From Parapristionchus giblindavisi (lineage: Eukaryota; Nematoda; Chromadorea; Rhabditida; Diplogasteridae), in NCBI GenBank assembly GCA_943737045.1, contig CALSFV010000040.1, positions 248,001 through 312,000 of the forward strand: a stretch of DNA of 64,000 nucleotides, in the 5' to 3' direction. This document shows, in pieces, positions 1 through 64,000 of the stretch. Each line of letters opens with the position of its first letter. Position 1 is the stretch's first letter. A program made the position numbers and the translations under genes. The notes under the pieces are model-generated. The model was not told the origin of the DNA, did not search any database, and saw only the letters and a list, made by a program, of their open reading frames with translations.

Positions 1-228
1 AACTCGCAATCCGTGATTGAAAAGCACCAAATCGAACATAACGAATCCAAGTGCACCGGGCAAGATGAACTAGTAGAGACTTGCAACAAGTAGCGATACG
101 GCCGTCTTGTTGCATGGATTTTATTTTTTTAGATTGTCGCCGGACTTCGATTATATCCACTAATTACGGACCTAACAAGGGATTGGTCTCACTTCGGCCT
201 GATATTATGTGATGTCAATAGCGTCTAA
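1..228 (+). repeat. Left part of an interspersed repeat copy (family R), interrupted at 228
   Basis: This stretch matches, in reverse complement, the repeat at about 18,640-18,860. Shared landmarks are the words around ACTTCGGCCTGATATTATG, GATGTCAATAGCGTCTAA and ACGGCCGTCTTGTTGCA. In the 18.7-kb copy GCGTCTAA runs straight into AATCAG; here the 229-770 foldback lies between them, and the repeat resumes at 771. The other copy is therefore the empty site for that insertion. No coding signal is seen. Confidence 0.7.
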
Positions 229-770
229 CAAGGAGTCTCTGATGGTTTAAGGTGGCCAAAATGTATGATTTATACCATATCTGATAGCCCGTTAGCTGCT
301 GGTAAAGGATGTCGCTTAAAAAAACGCAACGGTCATCTGCGCCCGAAGTTAAAGCTTTCCAAAGTTTGATCAACATTTTCAGTGAATTTCCTTAATGCGT
401 GTGAGGCGTTGATGCGCGCAATAATGGGCTGGTTCGCTGCGCTATCTCTCATCGCTAGTCGTGGCGCAGTGGCAAAGATGTCGCGTACAACTTTTGTGCT
501 GCGAGTTCGATCCCGGCCCACGCGACTTGTTTTTGCATGATTTTTAAAAATTGCGAATATTTGCGAACCAGCCCATTATTGCACGCATCAACGCCTCACA
601 CGCATTAAGGAAATTCACTGAAAAAGTTGATCAAACTTTGGAAAGCTTTAACTTCGGGCGCAGATGGCAGTTGCGTTTTTTAAGCGACATCCTTTATCAG
701 CAGCTAAAGGGCTATCAGATATGGTATAAATAATACATTTTGGCCACCTTAAACCATCAAAGACTCCTTG
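229..770. mobile_element. 542-bp foldback element, CAAGGAGTC termini, 3-bp TAA target duplication
   Basis: The left end reads CAAGGAGTCTCTGATGG and the right end is its inverted copy (CCATCAAAGACTCCTTG). The arms stay complementary for roughly 200 bp, including the words GTTAGCTGCTGGTAAAGG and GCGTTGATGCG. The left flank ends in TAA (226-228). The right flank begins AAA where TAA is expected from the uninterrupted repeat copy near 18.7 kb, so one base of the duplication has probably mutated. Both termini and the duplication length match the elements at 36,010-36,438 and 38,547-57,435. The centre holds a tRNA-like block. There is no protein-coding capacity, so it is non-autonomous. Confidence 0.8.
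459..525 (+). other. tRNA-like pol III core (box A and box B) at the centre of a foldback
   Basis: A good box A (TGGCGCAGTGG, 462-472) lies about 30 bp before a good box B (GAGTTCGATCC, 503-513), the spacing of a tRNA. The T-arm and acceptor stem pair poorly, so this is a tRNA-derived promoter module rather than a working tRNA. It lies in the loop between the arms of the 229-770 element. Confidence 0.55.
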
Positions 771-1030
771 AAAATCAGTTATAGATGCTGATCAAAACTC
801 CGTTGTTAGGCAGTGCCTAATCGACCTGATCTTCGAGGAAATTGATAGGGAAATTCGGCAAGTCGATTCGAAAGTAAACGTCAATTAAAAAAAACATGTA
901 TAGTGTAGTGGATAAGATGTCAACGTTCAAATTTGACTGCCACTGGTTTGATCCCTCTTTAAACAGTTGTATTTTGCTGATTTTTAATGTCAAAATCAAA
1001 CATTCAAACTTGTTTGTCTGGGTAGCCTCA
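771..1030 (+). repeat. Continuation of family R repeat with a tRNA-like module
   Basis: The repeat resumes after the foldback with AAATCAGTTATAGATG and GGCAGTGCCTAATCGAC, as in the copy near 18.65 kb. At about 899-957 there is a tRNA-like stretch: GTGTAGTGGATAAGATG resembles box A, and TGGTTTGATCCC resembles box B. The same module recurs at 18,478-18,535 (minus), 38,779-38,846 (plus) and 39,137-39,195 (minus). No gene is seen. Confidence 0.6.
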
Positions 1031-1047
1031 TCGTCGATTGGGTTTAT

Positions 1048-3196
1048 CTTCTTACACAGAGAGCAAACTTGCTCAAATATGGGCAATAGATTTGTTAACG
1101 TACACCACTTGTGTACACGATTTGCCCACATTCGGGCAATTGGTAGCCCTAAAACCAGCGATTGACCCATATACAGGCTAAGATTTGCCAGAACACGGAC
1201 AACTCGCTCGCCAACCAACGTTACTCGGGCAAATTTAATCTCGTTGCACATATCACGCATGTCACCTAAGGATTGACCAAAATCGTCTGCTTTACTAAAT
1301 ACACACTTTCTCACGTCAAAGTTCGTCGTTGAGGCTTCTTCCGATGCGATTTTCTCGGCTCACAGGAGAGCTAGGAAAAAATGATCAACAAATGAAATGT
1401 ATAATTTCACGAGTACTTTCAGATAAAAATGTAAAAATCCAACTTATTGATTTTATATTCTATAAGGAATTGATTTTGTTCCACAATTCCGGGACCTATT
1501 TTGTTTTGGGCTCAATCGATAGAGCTCGTCAATAGCTTTCATTTAAGTCCTTGGGAGTCGATTTAAGTTGGCATTTGGCTGAACGATGGGCAAAAAACTG
1601 CATTTGAATGCTGGTAGTTTACTAATGAAAGCCGCGCGTTGATTTGATCTACTCGCCATTGCCGGTTAATTGACTGGATTGTCTTGTAATATACTGGAGA
1701 ATGGACTGACGATCAATCTGACGTCGAGTCTCTCACCCAAGTTTGTTTTATTCTCGCTGCAGCCAAACCAGCGAAATTAGTCCATTCCGAAGGTTCCTGG
1801 TACGGATTGACAGATGAATACTGTAGATAGGGGGAAAGTTCCATTTAGAGCAGGGATGGGCGAACATGATCGGACGAAAAAAATTCGAAAACGAAAAATT
1901 TTCGTTTCAAAACCTCGAAAAAAATTCGAAAAATTCGAAAAAAAAGAAAAAAAATCTAATTTTACTGTTAAAGTAATTTATAATGTTGAAATCGTTGAGC
2001 TCGAATGTCATTCTTTATTGAATGCTTCCAGAAAACTTATTTAGGCAAAATATGGAAGAGGAAGAAACAATAAGAAACGTAAATTCGACACAACTTCACC
2101 TCAAACGAAACTCATGAGAGGAATATTGACATTGAGAAAAATCAGAGATTCGAAAGAGGAATGAGAGAGGCGACTACGATTATCGGTCATTATGGTTTCC
2201 GCAGTAGAGAAAAATCTCCCCATTTCCATACTTCCAGGGAGGGAATTTTTTTCACATGAATTTTCCCTGCTAGATATTCGTGAATTTGGCTTGAAATTAT
2301 ATGGAAAAACAGTCGTCAGCGATTCAGAAAAAGTTAAAATACAATAAGAACACGATCATTTCTCGAGTGGAAAACATACAGTATGAAAAAAGTATTGAAT
2401 TTCTTTCGAAAATACCTTTTTTGTAATTGAACATCCCATTTTCCCTATATTTCGTTGGTTTTGAACTCCCAGAATATCTAGTGTAAAACTCGAAAAATTT
2501 CCGAGAAAGACGAAAAATTTTTCGATCGAACAATTTTTCGTCTGGGGGTCGAAAAAAACGAAAAAAAACGAACACGAAAAAAACTTTTTCGCCCATCCCT
2601 GATTTAGAGCTCTCTGGATCTCTGGCCAAGTGATCTATGTTTCTCGAAGAATTCCCGAGAGAGTTCTCGCTGGACTGAATTGACGTAGCCATCTTGGATG
2701 CCCATCCACTGGGCAGAAAAAAACATTAAAAAATAAAAAATAAAAAAAATAAAGGAATTGTGGAACAAAATCAATTCCTTATGGAATATAAAATCAATAA
2801 GTTGGATTTTTACATTTTTATCTGAAAGTACTCGAGAAATTATACATTTCATTTGTTGATCACTTTTTCCTAGCTCTCTTGTGAGCCGAGAAAATCGCAT
2901 CGGAAGAAGCCTCAACGACGAACTTTGACGTGAGAAAGTGTGTATTTAGTAAAGCAGACGATTTTGGTCAATCCTTAGGTGACATGCGTGATATGTGCAA
3001 CGAGATTAAATTTGCCCGCGTAACGTTGGTTGGCGAGCGAGTTGTCCGTGTTCTGGCAAATCTTAGCCTGTATATGGGTCAATCGCTGGTTTTAGGGCTA
3101 CCAATTGCTCGAATGTGGGCAAATCGTGTACACAAGTGGTGTACGTTAACAAATCTATTGCCCATATTTGAGCAAGTTTGCTCTCTGTGTAAGAAG
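1048..3196. mobile_element. Foldback with 443-bp inverted arms (1048-1490 and 2754-3196)
   Basis: The two arms are reverse complements: positions p and 4244-p match, for example TTCTTACACAGAG at the left edge and CTCTGTGTAAGAA at the right edge. The open frames in the arms simply mirror each other and look like chance. The interior 1491-2753 contains a hAT-type MITE and otherwise nothing I can assign. The right edge abuts the segmental duplication with the Gly-rich genes and coincides with loss of the first exon of the unit-1 gene. No clean target duplication was found, so whether this is one transposon or a rearranged repeat is open. Confidence 0.65.
1851..2601. mobile_element. 751-bp hAT-type MITE with perfect 8-bp target duplication
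   Basis: The termini are CAGGGATGGGCGAA and TTCGCCCATCCCTG. They are flanked by ATTTAGAG at both 1843-1850 and 2602-2609, a perfect 8-bp duplication. A CAGGG start with an 8-bp duplication is the hAT superfamily signature. The interior is rich in TTCGAAAAATTTTCG words and carries no transposase. Confidence 0.85.
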
Positions 3197-3376
3197 AGTA
3201 CCGTAGTCATCTCTAATTTTTATAGAACGTAATTGTAAGGAATGATTCCGTAGTTATTCTTATTGCCTCTATTTGCAAACGACATTGTATTGTTGTTCCT
3301 CTATCGATTAGTTCACTAGCTACCGTATCTTGAGTATACCGTAGTTCCTAGTTCGTTTATCGATTGATTAATTGAG

Positions 3377-4060
3377 GCGGTGGAGGCAAGGGATCGGGTC
3401 ATGGAGGATTTCATCAAGTGAATACTTCGGGAGCGGTAAGGATTTTCTAATTATCGATTGATTTTTAAACAGAATATTTCACATGTGAAATACCAGTTCC
3501 TATCCGAAAAAATGGTCGAAATCAACATTTCAGAAATTTGTCGAAAAAAAGTTAAATAACGCTTTGCAGCTTCACTTTTATACAAACGTATATTTCTTTC
3601 AAGACATGCTTCTTATACTTCTCAGACTACTTCTTTCGGGATTCAAATTTGTAGCGAAATTTATGTCAAAACATTGCTAAATCTAGCGAGTTTGTGATCA
3701 AAAGAATCGATAGGCTTCCATAATCAATCGATAATAATTTCCAATAGTCCATCTACCGCGCGTCACCCGGTCACATGGCGCCTTCAGCGGCGGGCTACAC
3801 TCAAATCAATGCATCTGGAGGAGCCGTGCGTTGTTGTAGCTTTAAAGGGTTGCTCGGGGTCATGTTTTAGTTCTACTTAGGATGTGATATATGGCTTACT
3901 TTAATTATTGTTGAAGGTTGTTGATCATCTAACTGGAAACGCTGGAGGGTCATGCATTAATTTTATTATTCATATGTGTAGTTATTAATCTCAAGCTTTG
4001 AAACGCCAAATACCAATACAATTTCAGCCTCTCTACAAGCCTACCGGCTCGGCTCACTGA
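3377..4060 (+). pseudogene. Gly-rich gene, unit-1 copy, lacking its first exon
   Basis: Three exons parallel exons 2-4 of the complete gene at 6,986-8,090: 3377-3435 (after an intron ending ATTGAG), 3748-3825 (acceptor CCAATAG, donor GTGCGT) and 4028-4060 (acceptor ATTTCAG, stop TGA). The same lengths (59, 78 and 33 nt) and phases are kept. The encoded pieces are GGGGKGSGHGGFHQVNTSGA, then SIYRASPGHMAPSAAG and onward, then PLYKPTGSAH. Exon 1, with the start codon and GGGS-type repeat, should lie to the left, but the foldback at 1048-3196 is there instead. The remaining exons keep their frame, so the loss may be recent, or an exon 1 may lie outside the window. Confidence 0.6.
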
Positions 4061-5095
4061 AGCGCGGAATCGATCGATAATGCGTACCCCTGATCTACCT
4101 CACGTCTATCCTCATTGATAGCACGCCCCCATACTTGTATGATTAGATCTCTACCCTCTCATCTACCTCACCCCCAAACCTGTTGTCCATGTTTATTTTT
4201 TAAAATATTATTTATCTTTTTAACTATCGCTTTTAAGCTTCTTATTTCTCTGTAATTTCGCTAATGGCCCTATGATTCTCGATTCTCTGAATTTCTTAAA
4301 ATGAAATTGCATATAATTGTACACTGAGCGAAGCTCACCCGTGATTAGAATTCAGTCCCGAGATATTCAATAAAATTGAATGATAATCCAGAATTGCACA
4401 ATAATATTGACTCAGTTGTTCTTACAGTAACTATAATAAATGATGGGATCGGTACAGAAGTGGGCAACAAACCATACAAAACTTTGAAACTAGTTTGCTT
4501 TGTCTTATTGAAATAATGAAAACTGTTCCTGTCAATCTCTGTCAATGTTGAACGATCTCTGTCCACACAAAGATCTTTCCAAGAACATTCCAGATCAAAT
4601 TTTTCGAAGTTTGCTGATCGTCAGAGATCGTTACGGCACTGAATATAGCGCAGGTAATGTGACAATCGACCTCCATTTCGCATTTTGTCCCTTTTCATTC
4701 CTTCAGTGGTCTATCTATTTGTCCGTATTGATCGATCTCATTTCGTTATTCTGTCACAGTTCTTTTCTACAATGTTTCCCCTCTTTGGTCAAGTGTCTAC
4801 GTCTCCTGCCTGCATAAAATGTACTTGCATAATTCCCACTGGTTGATAAAACGCAGAAGTATTCTATCGATCAACCCTCTCCCTTCTCTCCTCTCTGATC
4901 TACGTTCTATCTCGCTTAGACTCGGTCTCTAAACCTAGAAATTCATTGTGGCAGTGGCTGGCTACTCTCGTACCAAATGAATAATAGCATTTCATCAGCC
5001 CCTTTGCATAAAACCATGATAGTTCTTCCACAGTCTGACCCATGATATATCAGTTGACCTACGGTTCCCGATTACAGTAGTATCCGCAGTTCGTC
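4061..5095. other. Intergenic region of duplication unit 1
   Basis: No gene is seen. About 4,545-4,640 is conserved with 8,833-8,910 in unit 2 (ACACAAAGATCTTTCC and following), and 5,025-5,095 with 9,140-9,208; these are likely upstream sequences of the short Gly/Cys gene. At 4,812-4,985 there is a decayed stretch sharing ATAAAATGTACTTGCATAA and GGCTACTCTCGTACCAAAT with the TIR element at 37,607-37,884. Confidence 0.5.
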
Positions 5096-5470
5096 ATGCC
5101 AGTCGGTGATGGAACATGTAGTGGCGGAGGACAATGTAACGGGAGTGGATGCGGAAATTGCGGATCGAAAGGATCAGGCGGAGGTTTTGTTTCGTTTTCT
5201 CCCTTTATTTGAATATTCTTATCTGCAATTTATTGAGTTGTCCTGCGATATTGATTTTATGGTTTGTCAAATTGAATTTTTACCTTACAGTATTGATTTT
5301 TTAAATCAACAAGTATTGATTTATTAAGGTGGTAGTGGGGGAGGATGCAGTAATGAAACGTATCAATGGAGAACAGGTAATATATAAATTGAAGACCAAA
5401 GATCAGATTTATAATAATTGGAAATTGTCAGATCCTCTATCAATGTATTACTGCAGAGAAGGTTAATTGA
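5096..5470 (+). CDS. Short Gly/Cys-rich protein, copy a (49 aa, 3 exons)
   Basis: Exons 5096-5183, 5329-5376 and 5457-5470 sum to 150 nt: 49 codons plus TGA. The protein opens MPVGDGTCSGGGQCNGSGCG, continues with Gly/Ser-rich sequence, then CSNETYQWRT and ends EKVN. The first donor (GTTTTG) is weak; the second is GTAATA. Acceptors are TATTAAG and CTGCAG. Support comes from the tandem paralogue at 9,209-9,590, which has identical exon lengths and phases with mostly silent changes. Function is unknown. Small Gly-rich proteins of this type are common in nematode sperm or cuticle gene clusters, but I cannot assign it. The cysteines (C-x5-C-x4-C-x2-C) might bind metal or form disulfides. Confidence 0.7.
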
Positions 5471-6815
5471 GCTGACGTCTCCATCACTCCTCTTATTGCT
5501 TTACCATTAACATTATTCATATCAATTACGTTGTCACCTTCCACGAAATTGTCAGTACCAAACTTTTGTTATATATCATGCTTTGATAAATGAGCATGAT
5601 GATAATTGTGTTTGTGCTAACAATAAGATTCTGAGTTGAATATGAGTCATACGTTTTTACTTTATTTAAAAAAAATCTTCCTCTACTTTTTTATTTCCAT
5701 CCAGTGCATTGCGTGCGCTTGTTGTTTTGGATTCTGCAAATGAAGAAGACCATGTGACGCTCTGGCAATCTCTCACTTCGACGTGCTCTCTAGCATCTTT
5801 GCTTATCTGACTCTCTCAAACTCTCCTTGTCTAACGTCTAGTGAGTCTCCTTGTTTACCATTGCCATTGTATTGAGTGAAATTTCTGACTAGATAGCGCG
5901 TGGTCGCGGGTCCGAATTCTTTTGCCGAACTTTACAATTTTCAAAAAGCGCGGTTTGGCCTGCGATAGCTAACATGATTCATTCATGATTCTAGCGATCA
6001 ATAAGCTGAATTAGCAAAACATATAAATAGTGTGCGACATGCAGAATAACTTTTGCTAACATTCTGTCTTCATAGTTTGTTCACGAAAATATTCGCGGGA
6101 GTCCACCTTTAAAGATGGAGACCCTCGAGTTTTTTTTCATAACAAGACTGTTCGGGTAGAATGATAGAGATTTGTCACACGAACCGAACGACATATTTCA
6201 TATTGCGTGATGATATGTTTGAAGCTTGTTATGCGCATTGAAAGTGCAACTATTCAGGCAAGTTGAGAGTGCCTATCCGATTTGCATACTTGACTCTCTC
6301 ACTTCCCATTGTCACTTGCACAAATTTCCATACAATATTTGCATTCTATCCCATGTTATTCGTTGCGGGAGTCAGTCATGCCAACTCAAGGGTATCCTTC
6401 TTTAAGTATGCATTTTTCTTGTTATGCGCAATATCCGCTAGAACTATCGTTCATGTAAAAATAATTGTATCACGAACGGTGTGAATGGATCTGAACGGAT
6501 CAGGCCGATTAAAAGGGATTCATACACCGCTCATGATACAATTACTTTCACATGTACGATAATCTCATCCTTTCGCAATTCTTTTTATCATTTCTATTCT
6601 GTCATATTTTCATCGGCCTATACATGTTTGCATGGAATCTTCCTCTCACCATGACTGTCTGTCTGTATGTCTGCTTATCTATCTGTCTAACGGTCCATCT
6701 ATCTGCCAGTCTTTCTCTGTCTGTCTATCTATCAATATCTCCCACTATCTATAGACTCTCCTCTTCTCTCCTCTCATCTTTATTTTACCGCTTGTTTACA
6801 GTCCAGAGAACCGTG
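5471..6815. other. Intergenic region with a hairpin and CT-rich tract
   Basis: No gene is seen. About 6,042-6,113 repeats at 10,378-10,446 (GCAGAATAACTTTTGCTA and following), marking the end of the duplicated unit. About 5,895-5,935 is a partial tRNA-like sequence related to 10,290-10,318. A hairpin at about 6,452-6,556 pairs AATTGTATCACGAACGGTG with CACCGCTCATGATACAATT. 6,655-6,780 is a CTGT/TATC-rich simple tract. Confidence 0.45.
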
Positions 6816-6824
6816 TATAAAAGG
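6816..6824 (+). promoter_or_regulatory. TATA box of the long Gly-rich gene
   Basis: TATAAAAGG lies 170 bp before the start codon at 6,986. Between them ACGGTAAGT (about 6,895) and CTTACAG (about 6,943) could bound a short 5' UTR intron. Confidence 0.55.
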
Positions 6825-6985
6825 CGTCAGTTTCGACACACTCCTCGCTACATTGATCTGCACGAGAGATCCTTCCGTATACTCGAGCGGGTTACGGTAA
6901 GTACACTACCCTGTATTCCTTGACACGCACAAACTGCTTACAGTAATCCTACCGTATCAACTGATCTCAAATCTGACCGTCGGAC

Positions 6986-8090
6986 ATGCCGAAAGGTGGA
7001 GGCGGAGGCGGAGGGAGTAAGGGAGGCGGAGGAGGAGGCTCTAAAGGAGGCGGAGGAGGAGGCTCTAAAGGCGGAGGAGGCTCTAAAGGAGGAGGCGGCT
7101 CTAAAGGAGGAGCAGGTTCACCTTTTCTCGCCTTTTCATTCTATCAATGCACTCCTTTTGTGGTAAAACGAAAGCCCCAAATTGAATTATCGATTGATTA
7201 GGTAGTTGCCATAATCATTGTTCATTGAGCTGCCATAACTCTAATCTAGATCTTTCTTTAGTCTTTGTATTTCTGGACGATTTTATTCAACGACCTATTT
7301 TGCCTCTCTAGACTATCATTTAGTTGCGTTATATACAGTAGTCCTTTAGTGTACCGAAGTTTAAAAAAATCTTTGCTTCTAATTACAAGCCACATTGTAT
7401 TGTTCTTCATGTATCGATTAGTTCACTCACTACCGTATATTTCGAATACTGTAGTTGTTGTTCGTCTATCGATTGATTAATTGAGGCGGAAGTGGGAAGG
7501 GCTCGGGTAATGGAGGATTTAGTCAAGTCAATGCTAAAGGAGCGGTACGCTATTTCTATTTATCGATTGATTTTTATTCGAGTACTCATGAAGTATTGGA
7601 AAAGTTTAATAACCTCTTTGCTGCTTTCCTTTTACACTTCTTTCAAGATATACTTTTTTAAACTTCTTTGAAGATTCGAATTTGACGCGAAATTTATACA
7701 AAAAAACATTACTAAATGCAGCATTCGCAATTCGAATTATTTTTCATCAAGCGCAGTTGTGATCAATAAATTCTACAGCACTCTAAATTAATCTATAATA
7801 ATTTCCTATAGCCCATCTTCCGCGCGTCACCCGGTCACATGGCGCCGGCTGCCGCAGGCTACACTCAGATCAATAAATCAGGAGGAGCCGTGAGTTGTTC
7901 TCGCTTAAATGCACACCCGAGCTAATTTTACTCTACGCTCTGACAACACTCTCCTGCAAATAAAGAAAGCGAGAGAGCATTGACAATAGCGGACGGTTTC
8001 AAATTAGCTCAGGGTGTACCTTTATTCTGAATCTTGTGAAATATCCACTTTTTTCAGCCTCTCTACAAGGCTACCGGGTCGGCTCACTGA
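6986..8090 (+). CDS. Gly-rich repeat protein, complete unit-2 copy (99 aa, 4 exons)
   Basis: Exons 6986-7115, 7486-7544, 7812-7889 and 8058-8090 sum to 300 nt: 99 codons plus TGA. Exon 1 encodes MPK followed by six or so G-rich blocks ending in SK (GGGGGGSK type), from a GGAGGC/TCTAAA minisatellite. Exon 2 encodes GGSGKGSGNGGFSQVNAKGA. Exon 3 starts PIFRASPGHMAP and includes GYTQINKSGGA. Exon 4 is PLYKATGSAH. Donors are GTTCAC (weak), GTACGC and GTGAGT; acceptors are TTGAG, CTATAG and TTTCAG. The exon 2-4 boundaries are conserved in the unit-1 relic. No signal peptide is visible. The composition recalls nematode sperm-specific Gly-rich families, but that is a resemblance only. Intron 3 has gained a MITE absent from unit 1. 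Confidence 0.72.
7905..8023. mobile_element. Short foldback MITE (ACACCC...AGCTAATTT family) in an intron
   Basis: Inverted ends ACACCCGAGCTAATTTTA and CAAATTAGCTCAGGGTGT bracket about 120 bp. Relatives are at 11,038-11,110 and 17,351-17,457, with a more diverged pair at about 45,975-46,095 and 47,390-47,520. It sits in the last intron of the long Gly-rich gene and is missing from the paralogous intron in unit 1, so it inserted after the duplication. Confidence 0.6.
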
Positions 8091-9208
8091 AGCGCGTAAT
8101 CAGTCGATGATGCGCACCCCTTGATCTACCTCACGCCTATCCCCATTGATAGTACGCCCCATACTTGTGTTTTATTAGATCTCTACCCGATCACCTTATC
8201 CACATCCGGTTGTCCATGTTTTTTTAAAAATTTTTATATTTAACTATCGTTTTAAAGTTTTTTATCGCTGTGTAATTTCGCTAATCTCGATTCTCCGAAT
8301 TTCTTAAAATGAAATTGTATATAATTGTACACTGACCGAAGATTAACCGTGATTAGAATTCAATCACGATCCATTCAATAAAATTGAATGACAGTCCAGA
8401 CTTGTATAGTAGTGGCTCAGTTTATCTTACTGTATTGCGTAACAAAAATATGTAAACGATTTGGATGAGGGCAGCAATGGGCAAAAACTCTCTGCAAAAC
8501 AATGAAATTAAAGTTCGCAATAAAAAAACGCAAAAGAACATTTTCGCGAGGAAGTTGGCCATTGGGTAGAGGTTCACTGTCTAGAACCTAATGGCCGAAA
8601 CAGTGAATCTCGCCTCTACTAGTAACTACTTTTGATTCATTAATATCTAATTTTATGAGTACATTTGCATGTTTTACTATGATATATTTGCTTATAATTG
8701 CTTTTGCGGCCAGAAAGGTCACGAGTGAAGAGATTCTATGAAATATTTTCAAAATTACATCCAAAAATAAAAGAAATAAGAGAATTTATTTTGTCCAATT
8801 AAACTAATAAATAACTATTCACGTCAGTTGAATGATCTCTGGCCATACAAAGATCTTTTCAAGAACATTCCAGATCAGATATTTCGAAGTTCAGGTGATC
8901 ACAGAGATCGTTCCGGCAGAGAAAATTGCGCAAGTAATGTGGCAGTTGACCTCTATTTCGCATGTTGTCGCTTTTCATTCCGTCTATCTATTTGACCATA
9001 TCGATTGATTTCCTCTGACCGTCTGGTAACCGTCTTATTTCGTTATTCTGTCTCAACTGTTTTCTTCCATCTCTTCCCTCTTTTCTCAATATCTACGTCG
9101 TATTTCATCAGCGCCATTTCATAAAGCCTTGAAAGTTCTTCCATAGTCTGACCCACGAAATATCAGTTGACCTACGGTACCCGATTACAGTAGTATCCTC
9201 AGTTCGTC
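8091..9208. other. Intergenic region of duplication unit 2
   Basis: No gene is seen. It parallels 4,061-5,095 in unit 1 over most of its length. A unit-2-only stretch at about 8,460-8,820 includes an imperfect hairpin (GAGGTTCACTGT with ACAGTGAATCTCGCCTC). Confidence 0.45.
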
Positions 9209-9590
9209 ATGCCAGTCGGTGATGGAACATGTAGTGGTGGAGGACAATGTAACGGGAGTGGATGTGGAAATTGCGGATCGAAAGGATCAGGCGGAGGTTT
9301 TGTTTCGTTTTTTTTTCTTTATTTGAATATTCACGCCTTCAATTTATTGAGTTATCTTGCGCTATTGATTTTATGGTTTGTCAAATTGAATTTTGACTTT
9401 ACAATATCGATTTTTAAACCAACAATTATTGATTTATCTAGGTGGCGGTAGTGGAGGATGCAGCAATGAAACGTACCAATGGAGATCAGGTAAAATACGA
9501 ATCAAAGATCAAAGATCAAAGATCAGATTGGTAATTATTGGATATTGACAGATCCATCTCCATCAATGTACAGCAGAGAAGGCTGAATGA
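9209..9590 (+). CDS. Short Gly/Cys-rich protein, copy b (49 aa, 3 exons)
   Basis: Exons 9209-9296, 9442-9489 and 9577-9590 sum to 150 nt, ending in TGA. The first 30 residues match copy a exactly; the later part differs slightly (a Gly shift around the exon 1-2 junction, QWRS for QWRT, EKAE for EKVN). Most base changes in exon 1 are third-position and silent, so both copies have probably been under protein-level constraint. Donors are GTTTTG and GTAAAA; acceptors TATCTAG and CAGCAG. Function is unknown. Confidence 0.72.
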
Positions 9591-9756
9591 ACGTCCGTCT
9601 CCATCGCTCCCCCCATTGCTTTATCATCAAGATCATCCATGTTGTTACTAACTATTCCTCGAAATTTTCAGTAAGAAACTTTTGTCATTGTCAATGCCAA
9701 GTTTTTGTTATCTATCAAGCTTTTGATAAATACATATGTGGATAGATGTGTTTGTG

Positions 9757-9985
9757 GTAAAGGTAAAAAGGTAAAGGTACAACCCGTTATTCAAGGCACA
9801 CGAAGTCCTGCGGGTGATCACTGCTAGGCCAGTGATCTTTCAAGGCCAATTCAGCCCGGAGGGCCTAATCTCTTCTTCGGACCTACTTTACCGATCTAAT
9901 CACTAGCAATTCCCCTTTCGGGCGCCTTAGTGAGGCGGAGGCGGTGAAACGACCTGGAATCGAACCCAGGACAGATGGAATGATG
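9757..9985 (-). mobile_element. SINE-like insertion with box B and (TTTACC)n tail
   Basis: Read on the minus strand, this begins with GGGTTCGATTCCAGG, a near-perfect box B, and ends with repeats of TACCTTTACC. Unit 1 lacks the whole block at the equivalent place (about 5,610), so it is a clean insertion. Box A is not visible, so the copy is probably 5' truncated. Confidence 0.55.
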
Positions 9986-10251
9986 TTGTTGCAATATTCT
10001 TTTTTGAGCGTGAGTCATACATTTATAGTGTATTATTATATAATATTTTTAAACAAACCTTGCAATTAGAAACGCCAGTAAACGCCAGTAAACGGGAAGT
10101 TGGTGAAGGCGATAGCACTAATTTGGAGAGAGGGAAAAGTTAAATGTGGTTAAAGACGGAGCCCCTCGAATGTCTATGCAAATTTATAACATATGGGCTA
10201 TTCAAGAGCTAAATGATATGCAAGAAATAAGAACTTCCATTCGTGCATCCC

Positions 10252-10320
10252 TTGGTGTAGTGGTAAAGGAGCTGTCTAGTAAGCGCAACGTCGCGGGTTC
10301 GAAACCTATTGCCGAACTTT
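10252..10320 (+). other. tRNA-like sequence with good box A and box B
   Basis: TTGGTGTAGTGG (box A) and GGGTTCGAAACC (box B) lie about 30 bp apart. Stems do not fold into a convincing cloverleaf. A shorter related piece (CGCGGGTCCGAATTC and TTTTGCCGAAC) is at about 5,900-5,935 in unit 1. Confidence 0.45.
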
Positions 10321-10593
10321 CTTATTTTCAAAATTTCGCGCCTTTGCCTTACCATAAACTAATTTATGTAAGGTATGCAGAATAACTTTTGCTATCTTTC
10401 TGTCTTCACAGTTTGTTCACGAAAATATTGCCCGGACACCACCTTTAATCATGATAATTTGAAAGAAAAAAAATAAAGGATAACCATGCGAAGCATTTGC
10501 AAAACAACATCAAAATTTTTATGTGATGAAACGGTATTGTTGAATCATGAATTGCCCACATCACAGTAAATTTCTTCCACATAAAAGAAGAAA

Positions 10594-11004
10594 ATGGCAA
10601 AATTCATTCACAGTGCTATGAAGTTATTCATCCTAGTTTTGCCCTGCTTTTGTGTACTGAATGCAAAGTCGGCAAATTCCAAATCCTCCTCTACTCCTCC
10701 TTCCACTGGAAAATCAAAATCCTCCTCTGCTGTTCCTTCTGGAAAATCTTCACAATCTACTCAATGTAATTGTTTTTGTAATTAAAATTTCAGCTCAGAG
10801 CTGAATACTTCATCGATCATCATTATTTTATTCAGTATTTTTACAATTGTAATCATTATAAAAACTTTCAAATTTTAAAAATTGCAAATTCACATTTCAG
10901 CCACTCTTTCACTGTGTGACTCGATCGGAATGAAATGTCCTCCATACTTCAAAGGATGTGAGAGAGCACAACTAAATCAAGCACCCGCTTGCAAGGAAGA
11001 GTAG
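10594..11004 (+). CDS. Small secreted Ser-rich/Cys protein (91 aa, 2 exons)
   Basis: Exons 10594-10765 and 10901-11004 sum to 276 nt: 91 codons plus TAG. Donor is GTAATT, acceptor CACATTTCAG. Residues 1-25 form a signal peptide: a short basic start, then the hydrophobic core LFILVLPCFCVL. A Ser/Lys/Pro linker with SKSSS and SGKSS repeats follows. The C-terminal 34 residues hold four cysteines in the pattern C-x6-C-x6-C-x9-C, suggesting a small disulfide-stabilised module. I do not recognise the family. The immediate downstream sequence is a truncated MITE and a 2-kb hairpin, so any further gene context is broken. Confidence 0.65.
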
Positions 11005-11037
11005 GCTCATTAATCAATCAGAATCTTTTGAAGGCAC

Positions 11038-11110
11038 ACCCCTAGCTAATATGAAACTCTACACTCCAGCAATACTCTCTCGCGCTCGTTGTCTACGAGA
11101 GAATGTTGCC
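11038..11110. mobile_element. Truncated MITE of the AGCTAATTT family
   Basis: CACACCCCTAGCTAATATG matches the terminus of the MITE at 7,905-8,023, but the right half is missing where the 11,112-13,074 hairpin starts. The hairpin probably inserted into or replaced it. Confidence 0.45.
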
Positions 11111-11111
11111 T

Positions 11112-13074
11112 TTAAGAGAGATGGCCGTTAAGACTCGACCACCCCCCGGACGCGTGAGCTAGCAATAAGAACTGGGAGTCCATACTTGGGTGTTAGGAGT
11201 GTCACCGGCCCTTATTACACAAAACACCTGAAATTTCCTGTTAGTGCCCTCAGGCTATTAGAAAAATTAATTTAAGTGCGAAAACGTTTAAAAATCATAA
11301 TTTCTCAAATTGTTGAGATAGAGTCTAAATATCATTTGCGATGCATCTAGGGTGCACAGACCTTGCTAATTCACTATTAGCATCGAATGCCCGTTGATTC
11401 CTAAACCACTTTTTTTACTCACAATTTTGGTTTTTTTCGGACAAATCATCGCTTGTCGTAAATTGCTCCCAAAATTTCCGACTAGGTATTGTAGCCTAAG
11501 CAATTCTGCATTGATTTAACTTAAAACTGGGTTCTTCCCGATCGACCATTTTGTCGAATTTTTCGCTCGAAGTTCCGTTATCGATGGTTTTCCCGAACAA
11601 ATGCTGTATTTTCCAAACGATTTGTGCGGAATTGTGGTCTACTCAAAGTTTAGAGGTGAGACGAGTAAAATTATACAAGAAGCCCATCACTTGGATCAAT
11701 TTGAATGGTCCGAAAATTTCAAAATTTCTCAAGTTTGAAATGTTTTCATTTATGGGGCTCATTTTGAAGTACTAATGATGTGAATAATATTCAGCCAATG
11801 CTCAATGGCAGATCTCTCCTTTCAACCAATTTTTCGAAAATTTTCATTATGTTTAAGTGCAAAAAATCAGAATTGTGTTTGAATCAGTTTCCAACTTGCT
11901 TTCTGTAACATTCTGTCGTAGTACTTTGCAATGTACATAATCAATATGAAAATCGTTTATTTTCGAAAATTCATATTTTTTTGCCATGACCCCGGGGTCA
12001 TGGAAATCGAATTTTCAAAAGTGAGCCGAATGCCGGGATTTCAGTTCTACTATGTTTACTCATCATGAAAATGCACATTGTCATTGTCATTTGCTCATTG
12101 TCGCAACATTCGAGTCGACAAGCTGCAATATTTCAGAAAATTTCCGAAAAAGTAGGCACTCAAATTGAATTTTTTGAATTTTCGAAATTAAACGATTTTC
12201 ATATTGATTATGTACATTACAAAGTACTATGACAGAATGTTACAGAAAGCAAGTTGGAAACTGATTCAAACACAATTCTGATTTTTTGCACTTAAACATA
12301 ATGAAAATTTTCGAAAAATTGGTTGAAAGGAGAGATCTGCCATTGAGCATTGGCTGAATATTATTCACATCATTAGTACTTCAAAATGAGCCCCATAAAT
12401 GAAAACATTTCAAACTTGAGAAATTTTGAAATTTTCGGACCATGACCCCGGGGTCATGAAAATCGAAATTTTCAAATTGATCCAAGTGATGGGCTTCTTG
12501 TATCATTTTACTCGTCTCACCTCTAAACTTTGAGTAGACCACAATTCCGCACAAATCGTTTGGAAAATACAGCATTTGTTCGGGAAAACCATCGATAACG
12601 GAAGTTCGAGCGAAAAATTCGACAAAATGGTCGATCGGAAAGAACCCAGTTTTAAGTTAAATCAGTGCAGAATTGCTTAGGCTACAATACCTAGTCGGAA
12701 ATTTTGGGAGCAATCTACAACAAGCGATGATTTGTCCGAAAAAAACCAAAATTTTGAGTAAAAAAGTGGTTTAGGAATCAACGGACATTCGATGCTAATA
12801 GTGAATTAGCAAGGTCTGTGCACCCTAGACGCATCGCAAATGATATTTGGAATTTATCTCAACAATTTGAGAAATTATGATTTTTAAACATTTTCGCACT
12901 TACATTAATTTTTCTAATAGCCTGAGGGCACAAACAGGAAATTTCAGGTATTTTGTGTAATAAGGGCCGGTGACACTCCTAACACCCAAGTATGGACTCC
13001 CAGTTCTCATTGCTAGCTCACGCGTCCGGGGGTGGTCGAATATGATCGAGTCTTACGGAACATGCCTCTTAAAG
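11112..13074. mobile_element. 2-kb long-hairpin element (arms of about 860 bp)
   Basis: The left arm (11,112-11,965) and right arm (12,177-13,074) are reverse complements with few mismatches; positions sum to about 24,180. The edges pair CTTTAAGAG and GTTAAGACTCG with CGAGTCTTAC and CTCTTAAAG. The left edge lacks about 12 bp present on the right. Two copies of the perfect palindrome CATGACCCCGGGGTCATG lie at 11,985-12,002 (loop) and 12,441-12,458. The frames in the arms mirror each other and are not genes. No transposase is present. Confidence 0.75.
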
Positions 13075-13233
13075 TATAATATAGAATGTATTCTCCACGA
13101 TGCAAACATCACTATATGTTTATGATGTAATTAAAAACAAGAGATCAATGATCCCTTAAGTAGTGAAATCAATTTTAACAATTATTTCTTTATAACAATA
13201 ATTATCCTGTCATCGAATTTTGATAAATTTCAG

Positions 13234-13918
13234 ATACATTCTCTACTACGGCGCGTATCCACCAGGTATTAAAATAAAGTATTTTCACGTGAAGAATTAA
13301 TGTAACGGGTAACTTTTAAAAAAGTTTTTATTTTCTTTTAGTTTGACGAAACAGAAAAGTGATTCTAGCAATTCTTCACACTGTTTATATATGCTGTAAG
13401 AGAGAAATATCCACTTTAGACTGGGGTAAATTGATTTCAATATAGATTAGTCACTGAAGAACTTTGTCATACTTGAAGGCGCACAGCCTATAGCAGATCA
13501 AGTGATGCCCAGTCCCATCCGGCCCAAGGACAAGAATATCCTCACTTGCAATCAAACAGGACTGTATCATCCGTACGCTCATTTTTTTTAAAAAATAATA
13601 TTTTATCATTTCTTATAGTGAGATAATTTATGGTGAGAATACATGGAGATTTGAGCGTGAAATCAAATATGAAGAAATGTTGTATGCACTGCAGTTACAT
13701 TTTCATTTTATTCTCGTAAAGCAACTTCTTTTCTCAACTCTAGACGTAATTTATTATAGAAAGCTCAAAGTGCAAATCGTAATTTGTGTCAAATTTGAAA
13801 ATCCATTTATTGAGAACTCCATTTCAGGGCTGCGTGGCGCCATACAGTGATTCAATATTCACTTCTCGGCACCGCATTTGCCGGCTGCGTCCCTATTTTG
13901 AGAAGTCCGGCCAATTAA
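13234..13918 (+). pseudogene. Three-exon gene fragment of unknown function
   Basis: Three candidate exons join in compatible phase: 13234-13265 (YILYYGAYPP, acceptor AAATTTCAG, donor GTATTA), 13497-13572 (QVMPSPIRPKDKNILTCNQT then GLYHP, donor GTACGC) and 13828-13918 (acceptor CATTTCAG, ending in TAA). The start exon is missing on the left, where the 2-kb hairpin lies. The last exon also has an open alternative frame starting GCVAPYSDSIF, so the final reading is uncertain. It may be a 5'-truncated secreted-protein gene. Confidence 0.35.
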
Positions 13919-14079
13919 ATCTTCTCGAAATTTATGATAGATGATGAAAGCACCAATATTCTTTGAATAAATTCAATCGCATAAAATATTTCCTGATTTT
14001 CTCATTATATCCAGTTCTATATCGATGGGCGCCCGTCGATAACAATAAAATAATATAATTGATAAAACTACAAGTCTAA

Positions 14080-16013
14080 ATTAGCATGCACCTCTGATGT
14101 TGCTGATGATATGAATCTTCCTCCCATCTCCGCATACATTCCTCATTCTCTTTCCATTCCAATTATTATGCCTCAGGATGTTGCTTATTATCTCCGTCGT
14201 TTAAGTTCATCTTGCTCCCTCCCATCTGATTTAATCCCTCTATCATTTTTAAACGTTGTCATTCCTCTCTTGCTTTGTCCATAATGTTTAATCTTTCTAT
14301 CAGTCTAGGAGAAATTCTAACCATTTGGAAATCTTCAATAGTCATTCCTATTCCTAAAGTCTCTAGCCCATCCAATGTCTCTCATTTTCGCCCTATATCG
14401 ATTTCCCCTGTTCCTTCTAAGATCCTCGAGCGCATTTTGAAACCACGCACTACACACTGGTGTCGTATCCACAATATCATACCCAAGGAGCAGTCTGGAT
14501 TTGTAAAATCAAAGTCCACTGTGACACAACTTTTACATTGTACTCAAGCGTGGCGAAATGCTCTTGACAGTGATCTTTGCACTGATGTTATCTATGTTGA
14601 TTTATCTCGTGCCTTTGATTCTGTCTCTCATAGTAAACTTTTGTACAAATTAGAATCTCTTGGTATTAGAAATAATCTACTCTCGTGGTTTACTTCGTTT
14701 TTAGATGATCGTCGATTTTCAGTGAGAATAGGTGATACTCTATCATCTGATAGAGTGGTCACTTCTGGTGTTCCACAAGATACAGTTTTGGGTGCATTAC
14801 TCTTTTTGATATATGTTTCGGATCTCCCAAGGGTATTCAGTCATCTCCCCCAAATAGGTATTCAAATGTTTGCAGAAGATATCAAACTTTTCTCAACTTT
14901 TTCACATATTTCTCCACATGAATCTAACTCTCAACTTTCTCAAGGGTTAACTTCTCTATTAGAATACTGCGAAAACTGGCAGTTATCGGTTGCACAAAAA
15001 AGTGCTCCGTTCTACATATAGGCAAAACAAATCCTGCTTTGCCCTACTCTATTCTCTCTCACATTCTCCCTTCCTCTTCTTCTACCCGTGACTAAGGTGT
15101 TTATATCGATCCACTATTGAATTTTAAGTCTCATATTGCCATTATTTGTAAAAAGTCCTTGTCACTTGTTTATCATATCTTTAGATCCATCTCTTGTACT
15201 CGATCTGATGTATATATTAGAGCTTTCAAATCATACGTACTCCCCATTATTGAATATGCCTCACCAGTCTGGTCACCCTTGTCAAAGGGGTTAGTTAGAA
15301 AAGGTCCAACATGTATTTACTAGATTACTGTATAATCGTTGTTCTCTTTCGTATTCTTTCCCTCCACCCTACCCTCAACGTTTGACACTATTCTCGCTTA
15401 ATTCTCTTTTTCATAGGAGAATTGTTATTGATATCATTTTTGCCATTAAGATTTTGAGATGTGAAGTTGATATTCCTTGTTGCTGTTTCTATATTTTCAA
15501 GCCTTCATTTGGTCGTTTATCCTCGTTTGCTTTCCATATCCCACGAGCCAAAAGAGAAAACCTTCGCTCTTCATTCTCTAATAGAACTTCCCGATTTCTG
15601 ACAAAACTTCCTTCTATCTTAGACCCACATCTGAGCACCAATTCCATTAAATCTAAATTATTATTATCTTGTGATTTTATTAGTAATTTATGTATTGATA
15701 TTTCGCCCCTTTAAATCATGTCTCATATACATATCCTCATTGTCATGTCAGTTTCCGTTCACACTGACTTATGCGGTCCTCTTCCCGCTAGGGCCTCATC
15801 CACCCTAAATCATTGATCCCACTCTGATCTTTGGTCTTGGCATTTGAGAAAACGTTATTGAGACATCCCTGACCTTCTCCACCTTCCCCCATTTCCCTTT
15901 ATCCATTGCCCCGTTTATTCTCCCTGTGCAGATTTCTTAATTTTAATTCGTTAATTTTATTTGTTGAAACATCTTTATGATGTATGATAAATAAAATAAA
16001 ATAAAATAAAATG
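14080..16013 (+). pseudogene. Decayed non-LTR retrotransposon (LINE) reverse transcriptase with (AAAAT)n tail
   Basis: The main open stretch 14275-15021 encodes reverse-transcriptase blocks: IPIPKVSSPSNVSHFRPIS, VDLSRAFDSVSHSKLLYKL, and SGVPQDTVLGALLF. The catalytic box is FAED where the family has YADD or FADD, so it is probably dead. The thumb and C-terminal parts follow in other frames at about 15,117-15,323 and 15,382-15,714. The copy ends in AATAAAATAAAATAAAAT (about 15,987-16,010), a 3' microsatellite tail typical of CR1/RTE-like LINEs. The 5' endonuclease part is absent. Confidence 0.8.
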
Positions 16014-16587
16014 ATGTAAAAACTTTAATTAAACCAAATTAGTAAGTTGATATAGCGCAATAACATAGCGATATCGGAGGGGGTTTTGGGTACAGGTTTA
16101 GTCTGGATGCTAAGGACGAATCCTGGATAAAATGATAATTTTGACTGGTGAGGTCTTTTCTATCCATAATATCAATATTACCTCCGGATTAACTGGCTTG
16201 AAAGCTGTTTATGTAATGTATCATCGTTGCTAGATCTTCCTCTGTTTTTCTCTTCAGTTTACCATTGCGAAAGTGTATCTCAAATGTTGCCACATCTTTT
16301 GATGATAAATAAATATATATATTTTTAAAAAACAAGAGGGAATGAATATTTGGACAATAAAATTCGAAAGATCTGTGATTAGTGTTTTTCCTCACTTTTA
16401 ATGCAGAAAGAGGTCTGAGAATATTTGTTTTGTCCATTCGAAGGTTTTAGTGAAGGTCTGTTTCATACTTTTTCGCATTGTCATCTGCTGTGCACACGTT
16501 GGTATCAGAAGTACGACATATCATTAAATACGCTCTTTATATTCTAAGCAATCATTGCGAGGATATCGGTGCAGACGAATAAACAGG
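16014..16587. other. Region downstream of gene P copy 1
   Basis: No clear gene. About 16,340-16,587 is homologous, in reverse, to 22,042-22,285 downstream of the gene P fragment there, so the repeated unit extends beyond the coding exon. A minus-strand open frame at 16,189-16,437 (82 codons) falls partly in this unit and could be a further exon, but no support is visible. Confidence 0.35.
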
Positions 16588-17270
16588 TTAAATATGAGAT
16601 AATAAACCTATTCTGGTACCCTCTGCATCCTTACATCCATAGGCGCCTGAATCCATTTCCATTACAGCTTCGTGCACTCTCTTATGAATCTCTTCAAACT
16701 CCTCAATCATGCGATCAATTACTTTCCGATCTAACACTCCAGGATCAGACCGACGAGTCTCTTCAAATTTATGCCGAAATATGGTTCCTATCGAGGGAAA
16801 ACGCTTTTCTAAAAATGCTATGGAGGCATGTACAGTTTTCTCTTTCAAGTATGGGCTATCAAGACTTCTCGTTTCCGATCGCGGTTCTTTTAGATTATAA
16901 TAGGCCTGAATGGACGGCGCGGATGCTAGCTCGCTTTCACCGGGATTCGTACTGTTGAAGGGTTTCCATAGATGAAGCGGGGCAAGGTTCAGTGTCTTAC
17001 GTAGCTCTCGAAGGCCTATCGTAACTACGCTCGGTTCAAGAAAAAAAACACTGTTAAATCGCGCTAAGGACCGACCAAAAGCGTCGCCCGTTAACTGCTC
17101 GTAATTTCTCCTGGTAAGGCAGGATGCGGCTATCTTGGCTAGCTCTGCGTCGACGTCGAAGGATACAGATGACGTCGTGGTCGAGTCCGCAGAACCATTT
17201 AAGTTTAGAATAGTGGCATCGGTAGTTGTGGTTGAGATCGAAGGAGCGGTGTTGGAGAGGGGTATGCTAG
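16588..17270 (-). CDS. Gene P copy 1, terminal exon (226 codons), unknown family
   Basis: The minus-strand frame is open from the splice acceptor TAACTTACAG (exon starts 17,270, incoming phase 1) to TAA at 16,588; no start codon is needed within it because it reads as a 3' exon. The N-terminal part is Thr/Ser-rich (STTTTDAT), then come conserved blocks FDVDAELAKIA, NYEQLTGDAFG, IGLRELRK, FPSIGTIFRHKFEETRR, SDPGVLDRKVIDRMIEEFEE and EMDSGAYGC. Copy 2 at 19,509-20,179 has the same exon phase and about three quarters identity by eye. Further pieces are at 21,814-22,042, 31,574-31,736 and an intron remnant at 57,842. I recognise no domain. A multi-copy dispersed unit could be a transposon gene or a host gene family. 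Confidence 0.55.
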
Positions 17271-17350
17271 CTGTAAGTTATGAATGTATATATATTTTTT
17301 AAACAAGTCATACTTATCTGCCTAAACATTTCAATTGTAACTATAATAGC

Positions 17351-17457
17351 GACACCCCATGCTAATTTGAAACTCTCCGCTCTTGCCACACTCTCGCTTT
17401 CTTTGTCTGCTAAAGAGTATGACAATGCGGGGAGTTAAATTGGCTTGGGGTTTGCCT
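17351..17457. mobile_element. MITE of the AGCTAATTT family
   Basis: Inverted ends ACACCCCATGCTAATTTGAA and GTTAAATTGGCTTGGGGTT bracket about 105 bp, upstream of gene P copy 1. The internal word ACTCTCCGCTCTTGCC resembles the other family members. Confidence 0.5.
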
Positions 17458-17660
17458 TAAGGCCATACCTGCATGCAAGTGAGTCGCAAGGAACAGACAG
17501 ATGACGAGTGTAATACACATATACTCACCTAGAAATACTGAATTAAAGCATTTATGATAATTTAAGTACCGCCAAACAGGTAGACGAATGAGAAAATGAG
17601 AGGAGTGAATTTTCTTTCTCGATAGGCCAACCTGTGAGATATCGTGGTATACGAATGAGA

Positions 17661-17663
<3 letters not shown>

Positions 17664-17748
<85 letters not shown>
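17664..17748. repeat. (AT)n microsatellite
   Basis: About 85 bp of uninterrupted AT dinucleotides. Confidence 0.95.
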
Positions 17749-17752
<4 letters not shown>

Positions 17753-17871
17753 TATTCCTTCCAATATCCTCTTGGACAAATGGATATTGGCAAAGGAATC
17801 GTCCGTGGCTAGAGAGTGAACATCCACTCCGCCGCGCCTCCGACGCGGCGTAGGGGTTACGGCGTAGACAC

Positions 17872-18047
17872 CAGGGCTGTGCATTTTACGTTTTACGATT
17901 TTACGGATTTTACGATTTTACGACTTTTTCGTGAAACTTTTACGTCGTAAAATTTTACGAAAGTTAAAAATTTAACCAAACGAGAAAATAAGTCGTAAAA
18001 TTACGTTTTACGAAAATTTTACGAAAAACATTTTACGCACAGCCCTG
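17872..18047. mobile_element. 176-bp hAT-type MITE with 8-bp target duplication (7/8)
   Basis: Termini CAGGGCTGTGC and GCACAGCCCTG are flanked by GTAGACAC (17864-17871) and GTAGGCAC (18048-18055). The interior is built of the word TTTTACG in both orientations, giving a strong hairpin. Terminus and duplication length fit hAT. Confidence 0.8.
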
Positions 18048-18091
18048 GTAGGCACGTAAGGCAAATGTAACGACGCATAAGAAATTGGAGT

Positions 18092-18092
<1 letters not shown>

Positions 18093-18130
<38 letters not shown>
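18093..18130. repeat. (TA)n microsatellite
   Basis: About 38 bp of TA dinucleotides. Confidence 0.9.
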
Positions 18131-18133
<3 letters not shown>

Positions 18134-18299
18134 CATCTATATTATGAAAATGCAGTGAGTGTGTTTACACGCAATCGAAAACCACACCGGATTGAACGAA
18201 AGGAAGGAATGAGAGAATGCCACTGGCTCGACCCAATTTCTCTCTCATAACCCTAGACGAAAGTGTAACTCCTGCTGATCAAGTTTAGATAAATAAATA

Positions 18300-18860
18300 A
18301 TATCGTTGAGAGAAAGAGATGCAATTTCTGATATCTTCAAGGGCACATAAGATCGGGCGAGCAAAGATCAGTGAGAGGATAAACCCAATCGATGATGACC
18401 CAGAGAAACAAGTTTGAATGATTGGTCTTGAAATTTTTAAAAAAATCAGCAAAGGAAAACTTTTTCAAGAGGGATCAAACCAGTGGCAGTCAAATTTGAA
18501 GGAGGACACCTTATCCACTACACTATACATGTTTTTGTATTGATGGATGATAGATGAGTTAACGAATCCATCGGGATTTCGGATGGAGGAGGCCACGCGA
18601 ACTTTCGAATCGACTAGCCGAATTTCAGTATCAATTACCTCGAAGCTCAGGTCGATTAGGCACTGCCTAAAAACGGAATTTTGATCATCATCTATAACTG
18701 ATTTTAGACGCTATTGACATCTCATAATATCAGACCGAAGTGAGACCATTCCCTGGTTAGGTCCGGTATTAGTGAATAGAATCGAAGTTCAGTCTACGCA
18801 ATAAGACGGCCGTGTCTCAACTTGTTGCAAGTCTCTACTAGTTCATCTTACCCGCTCCGG
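18300..18860 (-). repeat. Family R repeat copy, uninterrupted, with tRNA-like module
   Basis: Reverse-complement relative of 1-228 plus 771-1,030. The tRNA-like stretch is at 18,478-18,535 (minus). This copy has no insertion at GCGTCTAAAATCAG (about 18,705-18,720), so it shows the empty site of the 229-770 element. A related sequence (CTCAGGTCG, GGCAGTCC) occurs in the 38,577-39,401 foldback. Confidence 0.6.
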
Positions 18861-18879
18861 TATTTTTTGTCCGTTTGGT

Positions 18880-19140
18880 GCGCCGTGGGCAGCACTATGG
18901 TGTGTTACAAGGGCGCACCCCACGAGATTTATAAGGTGGATCTCAAATTCCGTGGGGTACGCCGTTCATTCCAAACCATGGTGCACGCCCTTGATATATC
19001 CCGTGGGGTACGCCGTCTAGAGGCCAAATCCCGAGGGGGTGCGCCCCAGTACCGACACCATGGTGCAGCCCATGGCGCACCCCGTGGACCAAAACTAACG
19101 GAGCCGTGGTACTCGGATTCGTTGTGTTCGATTTGGTGCT
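18880..19140. repeat. GC-rich block of short recurring words
   Basis: CGCACCCC, GTGGGGTACGCCGT and CATGGTGC recur in both orientations within about 260 bp, in sharp contrast to the AT-rich surroundings. The open frames over it on both strands look like by-products of the composition. I cannot assign it. Confidence 0.4.
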
Positions 19141-19508
19141 GTTCAATCTCGTATTGCGAGTTGTCACACGATAATTCGTTGTTCATCGATGTTGAGATGT
19201 GCGGAAATGGCCAAGAAGGACTTATCGGAACAGAAGCAAACGGAATGGTACACACTGGATCCACTTCTGTGGCATAAGACAACTCGTTTTTCCTGACCCG
19301 CTTAATGTGACAACTCAATACCATCCCGTACAATTCTTATACAGGAAAAATTAATTTATTTGATTATTTTAAATATTCATTATTACTGTATTGGTGATAT
19401 TGTTGGGATCAGGTGTACGACATTTATGCAAACATCATATTTATATTCTATACATTCATTGTTATGACACTTTAGAGACGAATGAAAAGTTAAATATGAT
19501 ATATTGTT

Positions 19509-20179
19509 TCATTCTCTATCAAATTTTATTCTGGTATCCTCCGGATCCCTACATCCGTAGGCGCCTGAATCCATTTCTAATACAGCTTCACGCACTCTCT
19601 TATGAATCTTTTCGTACTCTTCAATCATACGATCGACTACTTTGCGATCTAACACTCCTGGATCAGACCGGCGAATTTCTTCAAATGTATGCCGAAAAAC
19701 GGTGCCTATCGACGGAATGCGCTTGTCCAAAAATGCCGTTGATATAGCTATAGTTTTCTCTTTCGCGTATGCGAGATGACTAAGGCTTCGCATTTCGGAG
19801 CGCGGTTCTTTGAGATCATAGTAGGCCTGAATGGTAGGCGCGGATGCTAGCTCGCTTTCACTGGGATTCGTTCGGTTGAAGGGTTTCCATGGAGGAAGAG
19901 GCGCGAGGTTCAGTGCCTTACGTAGCTCTCTAAGGCCTATCGTAGCTACGCTTGGGACCAGAAACATATCGCTATGAATTCGCCCTATGGACGGGCCAAA
20001 AGCGTCGCCCGTTAGTTGCTCGTAATTTCTCGGGGTGAAGCATGATTCAGCTATCTTGGCTAATTCGGCATCAACGTCGAAGGGTGCAGATGACGTCGTG
20101 GTCGGGTCCGCAGAGAGACTTGTGTCTGGAAGAGTGGCATCGGTCGTAGTCGAAGACGCAGTGGAGCTGGTGATCACAC
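19509..20179 (-). CDS. Gene P copy 2, terminal exon (222 codons), unknown family
   Basis: Open on the minus strand from acceptor AAGTTTTAG (exon starts 20,179, incoming phase 1, as in copy 1) to the stop at 19,509. Conserved blocks: SFDVD-like PFDVDAELAKIAESC, NYEQLTGDAFG, SVATIGLRELRKALNLAPLP, RIPSIGTVFRHTFEEIRR, SDPGVLDRKVVDRMIEEYEK and LEMDSGAYGC. The C-terminus differs from copy 1 (DTRIKFDRE). Preservation of one frame across two diverged copies argues for coding function at least until recently. A (TAA)n microsatellite occupies the upstream intron. The protein is soluble-looking, with no membrane segment or signal peptide. Confidence 0.55.
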
Positions 20180-20191
20180 CTAAAACTTATG

Positions 20192-20193
<2 letters not shown>

Positions 20194-20261
<68 letters not shown>
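20194..20261. repeat. (TAA)n microsatellite
   Basis: About 68 bp of TAA trinucleotides just upstream of gene P copy 2. Confidence 0.95.
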
Positions 20262-20263
<2 letters not shown>

Positions 20264-20511
20264 TTTATTATGCTGTTACGTAATGAACAATACATAGGAC
20301 ACAAACAAGAAAAATGGTTGGATACATAATTTACTATGCCACAACGGGGTAGCAAATCTGTTAGCCAAAAAGAAGTCATGGTTGTCTGTCTATACATTTG
20401 TATTGCAACTACAATATCAAGGCGGTCATACCGGCATGTAAGTGGGTCGCAAGGAATAGAAAGATGACGAGTGTAATGTCCATGTGTCCACCTGGAAATA
20501 ATGTTTTTTAA

Positions 20512-20624
20512 AGGGAGCGTAACCTCACTCAATGGTCTCTTCGACGCGCAATGCTCTCTCGTTATTAGAGAACAGAAAAATAGTGTGCGCAATGAAGAGA
20601 CCGTTGAGTGAGGTAACGGTCCCT
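20512..20624. mobile_element. 113-bp foldback MITE flanked by TTAA
   Basis: Termini AGGGAGCGTAACCTCACTCA and TGAGTGAGGTAACGGTCCCT (the right end has one extra base) are flanked by TTAA on both sides (20508-20511 and 20625-20628). A TTAA duplication is the piggyBac-type signature. Confidence 0.7.
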
Positions 20625-21034
20625 TTAAGCATTTACGATAAGATGGTTCGTGTAAGTGGCTAAGCGAATTATGTACAAACCGAGAATGCAAAATCAAGAG
20701 TAAAAAGTGGTAATATATGAAGATTTATATAAATCACTTATAAATAATATGAAAATACAATAATTGTGTTTAGTATGCAATCGAAAACTCCATCGGATTG
20801 AACTAAACGAATGAGATTATAAGGAAAGAGACATAGAGAAAGACTAAAAAAGGGTTGTGTTACAATTTTTTAACGAAATAACAATAAAGAATATAAAACG
20901 ATCTAGTGTTTCGGACCTCGTACATGACAAGGATAAAAGGATGAAAGGATGAAAGATGAAAGGATAAATCTTGTGGATAAGAAGATTCAACCTGTTTTGG
21001 CCCTCTCTGTGTACATTTAATGTGCTGATAGATA

Positions 21035-21250
<216 letters not shown>

Positions 21251-21650
21251 ATGACACTGGACCGGCCTGTGCGGATTGGGTCTCATCAGTAGGATGATTC
21301 ACACATGAATTTTTCAAAAATAATTTTAAAATGAGAAAAGACAAAACTTTAAACTATGGTTTATAAAGGAAACGTATAAAAAATTGATTGACATTAAATA
21401 TGCTACTGGGAAAGGACATTAATGATAAATATAGTCTTGATGAAATGACCATGATGATAGCAAGTATAGAGAACGAGGATAGAGAAAAGGCCACTCGGTT
21501 GACCCCATTTTGCTCGCATAACACAGCAGACTTCTAGACGAAAGTGAAACTATCCTGTTATCACATTCTGATCAAGATGGGATAAAGATACAGTGCATGA
21601 CAAGGTTAGAACCGATGAATGAGAACCGACTGGATGTGAATTATTTTCTT

Positions 21651-21813
21651 ATCCCGAATCTCCTGTAAGAATGAATGAAGCCAACCTACAGTTTTAAATT
21701 TTATCCGACCGATTTGGATGAAACTTTTTTATTAATCGTAATGAGGGAGATGAGAAGGCCTAGGTACTTGATTTCGCCAAATTTGCATTTTAATCGATTT
21801 TTTGATCCACCAC
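21651..21813 (+). mobile_element. Truncated end of the nested element called N2
   Basis: GAATCTCCTGTAAGAATG and following, with TTTGATCCACCACTT, match the terminal arm of the element at 41,169-43,500. It stops abruptly where the gene P fragment starts. Confidence 0.6.
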
Positions 21814-22042
21814 TTTTTTGGATAAACGCTTTCCCTCGATAGCAACCATATTTCGGCATAAATTTGAAGAGACTCGTCGGTCTCTTCCTGGAGTTTTAGA
21901 TCGGAAAGCCATTATTCGTATGATTGATGAGTTTGAAGAGATTCATAAGAGAGTGCACGAAGTTGTAATGGAAATGGATTCGGGCGCCTATGGATGTAAG
22001 GATCCAGAGGGTACCAGAATAGGCTTATTATCTCTTATTTAA
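21814..22042 (+). pseudogene. Gene P copy 3, 3' fragment
   Basis: The last 74 codons of gene P in plus orientation (KRFPSIATIFRHKFEETRRS to GLLSLI and TAA), more like copy 1 than copy 2. The 5' part is replaced by the N2 end. Downstream homology with copy 1 continues to about 22,285. Confidence 0.65.
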
Positions 22043-22329
22043 CCTGTTTATTCGTCTGTAACGATATCCTGGCAATGATTGCATGGAATATAAAGATCAT
22101 ATTTATTCAAATGTCATACTTCTGATCCCACAGCAGATGACACCGAGAAAAGTATGAAACAGACCGGCACTAAAACCTTCGAGTCGACAAAACAAATATT
22201 CTCATATCTCTTTCAGCATGTAAAATGAGGAAAAACACTAGTCTTTCGAATTTTATTGTCTTTCGAATTTTTATAAAATTAGCGCCGTATATCACGGCAC
22301 ACCATAAATGCTGCAACGCCGTGCCTGTT

Positions 22330-25300
22330 CCAAATTTACCGTTAACGCAAACTGACTTTATTTTTCAAACTGTAATGTTTGCTACTTGCTTTGGTAACTT
22401 GACAGGATAAGCAATTCTACAATATTTTCAGCTACCGTAACCCATCTACCGTAACCCTACCGTACCAAATTTGCTCTTTTTTTCAAACTTGCGATTAAAA
22501 TTCCGTTATTTGTCCCTCCTTAGGTAACTTCACAAGACAAATGTTTCTAGACCATTTTCAGCTACCGTAACCCATATACCGTAGTACTACGTTAACGCAA
22601 ACTGACTTTATTTTTCAAACTTGCGTTATATATTCCGTGCTTGCTCCATCCTTGTGTAATACGACATGACAAATTTTTCTACACCATTCTCAGCTACCGT
22701 AACCCACCTACCGTACCACATTAACGCAAACTGTCTTAATTTTTCAAACTCACTATAAAAAATCGTGCTTAGTACTTCGTTGGGTAACTCGACGAGACAA
22801 TTTTTTTTCAAATATTATCTACCGTAACCCACCTACCGTACCGCTACCGTACAAAATTTGATTAAAACAGCAAGGAAGCATTGTAGGAACGTAGTTGAGA
22901 TGGGGCGGAGCTCCATCCCAATGATATATGCGCAAAACTCTCTGAGGCGCGAACGTAGTTCGCGCTAGTTACATACTTACTTACACAGATAAGCATTTTG
23001 CTTTACTGGGCACTTAGGATCCTCATTTTTTGATAACTTGTGCGCGACTGTGATACAAGGCGATTACGCAACTAAAAATCCGGGGTCATTTATCAAAATT
23101 CTGAGAAAATCACCCGTTTACATGTTGGTGTGTACACCTTATCGTGAACTGACTTTATTTTTCAAACTTGCGTTATAAATTCCTTGCTTGGTACTTTCTT
23201 GGGTAACTCGACGAGACAAATTTTTCTAGACCAATTCCAGCTACCGTAACCCATCTACCGTAGTACTACGTTAACGCAAATTGACTTTATTTTTCAAACT
23301 TGCGATTTAAATTCCGTGCTTGCTCCATCCTTGTGCAAAACGACATGAGAATTTTTTCTAGGCCATTTTCAGCTACCGTAACCCATCTACCGTAGTAATA
23401 CGTTAACGCAAACTGACTTTATTTTTCAAACTTGCGATATAAATTCCGTGTTTGCTCCATCCTTGTGTAAAACGGCATGACAAATTTTTTTTGAACATTT
23501 TCAGCTATCGTAACCCATCTACCGTAGCACTACGTTAACGCAAACTGACTTTATTTTTCAAACTTCTGATAAAAATTCCGTGCTTAGTCCATCCTTGTGC
23601 AACTCGACGAGACAAATTTTTCTAGACCATTTTCAGCTACCGTAAGACATCTACCGTAGTACTACGTTAACGCAAACTGACTTTATTTTTCAAACTTGCG
23701 ATATAAATTCCGTGCTTGCTCCATCCTTGTGTAAAACGACACGACAATTTTTCTAGACCATTTTCAGCTACCGTAACCCACATACCGTACCCCTACCGTA
23801 CCAAATTCGATTAAAACGGCCAAAAAGCATTGGGCTAACGTAATTGAGATGGATCGGAGCACGATTAAGATAAATATGCGCAAAACTCTCTGAGGCGCGA
23901 ACGTAGTTCGCGCTAGTTACATACCTTACTTAGAGAGCTAAGCATTTTACTTTACTGGGCACTTAGGATCCTCATTTTTTGATAAGTTGCGTGCCATGCT
24001 GATACAAGACGATTACGCAACTAAAAATCCGGGGTCAATTATCAAAATCCTGAGAAAATCACCCGTTTATATGTTGGTCTGTACACCTTATCGTGAACTG
24101 ACTTTATTTTTCAAACTTGCGATTAAAAATCCTTGCTTGGTACTAACTTAAGTAACTCGACAAGACAAATTTTTCTAGACCATTTTCGGCTACCGTAACC
24201 CATCTACCGTAGTACTACGTTAACGCAAACTGACTTTTTTTTCAAACTGGTGATTAAAATTCCGTGCTTGGTCAATACTTGTGTAACTCGACAAGACAAT
24301 TTTTTCTAGGTCATTTTCAGCTACCGTAATCCATCTACAGTACCCATCTACCGTCTATCGCAAACTAACTTTATTTTTCAAACTTGCGATGAAAAATTCA
24401 TGCTTGGAACTTCCTTGGGCAGCTCGACGAGACAAATTTTTCTAGAATATTTTCAGCTACCGTATCCCATCTACCGTACCAGGATAACGCAAACTGACTT
24501 TATTTTTAGAACTTTCTTTAAAAATTCGGTGCTCAGTCCGCCCTTAGGTAACTTTACAAGACAAATTTTTCTAGAATATTTTCAGCTACCGTAGTACCCA
24601 AATACCATACCAATTTAACGCAAACTGACTTTATTTTTCAAACTTGCTATAAAAATTCCGTGCTTGGTCAATCCTTGTGCAAATCGACAAGACAATTTTT
24701 TCTAGAATATTTTCAGCTACCGTAACTCTTCCACCGTACCTCTACCGTACCAAATTCGATTAAAACGGTCAAGAAGCATTGGGGAAACGTAGTTGAGCTC
24801 CATCACAATGCGCAAAACTCTCTGAGGCGCGAACGTAGTTCGCGCTAGTTACATACTTACTTACACAGATAAGCATTTTACTTTACTGGGCACTTAGGAT
24901 CCTCATTTTATGATAACTTGTGCGCGACTGTGATATAAGGCGATTACGCAACTAAAAAACCGGGGTCAATTATCAAAATCCTGAGAAAATCACCCGTTTA
25001 TATGTTGGAGAATGCGTTACCGTAATCCCAAACTCTCTCTCGATTTAGTTATCGTGAACTGACTTTAATTTTCAAACTTGCGTTATAAATTCCGTGCTTG
25101 CTCCATCCTTGTGCATCTCGACGAGACAAATTTTTCTAGGTCATTTGCAGCTACCGTAACAAATCTACCGTAGTACTACGTTAACGCAAACTGACTTTAT
25201 TTTTCAAACTTGCGATACAAATTCCGTGCTTGCTCCATCCTTGTGTAAAACGACATGACAAATTTTTTTAGACCATTTTCAGCTACCGTAACCCATCTAC

Positions 25301-28300
25301 CGTACCCCTACCGTACCAAATTGGCACTTTTGCTCAAACTTGTGATTAAAATTCCGTTCTTCGTCCCTCCTCGGATAACTCGACGAGACAATTTTTTCTA
25401 GAATATTTTCAGCTACCGTAACCCACATACCGTACCACGTTAACGCAAACTGACTTTCTTTTCTAACTACGATAAAAATTCCGTTCTTGGTACTTCGTTG
25501 GGTAAAACGACGATACAATTTTTTCTCGAATATTTTAAACTACCGTAACCCACCTACCGTACCACTACCGTTGCAAATTCGATTAAAACGACCAAGAAAT
25601 ATTGGGATAACGTAGTTGAGATGGAGCGGAGCTCCATCCCAACGATTAAGATAAATATTAAGATAAATATGCGCAAAACTCTGAGGCGCGAACGTAGTTG
25701 CGGAGCTCCATCACAACGATTATAAACCATACGCGCAAAACTCTCTGAGGCGCGAACGTAGTTCGCGCTAGTTACATACTTACTTACACAGATAAGCATT
25801 TTACTTTACTGGGCACTTAGGATCTTCATTTTTTGATAACTTGTGCGCGTCTGTGATATAAGGCGATTACGCAACTAAAAAACCGGGGTCAATTATCAAA
25901 ATTCTGAGAAAATCACCCGTTTATATGTTGGTTAGTTACTTACCGTAATCCCAAAACTCTCTCTCTCGATTTAGTTATCGTGAACTGACTTTAATTTTCA
26001 AACTTGCGTTATAAATTCCGTGCTTGCTCCATCCTTGTGTAAAATGACATGACAATTTTTCTAGACCATTTTCAGCTACCGTAACCCATCTACCGTACCC
26101 CTACCGTACCAAATTGGCACTTTTGCTCAAACTTGTGATTAAAATTCCGTTCTTCGTCCCTCCTCGGATAACTCGACGAGACAATTTTTTCTAGAATATT
26201 TTCAGCTACCGTAACCCACATACCGTACCACGTTAACGCAAACTGACTTTCTTTTCTAACTACGATAAAAATTCCGTTCTTGGTACTTCGTTGGGTAAAA
26301 CGACGATACAATTTTTTCTCGAATATTTTAAACTACCGTAACCCACCTACCGTACCACTACCGTTGCAAATTCGATTAAAACGACCAAGAAATATTGGGA
26401 TAACGTAGTTGAGATGGAGCGGAGCTCCATCCCAACGATTAAGATAAATATTAAGATAAATATGCGCAAAACTCTGAGGCGCGAACGTAGTTGCGGAGCT
26501 CCATCACAACGATTATAAACCATACGCGCAAAACTCTCTGAGGCGCGAACGTAGTTCGCGCTAGTTACATACTTACTTACACAGATAAGCATTTTACTTT
26601 ACTGGGCACTTAGGATCTTCATTTTTTGATAACTTGTGCGCGACTGTGATATAAGGCGATTACGCAACTAAAAAACCGGGGTCAATTATCAAAATTCTGA
26701 GAAAATCACCCGTTTATATGTTGGTTAGTTACTTACCGTAATCCCAAAACTCTCTCTCTCGATTTAGTTATCGTGAACTGACTTTAATTTTCAAACTTGC
26801 GTTATAAATTCCGTGCTTGCTCCATCCTTGTGTAAAATGACATGACAATTTTTCTAGACCATTTTCAGCTACCGTAACCCATCTACCGTAGCACAACGTT
26901 AACGCAAACTGACTTTATTTTTTAAACTTGTGTTATAAATTCCGTGCTTGCTCCATCCTTGTGTAAAATGACATGACAAATTTTTCTAGACCATTTTCAG
27001 CTACCGTAACCCATCTACCGTAGTACTACGTTAACGCAAACTGACTTTATTTTTCAAACTTGCGATAAAAATTCCGTGCTTGGTGCAACTTTGGTAAATC
27101 GACAAGACAAATGTTTCTCGAATATGTTCAACTACCGTAACCCACCTACCGTACCCCTGCCGTATCAAATTCGATTAAAACGACCAAGAAGCATTGGGGT
27201 TACGTAGTTGAGATGGAGCGGAGCTCCATCTCATTTTTTGATAACTTGAGCGCGACTGTGATATAAAGCGATTACGCAACTAAAAAACCCGGGTCAATTA
27301 TCAAAATTCTGAGAAAATCACCCGTTTATATGTTGGTGAGTTACTCACCGTAATCCCAAAACTCTCTCTCTCGATTTAGTTATCGTGAACTGACTTTAAT
27401 TTTCAAACTTGCGATAAAAATTCCGTGCTTGCTCCATCCTTGTGTAAAACGACATGGCAATTTTTTAGACCATTTTCAGCTACCGTAACCATCTACCGTA
27501 GTACTACGTTAACGCAAACTGACTTTTTTTTTCAAACTTGTGATAAAAATTCCGTGCTTAGTCCATTCTTGTGTAACTAGACCTTTTCTTGAATATTTTC
27601 AGCTACCGTAACCCACCTACCGTACTCCTACCGTACAAAATTCGATTAAAACGGCCAAGAAATATTGGGATAACGCAGATGAGATGGAGCGAAGCTCCAT
27701 CCCAACGATTATAATACATATGCGCAAAACTCTCTGAGGCGCGAACGTAGTTCGCGCTATTACATACCTTACTTAGAGAGATAAGCATTTTGCTTTACTG
27801 GACAGTTAGGATCCTCATTTTTTGATAACTTGTGCGCAAAACTGATACAAGGCGATTACGCAACTAAAAAATAGGGGTCAATTTAAAGAAATTCCGAGAA
27901 AAATGCCCTCAACCAATTCTGTCTAATTTTCGGTGTCTGTCCGCGTTATCGTAAACTGACTTTATTTTTCAAACTTGCGAATAAAATTCCGTGCTTGCTC
28001 CATCCTTGTGTAACTGGGCAGGACAAATTTTTCTGGAACATTTTCAGCTACCGTAACTCATCTACCGTAGTACTACGTTAACGCAAACTGACTTTATTTT
28101 TCAAACTTGTGTTTAAAATTCCGTGCTTGGTTAATCCTTGTGTAAATCGATGAGACAATTTTTTCTAGAATATTTTCAGCTACCGTAACCCATCTACCGT
28201 AGTATTACGTGAACGCAAACTGACTTTATTTTTCAAACTTTCGATAAAAATTCCGTGCTTAGTCCATCCTTGTATAACTCAACGAGACACATTTTTCTAG

Positions 28301-29083
28301 AATATTTTCAGCTACCGTAACCCACCTACCGTACCCCTACCGCTTCAAATTCGGTTAAAACGGCCAAGAAGCATTTGGATAACGTGGTTGACTCCATCCG
28401 AACGATAAATATGCGCAAAACTCTCTGAGGCGCGAACGTAGTTCGCGCTATTACATACCTTACTTAGAGAGATAAGCATTTTGCTTTACTGGGCACTTAG
28501 GATCTTCATTTTTTTGATAACGACATGACATTAGCGATATAAGGCGATTACGCAACTAAAAAACAGGGGTCATTTATCAAAATTCCGAGAAAAATGCACA
28601 AAACCATTTCTGTCCGCTTTTATCTCAAACTGACTTTATTTTTTAAACTTTCGATCAAAATTCCGTGCTTGGCCCATCCTAGTATAAATCGACGGGATAA
28701 ACTTTTCTGGAATATTTTCAGCTACCGTAACCCAACTGCCGTACCACGCTAACGCAAACTAACTTTATTTTTCAAACTTGCGATAAAAATTCCGTGCTTG
28801 GCCATCCTTGTATAAATCGACGGGATAAACTTTTCTAGAATATTTTCAGCTACCGTAACCCAACTGCCGTACCACGCTAACGCAAACTAACTTTATTTTT
28901 CAAACTTGGGATAAAATTCCGTTCTTTCTCCCACTTGAGTAAATCAACGAGACAAATTTTTGTCGAATATTTTCATCAACCGTAGCCCACCTACAGTACC
29001 CCCACAGTATCAAATTCGATTAAAACGTCCAAGAAGCATTGCGGTAACGTAGTTGCGATGGAGCGGAGTGATTACAATACATA
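22330..29083. repeat. Satellite array: about 130-bp monomers with a recurring about 290-bp block
   Basis: The monomer contains GTTAACGCAAACTGACTTTA, TTTTTCAAACTTGCGAT, ATTCCGTGCTTG, then TTTTCTAG with ATTTTCAG and CTACCGTAACCCATCTACCG. It recurs dozens of times with a few percent to tens of percent divergence. Every two to six monomers a longer block follows: GATGGAGCGGAGCTCCATC, GAGGCGCGAACGTAGTTCGC, AAGCATTTTGCTTTACTGGG and GGCGATTACGCAAC. Blocks start at about 22,860, 23,815, 24,757, 25,570, 26,360, 27,150, 27,640 and 28,345. That is a higher-order organisation. Short frames in the array are by-products. Confidence 0.9.
25296..26881. repeat. Nearly identical tandem duplication of 793 bp within the satellite
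   Basis: 25,296-26,088 repeats at offset 793 with only one obvious substitution (GCGCGTCTGTG versus GCGCGACTGTG near 25,847 and 26,640). It is a recent higher-order expansion. Confidence 0.85.
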
Positions 29084-30737
29084 CAGTAGCGCCCAAAAGT
29101 CTGAATACACTTTTTATTTCTGTTGTAATTTTTGGGTCAGTTGAGATATCAAGCTGTAATGTGGACATTATGTACCCAATGTATGCATGTATTCGATACC
29201 CTTATAAGGTCTCACGGGCCTTTCTGGTTATTGCATAGTGATGACGCAACCGAACAACACTTTTTCGAAAATTCATTATTCTTTCAGGGATTTTTTCGTA
29301 CTTGTCAAACTTCGTGAGCATTGAGAGAACTACAAGGCCTATCCAGAAAAAAAGTTTCAGGTTGCGGCGAATTCGGGTATTGGCTGCAGACTTGCTGCAA
29401 TTTTGCGGTCGCAAAATCATATCTCGGCTTCTAGAAGAGCTTTAAAGGAGTTCAAAGCTGCAAACTGATTCTCTTGGTCATTCCTGATAATCCTGTAAGT
29501 TTGGTAGCGGTAGCTCATCATTCATCCTCATGGATCGAAAAAGTCACTTTTTTACAAGACCCAACTTTGTAGGTTCACAATTCTGAGGACGGACCTTGTA
29601 AAAATCTGGTTTTTGGATAGGAATGTAGAAAAAATATTAATTAATCGATTCTCCGCTATTTAGAGCGATTGCTAATTTTTCTTGCCTGCGGCAGTCGATT
29701 ATCTGAAGGATAGTCGTTTAGGCCGCGCGCTCTTCTCATCTCGCGACCCGTACACATCTCTAGGCTTTTCACACTGCTCAATGACGATTTAGCCGCTTTC
29801 AGTGATTTGATTAGTCAGAATAGAGAAACACTGTATGAATCCAGTTTTTGGTCTGTGATCTTTGTGTTTTCGATATTTGATCTTTGATCTTGGCTCATTT
29901 TTCGTCAAATTTTGCTCAAAATTGTAATGAAAAGTTGTTTCATTCGATCAAAGAAGATCAAAAACGCTTTCTTTTATAGACTATGATGTTCAGGATTAGC
30001 GACAATATGTTTTAGAATGATTTCATCTATCAAAGCTCGTTGAGCAGTGTGAAAAGCCTAGAGATGTGTACGGGTCGCGAGATGAGAAGAGAGCGCGGCC
30101 TAAACGACTATCCTTCAGATAATCGACTGCCGCAGGCAAGAAAAATTAGCAATCGCTCTAAAAAGCGGAGAATCGATTAATTAATATATTTTCTACATTC
30201 CTATCCAAAAACCAGATTTTTACAAGGTCCGTCCTCAGAATTGTGAACCTCCAAAGTTGGGTCTTGTAAAAAAGTGACTTTTTCGATCCATGAGGATGAA
30301 TGATGAGCTACCGCTACCAAACTTACTGGATTATCAGGAATGATCAAGAGAATCATTTTGCAGCTTTGAACTCCTTTAAAGCTCTTCTAGAAGCCGAGAT
30401 ATGATTTTGCGACCGCGAAATTGCAGCAAGTCTGCAGCCAATACCCGAATTCGCTGCAACCTGAAACTTTTTTTCTGGATAGGCCTTGTAGTTCTCTCAA
30501 TGCTCACGGAGTTTGACAAGTACGAAAAAATCCCTGAAAGAATAATGAATTTTCGAAAAAGTGTTGTTCGGTTGCGTCACCACTATGCAATAACCAGAAA
30601 GGCCCGTGAGACCTTATAATGGTATCGAATACATACATACATTGGGTACATAATGTCCACATTACAGCTTGATATCTCAACTGACCGAAAAATTACAACA
30701 GAAATAAAAAGTGTATTCAGACTTTTGGGCGCTACTG
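29084..30737. mobile_element. 1,654-bp Tc1/mariner-like foldback with TA duplication, inside the satellite
   Basis: Ends CAGTAGCGCCCAAAAGTCTG and CAGACTTTTGGGCGCTACTG are flanked by TA on both sides (29082-29083, 30738-30739). The arms are complementary for about 700 bp (positions sum to 59,821), with a loop of about 245 bp around 29,790-30,035. TA duplication and CAGT start fit Tc1/mariner. The mirrored 72-codon frames in the arms are not genes and there is no transposase. Confidence 0.85.
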
Positions 30738-31320
30738 TATGCGCAACCGGCGAAGAAGCATTGCAGTAACGTAGTTGAGATGGAGCGGAGCTCCATCCCA
30801 ACGATTAAGATAAATATTAAGATAAATATGCGCAAAACTCTCTGAGGCGCGAACGTAGTTCGCGCTAGTTACATACCTTACTTAGAGAGCTAAGCATTTT
30901 GCTTTACTGGGCACTTAGGATCCCCATTTTTTGATACCTGGTGCGCAAAGCTGATATAAAGCGATTACGCAACTAAAAAACCGGGGTCATTTATCAAAAT
31001 TCCGAGATAATTGCCAAAACAATGTGTGCGTGAATTACCTATCGTGAACTGACTTTATTTTTCAAACTTGCGATTAAAAATCCGCGCTTGGTCAATCCTT
31101 GTGTAACTCGACAAGACAAATTTTTCAAGGCCATTTTCAGCTACCGTAACCCAGCTACCGTACCACATACCGTAACCCTACTGTACCAATTTTGCTCTTT
31201 TTTCAAACTTTTGATTAAAATGCTCTTTTCGTCCTTACTTGGGTAACTCGACGAGACAAATTTTTCTAGACCACTTTCATCTACCGTAAGCCATCTACCG
31301 TAGTACTGCGTTAACGCAAA
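30738..31320. repeat. Satellite array, distal part
   Basis: The higher-order block and two to three monomers resume after the mariner-like insertion (GATGGAGCGGAGCTCCATC, GCGAACGTAGTTCGCG), ending at ACGCAAACCCG near 31,325. Confidence 0.85.
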
Positions 31321-31573
31321 CCCGACGCGTAGATCTCAAACTTATAGAAGAACGGTAGGCTGGAAAAAATTTTCCTAGGAGTTATAATTTTTCAAACTAG
31401 TGGACTTCGATTGCGTCATCATTACGCAAGAATGAGAAATTTTCATGAGTCCACAATATCAGGGCCGGATTCCTTCAATAAATTTCCCATAAGAACTCGC
31501 GAGAGCGGTCCCATATCACTGTTGGTTCACTAAATATAACAAAAACAAAAAGTTGGCACTGACTTTCCTACTG
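31321..31573. mobile_element. Right-end fragment of a Tc1-like element (family T)
   Basis: It ends AAAAAGTTGGCACTGACTTT followed by CCTACTG and TA. The family T terminus elsewhere is CAGTAGCGCCGGAAAGTC. The left part is missing and joins satellite. Confidence 0.65.
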
Positions 31574-31736
31574 TAGCATACCCCTCTCTAACACCGCTCC
31601 TTCTATCTCAACGACTGCTACCGATGGTCTCTACTTGATGGAAGTCTCTCTGCGAACCCGACCACGACGTCATCTGTACCCTTCGACGTCGATGCAGAGC
31701 TAGCCAAGATAGCCGCATCCTCGCCAGGAGAAATTA
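31574..31736 (+). pseudogene. Gene P exon fragment captured between two Tc1-like ends
   Basis: Begins TAGCATACCCCTCTC, as at the 5' edge of the copy 1 exon, and runs through CCTTCGACGTCGATGCAGAG to GAGAAATTA. Both limits are TA dinucleotides that abut Tc1-like termini (left CTACTG, right CAGTAGCGCC), as expected for two insertions flanking exonic sequence. Confidence 0.65.
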
Positions 31737-32212
31737 CAGTAGCGCCGGAAAGTCAGCGCCAACTTTTTGTTTTTGTTATATTTTGTGAACCAAGGGAAAT
31801 TTATCGAGGAATCCGGCCCTGATATTGTGGACTCATGAAAATTTCTCGTTATTGCGTAATGATGACGCAATCAAAGTCCACTTTTTTTTAAAATGGTAAT
31901 CATGAGAAAATTTTTTTTCCAGCCTACCGTTCTTCTATAAGTTTGAGATCTACGCCTCGGCTACTGAGACAAATTTTTTTAGGTTGCTGCGATTTTTTTC
32001 AACCGCAGCGGCCTTGATGCAAAATGGCGGCTGCAAACTCATATCTCAGCTCCAAGACATGCTAGAGACTCGTACTTGAGAGAGAGACGAGTGGGTAGAT
32101 CAAAGTGATCCTTCCTTCTCTCGAGCGAGAAATCGGCTAAGTCCAAGATTTCAGACCCGTTTTTTTTGGGAAAAACTCATATAGCGGGCACGATTCGACC
32201 CTAAACTATATA
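31737..32212. mobile_element. Left-end fragment of a family T Tc1-like element
   Basis: Starts CAGTAGCGCCGGAAAGTCAG after TA. It runs in family T sequence (CTGCGATTTTTTTCAACCGC, ATGGCGGCTGCAAACTC) to about 32,090 and ends before the next element start at 32,213. Confidence 0.6.
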
Positions 32213-33526
32213 CAGTCGCGCCGGAAAGTCAGTGCCAACTTTTTGTTTTTGTTATATTTTGTGAACCAATCGTGTTATCAGGACGCTGTCGTGAGTTCTT
32301 ATGGGAAATTTATCGAGGAATACGACCCTGATATTGACGAGTCATGAAAAATTCTCATTATTGCGTAATTATGACGCAATCGAAGTGCACTTTTTTTGAA
32401 AAATCATAACTCAAAGGAAATTTTTTTTCCAGCCTACCGTTCTTCTAGAAGATTGAGATCTTCGTGTCGGCTACTCAGACAAATTTTTTTAGGTTGCTGC
32501 GATTTTTTTCAACCGCCGCGGCCTTGCTGCAAGATGGCGGCTGCAAACTCATATTTCAGCTCCAAGACATGCTAGAGACTCGTTCTTGGGATCAAAATGA
32601 TCCTTATCATGTCCCAAACATTCCCTGAATGTATAGTCCTGATCGGACCACAATTGCCTTCAGTACACCAAAAAGTCATTTTTTCCGATGACCTCACTTT
32701 GAGGGCCTACAATTATGAGAGTGATTTTTCTAAAAATGTGGTTCTTGTGCTAAAATGTGCCAAATCCATCATAGAATATGTCTACGAGTTTGGGTGTACC
32801 CATCTTGCAAACCCTCGGTGCCACATCAGTCTTTACCGCACACACTCACTGCGCGTGCGCGCGCCGCTCCCCTTACAAGGGAGAGAGAAGGGGATGGAGG
32901 GAAAGGGCTGGAGATGCGCCGCCGTAACGAGTGCCTTCTTCTCGCTTGACGCTTGCCGTGAAAATGGTAAGCAAGCTGCTTTCACCAAAGTGTGAGGATG
33001 ACTTCTGGGATGGATTTGGCACATTTTAGCACAAGAACCACATTTTTAGAAAAATCACTCTCATAATTGTAGGCCCTCAAAGTAAGGTCATCGGAAAAAA
33101 TGACTTTTTGGTGTACTGAAGGCAGTTGTGGTCCGATCAAGACCAAACTTTCAGGGTATATTTGGGACATCATAAGGATCATTTTGATCCCAAGAACGAG
33201 TCTCTAGCATGTCTTGGAGCTGAAATATGAGTTTGCAGCCGCCATCTTGCAGCAAGGCCGCCGCGGTTGAAAAAAATCGCAGCAACCTAAAAAAATTTTT
33301 CTGAGTAGCCGACACGAAGATCTCAAACTTCTAGAAGAACGGTAGGCTGGAAAAAAATTTTTCTCTGAGTTATGATTTTTCAAAAAAGTGCACTTCGATT
33401 GCGTCATCATTACGCAATAATGAGAATTTTTCATGACTTGTCAATATCAGGGTCGGATTCCTCGATAAATTTCCCATAAGAACTCGCGGGAGCGGCCCGA
33501 TAACACAATTGGTTCACAAAATTTAC
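32213..33526. mobile_element. Family T foldback, right terminus truncated at the LINE junction
   Basis: The left end is CAGTCGCGCCGGAAAGTCAG. Arms are inverted copies: GGAAATTTATCGAGGAAT on the left pairs with ATTCCTCGATAAATTTCC on the right. The right arm stops at GGTTCACAAAATTT, about 45 bp short of a full terminus, exactly where the LINE sequence begins. The block 32,573-33,683 recurs at 62,890-64,000 at a constant offset of 30,317 bp. The frames in it (for example 32,597-32,995) lie in inverted arms and are not convincing genes. Confidence 0.7.
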
Positions 33527-34070
33527 CTTAACTAGGGAATGGTTTCTTTGATGCATGAAATTACGGTTAGTGACATACGTAGCGATAATCAGCATGGTCG
33601 ACTTAGTAAGAATCAAGCTCACACTTCCAAGTAATCGTCTAAGGGATATTCTACTGGATATCGTTCGTAAGAACGTGACTAAGCCTGAATGCATCTCGAA
33701 ACACAAAGGTGCTTTTATTCGTCGCGACCTCATGCCATTGGAACTTTCTCAAGAACGACTTGCTAGACAGGAGGCTCGTCGGCTCAATCTGATCGCTGGA
33801 TGTCTTCGTTACGGAGTTCGAGATGATAAGCTAATTCAGTTCAAAACTGAACGTCCTCTCCCTCCTTCATATGCTAATCCCCCCATTGACAATAAGACCA
33901 AAGACCAAAGACCAATGAACCTTACTGCCGATACTATTATCTCAGGTTCTACATCTATCTCATCTCCTGGTACTTCCGCTCCTCCTCCTCCTGACTCAAA
34001 TGCTGATGGCTCTTCCACTTCAAATATCACCACTCGAAAGCAGAAAGCTCCATCATTTGTACCAGGTTAG
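33527..34070 (+). pseudogene. LINE ORF1, 5'-truncated
   Basis: The frame 33555-34070 encodes an ORF1-like C-terminal region: LPSNRLRDILLDIVRKNVTK, GAFIRRDLMPLELSQERLAR, CLRYGVRDDKLIQF and RPLPPSYANPP, then a Pro/Ser/Thr-rich tail ending SFVPG. The blocks RRDL...RL.R.E.R and RPLP are typical of nucleic-acid-binding ORF1 proteins of CR1/Jockey-type LINEs. The N-terminus is cut at the foldback junction. ORF2 starts within its last codons in another frame. Confidence 0.6.
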
Positions 34071-34099
34071 GCCGGTGGCAGTATTAGCTCTACCCCTGC

Positions 34100-36745
34100 A
34101 CGTCCCCCGTCTATTCTCTCCTTATCTTTTTCCACCTAATAATGATATGAATCACATTTCTTGTTTTTATGCTAATTCCCGTAGTTTAAGATCAAAGATT
34201 AGCTTTCTCTCTTTCCTACTTGACTCTTTTCATTTTCATATTCTTGCTTTCTCTGAGTCCTGGTTAGGTCATGATGATAATGATTGTATGTTTATTGGTA
34301 GATCACCAGATTACAGTATATTCCGCTCTGATAGGCCTCGTATTCAATCCCAAGGTAGAGGCGGTGGTGTTTGTATTTTTATTCATTCCTCTCTCACACC
34401 AATTCTTCATAAGTCTCTCACTATTCCTGGCTTTGAGATTATTTCTGTTGATATACACCCTTCACCAACCTCTCATCTCCACCATAATAAGATTAGACTA
34501 GTTCTTGTATATCGTGCCCCAAATTCGCCTATATCCTCCAATATACCATTTATTGATCTATTAACCCAATGTACAAATTGTCCCCATCCCTCAGTTCTCT
34601 TTGGTGATTTTAATTATCCCAATATTGATTGGCCTTCTTTGACGTCTCAACCCTCCAATGAATTCCTTGATTTCACTATAGACCATCATTTTCACCAATT
34701 CGTTTCTATTCCTACCAGAGTCAATCATGTACTTGATTTGGTCCTTTCAAATTTTCCCATAATTAGTTCCATTAAAGCAAGTTATCCAATTAGTGATCAC
34801 ACTAGCATTTCTTTCTCTATATCATCTCCACCACCTATACGTCACAAACCCCCTCCTATTAGACAGTATCATCTAGCCAACTGGCAAGCCATCAACGATT
34901 CTATTTTCATGCACAATTGGACCTTTGCCCTTTCTAATCTAACTGTAAATGAGTCATACGAATATTTTGTTTGCTTTATTAATAATTTATTAGATGAATT
35001 TGTCCCTATTAAGTGTATACAGCCTACTTCTAAATACCCCCGTTCACTTCGCATATTGTATTCTAAGTTACAAAGATATCATACAGTCGCCCCTAATTCC
35101 GTTCTAACGACCAATATTAGAAATAAGTTTAATAGATCTCTTCGTCAATTTGAATGTGATTTAGAGCTCAAAGCTATCCACTCTCCCAATACAAAGTCAT
35201 TCTATAATTTATGTAAAAGTCGTCTCAAATCGTCTAACTCTGATCTTTCTGGTGTTGTTGATTTAAATAGTAATTTATTGTTAAATAGTCAAGCTAAGGC
35301 AAATGCTTTCTCCGAATATTTTGCCAGCGTTCAAACCCCTCCCCAATTGTCCCCACTCCCTAAACTAATTCAGGAAACATATTCATTTGATCTACCCTAT
35401 ATAAGCCCAGCACAAATCTTGTCCGCAATATCTAGCTTAGTTCCCAAGAACAATACCTCTCCTGATGCCATACCTAATCTTGTATATCTTAAGTGTAAGA
35501 CCTCCATTGTTGTTCCTCTCACAATTATATTTAATCAGTCTCTTACTACGTCTACCGTTCCCCTGGCCTGGAAAACCGCTATAGTTAAACCGATTCCCAA
35601 GAAGCCTAGAAATAATAATATTAGTAATTTTAGACCCATCTCCTTAACGGCCACATCATCAAAAATCTTTGAAAAAATTTTAATCGATTGTATTGTCTCG
35701 TATCTTGATGATCATGATATTCTTGATTCTCATCAGGCTGGTTTTCGTAATTACCGCTCTACAACGACCCAACTAGTCGAAACTTATTCCAATTATTTAT
35801 CCGATTTATCTAGAGGATCCTCTATTGATTCCGTATATTTCGATTACGCAAAGGCGTTTGATAGTATTGATCATCGATTATTGTTGTATAAACTTTCCAA
35901 AATAGGTTTTTCTGATCATATTGTTGATTGGTTTAGATCCTACTTGTTCGGTCGTACCCAGTCCATTTTCATTGATAATGTATTCTCTCCTCCTGCCCCT
36001 GTTATCTCACAAGGGAACTATCTCAGCTCGCGGAAAGCAAACTGGATGAAAATTTGCATAGACATAGCTGAACGTGTTACAAGATCATTGGAGAAGTCCA
36101 AAAATTCTGGCGTTCAATAGCCGAGCCAGAAAATGGATCCAAAGTTTGGTCACATTTGCATAATCTCCGCCTGTAAACGATTTTTCGATGCATGTTTTGT
36201 TCCCTGAGTGAGATAACAAGTGGAGCGGTGGTTTTGTAGCCAGTACGTTGGGTATCTTAGCGAAAAATCGATTACAGGCAGAGTTTCTGCAAATGTGACC
36301 AACCTTTGGAGCCATTTTCTGGCTCGGCTATTGCACGCCAGAATTTTTAGACTTCACCAATGATTTTATAACACGTTCAGCTATGTCTATGCAAATTTTC
36401 ATCCAGTTTGCTTTCCGCGAGCTGAGATAGTTCCCTTGTCAGGAGTTCCTCAAGGTTCTAGTATTGGTCCTCTCCTATTTATATTGTATCTGAATGACAT
36501 TCAATCAATTATCCCTTCTAATATCCGACATGGTATTTTCGCTGATGATATTATGATATATGCCCCAGTCCCTTCCTCCTCTGCAGACATTCAATATACT
36601 ATTGACCAAATTTCTGAATGGAGCACATTATGGAACATGACCCTTTCACCTACCAAATGTACTGTAATGCACTTTGGACCTCTTAAGAATAGAACCACTT
36701 ATTTTCTTGACGGTTATGCTTTATCCCCTTCTCCTATTGTCCCTG
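34100..36745 (+). pseudogene. LINE ORF2: endonuclease and reverse transcriptase, interrupted by a 429-bp foldback
   Basis: The frame runs from about 34,000 to 36,009 and resumes at 36,439-36,745. An APE-type endonuclease comes first: CFYANSRSLRSK, AFSESWLGHDD, RGGGVCIFIHSS, LVLVYRAPNS, FGDFNYPNIDW and the SDHTSISF histidine box. Reverse transcriptase follows: KPIPKKPRNNNISNFRPISL, FDYAKAFDSIDHRLLLYKL, then after the insertion SGVPQGSSIGPLLFILYLND and FADDIMIYA. The catalytic FADD is intact. The copy is truncated after FLDGYALSPSPIVPGPL near 36,745, with no thumb end and no 3' tail. Without the foldback and one target copy the frame is continuous (432 bp removed). It is a CR1/Jockey-type element; which clade is uncertain. 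Confidence 0.85.
36010..36438. mobile_element. 429-bp foldback MITE, CAAGGGAAC termini, 3-bp TCA duplication, inside LINE ORF2
   Basis: Ends CAAGGGAACTATCTCAGCTC and GAGCTGAGATAGTTCCCTTG are flanked by TCA at 36007-36009 and 36439-36441. Removing element plus one TCA gives an uninterrupted SGVPQG box, so the site duplication and boundaries are exact. Arms are complementary over nearly their whole length (AACGTGTTA...TAACACGTT). No coding capacity. Confidence 0.9.
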
Positions 36746-36844
36746 GACCTCTGAAACGAGTGCACCTCTGAAACGAGTGCATGCCCGCTTGACGTTTGCC
36801 GTGAAGATACGAAGCAAGCTGCTATCACCAAAGTGTGAGGATGG
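36746..36844. repeat. Fragment of the family T foldback loop
   Basis: CGCTTGACGTTTGCCGTGAA and CACCAAAGTGTGAGGATG match about 32,945-33,005. It lies between the truncated plus-strand LINE and the 3' end of a minus-strand LINE. Confidence 0.5.
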
Positions 36845-37435
36845 CTTCTATTTATTTATTTATTTATTTCTTTATTCCATCAAATATAATAATAAAAGGT
36901 GGTATGTATAGGATAAGAAGAGGGATAGATGGATTTCCGTCGCATAAGGCGATTTCGGTTTTGGCTCGGTGGCAGTTTTTAAAGGATGGGGGTTTAGGGA
37001 CGAATACGAGAATCTTTAATGATGAGGTTGGAGGGGAGATTTGATAACCCTGCACGGAAGGGTTTGGGGGGAGAAAGAACTAATTGGGAGGGGAGCGTAT
37101 TCCAAGTATCTATACTTCTAGAGGCACATGTCGTATGGGTAGTAGAAATCCTATGTGGAAGAACAATACGAAGTGGATGAGATAGACGGTTGTGTTGTGA
37201 GGGAAGAACAGAGAACAGATTAGATGAATCGAACAAATTAATCTTATGCATTGTATTATGTATAAATTGAATGTCATAAATAGCTCTCCTATATTCAAGA
37301 GTAGATAGATTAAGGGACAAAAGTCTATCATGATAAGGTGAAGGAGGTAAACGGCATTTAGCTAACATTCTTTTGGTATAATTACGTTGGACATCTTCAA
37401 GACAGTTGGTGAGGTGCTTAGAGTTGGGACAAAGA
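36845..37435 (-). pseudogene. LINE 3' fragment B with (AAAT)n tail
   Basis: Minus-strand frame 36,994-37,368 encodes the post-RT C-terminal region (KRMLAKCRLPPSPYHDRLL, YRRAIYDIQFIHNTMHKI, SIDTWNTLPSQL). The 3' end is a run of TAAA units at about 36,847-36,870. It is 5' truncated in the thumb region. Confidence 0.75.
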
Positions 37436-37439
37436 CGGT

Positions 37440-38543
37440 AATGAAGCGATGGATTTTCGGAAAGATTTTACAGAAGGACATATTATAATATTATTATTAA
37501 GCTGATTCCAAGAGTCGACTACACGATTAGAAATAAAATTGGCAAAGCGAGTGGATTTAAAAATATGTTTTCTATAAATGAAATTGTTTCTATTCTATTT
37601 TCTATTTGTGCGTATAAAATGTACTTGCATAAGAAAATGACAAATGGTGCTAACGAACGGAAGTCACAATCGAGAGACGAGCGAGATGTAGCCTTCTACA
37701 TCTCGCCCCGCCTCTCGATTGTCTCTCCGCTGCCTCTCTCTAACCCGGCTGACCTTCGTCGCGCGCTATATTACATATAAATGAGATCGGCATAGTTTCT
37801 CAACCATGCAAAACAAGAAAGTCTCTTGTGGGAGTGTTTGGCTACTCTCGTACCAAATAAACAAGTGTATTTTATACGGTCACAAGTCAATACGAGAATA
37901 TCTTGTATTCAGGGAGGGTAGGAAGAAGAGGGGATTATCGAGCTCGATGAGTCCGTGTGTCACTTTGTAGGCGAAGCACAAGTCTGCAAGAGCACGTCGA
38001 TTCTGAAGAGGCTCTAAATTCAGATAAATTAATCGATTAGAATAAAATGTATAAGGAAGTTTGCACTTTGCAAAAATACGTCTAGTATACACTTTTTGAA
38101 CATTTTCAATGATTTTTATCAGCTGTTCCTCGTGGGGAGACCAAAGTTCAGAACAATTTTCGAGAATGGGACGGACGTAGGTCATAAACAGGCGAGAGTA
38201 TAGTTTAGGACTATTGGAGTGGAAAATGCGATAAATATAAGAGCATCTGGATTTCGCTCTGGCGACAATATTACGAATGTGAACCGCGAAAGATAAACGA
38301 TTGCAATAAGTAATACCTAGGTCAGTGAATTCTTTAACAACGGGAAGGCGAGTATGATCGATTGAAAAGTCAATGTTTGGATGATTTTTACCTATTTTCA
38401 TAATGACGGTTTTGGATTGAGAGATAGTTAATCCCCAGTCAATAGACCATTGCAAGAGTGCATCGAGGGCGGTTTGAAGAGCAGAGGGATCATTAAAAGT
38501 GTAAAGTTTCACATCATCTGCATACATTGTGCAATGTACGTTC
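37440..38543 (-). pseudogene. LINE A reverse transcriptase, 3' part, from catalytic YADD onwards
   Basis: Minus-strand 37,880-38,527 begins with the catalytic box MYADDVKLY and continues through the thumb: LQWSIDWGLTISQSKT, ELWSPHEEQLIKIIENVQK, CKLPYTFYSNRLIYLNLE. Beyond the small TIR element at 37,607-37,884 the same protein continues (STRFANFISNRVVDSWNQL) to about 37,440. Its upstream half is at 57,439-57,747, on the far side of the 18.9-kb element. No 3' tail is seen; fragment B abuts it. Confidence 0.8.
37607..37884. mobile_element. 278-bp TIR element inside LINE A
   Basis: Ends TGTGCGTATAAAATGTACTTG on the left and, inverted, TGTGACCGTATAAAATACACTTG on the right (21 of about 23 match, shown in part). 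A decayed relative is at 4,812-4,985. It splits the LINE A C-terminal frame; a target duplication is not obvious. An internal inverted stretch ATCGAGAG...CTCTCGAT is also present. Confidence 0.55.
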
Positions 38544-38576
38544 TTACAATGGGACTCTGTCGTCTCGTTTTGGCCA

Positions 38577-39401
38577 TATGAGATGGCAATATCATGACTA
38601 GAATAAGTGTTCGATGGTGATTACCAATCTCTTCTTTCGGACTGCCTAGACGACCTGTGTTTCGAGAAATTCGATATTGAAATTAAGAGGGTCAATTCGA
38701 AAATTTTAGGGGGGTAGTGCACAAACATTTCGCATGAGTTGGTGAACTCATCTATCAACCTTCAAACCCACGACCTGCGTGATGTAGTGAATAAGATGTG
38801 GCGTTACGTTTTGACTGTAAATGGTTCGATCCATCTTGCGGCACTTTTCTTTTGCTGATTTTCTTGATGTCAAGATGAAACATCAAAAACATTTTTTTTT
38901 AAACATCAAGATCAAAGATCCTTCATTGTGTGTCCAGGATGTAAGAATCGCTTTGTGTGTGACCGTGTGCGTACTTTAACAACAAAATGATCAAAAGAAA
39001 AGCGATTTTTAGATCTTGAACACACAATGAATGATCTTTGATCTTGATGTTTTTTGATGTTTTGTTTAATGTTTTTAAAAAAATATTTTGATGTCATCTT
39101 GACATCAAGAAAATTAGCAAAAGAAAAGTGCTGCAAGAGGGATCGAACCAGTTACAGTCAAAAGGTAACGCAGACACCTCATCCACTACACCGCAGAGGT
39201 CGTAGCTTTGAATGTTGATAGATGAGTTCACCAACTCATACGAAATGTTTGTGCACTACCCCCCGAAAATTTTCGAATTGACCATCGGAATTTCAATATC
39301 GATTTGCTCGAAACTCAGGTCGTCTAGGCAGTCCGAAAAAAGAGATTCTTAATAACCATCGAACACTTATTCTAGTCATGATATTACCATCTCATATAAG
39401 A
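38577..39401. mobile_element. About 824-bp foldback in the left arm only, TA-type target
   Basis: Termini TGAGATGGCAATATCATGAC and GTCATGATATTACCATCTCA sit at a TA; the right arm of the large element has the uninterrupted CCATATAAGAGGCC, which is the empty site. Each arm carries a tRNA-like stretch (38,779-38,846 plus; 39,137-39,195 minus, with GGATCGAACCAGT as box B). Sequences such as CTCAGGTCGTCTAGGCAG relate it to family R. Confidence 0.75.
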
Positions 39402-39429
39402 GGCCTTAGAATAAGAAAGTGGCGTAGAA

Positions 39430-40320
39430 TGAAAAAATCATGATTTGTGCCAATTCTGACGACGTCGAATGTGGCAGAAGGTGACTGACAATGTCGACGT
39501 GTTCATTGTTGGCATTTCTATAAAGCTGTCTGTTTGCCAAATATGCAAAGTGTTTTATTGGCTCATGAAATGCTAACCAAATTATAAAGCTTCATTATTG
39601 GCATTTGGTAAAATACAATCGATGGACAAAAACGAAGACTGAAACATTGGCACAGAGGGAGAGAACAGATAATTGACAATAGTGACGGGATCATAATTGG
39701 CAGACAAAAGTTCAACTAGATTATTTGAAAGATGCCAAAGTTGCAGTCGTCAATATTGGCGATATTCTCAAAATGTCGTTTCGCCAATATATTCGAAGTC
39801 GTAATTGGCATTTTTCGGAAAATTTAATCATGCCAATAAAGCAATGTTCTAATTAGGCAAGGTCAGGAAAATTCGGAAATGCCATTTTTGATGGCGTCAT
39901 TATTGGCAGAAAGGCTTCACTCAGATTTTGCCAACATTGACGCCGTCATTATTGGGCCAAAAATGACGCCGTCATTATTGGCCCAATTATGACGCCGTCA
40001 TTATTGGCAGAAAGGCTTCACTCAGATTTTGCCAACATTGACGCCGTCATTATTGGCAGAAAGGCTTCACTCAGATTTTGCCAACATTGACGCCGTCATT
40101 ATTGGGCCAAAAATGACGCCGTCATTATTGGCCCAATTATGACGCCGTCATTATTGGCAGAAAGGCTTCACTCAGATTTTGCCAACATTGACGCCGTCAT
40201 TATTGGCAGAAAGGCTTCACTCAGATTTTGCCAACATTGACGCCGTCATTATTGGGCCAAATTTGACGCCGTCATTATTGGCCCAATTTTGACGCCGTCA
40301 TTATTGGCAACTTTGACTAC
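39430..40320. repeat. Subterminal array of GCCAATAATGACGGCGTC-type units, left arm
   Basis: The inverse of the unit (GACGCCGTCATTATTGGC) repeats about a dozen times at 39,890-40,310, in variants joined by GCAGAAAGGCTTCACTCAGA or AATTATGACG. Farther out (39,430-39,890) only the core TTGGCA/TGCCAA recurs with unrelated spacers. Mirrored at about 56,448-57,340. Such arrays near TIRs commonly bind transposase in other elements; here that is inference. Confidence 0.75.
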
Positions 40321-40884
40321 TATTAATGATTAAAATCTAAAAGGCAACAATTTAGCGTAGAGATATTGCACGTGGTCTACGTGAGCAGGAAAGAGTGGAG
40401 AGATGGTAGGGATGAAATAGAAGTATGGGATGATAAAAAATCAATAATATATGATACAGTAAGACAACATCCAATCGTGACTAAGGTAGTAATCAAGTAA
40501 GTGTGAAGTAGGACAGACAAGGTGGAGATCAATAAAATATTATGCTGTACAAGGGTCCATTTGAACGGCGAGCTCGCTTCATTGAACGTTGAAGTCGCGG
40601 ACTTATGTCTGGTGGGCGGCCGTGATGACCGGCTGGTCCTGAAACGAAAAAAAACGTTTGATTACTGTAGCCAACTAATCGATATTTCAATCAAGTACAC
40701 TCGCTTAAAGAAGGGAACCCTCGAGTTTTTTCGTAACTAAACTGGTCAGGTTAAAGATCACATCTTCCAGAATACAAAAACAATGTTTCAGAATACCGTA
40801 ATCAAAGCTCAAAGTTCGTTGATGTACCAAGGAAACACCAGGGAATGAACGATTTTTAATATTTGAAATAAAATATATTGAAAA

Positions 40885-40955
40885 TTGCAAACGGGAATCG
40901 AACTCGCGTGGCACGGTTACTAGCACTGACTACTAACCGCTGAGCTATATGGGTG
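40885..40955 (-). other. tRNA-like sequence, left arm
   Basis: Minus-strand box A TAGCTCAGCGG and box B GAGTTCGATTCCC, with nearly tRNA-like spacing. D-stem and acceptor pairing fail, so not a functional tRNA. Mirrored at 55,806-55,875. Confidence 0.5.
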
Positions 40956-41168
40956 ACACTTTCAGCCTCGCGAATCTAATAGAGAATAGAATTCCACATC
41001 GTTGATCCCACGTTCTTCATTATAATATCCATACATTTTTGGTGCCCTCACCGAATTGTTTTTATATAGTTGGTCGATTTAGAAAAATCGTTATTTTTCG
41101 CAAAAATTGTAATCTTTCACATAAAAATGAGCATTATATAGTGGGTCAACCGTGAAAATGCGCCGTAT

Positions 41169-43500
41169 ATCACGGATCTCCTGTAAGAATGAAAGAAGCC
41201 AACCGACAGTTTTAAATTTTATATCACCGATTTGGATGAAACTTGTTTGATTAATCGTAATGAGGGAAATGAGAAGACTTAGGCACTTGATTTCACCAAA
41301 TTTGCATTTCTATCGATTTTTTGATCTACCACTTCGGGGAGCCATATCTCACTCAAATTTTGACCTAAAGCAAAAAATGTTTTTTTCAATCGACTCGAAA
41401 TAAACTAATCTTGAAGTTACTATGCGGAATGTAAGGGCGAAAACGCCATCTTCTACCTGTTTTCTTCGAAAAACTGATTTTTTCAGTACATTATGCTAAT
41501 TTTCTCAAAAATTTTTCAACAAAGGGTACGATTTTTATTCGCGATTCTGATTCCCCATCCCCGAATTGAGGTAAGCATATATTTCATAATCCGTAACTCA
41601 CGACAAGCCACATCGATCCTCAGAGTGGACCCGGACTTTGTGGACCCGGAATTCCCAATTATGGTATACCAATCGAAAGATCTCGGGGGGCGCCCGTTTC
41701 GGCAACGAGTTATAAATCGGTTGGGAGAAGGTCTATGGAAACAAAAGTTGCACCATTGTTATCAGTAGTGGTGTACGGTATGGTGCTACCGTAACCGTCG
41801 GGAATCGTGAACTGATTTTTTTAGTCGACCCATGACCCGGGGTTCATGGTTGAAAATGGCCGAAGTCGAAAAATTCATGATACTCCGAGACCAAATACTA
41901 GTTGCCATAATATCAATAGTGAGCCAACTTGTATCTTTATGGTTACCGTAACCCGAACTACCGTAATCAAACCGGGATTTGAAGCGCATTTGGCCATATT
42001 ATTGCAGGTTACGGTAGCTAGATTACGGTAGTACGGGTTACGGTATCCATAAAGATAAAAGTAGGCTCACTATTGATATAATTGCAACTAGTATTTGATC
42101 TCGGGTCATCATGAATTTTTCGACTTTGGCCATTTTCAACGGTCATGAGTCGACTAAAAAAAATCAGTTCACGATTCCCGACGGTTACGGTAGCACCATA
42201 CCGTACACCACTACTGATAACAATGGTACAACTTTTGTTTCCATAGACCATCTCCTAACCGATTTATAACTCGTTGCCGAAACGGGCGCCCCCCAAGATC
42301 TCGACGAGCTCTATAAAAATTACTTAACAGTAAAAGTCATGAAAGTTGACCGTTTTCAAGATATGCTTGAAAATCCGTTTTTGCACTACCAAATTGCTGT
42401 GCAATGCAATCGATTCGCAAAGGAACGTTCTTTGCTTTCTCCTTTGTGTTTTTTGCACTCTTTCCTCCTTCCCTGACACCCTCTTCCCCTCTCTTTGCAT
42501 GCAGTCAGTGCTCTTCCAGCTTCATTCGACACTCGAATCTCCTCCAGCACATCGACAAGGGGGGAGCACAATATCAGACCCGAGAAGATATCTCAGTACG
42601 ATTTCGCCCTCGGTCTCTACAAGCGAAAGCTCGAGGAAGTGCAGCAAGGAGTAGGAATCTATCTTCTCGTTGAGTCTTTCAAGGAGTACCAGCAAGCTGC
42701 TGATCATCCCAAGCCGATGGGATGGGCACTGAGGATCACGAAGAAGGGAGGTAAGTACAACCAGAAGGCTGGATGATATGCTCATGGATTTGGTGGAGGA
42801 AGAGATTCAGACCGAGGAGGAGGTCGATGTGGAAGAGGATAATAGAGAGAGAGAGGGGAAGAGATAATCACTGCTGAGGCTATCTATGATTTCGTTCACA
42901 GTGATCTCAAGGAGTATTTCAATGATCCGGATATTTTTTTCGATCATTCCGATTCCGATATCGGAAATATCGATGAGTAGTTTCGTATTTCAGAATGCGT
43001 ATTTGCAATAATGAAAATAACGAAGTCCGGGTTTACTCTGAGGATCGATATGGCTTGTCGTGAGTTATGAATTATGGAATATGTGCTTACCTCAATTCGA
43101 GGATGGAGAATCAGAATCGCGAATTAAAATCGTACCCTTTGTTGAAAATTTTTGAGAAAATTAGCCTAATGTACTGAAAAAATCAGTTTTCGAAGAAAAC
43201 AGGTAGAAGATGGCGTTTTCGCCCATACATTCCGCATAGTAACTTCAAGATTAGTTCATTTCGAGTCGATTGAAAAAAAACATTTTTTGCTTTAGGTCAA
43301 AATTTGAGTGAGATATGGCTCCCCGAAGTGGTAGATCAAAAAATCGATAAAAATGCAAATTTAGCGAAATCAAGTGCTTCGGCCTTCTCATTTCCCTAAT
43401 TACGATTAATCAAACAAGTTTCATCCAAATCGGTGAGATAAAATTTAAAACTGTCGGGAAAAGGTCTCATTTTCCTACGTTTGTACAGGAGATCCGTGAT
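41169..43500. mobile_element. Nested foldback N2 (2.33 kb) carrying gene Y, left arm
   Basis: Ends ATCACGGATCTCCTGTA and TACAGGAGATCCGTGAT, arms of about 470 bp (41,169-41,640 and 43,025-43,500). Inside are a further foldback N3 (about 41,670-42,302, centred near 41,990, edges CGGGGGGCGCCCGTTTCGGC and inverse) and gene Y. A truncated relative is at 21,651-21,813. Right-arm mirror: about 53,269-55,600. Confidence 0.7.
42505..42980 (+). CDS. Gene Y, left-arm copy (two visible exons), unknown function
   Basis: Exon 42505-42750 (acceptor CTTTGCATGCAG after a C/T-rich tract; donor GGAG|GTAAGT) and exon 42862-42980 (acceptor GGGGAAG; stop TAG) join in phase 1. The first encodes an alpha-helical-looking region: QYDFALGLYKRKLEEVQQGV then GIYLLVESFKEYQQAAD and PMGWALRITKKG. 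The second is acidic: IITAEAIYDFVHSDLKEYF then DPDIFFDHSDSDIGNIDE. The 5' exon with the start is not identified; the in-frame stretch before 42,505 has no ATG. The mirror copy at 53,789-54,264 keeps the same reading. I recognise no family. Confidence 0.5.
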
Positions 43501-43993
43501 ATAATGGGTCATTCCTCACACTGTGAGGGTATGAAAATGTATGATAATATCGCGCCCTAAATCTCCTTGTTCCCATTTCTTTAATGTTACTTTTAATCAT
43601 TCAAAATAATCACATAAAAGCAAATTGTGGTTGAACGTGGAAAGCTACAGTATTCTGTAGATAGTATTCTGGCTGAATGCAGAATAAAGCTCAGACATAC
43701 GCTTACACGTCGGCGCCCATGTATAAGACAAATCGTAGTCATTTTACAGTATACGGTAACCCTGATCTTTGACCCTCTACCGTAACCCTGATAGTTGACC
43801 CTCTACAGTAACCATACATTTTCATACCCTCACAGTGTGAGGATTGACCCACTATATTCGGCTAATTTTCAGGGTCGACCCACTATATAAGTTCATTTTT
43901 ATGTGAAAAATTAAAATTTAAGCGAAAAATAACGATTTCTCTAAATAGACCCACTATATAAAAATAATTCGGTGAGGGCACCGAAAATGTATG

Positions 43994-44225
43994 ACAGTAA
44001 CCATGATCTTTGACCCTCTAACGTAACCCTGATCGTTGACCCTCTACCGTAACCCTGATCTTTGATCCTCTACCGTAACCCTGATCTTTGACCCTCTACC
44101 GTAACCCTGATCTTTGACCCTCTACCGTAACCCTGATCTTTGACCCTCTACCGTAACCCTTATGTTTATTCTTCTACAATAACCCTAGTCTTTGATCTTC
44201 TACCGTAACCCTTACTGATCTTTGA
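43994..44225. repeat. Minisatellite, 26-27-bp unit, left arm
   Basis: About eight units of CCCTCTACCGTAACCCTGAT plus CTTTGA. Mirrored at about 52,544-52,775. It lies directly after exon 6 of gene X, in intron 6. Confidence 0.85.
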
Positions 44226-44471
44226 TCTTTACCTGAGTCAGAGTGCACGCTACAGCGACCGTATCCTGTTCGAGCAGTGCGAGTCGACGGAAGACCGCCT
44301 TGAAGGCGTCCACGGGGCTTCGATTTGTGACTACAAATGACATAATTGATAGTTGTTTTAAGACAAATTTCTCTCTTGTGCGATCAATGACATTAGCAAA
44401 ATGGGAGCACGCCGTCACGTAAAGCAGCGTTATATTGCGCCTACGTACACATATCCACGTCCATTTTGGAG

Positions 44472-44652
44472 CATACATTTTTGGTTTTCCTCATCGGATT
44501 GTTTTATATAGTTAGCCGATTTTCGAAATACAGTGGGTCAGTTTAGAAAAATCGTTATTTTTCGCTTAAATTGTAATCTTTCATATAAAAAATACCCTTA
44601 TAGCATTATATGGTGGGTGGATCCTCACTTTGTGAGGGTATGCAAATGTATG
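44472..44652. mobile_element. 181-bp foldback N4, left arm
   Basis: Ends CATACATTTTTGGTTTTCC and ...TGCAAATGTATG; related to the N1 termini. Mirrored at 52,117-52,297, just upstream of exon 6 of gene X. Confidence 0.55.
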
Positions 44653-46557
44653 ATTTTGGAATATTTTAAGGCGAACTCGAAAACGGAGATTGGTATACGG
44701 TAAGAGGTTATAGTAACCATCAATCAAAAATGGTTGATAACCGTAATCTTTTACAGTAATTTTATGACAATCAATAATCGGCTACCGTACCTTCTCCCCA
44801 CTATGCTATGGTGCTCGCATTCCAATACTGCTCTCATTCGACATAACATCGTTGATCGTACTTCCACCTGAGAGCAATCGATAATCAGACAATAATTGAC
44901 GAAAAAAATATTAATCGGGTTCCCTAGAACTGAAAGCCATCATTTCTCTACTTCAATTTATGTCCTAAAACTAGCTAAAAACGACACAGAAGCTGTTCGG
45001 CCATGTCCTCTTTCTTTCATGTTTCAACATAATCAAAATACGTGTCCACACAATATTTACACAAATGTGCAATCAAGAATAAAGGAACAAGTAATCCCTA
45101 CGGTGGCATTCACATTTCCAAAAAAACCATCACATGCATGCATTTTCGAGCATCCATATTGTGGGTACGGCTCAGTTTATCATTTTGGTTGGCTTATAAA
45201 AAACGGGTCAATTTACCGATTTTGGTTACAAAAAGAGCAAACAATGAACAATTTTTGGGAAATACTGCAAGCCTCCAAACTTGGGTGACTTCTGCCTATT
45301 ACAATCAATACTTTGGACCCACAGTAGTCAATCGATAATTGATAATTAATCGGTAATTGGACTGACCTTCATCATATCCATGATGACGCTGCCCGTGCCG
45401 TGTTTGGCCCAAATTTGGACGACTGGGGGGGGCGGCCGAACCAGAAGCCATACGTATACCTGGAACAATAAAACCATCACTATATCGATTTTGAATGGAT
45501 TCACAGCAAAAATTAACTTAAAACAGATTCATGTAATCGTAAATTAGTCAATATATCTATTATTTAAGAAATATACTGTAACGATCGATTGAAAGCACAA
45601 AACTACAATCGTAAATTATTCGATATATCGATTTTTAGTACACATTCTGTCATCGTACAACAGAGAGTATAAAGATTTTAATAGATTTTTGTAATTATTG
45701 ATTGCCAACTGACCGGTAGACCTTATCTCCAGATTGTTTGGTATTCTTCGGTTGAGGTGCACTGAAGTCATGATGTGGGTAGCACATCTCGATTTCCTTC
45801 TGTTCATCTTTCTTCTTCTGGAATAAGAACCGGTTAACATCACATTATAAACTAATCATAACAGGAAAAGAATGGGTTCGAACGAACAGAACGTTCTGTT
45901 CGTTGCCCAATGATTTATTTATTGTTTCAACATAAGTTCCAAGCATTGTAAACAGGAAGCATGTGTAATAACTTTAAAGGAACTCCGCGAGCGCATCTAC
46001 TCTACGCTCTTGCAATCTTGCAACGCTCTCTCATAGACAAAAGCAAGGGAGAACTGCCAGAACGGATGGTTTCACAATAGCTCGGAATACGCGTGTAAAC
46101 AAAACAAGACTTCCTGTTAATAACGTATAAGCAACCCAGCATGACACCCTCCACTCCTGTTTAGCCTCTCAGACGACAAGGAGTTTAATAAATTGTACGT
46201 TAAAAAACGAAATATTGGTACACGCACATTAAAGTTAAAACTATAAATTACAAATTGCATTGAACTTTCTATCTAAGTTTTTCTATCTATCTAAGTTCTA
46301 TCTATTTCCTTATAACAATGAGGCTCGTGGCATTGAAATATACGTACCATAAATGGATTTACTCTATGGAGTGGCAACGGCATCGAGGATTGAGCGTGCT
46401 TTCCAAGTTTCGGTCATGGATCGAGAACGATTCCATGCTGTCTCTGTCCTCCGTTCTAGAAGACGGAAAGCACTTAACATAAAATGAAAATCGAGAAGTA
46501 TCAAACAGAACGTAGATAATTAAAAGCAAATTACGAAAATTACGAAAAAACGACCGT

Positions 46558-46629
46558 CAGTTCATGATAGCAATTACTTCATTCTGTAGTCAAAAACGTC
46601 AAACTAAAACTAAAACACAGTCGTGAGTT
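46558..46629. promoter_or_regulatory. Asymmetric centre (spacer) of the 18.9-kb palindrome
   Basis: About 72 bp, between ...CGACCGT and ACGGTCG..., is the only part of the centre that is not inverted. It lies between the divergent starts of the two gene X copies (ATG at 46,804 plus and 46,383 minus), so the shared region 46,384-46,803 should hold a bidirectional promoter. No TATA box is evident. Confidence 0.5.
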
Positions 46630-46803
46630 ACGGTCGTTTTTTCGTATTTTTTGTAATTTACTTTTGATTATCTTCGTTCTGTTTGATACTTCTCGATTTT
46701 CATTTTATGTTAAGTACTTTCCGTCTTCTAGAACGGAGGACAGTGACAGCATGGAATCGTTCTCGATCCATGACCGAAACTTGGAAAGCACGCTCAATCC
46801 TCG

Positions 46804-49800
46804 ATGCCGTTGCCACTCCATAGAGTAAATCCATTTATGGTACGTATATTTCAATGCCACGAGCCTCATTGTTATAATGAAATAGATAGAACTTAGATAG
46901 ATAGAAAAACTTAGATAGAAAGTTCAATGCAATTTGTAACGAATGTGATTCTGTTCTTGAATTCTTTTCGCTCAGTTCGTCTGTATCTTTAAATAATTAA
47001 ATTAAGAATGATTATAATTGATACATAAATTCCTATTTAAGGTATGTGTGCACGACGAGGACCTCGCCGATGGAAGTCGTCGTGATCGACGACACAGAAA
47101 GCCAAACATTACTGGACCAGTGAACTTTGTGTCCGGCGGAATCAAACATTGCAGCCGTCTAACGGAGGAAGTGAGCGTCTATTTATCATGTTGTTTTACA
47201 TATACCATAAGGCACAATTATTGATTTAATTTGATTAATATTTTATAGTTTTCACTTTAATGTGCGTGTACCAATATTTCGTTTTTTAACGTACAATTTA
47301 TTAAATTCCTTGTCGTCTGAGAGGCTAAACAGGAGTGGAGGGTGTCATGCTGGGTTGCTTATACGTTATTAACAGGAAGTCTTGTTTTGTTTACACGCGT
47401 ATTCCGAGCTATTGTGAAACCATCCGTTCTGGCAGTTCTCCCTTGCTTTTGTATATGAGAGAGCGTTGCAAGATTGCAAGAGCGTAGAGTAGATGCGCTC
47501 GCGGAGTTCCTTTAAAGTTATTACACATGCTTCCTGTTTACAATGCTTGGAACGTATGTTGAAACAATAAATAAATCACTGGGCAACGAACAGAACCCAT
47601 TCTTTTCCTGTTATGATTAGTTTATAATGTGATGTTAACCGGTTCTTATTCCAGAAGAAGAAAGATGAACAGAAGGAAATCGAGATGTGCTACCCACATC
47701 ATGACTTCAGTGCACCTCAACCGAAGAATACCAAACAATCTGGAGATAAGGTCTACCGGTCAGTTGGCAATCAATAATTACAAAAATCTATTAAAATCTT
47801 TATACTCTCTGTTGTACGATGACAGAATGTGTACTAAAAATCGATATATCGAATAATTTACGATTGTAGTTTTGTGCTTTCAATCGATCGTTACAGTATA
47901 TTTCTTAAATAATAGATATATTGACTAATTTACGATTACATGAATCTGTTTTAAGTTAATTTTTGCTGTAAATCCATTCAAAATCGATATAGTGATGGTT
48001 TTATTGTTCCAGGTATACGTATGGCTTCTGGTTCGGCCGCCCCCCAGTCGTCCAAATTTGGGCCAAACACGGCACGGGCAGCGTCATCATGGATATGATG
48101 AAGGTCAGTCCAATTACCGATTAATTATCAATTATCGATTGACTACTGTGGGTCCAAAGTATTGATTGTAATAGGCAGAAGTCACCCAAGTTTGGAGGCT
48201 TGCAGTATTTCCCAAAAATTGTTCATTGTTTGCTCTTTTTGTAACCAAAATCGGTAAATTGACCCGTTTTTTATAAGCCAACCAAAATGATAAACTGAGC
48301 CGTACCCACAATATGGATGCTCGAAAATGCATGCATGTGATGGTTTTTTTGGAAATGTGAATGCCACCGTAGGGATTACTTGTTCCTTTATTCTTGATTG
48401 CACATTTGTGTAAATATTGTGTGGACACGTATTTTGATTATGTTGAAACATGAAAGAAAGAGGACATGGCCGAACAGCTTCTGTGTCGTTTTTAGCTAGT
48501 TTTAGGACATAAATTGAAGTAGAGAAATGATGGCTTTCAGTTCTAGGGAACCCGATTAATATTTTTTTCGTCAATTATTGTCTGATTATCGATTGCTCTC
48601 AGGTGGAAGAACGATCAACGATGTTATGTCGAATGAGAGCAGTATTGGAATGCGAGCACCATAGCATAGTGGGGAGAAGGTACGGTAGCCGATTATTGAT
48701 TGTCATAAAATTACTGTAAAAGATTACGGTTATCAACCATTTTTGATTGATGGTTACTAGGGTTGCAGGAACGGGGGCGAATTCTACGCACCCAATTGCC
48801 ATCCCTTCCCTTCTCTCTAGCAATCGCCCGTGAGAGACACTCTCTCCCTTCCTAAATTCGTAGTTTGGCCTATCACTGCGAGAGAGTGCGTAGTCCCCGC
48901 ACCTTTGCGGGGACTACGCACTCTTTCTCGCCTCTCCTTGACCCTATCCCTACTCTCTCTTCGCTCCACCTTGCTAGCCCCCATTGGGGCACGTTTGAAG
49001 AGATATCCAACTCACCTCTCATCTGAGAGCTTGGCAGTCAACAGCAAAGTTGTAGCTCACATCGACCCGATTCTGATTCTTTTTTGGAAAAGTCGATACG
49101 ATCAAAACAAACGAAATTACATTCGTTCTAGGGTTTCAGATGGAAATCGAATCAATTACCGTTGAAATAAGTGTTGGTGTGGACATTTGAATTTCTCTCA
49201 ATGAACATAGGAATCAGATTTCCCCCTGAATATTTATTATGTTGAGTTCCTGTCATTCCATCTATTTTTCATTTCAATGATTCAATGTCTCGAGAAGGAC
49301 ATTGTTAACCTCTCATGGTCCGCTCTTCCACTCTCGTCGCTCCGCTGGTTGTGAGATTATCTATGACAGATCAATAAAAATTCGCATACCATAAATATGT
49401 CCCGGTGTCCGAGACTGTTACATTGTTTTCATTTTTCACAGTCTTGATGCAGTATTTATTATCTAAGTGTTTTTAGTGTGGATTTGTTTGCCCAATGCAC
49501 TTATGTATAATAATAATAAAATGAAAAAAAAACAGCTAGCGCAGCGAAGCAAAATTGGTATACTGCAGCATACTGTAGAATGTTTCTGTAAATGTGCTAA
49601 CATCATGATTTCACCTTATTATGGATGTATCTCATTACATGACACCATTCATTGAACTTACACAGACCGTGGTGATACAAATAATGTGTTTAAAAGGGGT
49701 TCTCGCTAAGACGGCAAGCAAAGTGGCACAGTTGGTGAAAATCGTTTCTATGCGCTCAAACTTCAGAGATGGAGTGCCTAGGGGTGGGATACACTTCAGC

Positions 49801-52800
49801 GAAAAAATTGGACTCCAAATGCGATTTTTTTACCCTCTTTCAAACGTGAACATCGATTGGTTGAGCTTGTCCGAATCTGGAACCGTACTAATGGTTTGCC
49901 CTCAAATGAGGCTTGTTCGCAGGTATGCATGGCTTAATCTTTTATCTGAGCATATCACCGCTGGCAGGATCAACCAGGTAACTGTCATACGTCAGAGTCG
50001 TAGATTTGCATGCCCGATGTAGTGTTTCTAAACAATCCTCAAGGAATCCTAAAGGAGAAAGGGCGTGTGACGGACACACAAACAAACAAACAAACAGACA
50101 GACGTGCCCTATCATTTTATAGAATAAAGTAACTCTCTCGAGCTATTCAGCGATCGTGACTTTAGTAGAGTCAAGAACTCGTCATTTGCATACTTTATCA
50201 GCTAAATATGTCAAGAAAACTACTTTCTTAAGGTCATACACATTGACAAAAGCCTTGGGCAGCATTGGAAAGCCAGCGAAAAATCAGCAAAAAACATTGT
50301 CCTGGCTGGGGTTCGAACCCACCATAGGAAAATGAGCTCGATCGGGCGATAGCCTTGGCTTAAAAGTGATGTTTAGACATAATCGATTTTTCTCAATTAA
50401 TTTTTATTAAATTCTACATTAAATTTGCTACAAGATAGCGTCAGTGGAATTCCCCGGAGATTATTGTAAAGTGCTGATTTATTTTTTTAAAGATTGAAAA
50501 CGTCCAAAAATTACGGGAGCTATACTAGACCTAGAGCTCTGAGAATTTATATTCTAGCATAACTTTTTGCGCTCTTTCGAATGGTATATAACAAGATAGG
50601 AAAATCTCAACTTTATTTTTCGCGAGATCAAAGATCAAAGATCACATTTGGAGTCCAATTTTTTGGCTGAAGTGTATCCCACCCCTAGGCACTCCATCTC
50701 TGAAGTTTGAGCGCATAGAAACGATTTTCACCAACTGTGCCATCTTCCATCCCGTTCACTGCATTCTTACCGAGAACGCCTTTTAAATTGTTAAGTATCA
50801 TTTTAAACAAAGTAAAGTATTGTTTGAAATATTTTTGAGATATTTGAATTTTTGTAGCTAAAATATTTTTAAAATTATTTTCAAAAAATCTAAGCCGTGC
50901 ATTCGATAGCTAATACTGTCTATATTCCACGCAAAAAATATTTCAGGTCGAAATACGAAGTTAAGTTAAGTTATGACCTTTTAAAAGTTGTTTTCATTCG
51001 GTTTGGTCTTTGTCTGAAGCTCTCTCTTATCTCCATTGTCTCTCGACTACTCTCCGTCAATGCAACAGTATCGTATCGATTGTTTCATTCGAGATAGACT
51101 CAACTGCTCATTCCACCGATCTACTCAATAGTCTAAACTCCCGACAAAGTCATACAGCTCCCGCCAAGAATTGCAGCCGTTTCTAAACGGGATCGTAATC
51201 GTCCCTGTCGAATCTTCTGGAATCAGGACTGAATGATGTTTACAAAAACATTCTACAGTATGCTGCAGTATACCAATTTTGCTTCGCTGCGCTAGATGTT
51301 TTTTAAATTTTTTTATTATTATACATAAGTGCATTGGGCAAACAAATCCACACTAAAAACACTTAGATAATAAATACTGCATCAATACTGTGAAAAATGA
51401 AAACAATGTAACAGTCTCGGACACCGGGACATATTTATGGTATGCGAATTTTTATTGATCTGTCATAGATAATCTCACAACCAGCGGAGCGACGAGAGTG
51501 GAAGAGCGGACCATGAGAGGTTAACAATGTTCTTCTCGAGACATTGAATCATTGAAATGAAAAATAGATGGAATGACAGAAACTCAACATAATAAATATT
51601 CAGGGGAGAAATCTGATTCCTAAGTTCATTGAGAGAAATTCAAATGTCCACACCAACACTTATTTCAACGGTAATTGATTCGATTTCCATCTGAAACCCT
51701 AGAACGAATGTAATTTCGTTTGTTTTGATCGTATCGACTTTTCCAAAAAAGAATCAGAATCGGGTCGATGTGAGCTACAACTTTGCTGTTGACTGCCAAG
51801 CTCTCAGATGAGAGGGGAGTTGGATATGTCTTCAAACGTGCCTCAATGGGGGCGAGCAAGGTGGAGCGAAGAGAGAGTAGGGATAGGGTCAGGGAGAGGC
51901 GAGAAAGAGTGCGTAGTCCCCGCAAAGGTGCGGGGACTACGCACCCTCCGGCTGTCTCTAATCTCTCGTGCGGGAAATGCCGAGAGAGGGGCAAGAGATG
52001 GGAAGAGGGCGCGGTAAATTCGACTACGCCTACGCAACGGCAACCCTAATGGTTACTATAACCTCTTACCGTATACCAATCTCCGTTTTCGAGTTCGCCT
52101 TAAAACATTCCAAAATCATACATTTGCATACCCTCACAAAGTGAGGATCCACCCACCATATAATGCTATAAGGGTATTTTTTATATGAAAGATTACAATT
52201 TAAGCGAAAAATAACGATTTTTCTAAACTGACCCACTGTATTTCGAAAATCGGCTAACTATATAAAACAATCCGATGAGGAAAACCAAAAATGTATGCTC
52301 CAAAATGGACGTGGATATGTGTACGTAGGCGCAATATAACGCTGCTTTACGTGACGGCGTGCTCCCATTTTGCTAATGTCATTGATCGCACAAGAGAGAA
52401 ATTTGTCTTAAAACAACTATCAATTATGTCATTTGTAGTCACAAATCGAAGCCCCGTGGACGCCTTCAAGGCGGTCTTCCGTCGACTCGCACTGCTCGAA
52501 CAGGATACGGTCGCTGTAGCGTGCACTCTGACTCAGGTAAAGATCAAAGATCAGTAAGGGTTACGGTAGAAGATCAAAGACTAGGGTTATTGTAGAAGAA
52601 TAAACATAAGGGTTACGGTAGAGGGTCAAAGATCAGGGTTACGGTAGAGGGTCAAAGATCAGGGTTACGGTAGAGGGTCAAAGATCAGGGTTACGGTAGA
52701 GGATCAAAGATCAGGGTTACGGTAGAGGGTCAACGATCAGGGTTACGTTAGAGGGTCAAAGATCATGGTTACTGTCATACATTTTCGGTGCCCTCACCGA

Positions 52801-55800
52801 ATTATTTTTATATAGTGGGTCTATTTAGAGAAATCGTTATTTTTCGCTTAAATTTTAATTTTTCACATAAAAATGAACTTATATAGTGGGTCGACCCTGA
52901 AAATTAGCCGAATATAGTGGGTCAATCCTCACACTGTGAGGGTATGAAAATGTATGGTTACTGTAGAGGGTCAACTATCAGGGTTACGGTAGAGGGTCAA
53001 AGATCAGGGTTACCGTATACTGTAAAATGACTACGATTTGTCTTATACATGGGCGCCGACGTGTAAGCGTATGTCTGAGCTTTATTCTGCATTCAGCCAG
53101 AATACTATCTACAGAATACTGTAGCTTTCCACGTTCAACCACAATTTGCTTTTATGTGATTATTTTGAATGATTAAAAGTAACATTAAAGAAATGGGAAC
53201 AAGGAGATTTAGGGCGCGATATTATCATACATTTTCATACCCTCACAGTGTGAGGAATGACCCACTATATCACGGATCTCCTGTACAAACGTAGGAAAAT
53301 GAGACCTTTTCCCGACAGTTTTAAATTTTATCTCACCGATTTGGATGAAACTTGTTTGATTAATCGTAATTAGGGAAATGAGAAGGCCGAAGCACTTGAT
53401 TTCGCTAAATTTGCATTTTTATCGATTTTTTGATCTACCACTTCGGGGAGCCATATCTCACTCAAATTTTGACCTAAAGCAAAAAATGTTTTTTTTCAAT
53501 CGACTCGAAATGAACTAATCTTGAAGTTACTATGCGGAATGTATGGGCGAAAACGCCATCTTCTACCTGTTTTCTTCGAAAACTGATTTTTTCAGTACAT
53601 TAGGCTAATTTTCTCAAAAATTTTCAACAAAGGGTACGATTTTAATTCGCGATTCTGATTCTCCATCCTCGAATTGAGGTAAGCACATATTCCATAATTC
53701 ATAACTCACGACAAGCCATATCGATCCTCAGAGTAAACCCGGACTTCGTTATTTTCATTATTGCAAATACGCATTCTGAAATACGAAACTACTCATCGAT
53801 ATTTCCGATATCGGAATCGGAATGATCGAAAAAAATATCCGGATCATTGAAATACTCCTTGAGATCACTGTGAACGAAATCATAGATAGCCTCAGCAGTG
53901 ATTATCTCTTCCCCTCTCTCTCTCTATTATCCTCTTCCACATCGACCTCCTCCTCGGTCTGAATCTCTTCCTCCACCAAATCCATGAGCATATCATCCAG
54001 CCTTCTGGTTGTACTTACCTCCCTTCTTCGTGATCCTCAGTGCCCATCCCATCGGCTTGGGATGATCAGCAGCTTGCTGGTACTCCTTGAAAGACTCAAC
54101 GAGAAGATAGATTCCTACTCCTTGCTGCACTTCCTCGAGCTTTCGCTTGTAGAGACCGAGGGCGAAATCGTACTGAGATATCTTCTCGGGTCTGATATTG
54201 TGCTCCCCCCTTGTCGATGTGCTGGAGGAGATTCGAGTGTCGAATGAAGCTGGAAGAGCACTGACTGCATGCAAAGAGAGGGGAAGAGGGTGTCAGGGAA
54301 GGAGGAAAGAGTGCAAAAAACACAAAGGAGAAAGCAAAGAACGTTCCTTTGCGAATCGATTGCATTGCACAGCAATTTGGTAGTGCAAAAACGGATTTTC
54401 AAGCATATCTTGAAAACGGTCAACTTTCATGACTTTTACTGTTAAGTAATTTTTATAGAGCTCGTCGAGATCTTGGGGGGCGCCCGTTTCGGCAACGAGT
54501 TATAAATCGGTTAGGAGATGGTCTATGGAAACAAAAGTTGTACCATTGTTATCAGTAGTGGTGTACGGTATGGTGCTACCGTAACCGTCGGGAATCGTGA
54601 ACTGATTTTTTTAGTCGACTCATGACCGTTGAAAATGGCCAAAGTCGAAAAATTCATGATGACCCGAGATCAAATACTAGTTGCAATTATATCAATAGTG
54701 AGCCTACTTTTATCTTTATGGATACCGTAACCCGTACTACCGTAATCTAGCTACCGTAACCTGCAATAATATGGCCAAATGCGCTTCAAATCCCGGTTTG
54801 ATTACGGTAGTTCGGGTTACGGTAACCATAAAGATAAAAGTTGGCTCACTATTGATATTATGGCAACTAGTATTTGGTCTCGGAGTATCATGAATTTTTC
54901 GACTTCGGCCATTTTCAACCATGAACCCCGGGTCATGGGTCGACTAAAAAAATCAGTTCACGATTCCCGACGGTTACGGTAGCACCATACCGTACACCAC
55001 TACTGATAACAATGGTGCAACTTTTGTTTCCATAGACCTTCTCCCAACCGATTTATAACTCGTTGCCGAAACAGGCGCCCCCCGAGATCTTTCGATTGGT
55101 ATACCATAATTGGGAATTCCGGGTCCACAAAGTCCGGGTCCACTCTGAGGATCGATGTGGCTTGTCGTGAGTTACGGATTATGAAATATATGCTTACCTC
55201 AATTCGGGGATGGGGAATCAGAATCGCGAATAAAAATCGTACCCTTTGTTGAAAAATTTTTGAGAAAATTAGCATAATGTACTGAAAAAATCAGTTTTTC
55301 GAAGAAAACAGGTAGAAGATGGCGTTTTCGCCCTTACATTCCGCATAGTAACTTCAAGATTAGTTTATTTCGAGTCGATTGAAAAAAACATTTTTTGCTT
55401 TAGGTCAAAATTTGAGTGAGATATGGCTCCCCGAAGTGGTAGATCAAAAAATCGATAGAAATGAAATCAAGTGCCTAAGTCTTCTCATTTCCCTCATTAC
55501 GATTAATCAAACAAGTTTCATCCAAATCGGTGATATAAAATTTAAAACTGTCGGTTGGCTTCTTTCATTCTTACAGGAGATCCGTGATATACGGCGCATT
55601 TTCACGGTTGGCCCACTATATAATGCTCATTTTTATGTGAAAGATTACAATTTTTGCGAAAAATAACGATTTTTCTAAATCGACCAACTATATAAAAACA
55701 ATTCGGTGAGGGCACCAAAAATGTATGGATATTATAATGAAGAACGTGGGATCAACGATGTGGAATTCTATTCTCTATTAGATTCGCGAGGCTGAAAGTG

Positions 55801-56156
55801 TCACCCATATAGCTCAGCGGTTAGTAGTCAGTGCTAGTAACCGTGCCACGCGAGTTCGATTCCCGTTTGCAATTTTCAATATATTTTATTTCAAATATTA
55901 AAAATCGTTCATTCCCTGGTGTTTCCTTGGTACATCAACGAACTTTGAGCTTTGATTACGGTATTCTGAAACATTGTTTTTGTATTCTGGAAGATGTGAT
56001 CTTTAACCTGACCAGTTTAGTTACGAAAAAACTCGAGGGTTCCCTTCTTTAAGCGAGTGTACTTGATTGAAATATCGATTAGTTGGCTACAGTAATCAAA
56101 CGTTTTTTTTTTCGTTTCAGGACCAGCCGGTCATCACGGCCGCCCACCAGACATAA
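46804..56156 (+). CDS. Gene X, right-arm copy (226 aa, 7 exons), unknown function
   Basis: Exons 46804-46839, 47042-47170, 47655-47758, 48013-48103, 48603-48679, 52329-52536 and 56121-56156 total 681 nt: 226 codons plus TAA. Donors are GTACGT, GTGAGC, GTCAGT, GTCAGT, GTACGG and GTAAAG; acceptors TTTAAG, ATTCCAG, GTTCCAG, CTCTCAG, TACGTAG and GTTTCAG. All junction phases agree. Blocks: MPLPLHRVNPFM; KPNITGPVNFVSGGIKHC; Lys-rich KKKDEQKEIE; YRYTYGFWFGRPPVVQIWAK then HGTGSVIMDMMK; SHFANVIDRTREKFVLKQLS; AFKAVFRRLALLEQD. No known domain is evident; ITGPVNF...H faintly recalls a CRIB motif but I do not call it. A hAT-like element lies in intron 5 and N1/N2 in intron 6. Reading on past exon 6 instead ends after VKIKDQ, so the last exon is the least certain. 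Confidence 0.55.
47390..47520. mobile_element. Diverged MITE, right arm (mirror at about 45,970-46,095)
   Basis: ATTCCGAGCTATTGTGAAAC and CGGAGTTCCTTTAAAG edges, with AGAGCGTAGAGTAGATGCG inside, resemble the AGCTAATTT family in layout and in the words around TCTACGCTC. It lies in intron 2 of gene X. Confidence 0.4.
48758..52048. mobile_element. 3,291-bp hAT-like element in intron 5 of gene X, 8-bp duplication, right arm only
   Basis: Ends TAGGGTTGC and GCAACCCTA are flanked by ATGGTTAC on both sides (48750-48757, 52049-52056). The left arm retains the empty site TTGATGGTTACTATAACC. The outer 750 bp or so form inverted arms, with GTGCGTAGTCCCCGCA hairpins at about 48,885 and 51,915. Inside is another inverted pair (about 49,770-49,860 and 50,640-50,740). 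No hAT transposase is recognisable. Terminus and 8-bp duplication fit hAT. Confidence 0.85.
50300..50365 (-). other. tRNA-like box B region inside the hAT-like element
   Basis: Minus strand GGTGGGTTCGAACCCCAGCC is a perfect box B context, preceded by AAGCCAAGGCTATCGCCCGA. No cloverleaf is convincing. Confidence 0.35.
52117..52297. mobile_element. 181-bp foldback N4, right arm
   Basis: Mirror of 44,472-44,652; ends CATACATTTGCATACCC and GGAAAACCAAAAATGTATG. Confidence 0.55.
52544..52775. repeat. Minisatellite, 26-27-bp unit, right arm
   Basis: About eight units of ATCAGGGTTACGGTAGAGGG plus TCAAAG; mirror of 43,994-44,225. Confidence 0.85.
52776..55739. mobile_element. Nested TIR element N1 with N2 and N3, right arm
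   Basis: Mirror of 41,030-43,993 with a few substitutions and small indels (for example a 9-bp gap near 55,460 relative to the left arm). N2 spans about 53,269-55,600. It fills intron 6 of gene X. Confidence 0.65.
53789..54264 (-). CDS. Gene Y, right-arm copy, unknown function
   Basis: Mirror of the left-arm copy on the minus strand: exon 54,264-54,019 (donor GTAAGT) and exon 53,907-53,789 (stop TAG). The reading frames are the same at protein level as far as I can see, in contrast to gene X, whose two copies differ. It runs antisense within intron 6 of gene X. Start exon not identified; function unknown. Confidence 0.5.
55806..55875 (+). other. tRNA-like sequence, right arm
   Basis: Box A TAGCTCAGCGG, box B GAGTTCGATTCCC; T-stem pairs four of five, other stems do not. 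Mirror of 40,885-40,955. Lies in intron 6 of gene X. Confidence 0.5.
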
Positions 56157-56447
56157 GTCCGCGACTTCAACGTTCAATGAAGCGAGCTCGCCGTTCAAAT
56201 GGACCCTTGTACAGCATAATATTTTATTGATCTCCACCTTGTCTGTCCTACTTCACACTTACTTGATTACTACCTTAGTCACGATTGGATGTTGTCTTAC
56301 TGTATCATATATTATTGATTTTTTATCATCCCATACTTCTATTTCATCCCTAACATCTCTCCACTCTTTCCTGCTCACGTAGACCACGTGCAATATCTCT
56401 ACGCTAAATTGTTGCCTTTTAGATTTTAATCATTAATAGTAGTCAAA

Positions 56448-57340
56448 GTTGCCAATAATGACGGCGTCAAAATTGGGCCAATAATGACGGCGTCAAATTT
56501 GGCCCAATAATGACGGCGTCAATGTTGGCAAAATCTGAGTGAAGCCTTTCTGCCAATAATGACGGCGTCATAATTGGGCCAATAATGACGGCGTCATTTT
56601 TGGCCCAATAATGACGGCGTCAATGTTGGCAAAATCTGAGTGAAGCCTTTCTGCCAATAATGACGGCGTCAATGTTGGCAAAATCTGAGTGAAGCCTTTC
56701 TGCCAATAATGACGGCGTCATAATTGGGCCAATAATGACGGCGTCATTTTTGGCCCAATAATGACGGCGTCAAAGTTGGCACAATCTGAGTGAAGCCTTT
56801 CTTGCCAATAATGACGGCGTCAATGTTGGCAAAATCTGAGTGAAGTCTTTCTGCCAATAATGACGCCATCAAAAATGGCATTTCCGAATTTTCCTGACCT
56901 TGCCTAATTAGAACATTGCATTATTGGCATTCCATCCGGAAAAGTAATTTGCCAATTTTGATCGCAGAATTATTGGCGGAAATGAATTTTAACGTTTCCG
57001 CCAATTTTGCTACTTTCAATATTGTCAACGTTCGATGCGCCAAAAACGAATGGATCATTATTGGCCATGCCAACATTTACATCGTCAAATTTGTCTCCAT
57101 TTCCCGTGACAAAATGGCTGCCGTCAATTTTGGCAACATCCCCTACCTCACCCACTTGCCAATTATTCAAGATGCATTATTGGCAACAAAAAGTCTGCCA
57201 ACATTGATCATTGATTATTTGTCATTTTCTTGTTTCTCACTGGAAGACAATAAATAAAGAATCAAAATTGGCAATTGTACAATTTCATACACATGACAAC
57301 ATTGCACACTGCTTTATTGGCATGCCAAATCCGACGTCGT
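56448..57340. repeat. Subterminal array of GCCAATAATGACGGCGTC-type units, right arm
   Basis: A dozen or so units at 56,448-56,880, joined by AAAATCTGAGTGAAGCCTTT, then the degenerate zone with TTGGCA/GCCAAT cores every 20-40 bp to about 57,340. Counts and spacers differ slightly from the left arm. Confidence 0.75.
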
Positions 57341-57438
57341 CAGAGTTGGCTAAAATCGATCTTCATCTCATTCTACGCCACTTTCTTATTCTAAGGCCTC
57401 TTATATGGCCAAAACGAGACGACAGAGTCCCCTTGTTA

Positions 57439-57747
57439 GGTAGAATACGAGGAAGATCAGAGATATAAAGAGAGAACAATAGAGGCCCAAGACAGCTACC
57501 CTGAGGAACCCCGGAAGAAGCCTTGAATGGAGCGGAAACAGCGTCACCTACCACAACGCATTGATATCTATTAGACAGGAAAGAGTGTACAAAGTTTAGT
57601 AGGGAACCTTTAATTCCTAACAAGCAGCAAGCACATTTGTGTAGGAGCAAATTGATAGGGATTGAAAATTTATTTTGATCTAGAGCTGGAAGCCAATGCG
57701 AAAATGAAGAAATCAATGCAGAATTACACGATCTGAACGTACGATAC
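57439..57747 (-). pseudogene. LINE A reverse transcriptase, 5' part
   Basis: Minus-strand frame encodes LGIKGSLLNFVHSFLSNRYQ, SGVPQGSCLGPLLFSLYISD and PRILP, the RT blocks just before the catalytic YADD, which lies at 38,527 on the far side of the 18.9-kb element. It is 5' truncated at a family T terminus near 57,747. Confidence 0.8.
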
Positions 57748-57841
57748 CCATAAGAACTCGCGAGAGCGGCCCTATAGCACGCTTGGTTCACGAAATATAA
57801 CAAAAACAAAAAGTTGGCACTGACTTTCCGGCGCTACTGTA
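57748..57841. mobile_element. Terminal fragment of a family T Tc1-like element
   Basis: From CCATAAGAACTCGCGAGAGC to CCGGCGCTACTG, followed by TA. Only one end is present. Confidence 0.6.
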
Positions 57842-57925
57842 GCTGAAAGTTATGTATGTATTTCAATTTTAAAAAAAACAAGTCATACTTATCTTTCTAA
57901 ACATTTCAATTGTAACTATTAAAAC
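57842..57925 (-). pseudogene. Gene P intron-side remnant at a family T insertion
   Basis: TAGCTGAAAGTTATGTATG and AAACATTTCAATTGTAACTA match the intron just upstream of the gene P copy 1 exon (17,270-17,350). The exon side is missing; the junction is the TA within GCTAGC at the exon edge, the same site that borders the fragment at 31,574. Confidence 0.55.
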
Positions 57926-58720
57926 GCATTCTCCCTTACAGCGCAGGGGCGGTGGTGGGGGCATGGCACAATGTTTCAAAATCATCCTAGGCGACTCATA
58001 TTTGATGGTTGAAGCCCTTAGGGGCGGCATACACTTCAGCCAAAAGTTTGACCCAAATTATCGATTTTTGATCTATCAAAAGTCGAAAAATCAAAGTGTG
58101 ATTTCCATGGCATGTTACATACCATTCGATAGAGGATTCAAAATTATATAAGTATACCAATTTTCATAAGTTTTCATGACTCCATGTTCGAGAAATATCC
58201 GATTTTCTAATTTTTGACCTGATTTTTTTGTTTTGATCTCATCGCTTACTATGTTACTATCATTTCCAGTTTCTGGATTTTTGATATGTTGTGCAAAAAT
58301 GGATGCGCTATCCGAATATCATACTTATCTGAACCAGCTACAAACCGCCCATAGTTATATCATGCGACGAACGCCTTACTTTTAGCGCCCGAACGCCGAC
58401 GCAGGTTGGAATCCTGGCATAGACATTAATTTTTGCAAATTTTTCTTCGCCTCAAATTTGACTTTAAATTATATTTTCATTTGTTTTATCGTCTTTTCAC
58501 TAATTTATTGTACGAAATGACCACAGACATTACCAGAAATACTAAAAAAATCTTAAAACTGATACAGTATACTGATACAGATACAAAAAGTCATGGGATG
58601 AACGAAAATAACGGTTTTTCGACAGTGATACTTCTTTTAAAATGTTTTTTTTGGTTATTATCTGATAAAACAATATAAATATACATTGAAACTCGTTAAA
58701 CATCTCCCATATCTGGTGAT
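57926..58720. other. Region with a repeat shared with the hAT-like element interior
   Basis: About 57,960-58,080 (TTAGGGGCGGCATACACTTC) resembles 49,770-49,830 (CTAGGGGTGGGATACACTTC). About 58,375-58,420 has a weak box B-like GGTTGGAATCCTGG. No gene is supported. Confidence 0.35.
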
Positions 58721-58723
58721 TAC

Positions 58724-58901
58724 ATTACTGATCGTACTTGTACTGTACATGTACTGTAATTTACGTGTTCTCTCTAATTCTCTGATCAGTCTATAAAACC
58801 GAGAAAAAAAGTACGGAATAACATGAGTATGGTAACTAGTTCGCAAGCTGGTTCGGATACGAAAGTGAGTAAAATTTACAGTACAAGTACGATCAGTAAT
58901 G
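58724..58901. mobile_element. Short TIR element
   Basis: CATTACTGATCGTACTTGTA and its inverse bracket about 178 bp; the internal sequence includes TTACAGTACAAGTACG. No coding capacity. Target duplication uncertain (TTA and TTT). Confidence 0.5.
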
Positions 58902-59064
58902 TTTAATAGTTTAGTTTATTAACCTTTATCAAGCACATAACCATTAGGGAGGGAATGGTTGCCGCTAAACGACAGATTAGTCTGGGCGTGCTGAGGTTCC
59001 ATACAAGGGGCATAATTATCTTCATCTTCTACATCTTCTGATCAGCAATTAAGACGTTCTTCAG

Positions 59065-61671
59065 CTCCGCATTTTTAGGGGGGCCAATAATTTGGTCAAA
59101 GTGGGGCCAATAATTTGTCAGAAGTTGAGTCTCGAATTAGGCTACCAGACAAGCCCCACTTGAAAAGTTGAGCCATTAATTTGGTCAAAATAATGGCCCC
59201 ACTAAACTTTTCGCTAAACTTTAGTCCCAATTAATGGCTCAACTTTTCAAGTGGGGCCAATAATTTGGTCATAATAATGGCCCCACTAAACTTTTCGCTA
59301 AACTTTACTCCAAATTAATAGCTCAACTTTTCAAGTGGGTCCAATAATTCGGCCAATAATTTGGCTCGACCTCTAAAAGTTTAGCCCTTTATTTGCTTAT
59401 TTTATTCCAGTTCCATTTATGTTTATTACACATTTTTTTGAGTTATACATCAATTAACTTCTTTATCCTCAGAACAAACAATATTTACATATCAATAACA
59501 ACATGAAAATGCAAATGAAACGAGTAATTAACATTAAATGGTCTTGCGATAAACTTCTTCAGCTCGTTCGAGTGTCGTCGTCTGATTCTTGTTATCGTTG
59601 GCTTCACATGAGAACAGCGAGATACTTCGTATCGACGAATTGAGATTTCCTGAAAACAATAGAATCAATAACATCAACATGTTTCTAATGATAATTCGTC
59701 TCACATATTTTCTTGAGCAGTGTTAAGCACTTGGAAAATGCTCGATTTTGGTTCGGAAAAGATGGTTTAAATACTTTAAATTATATTTTCGAAAATCAAT
59801 TCTGGCTAATATAATGTTAAGAATCTATTAACAAGAAAGCGCATATCAATAATCGGAACAAAACAACATTAGTATATTATAAATACCACCTCATTCGATC
59901 GATTCCTATTGATCCTTCTTCACGAAACTAATACTTAATACGCTCAAACGGCCTCTGCAATGATAAAATCATGCGTGTTTATTTTACTTTCTTTAGATCC
60001 TACATTTTAAGAACACCTTCACGTATTCATTTTTCATGACCACTCCAAGAACGCGTGTTAACAGCAGTTATCATTCACCGAAATATCTATGTACGTAATA
60101 AGATGACAAATAATAGTCTTGAAACCCATCTAGGAACAGGGAGACCGAGATTAGTAAGAATCACCCCCATTTCGGGTCAGTTCCGAGTACTTGAGATGTA
60201 GATCGGGTCAGTTTTGTTCTAATTTCGGGTCAGTTTATAATTCGCAAAAACAATAGATTGTGGAAAATGTATAGCCCCGCAGCTTTACGCAGACACCAGG
60301 AAAACTGGCATCAATCAATCGATAATTAAACCTACAGAGCGAAAAGCTGCTTGGTGGGTCGTTCTTCAGATCCAACTTATGCACATATCCAGTGTTACGC
60401 GGTGCTGTAGCGAACAATGAATTGATTGAGAAGCTGCAACATGACGAAATTAACGATCGCAAATCAATTGATAAAAAATCAATCAATAATTATGAATATA
60501 AATTATGAATATGAATAATAATTATGATTATAATTATGAATGAATACATATGAACGTTAGCAAAGAGTTCACCGATAGAGGTGCGTAAGAGGGTTTTTGG
60601 TAAACACTTCAGTCAACGCTTCAGGCATTAAATTGTCAAACAAAGGGGTTTCGTGATGTACCTGCAGAGAAAGCTAATTCTTGGAAGGACGCTGGTAGAT
60701 GAAGACTCGCCAGATCTCGAAGAATACAGAGTACGGTACTCAGAAGGAATATACTGATGGTGTACCTGCAATTATACGGAAATCGACAATCAAATCATCA
60801 AAAAGCAGATAATGGTGAAATTTTCCAGCGGCGATTTCAGAAAAGATAGAAGAAAACCGCACCGCGCACAATTGTATCCATGACAAATCATTATTGTATC
60901 AAAACCCTCCACTTCTGTTCTATGACGTCACAAGAGCAAAAGTGAAGGGCTTTCGATAAGCGGTTTGTCAAGCTCATGTAAATCTTGATATTCATACTCA
61001 CCGGGTTGGGAGACAGAGTTGAGTAGTGACTGATACTGCAGCTGTTCGTCGTGCAGTTCTTCGCGTTGTGACGAAATGATGATCTTCGGAGGACAACGCT
61101 GCACCTCAACCCAAACACTTAGTCTTTTGACTTAAAAGACTTAAACACTTAAAGAATTTATGATAACTTATATACTCTTGATTTCACATAAATACAAAGA
61201 CACTTACCGTCCCAGCAGAGGCGAATGGAGAAGAGTTCATCTTGATCGAGCAGAGATATCCTTGTAATAAATTAAATTAAAGAAAAACAACAATTAGTGA
61301 GCACAGCCAATGAAGGAACGAAAACAGCAACAGTCTACTCAACTAGTAAAATACTTTGAGAAGTAGAATATAAACAAGAAATGCAACGAAAACAACATTA
61401 TTTAGTTGAAAAACTTCCATGGCGAGTATGCCGACATGACCTAACACGAACAGTATTAGCAAACATCGCCTGTACACGCTGAGCTATTCTACGGCTCTCA
61501 GTGAAACGGCTCTACATACCGTAGTGGGGCCATTATTTAAGCCAAAAGTTTAGCTCAACTTTGCGACTAAAATAATAGCCCCATTTCGAACCAAATTATT
61601 GGCTCAACCACCAAAATAATGGCTCAACTTTTCACTCTCGACCAAATTATTGGCCCCCTAAAAATGCGGAG
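59065..61671. mobile_element. 2.6-kb TIR element with GGGGCCAATAATTTGGTC arrays, carrying gene Z
   Basis: Ends CTCCGCATTTTTAGGGGG and CCCCCTAAAAATGCGGAG. Subterminal zones (59,080-59,390 and 61,520-61,660) are built of variants of GGGGCCAATAATTTGGTCA in both orientations, a layout like the GCCAAT arrays of the 18.9-kb element although the termini differ. Flanking AG on both sides may be a 2-bp duplication. The middle holds a spliced gene on the minus strand. Confidence 0.65.
60235..61240 (-). CDS. Gene Z, spliced minus-strand gene in the 2.6-kb element, unknown function
   Basis: Model 1: exons 61,240-61,208 (MNSSPFASAGT, donor GTAAGT), 61,104-61,002 (VQRCPPKIIISSQREELHDE then QLQYQSLLNSVSQP, donor GTGAGT) and 60,765-60,740 (GTPSVYSF, stop TGA): 162 nt, 53 aa, in phase. 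Model 2: two further exons join each other in phase, 60,661-60,573 (VHHETPLFDNLMPEALTEVF then TKNPLTHLY, donor GTGAAC) and 60,433-60,235 (acceptor CATGTTGCAG; FSINSLFATAPRNTGYVHKL, stop TAA); these fit a different frame of the 61,104-61,002 exon (CSISHYSTLSPNP). So one locus could give two proteins, or one model is wrong. No domain is recognised. Confidence 0.42.
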
Positions 61672-62048
61672 AGAATCAAAGCCGCTACACTTGATCCTTT
61701 TCGAATAGTGAATCATGAAACAGAATTGAGAAAAATTAGATAGAGATAACCCACGAAGTCCTCGCTCAATACTTCGTCAACAATTGCTTGATGATAGGCA
61801 TACCACTCCTGACTTGCCTACAGTGGTGGCCAGAAGGAAAACATATTTTGGTTTTTTGAGAATAACTTTTCTTGTAGTTAACCGATCACCTTGAAATTTT
61901 TATATAGTGTACTCAAGCATGTTTCACAATGTACACCGAGGTATGGAGCCGGTTTTTCAATTTCAACGGCTTCCAGGCTACAGTATCCCAAAATGACAGT
62001 ATGACTCATTTTTGAAGAAGTTACTTCTCCTCTAATTTTTAAACGTAT
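61672..62048. mobile_element. One-ended Tc1-like relic
   Basis: From 61,821 the sequence TACAGTGGTGGCCAGAAGG has the look of a Tc1-type terminus at a TA. The following 230 bp lack a second end and run into the LTR at 62,049. 61,672-61,820 shows nothing I can assign. Confidence 0.4.
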
Positions 62049-62292
62049 TGTTATGTCCTTGGGCACAACAAGTAGTAGAGCAGAGACTTTATTAACAGAG
62101 AGAGAATCAGCACAACCGTGCGACGAGAGAGAAAACTATAAGAGTCAAGCTGGGGGCGGAGCCGCAGCCTTATATAGGGGACGCACGCGTGAGGCTACAC
62201 GCGTCGCGGTTCAAGAGGTTCAATGGGGTCAAAGGTTTGTACGCTAGGTCAGACTACAATAACTAGGTCGCGTACACAATACCTCCGCAACA
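62049..62292 (-). mobile_element. LTR of a Ty3/Gypsy-like retrotransposon (244 bp)
   Basis: On the minus strand it starts TGTTGCGGAGG and ends GGACATAACA (TGTT...AACA). It contains a TATA box (CTATATAAGG) and a polyadenylation signal AATAAAG. It lies about 100 bp downstream of the integrase remnant, as expected for the 3' LTR. The 5' LTR is not in the window. Confidence 0.75.
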
Positions 62293-62390
62293 AGATATGA
62301 ACTAAGGGCATATCTGACAACAGTAATATGTACATACAATATGGTACAGAATCAATAATGTGATGGAATGACAATAAGGTCAATGATGAA

Positions 62391-62880
62391 TCAATAATAG
62401 AGAAAGTAAGATTGACCACTAGTGGATGAAATATTCATACGATTAGGTGGTTGTCTACTACGGGAAGGCCTTGTAGAACCGGGTCTAACCACGGTTGCCT
62501 TAGGATCAGTCTTCTTGTTGTTCTCCACATTGTTCGTGGGCACGACGACAGCATCAGAATCGACAGCAATGATGGCGGCGGCATCAGCGGCAGACGGCGG
62601 AACGTTGCAGTTTACGGGCTCGACCGGGTTGTTGCACTCGACGTTGTTGGCGGGAACATTGAAGCTCTCAAGCAAGACACTCAGAGGATCACTATCCTCA
62701 GTCCATCGCTTTCTCAACTGATTCGTATGAGCAGTCACAAGACTACCATCCAATCTCTGGACTTCATACATCACATTTCCTTTCTTTCTGAGCACTACGG
62801 CTTCAGACCACTTTTCGTGATTCGGACCATCCCGATCACGATAGTATACAGTGTCTCCTTCTGCGAACACTCGTGTCACC
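62391..62880 (-). pseudogene. C-terminal end of a Ty3/Gypsy-like integrase polyprotein
   Basis: The minus-strand frame encodes FAEGDTVYYRDRDG, KWSEAVVLRKKGNVMYEVQ, and HTNQLRKRW, the SH3-like/GPY-F module that follows the integrase core in Gypsy elements. An Ala/Pro/Asn-rich tail with RPSRSRQPPNRMN follows, then a stop near 62,391. Everything upstream (integrase core, RNase H, RT, protease, gag) is missing: the sequence breaks at about 62,885 into family T DNA. A dead fragment. Confidence 0.75.
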
Positions 62881-62889
62881 TTTTTTTTT

Positions 62890-64000
62890 AAGAGACTCGT
62901 TCTTGGGATCAAAATGATCCTTATCATGTCCCAAACATTCCCTGAATGTATAGTCCTGATCGGACCACAATTGCCTTCAGTACACCAAAAAGTCATTTTT
63001 TCCGATGACCTCACTTTGAGGGCCTACAATTATGAGAGTGATTTTTCTAAAAATGTGGTTCTTGTGCTAAAATGTGCCAAATCCATCATAGAATATGTCT
63101 ACGAGTTTGGGTGTACCCATCTTGCAAACCCTCGGTGCCACATCAGTCTTTACCGCACACACTCACTGCGCGTGCGCGCGCCGCTCCCCTTACAAGGGAG
63201 AGAGAAGGGGATGGAGGGAAAGGGCTGGAGATGCGCCGCCGTAACGAGTGCCTTCTTCTCGCTTGACGCTTGCCGTGAAAATGGTAAGCAAGCTGCTTTC
63301 ACCAAAGGGTGAGGATGACTTCTGGGATGGATTTGGCACATTTTAGCACAAGAACCACATTTTTAGAAAAATCACTCTCATAATTGTAGGCCCTCAAAGT
63401 AAGGTCATCGGAAAAAATGACTTTTTGGTGTACTGAAGGCAGTTGTGGTCCGATCAAGACCAAACTTTCAGGGTATATTTGGGACATCATAAGGATCATT
63501 TTGATCCCAAGAACGAGTCTCTAGCATGTCTTGGAGCTGAAATATGAGTTTGCAGCCGCCATCTTGCAGCAAGGCCGCCGCGGTTGAAAAAAATCGCAGC
63601 AACCTAAAAAAATTTTTCTGAGTAGCCGACACGAAGATCTCAAACTTCTAGAAGAACGGTAGGCTGGAAAAAAATTTTTCTCTGAGTTATGATTTTTCAA
63701 AAAAGTGCACTTCGATTGCGTCATCATTACGCAATAATGAGAATTTTTCATGACTTGTCAATATCAGGGTCGGATTCCTCGATAAATTTCCCATAAGAAC
63801 TCGCGGGAGCGGCCCGATAACACAATTGGTTCACAAAATTTACCTTAACTAGGGAATGGTTTCTTTGATGCATGAAATTACGGTTAGTGACATACGTAGC
63901 GATAATCAGCATGGTCGACTTAGTAAGAATCAAGCTCACACTTCCAAGTAATCGTCTAAGGGATATTCTACTGGATATCGTTCGTAAGAACGTGACTAAG
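62890..64000 (+). repeat. Second copy of the family T foldback plus LINE ORF1 junction
   Basis: Matches 32,573-33,683 at a constant offset of 30,317 bp, almost base for base (one change is CAAAGGGTGAGG for CAAAGTGTGAGG). It includes the same truncated terminus and the same LINE ORF1 start (about 63,844 onwards), and runs off the window end. The left arm start (before CGTTCTTGGGATC) is missing, replaced by the Gypsy fragment. Confidence 0.85.

Follow-up and report, generated by a model that had tools for sequence, protein, structure and literature searches.

A giant palindromic element nested in a MITE within a LINE of the nematode Parapristionchus giblindavisi

In the excerpted account of Galileo, the TIRs of one copy are 98 to 100% identical, and recombination or conversion is invoked for this identity and for the extension of the TIRs by recruitment of internal sequence (PMC3573991). 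Target duplications are given as 7 bp for Galileo and 8 bp for P in the corresponding extract (PMC4168063). Tm1, a Mutator/Foldback element of Meloidogyne, is described in part of its report as duplicating 9 bp (PMC3169594), and Sola2 of dictyostelids as having AT-rich 4-bp duplications of the AWWT/ATAT type (PMC3627910, in extract). According to excerpts of the respective papers, conversion keeps the arms of mammalian Y-chromosome palindromes identical while inversions are rare (PMC3723533), and the structure of long inverted repeats in Caenorhabditis is more conserved than their sequence (PMC1803023). As far as these sources describe them, the Y palindromes and the inverted repeats of Caenorhabditis elegans are resident loci, whereas the element reported here is a multi-copy mobile element. 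No family of giant palindromic transposons is described in the titles and abstract openings that were listed for searches of open-licence papers.

The window analyzed here is a stretch of 64,000 nucleotides from P. giblindavisi (contig CALSFV010000040.1, positions 248,001 to 312,000). It contains an interrupted LINE reverse-transcriptase frame on the minus strand, with a downstream part at 37880 to 38527 and an upstream part at 57436 to 57809 that begins at the second of two TTA trinucleotides. The earlier note had interpreted the intervening 38547 to 57435 as one element of 18.9 kb, bounded by CAANGGGACTC ends, that had duplicated 3 bp (TTA) of the LINE. Its observations were reproduced: matching termini were present (CAATGGGACTC at 38547 and the reversed CAAGGGGACTC at 57435), TTA flanked both, and the LINE frame was continuous once 38547 to 57435 and one TTA were omitted. 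These features are in keeping with a single element, but the CAANGGGACTC ends bound a complete MITE of ~880 bp at other loci. The outer 851 bp on the left and 33 bp on the right are two parts of this foldback MITE, termed A, which has multiple copies elsewhere in the genome (the best 40 of 1,595 candidate matches were scored). Four other distinct A elements of 875 to 883 bp, read at both ends on C14, C277, C434 and C271, had TTA or TAA flanks and an uninterrupted site, ..CTCATATGGCC.. PIF/Harbinger elements have a 3-bp TWA target duplication, a pattern that fits the TTA or TAA found in 4/4 A elements. The left part of A (38547 to 39397, plus strand, with a self-palindrome at 38576 to 39397) is flanked by TTA and ends in the left ATAT of the inner element, B; the 33-bp right end (57403 to 57435, plus strand) opens with the right ATAT. 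When a right-end query including the CAANGGGACTC end was used, 0 of the 39 other scored matches extended to CAANGGGACTC; these matches started at query base 28 or later, and ATAT starts at base 33. The single 18.9-kb element was thus refuted by the TIR of B, by its ATAT duplication and by right-end matches stopping short, and it retains next to no probability; the TTA duplication belongs to MITE A.

The palindrome itself is real, and it was its limits and its single landing that had been wrongly assigned. The locus consists of three nested insertions, namely, MITE A in the LINE, palindrome B near the right end of A and a further element, E3, in B. MITE A entered the LINE first and B entered MITE A afterwards. 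A scan of the window with Rfam gave 0 matches.

B occupies 18,005 bp (39398 to 57402) between ATAT duplications at 39394 to 39397 and 57403 to 57406. Its left end (L; 39398 to 39829, plus strand) comprises 432 bp, consisting of a 35-bp TIR, AAGAGGCCTTAGAATAAGAAAGTGGCGTAGAATGA, and 397 bp that are unmirrored at the other end; the right end (R; 56931 to 57402, minus strand) comprises 472 bp, with the TIR as in L and a different subterminal sequence, and the ends are hence asymmetric. The inverted match begins at position 433 of B and ends 472 bp before the terminus in the window copy (W) and in C292, C388, C2 and C72. It is made up of a left arm (39830 to 46557, plus strand) and a right arm (46630 to 56930, minus strand) around a central spacer (46558 to 46629, plus strand) whose previously reported length of 72 bp was borne out. 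An interpretation of the center as two separate foldbacks was dropped, as the 72-bp spacer is the true center; folding of the spacer was unremarkable (z of -1.33). Subterminal tandem arrays were detected with TRF at 39888 to 40309 in the left arm (plus strand; TGACGCCGTCATTATTGG-type units) and at 56450 to 56878 in the right arm (minus strand). The arms had been put at about 8 kb each; they are inverted but unequal, measuring 7,161 bp on the left and 10,773 bp on the right, because the right arm contains a 3.3-kb one-sided insert and a 0.3-kb stretch (about 46939 to 47242) that is missing from the left arm. Identities of 97.4 to 98.3%, with gaps counted, were found for the three main arm blocks of the window copy. 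Full copies of B (n = 5) were 12 to 18 kb long with arms of about 5.5 to 8 kb, excluding one-armed inserts, and the spacer in B copies was usually ~70 to 80 bp.

The TIR of B had 115 matches in the 251-Mb nematode assembly and 0 with a reversed-pattern control, which excludes a chance origin of the ends. Among 100 of the 115 ends, there were at least 41 facing pairs (a lower bound) separated by 1.0 to 24.1 kb (median, 16.6 kb). Matching 4-bp target duplications were present in 32 of the 33 pairs examined, so that several copies have the target duplications by which a foldback type is recognized. The duplications were at CATATG-like sites, and ATAA and ATGT were also seen in direct orientation; copies with the latter two require 4 bp, and a 2- or 3-bp duplication was rejected. 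Flanks alike up to the junction were detected for C388 and C7 only, among one set of the duplication-tested copies. Other right ends were at least 98% identical in 27/39 scored cases, indicating that the family has spread recently through this animal genome. The seven larger copies that were compared over their full length (W, C292, C388, C2, C72, C235 and C87) are all palindromic. Within an older group, mirror pieces of C226 and C652 were identical at 501/501 positions and that of C222 at 225/225, to the edge of the stretch compared, and a piece of C403 had no mirror match. The proposal of a giant foldback mobilized as one unit therefore stands for the inner element, on the strength of these pairs and duplications and of a sibling copy on C50 described below, and falls for the 18.9-kb outer unit.

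Pfam searches of pieces of C388, C72, E3, C652, C226 and C403, including six frames of 9,951 bp of C388 and of 8.4 kb of C72, gave no match over the cut-off; matches below it were to TIP_N, DUF6527, a plant cysteine-rich domain and DUF1896. The lack of a Pfam domain in the scanned parts makes B look non-autonomous. TIR cores with another continuation numbered 10, compared to 10 in the control, and no autonomous relative was found by this search. No transposase with the ends of B was found, and mobilization in trans is therefore an inference. The earlier note had also envisaged a gene-carrying transposon dimerized head to head, which is considered here as two monomers moved by the outer ends of the dimer. 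Inverted arms flanking a short spacer would be expected of such a dimer, but no TIR was present at the center of the palindrome, and a scan of the window that allowed as many as 12 mismatches over 33 bases gave only the two outer ends. The absence of Pfam domains from the scanned parts likewise argues against a dimer, as does the presence of spacer homologues near the middle of older elements too, which gives no sign of a monomer. The dimer was rejected on the lack of a central TIR and the control-level number of TIR-core variants, and we regard it as very improbable.

Arms within a copy matched far better than arms between copies in the five full copies of B. Four-way site patterns, summed over the 10 non-independent pairs of these copies and restricted to columns with all four letters present and a local identity of at least 80%, were concerted at 736 sites compared to 2 of the LL/RR type and 1 of the LR/RL type, with 302 one-arm-only sites and 4 others. 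The subterminal arm difference in 23 copies was 0.19% within a copy and 3.25% after shuffling, the latter mean being strongly contributed to by C1b, which is distant from all other copies; 0 of 20,000 shuffles were as low as the observed value. In 12 of the 23 copies, an arm was nearer (mismatches plus gaps) to some arm of another copy than to its partner in the same copy, indicating that homogenization is incomplete or that exchange between copies also occurs. This comparison covered copies with both arms (n = 23), with C15_R, C37_R and C67_R used as possible partners only in the nearest-arm comparison; C10_L and C35_L (too short), C221b_R and C52_L (no anchor), the R end of C10 (L036; terminus not found) and L037, L038 and L065 to L068 (C389 and older-group ends) were omitted. 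The grouping of a copy's two arms as sisters at almost every two-against-two site, and the identity of the mirror pieces of C226, C652 and C222, could also result from a palindrome that was perfect at birth, through self-copying of a hairpin or single-strand intermediate, and then decayed without arm exchange. This explanation is improbable, given that, in the five full copies, L is unlike R and the two join the arms at the fixed positions 433 and 472, and given the observations on the spacer, the center and E3 that follow.

The 72-bp spacer had 29 matches in the genome, including the window copy. Five of the 29 were unplaced, being without paired ends among those listed, and 22 of the 24 placeable matches lay within the central fifth of their element, with both orientations relative to the ends represented. 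As assembled, the spacer had the same orientation relative to the ends in 8 copies and the opposite orientation in 7 (15 copies), a mixture that counts against decay without arm exchange. Arm differences climbed from about 0.1% at 1 to 2 kb to 15% beside the spacer, the counts from the center outward being 72/480, 38/746, 14/1224, 6/2483, 6/4998, 21/9964 and 64/14460. C2 and C72 contributed most of the central excess; with these two left out, differences were 21/293 (0 to 100 bp), 3/448 (100 to 250 bp) and 2/750 (250 to 500 bp). Decay from a perfect palindrome predicts an even spread of differences, whereas the observed differences are graded toward the center.

E3 (48758 to 52048) is a foldback of 3.3 kb with TAGGGTTGC.. 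ends and an 8-bp ATGGTTAC duplication on both sides, present in the right arm only of the window copy. Duplications of 8 bp are typical of hAT elements. No hAT transposase was matched in E3 by Pfam in six frames, as expected for a non-autonomous copy, and the element is therefore termed only hAT-like. The sibling on C50 likewise has E3 in one arm, with a junction identical to that of the window copy (C40) over 201/201 bp and with different flanks; in several other B copies, the site is empty in both arms. The one-armed insert shared by C40 and C50 indicates that the palindrome was not formed anew in this transposition at least, which again argues against an origin of arm identity at birth.

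An assembly artefact, in which hairpin-chimeric reads gave rise to the palindromes or polishing equalized the arms and randomized the spacers, was also considered. Near-identical arms of ~7 kb could confuse phasing and an assembler might orient the spacer at random, and hence the 8:7 ratio in particular could be artefactual. An artefact is nevertheless highly unlikely as a general explanation: the 4-bp duplications match in 32 of the 33 pairs examined, the flanks compared share no sequence up to the junction except in C388 and C7, the arms are near-identical just inside the ends, where unique flanks anchor reads, one-armed features (E3 and the 0.3-kb difference) persist, and the older group is palindromic where read, with the exception of the C403 piece.

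Overall, we consider that B is a non-autonomous giant foldback DNA transposon, mobilized in trans, whose arms recombine intramolecularly (probability of roughly 0.77). A transposase supplied in trans would move B, and after insertion the two arms may pair and recombine within one molecule. Non-crossovers or replication template switches would yield identical arms, and crossovers would flip the spacer. Pairing presumably fails within ~100 to 250 bp around the center, so that arm differences could persist there. New inserts would enter one arm, as with E3, and later be copied to both or erased; by this route the content of the arms may turn over while mirror symmetry stays. A bolder and rather doubtful extension is that palindromy itself is the conserved trait, with the ends and spacer kept, the ~7-kb arms freely replaced via arm-to-arm recombination and survival dependent on a flip-flopping palindrome.

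Polintons have a 6-bp duplication. Polinton/Maverick elements resemble B in size range and inverted termini, whereas B has a 4-bp duplication and is without a large unique core. The earlier exclusion of a Polinton agrees with this duplication and with the absence of polymerase or integrase domains over the cut-off in six frames of the scanned parts (9,951 bp of C388 and 8.4 kb of C72). In the excerpts, Galileo/Foldback-like elements share with B long, internally repetitive TIRs, subterminal tandem repeats and many defective copies. B differs from Galileo as there described in its 4-bp (ATAT, ATAA or ATGT) rather than 7-bp duplication, in an inverted repeat spanning nearly the whole element (12 to 18 kb in the five full copies), in ends that remain asymmetric and in a common spacer present in both orientations. 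No Pfam match to P transposase was obtained in the scanned pieces of B (C388, C72, C652, C226 and C403). Tm1 is similar to B in its nematode foldback architecture, non-autonomous groups and nested inserts (PMC3169594, in part), and is set apart, as described, by 9-bp rather than 4-bp duplications. The likeness to Sola2, as excerpted, consists of the AT-rich 4-bp duplication alone, and B is not filed as Sola.

Instability is expected of long, near-perfect palindromes, and the B family, whose listed pairs have a median length of 16.6 kb, has spread despite this expectation. It extends the growth of foldback TIRs to almost an entire element. Neither the ends nor the spacer are palindromic, so that each copy bears built-in markers of arm exchange; with many such copies, gene conversion in palindromes becomes measurable outside sex chromosomes, in its rate, its tract length and its central limit. 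If palindromy should prove to be the conserved trait, B would represent a class of transposon that survives through it, for example, via repair from the second arm or a foldback form in transposition.

The matching termini that the earlier note had placed at 38547 and 57435, with TTA outside both, were present in the window sequence, as were inverted arms of 7,161 and 10,773 bp around a 72-bp spacer (46558-46629), and removal of 38547-57435 plus one TTA restored a single continuous LINE reverse-transcriptase frame (..DLPRILPKNVHCTMYADDVKLYTF..). That interval had been read as one palindromic element of 18.9 kb with a 3-bp duplication; this was rejected because the outer termini complete an ~880-bp MITE elsewhere and the ends of the palindrome find matches without them. 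The searches covered the 251-Mb assembly, in 703 contigs, from which the window comes. In this assembly, Pfam PF01484 (nematode cuticle collagen N-terminal domain) had 150 matches, against none in 14 control genomes, which identifies the host as a nematode. A query of 38544-38700 found the left terminus elsewhere, where it terminates an ~880-bp foldback and not a giant palindrome (of 1,595 candidates, 40 matches were scored). Eight loci of this MITE were read, the window itself and seven elsewhere; both ends were visible in six of the seven, representing four distinct elements of 875-883 bp (on contigs C14, C277, C434 and C271) with TTA or TAA flanks and an uninterrupted ..CTCATATGGCC.. sequence. 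The query for the right end of the palindrome included the CAANGGGACTC end, with ATAT starting at query base 33; the 39 other matches that were scored all started at base 28 or later, none of them reaching the CAANGGGACTC end. For the left-end query (ATAT from base 9), a match on C7 started at base 2 and the remaining 38 of 39 others at base 7 or later. The terminus searches and both palindrome-end searches therefore indicated two separate elements: MITE A (38547-39397 plus 57403-57435), which lies in the LINE and carries its 3-bp duplication, and the giant palindrome, element B (39398-57402, 18,005 bp), located near the right end of A.

Element B is a mobile family. An end pattern, AAGAGGNNTTAGAATAAGAAAGTGGCGTAGAATGA, with up to two mismatches gave 115 matches genome-wide versus none for a reversed control. 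At least 41 facing pairs, comprising 82 of the 100 ends listed (of 115), spanned 984 to 24,089 bp (median, 16,572 bp), with 36 of these 41 pairs having a length of at least 13.5 kb. Direct 4-bp duplications flanked 23 of 23 pairs in a first set (22 ATAT, 1 ATAA) and 9 of 10 in a second (8 ATAT, 1 ATGT), the exception being a copy on C35 with ACAT on one side and ATAT on the other. As ATAA and ATGT were directly oriented, the four bases are a target duplication and not part of the TIR. Among the matches scored, 27 of 39 other right ends were at least 98% identical to the window's right end, indicating that the family is young. Copies on C388 and C7 occupied the same site in a shared host repeat (flanks 92-95% identical over ~0.7-0.9 kb each side) with their left (L) and right (R) ends swapped. 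Between these copies (C388:187505-203060 and C7:1472835-1489535), the orientation of the spacer to the flanks was equal; because part of the host repeat is inverted, its own orientation is blurred. A 984-bp element (C214:532743-533726) has ATAT on both sides and TIRs of the CC type at one end and of the GG type at the other; its TIR is imperfect and only 81 bp long, and it may be a small member of the family that arose by deletion.

The window copy was palindromic like the other larger copies read whole, namely, those on C292 (11.8 kb, arms 99.3% identical), C388 (15.6 kb, 98.8%), C2 (16.9 kb, 97.3%), C72 (16.2 kb, 99.7%), C235 (5.8 kb, blocks of 91.5-97.2%) and C87 (5.2 kb, 97.7%). In all five full copies (the window copy and those on C292, C388, C2 and C72), the inverted match started 433 bp inside the L end and stopped 472 bp short of the R end, points reached in C388 and C2 by a shorter outermost block; hence the ends are asymmetric in an identical manner. 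The window copy had no TIR at its centre. Four members of an older group with GGGGTTAG ends were tested with one mirrored piece each. Mirror matches were 501/501 in both C226 and C652 and 225/225 in C222, the latter running to the edge of the stretch read; none was found in the single piece tested of C403. Against the five full B copies, the left pieces of C226 and C652 found nothing and that of C222 gave one match, of 46-51 bp, indicating that quite different arms are mirrored alike.

The arms of B show concerted evolution. When the five full copies were aligned in 10 non-independent pairs, four arms at a time, 736 two-against-two sites grouped both arms of a copy, 2 grouped left arms across copies and 1 grouped arms crosswise; a further 302 sites differed in a single arm and 4 were of other kinds. 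In the unique sequence that adjoins the tandem array on its inner side, the mean arm difference in 23 copies with both arms was 0.19%, versus 3.25% with shuffled partners, a mean raised by one divergent copy (C1b); the lowest mean in 20,000 shuffles was 0.63%. A copy's own partner was unbeaten as closest arm in 11 of the 23 copies and at least one other arm was closer in 12, so that pairing is not absolute, as expected for a young family with some exchange between copies. C72, which bears its own nested foldback in each arm, has only ~2 kb of its arm in common with the window copy, and its two arms are still 99.7% identical.

Mismatches between arms, summed over the five copies, were concentrated near the spacer, with 72/480 at 0 to 100 bp, 38/746 at 100 to 250 bp, 14/1224 at 250 to 500 bp, 6/2483 at 500 to 1000 bp, 6/4998 at 1 to 2 kb, 21/9964 at 2 to 4 kb and 64/14460 at 4 to 8 kb. 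Four of the five copies had their highest rate at 0 to 100 bp, whereas that of C2 was at 100 to 250 bp. C2 and C72 carried most of the central excess, the first three bins being 21/293, 3/448 and 2/750 without both; the centre of C292, which lacked a spacer match, was placed by eye. By eye, the inner ~150 bp of the C2 arms resemble two central types, window-like on one side and C388-like on the other, as if two copies had combined. The spacer had 29 genome matches, including the window's own, and lay in the middle fifth in 22 of 24 elements with known ends. Among 15 B copies with both ends known, its orientation as assembled was that of the window copy in 8 (this copy included) and opposite in 7. 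The mismatch gradient and mixed orientations support recombination between the arms after insertion, the mechanism that we infer. In yeast, template switching that involves short inverted repeats is described as producing spacer inversion and arm homogenisation together (PMC8604942), and a human Y palindrome as undergoing conversion with rare inversions (PMC3723533). Assembly phasing remains a rival source of the pattern, above all of the spacer ratio. For the arms, two findings speak against it: they are near-identical just inside the ends, where reads anchor in unique flanks, and one-armed features survive.

An insert, E3 (48758-52048), was present in the right arm of the window copy and absent from the left. 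It is hAT-like in two features only, its TAGGGTTGC.. ends and its 8-bp duplication (ATGGTTAC). Of 40 matches scored for a 201-bp query spanning the E3 junction, only those at C50 and in the window were full-length (201/201); the half of the query that represents the site before insertion matched 100/100 in each arm of several copies (e.g., C353, C219, C206, C2 and C1). As the C50 flanks differ from the window's, the 18-kb element has moved carrying its one-armed insert. A stretch of ~0.3 kb near the centre was also absent from the left arm of the window copy and was apparently in both arms of C2. A nested foldback of ~624 bp was mirrored at 41678-42301 and 54468-55090 and occurred in both arms of C292, C388 and C2.

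Many more inverted pairs of 0.2-0.7 kb and 87-99% identity were detected in the window (e.g., 1047-3197, 11135-13039, 29080-30741 and 31322-33525), and foldback structure seems to be widespread here, occurring in several of the genome's repeats and also where C388/C7 and C214 inserted. Simple-repeat runs at 20189-21252, with a unit apparently of three bases, were mutually inverted. The LINE and B are enclosed by direct repeats of 1,110 bp (32574-33683 and 62891-64000; 99.9% identical, 30.3 kb apart), the second running to the window edge; near it, a 207-aa frame (62391-63014) resembles by eye an LTR-retrotransposon pol tail.

Pfam scans of all six frames, with stops written as X, covered 9,951 bp from the C388 piece, 8.4 kb of C72, E3 and pieces of C652, C226 and C403; they yielded no match reaching a family cut-off, and no transposase domain in E3. 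TIR cores with a different continuation numbered 10, equal to the control. We infer that B is moved in trans by a transposase; an autonomous member could be among the 41 pairs. AT-rich 4-bp duplications are reported for Sola2 elements (PMC3627910), and this feature in common with B is a lead only.

No report of such a giant palindromic family was found in the open-licence literature, among the matches listed. Galileo TIRs are 98-100% identical within a copy and are extended by recruiting internal sequence (PMC3573991), and Galileo is a precedent for the architecture and behaviour of B. Unlike in Galileo, the inverted repeat of B takes up almost the whole element apart from a short asymmetric stretch at each end. 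It extends over 12-18 kb in the five full copies, with a probable maximum of 24 kb, and the family is recently active and has a common spacer found in both orientations. B can be filed with elements of the foldback kind, what is new being the extent of its inverted repeat.
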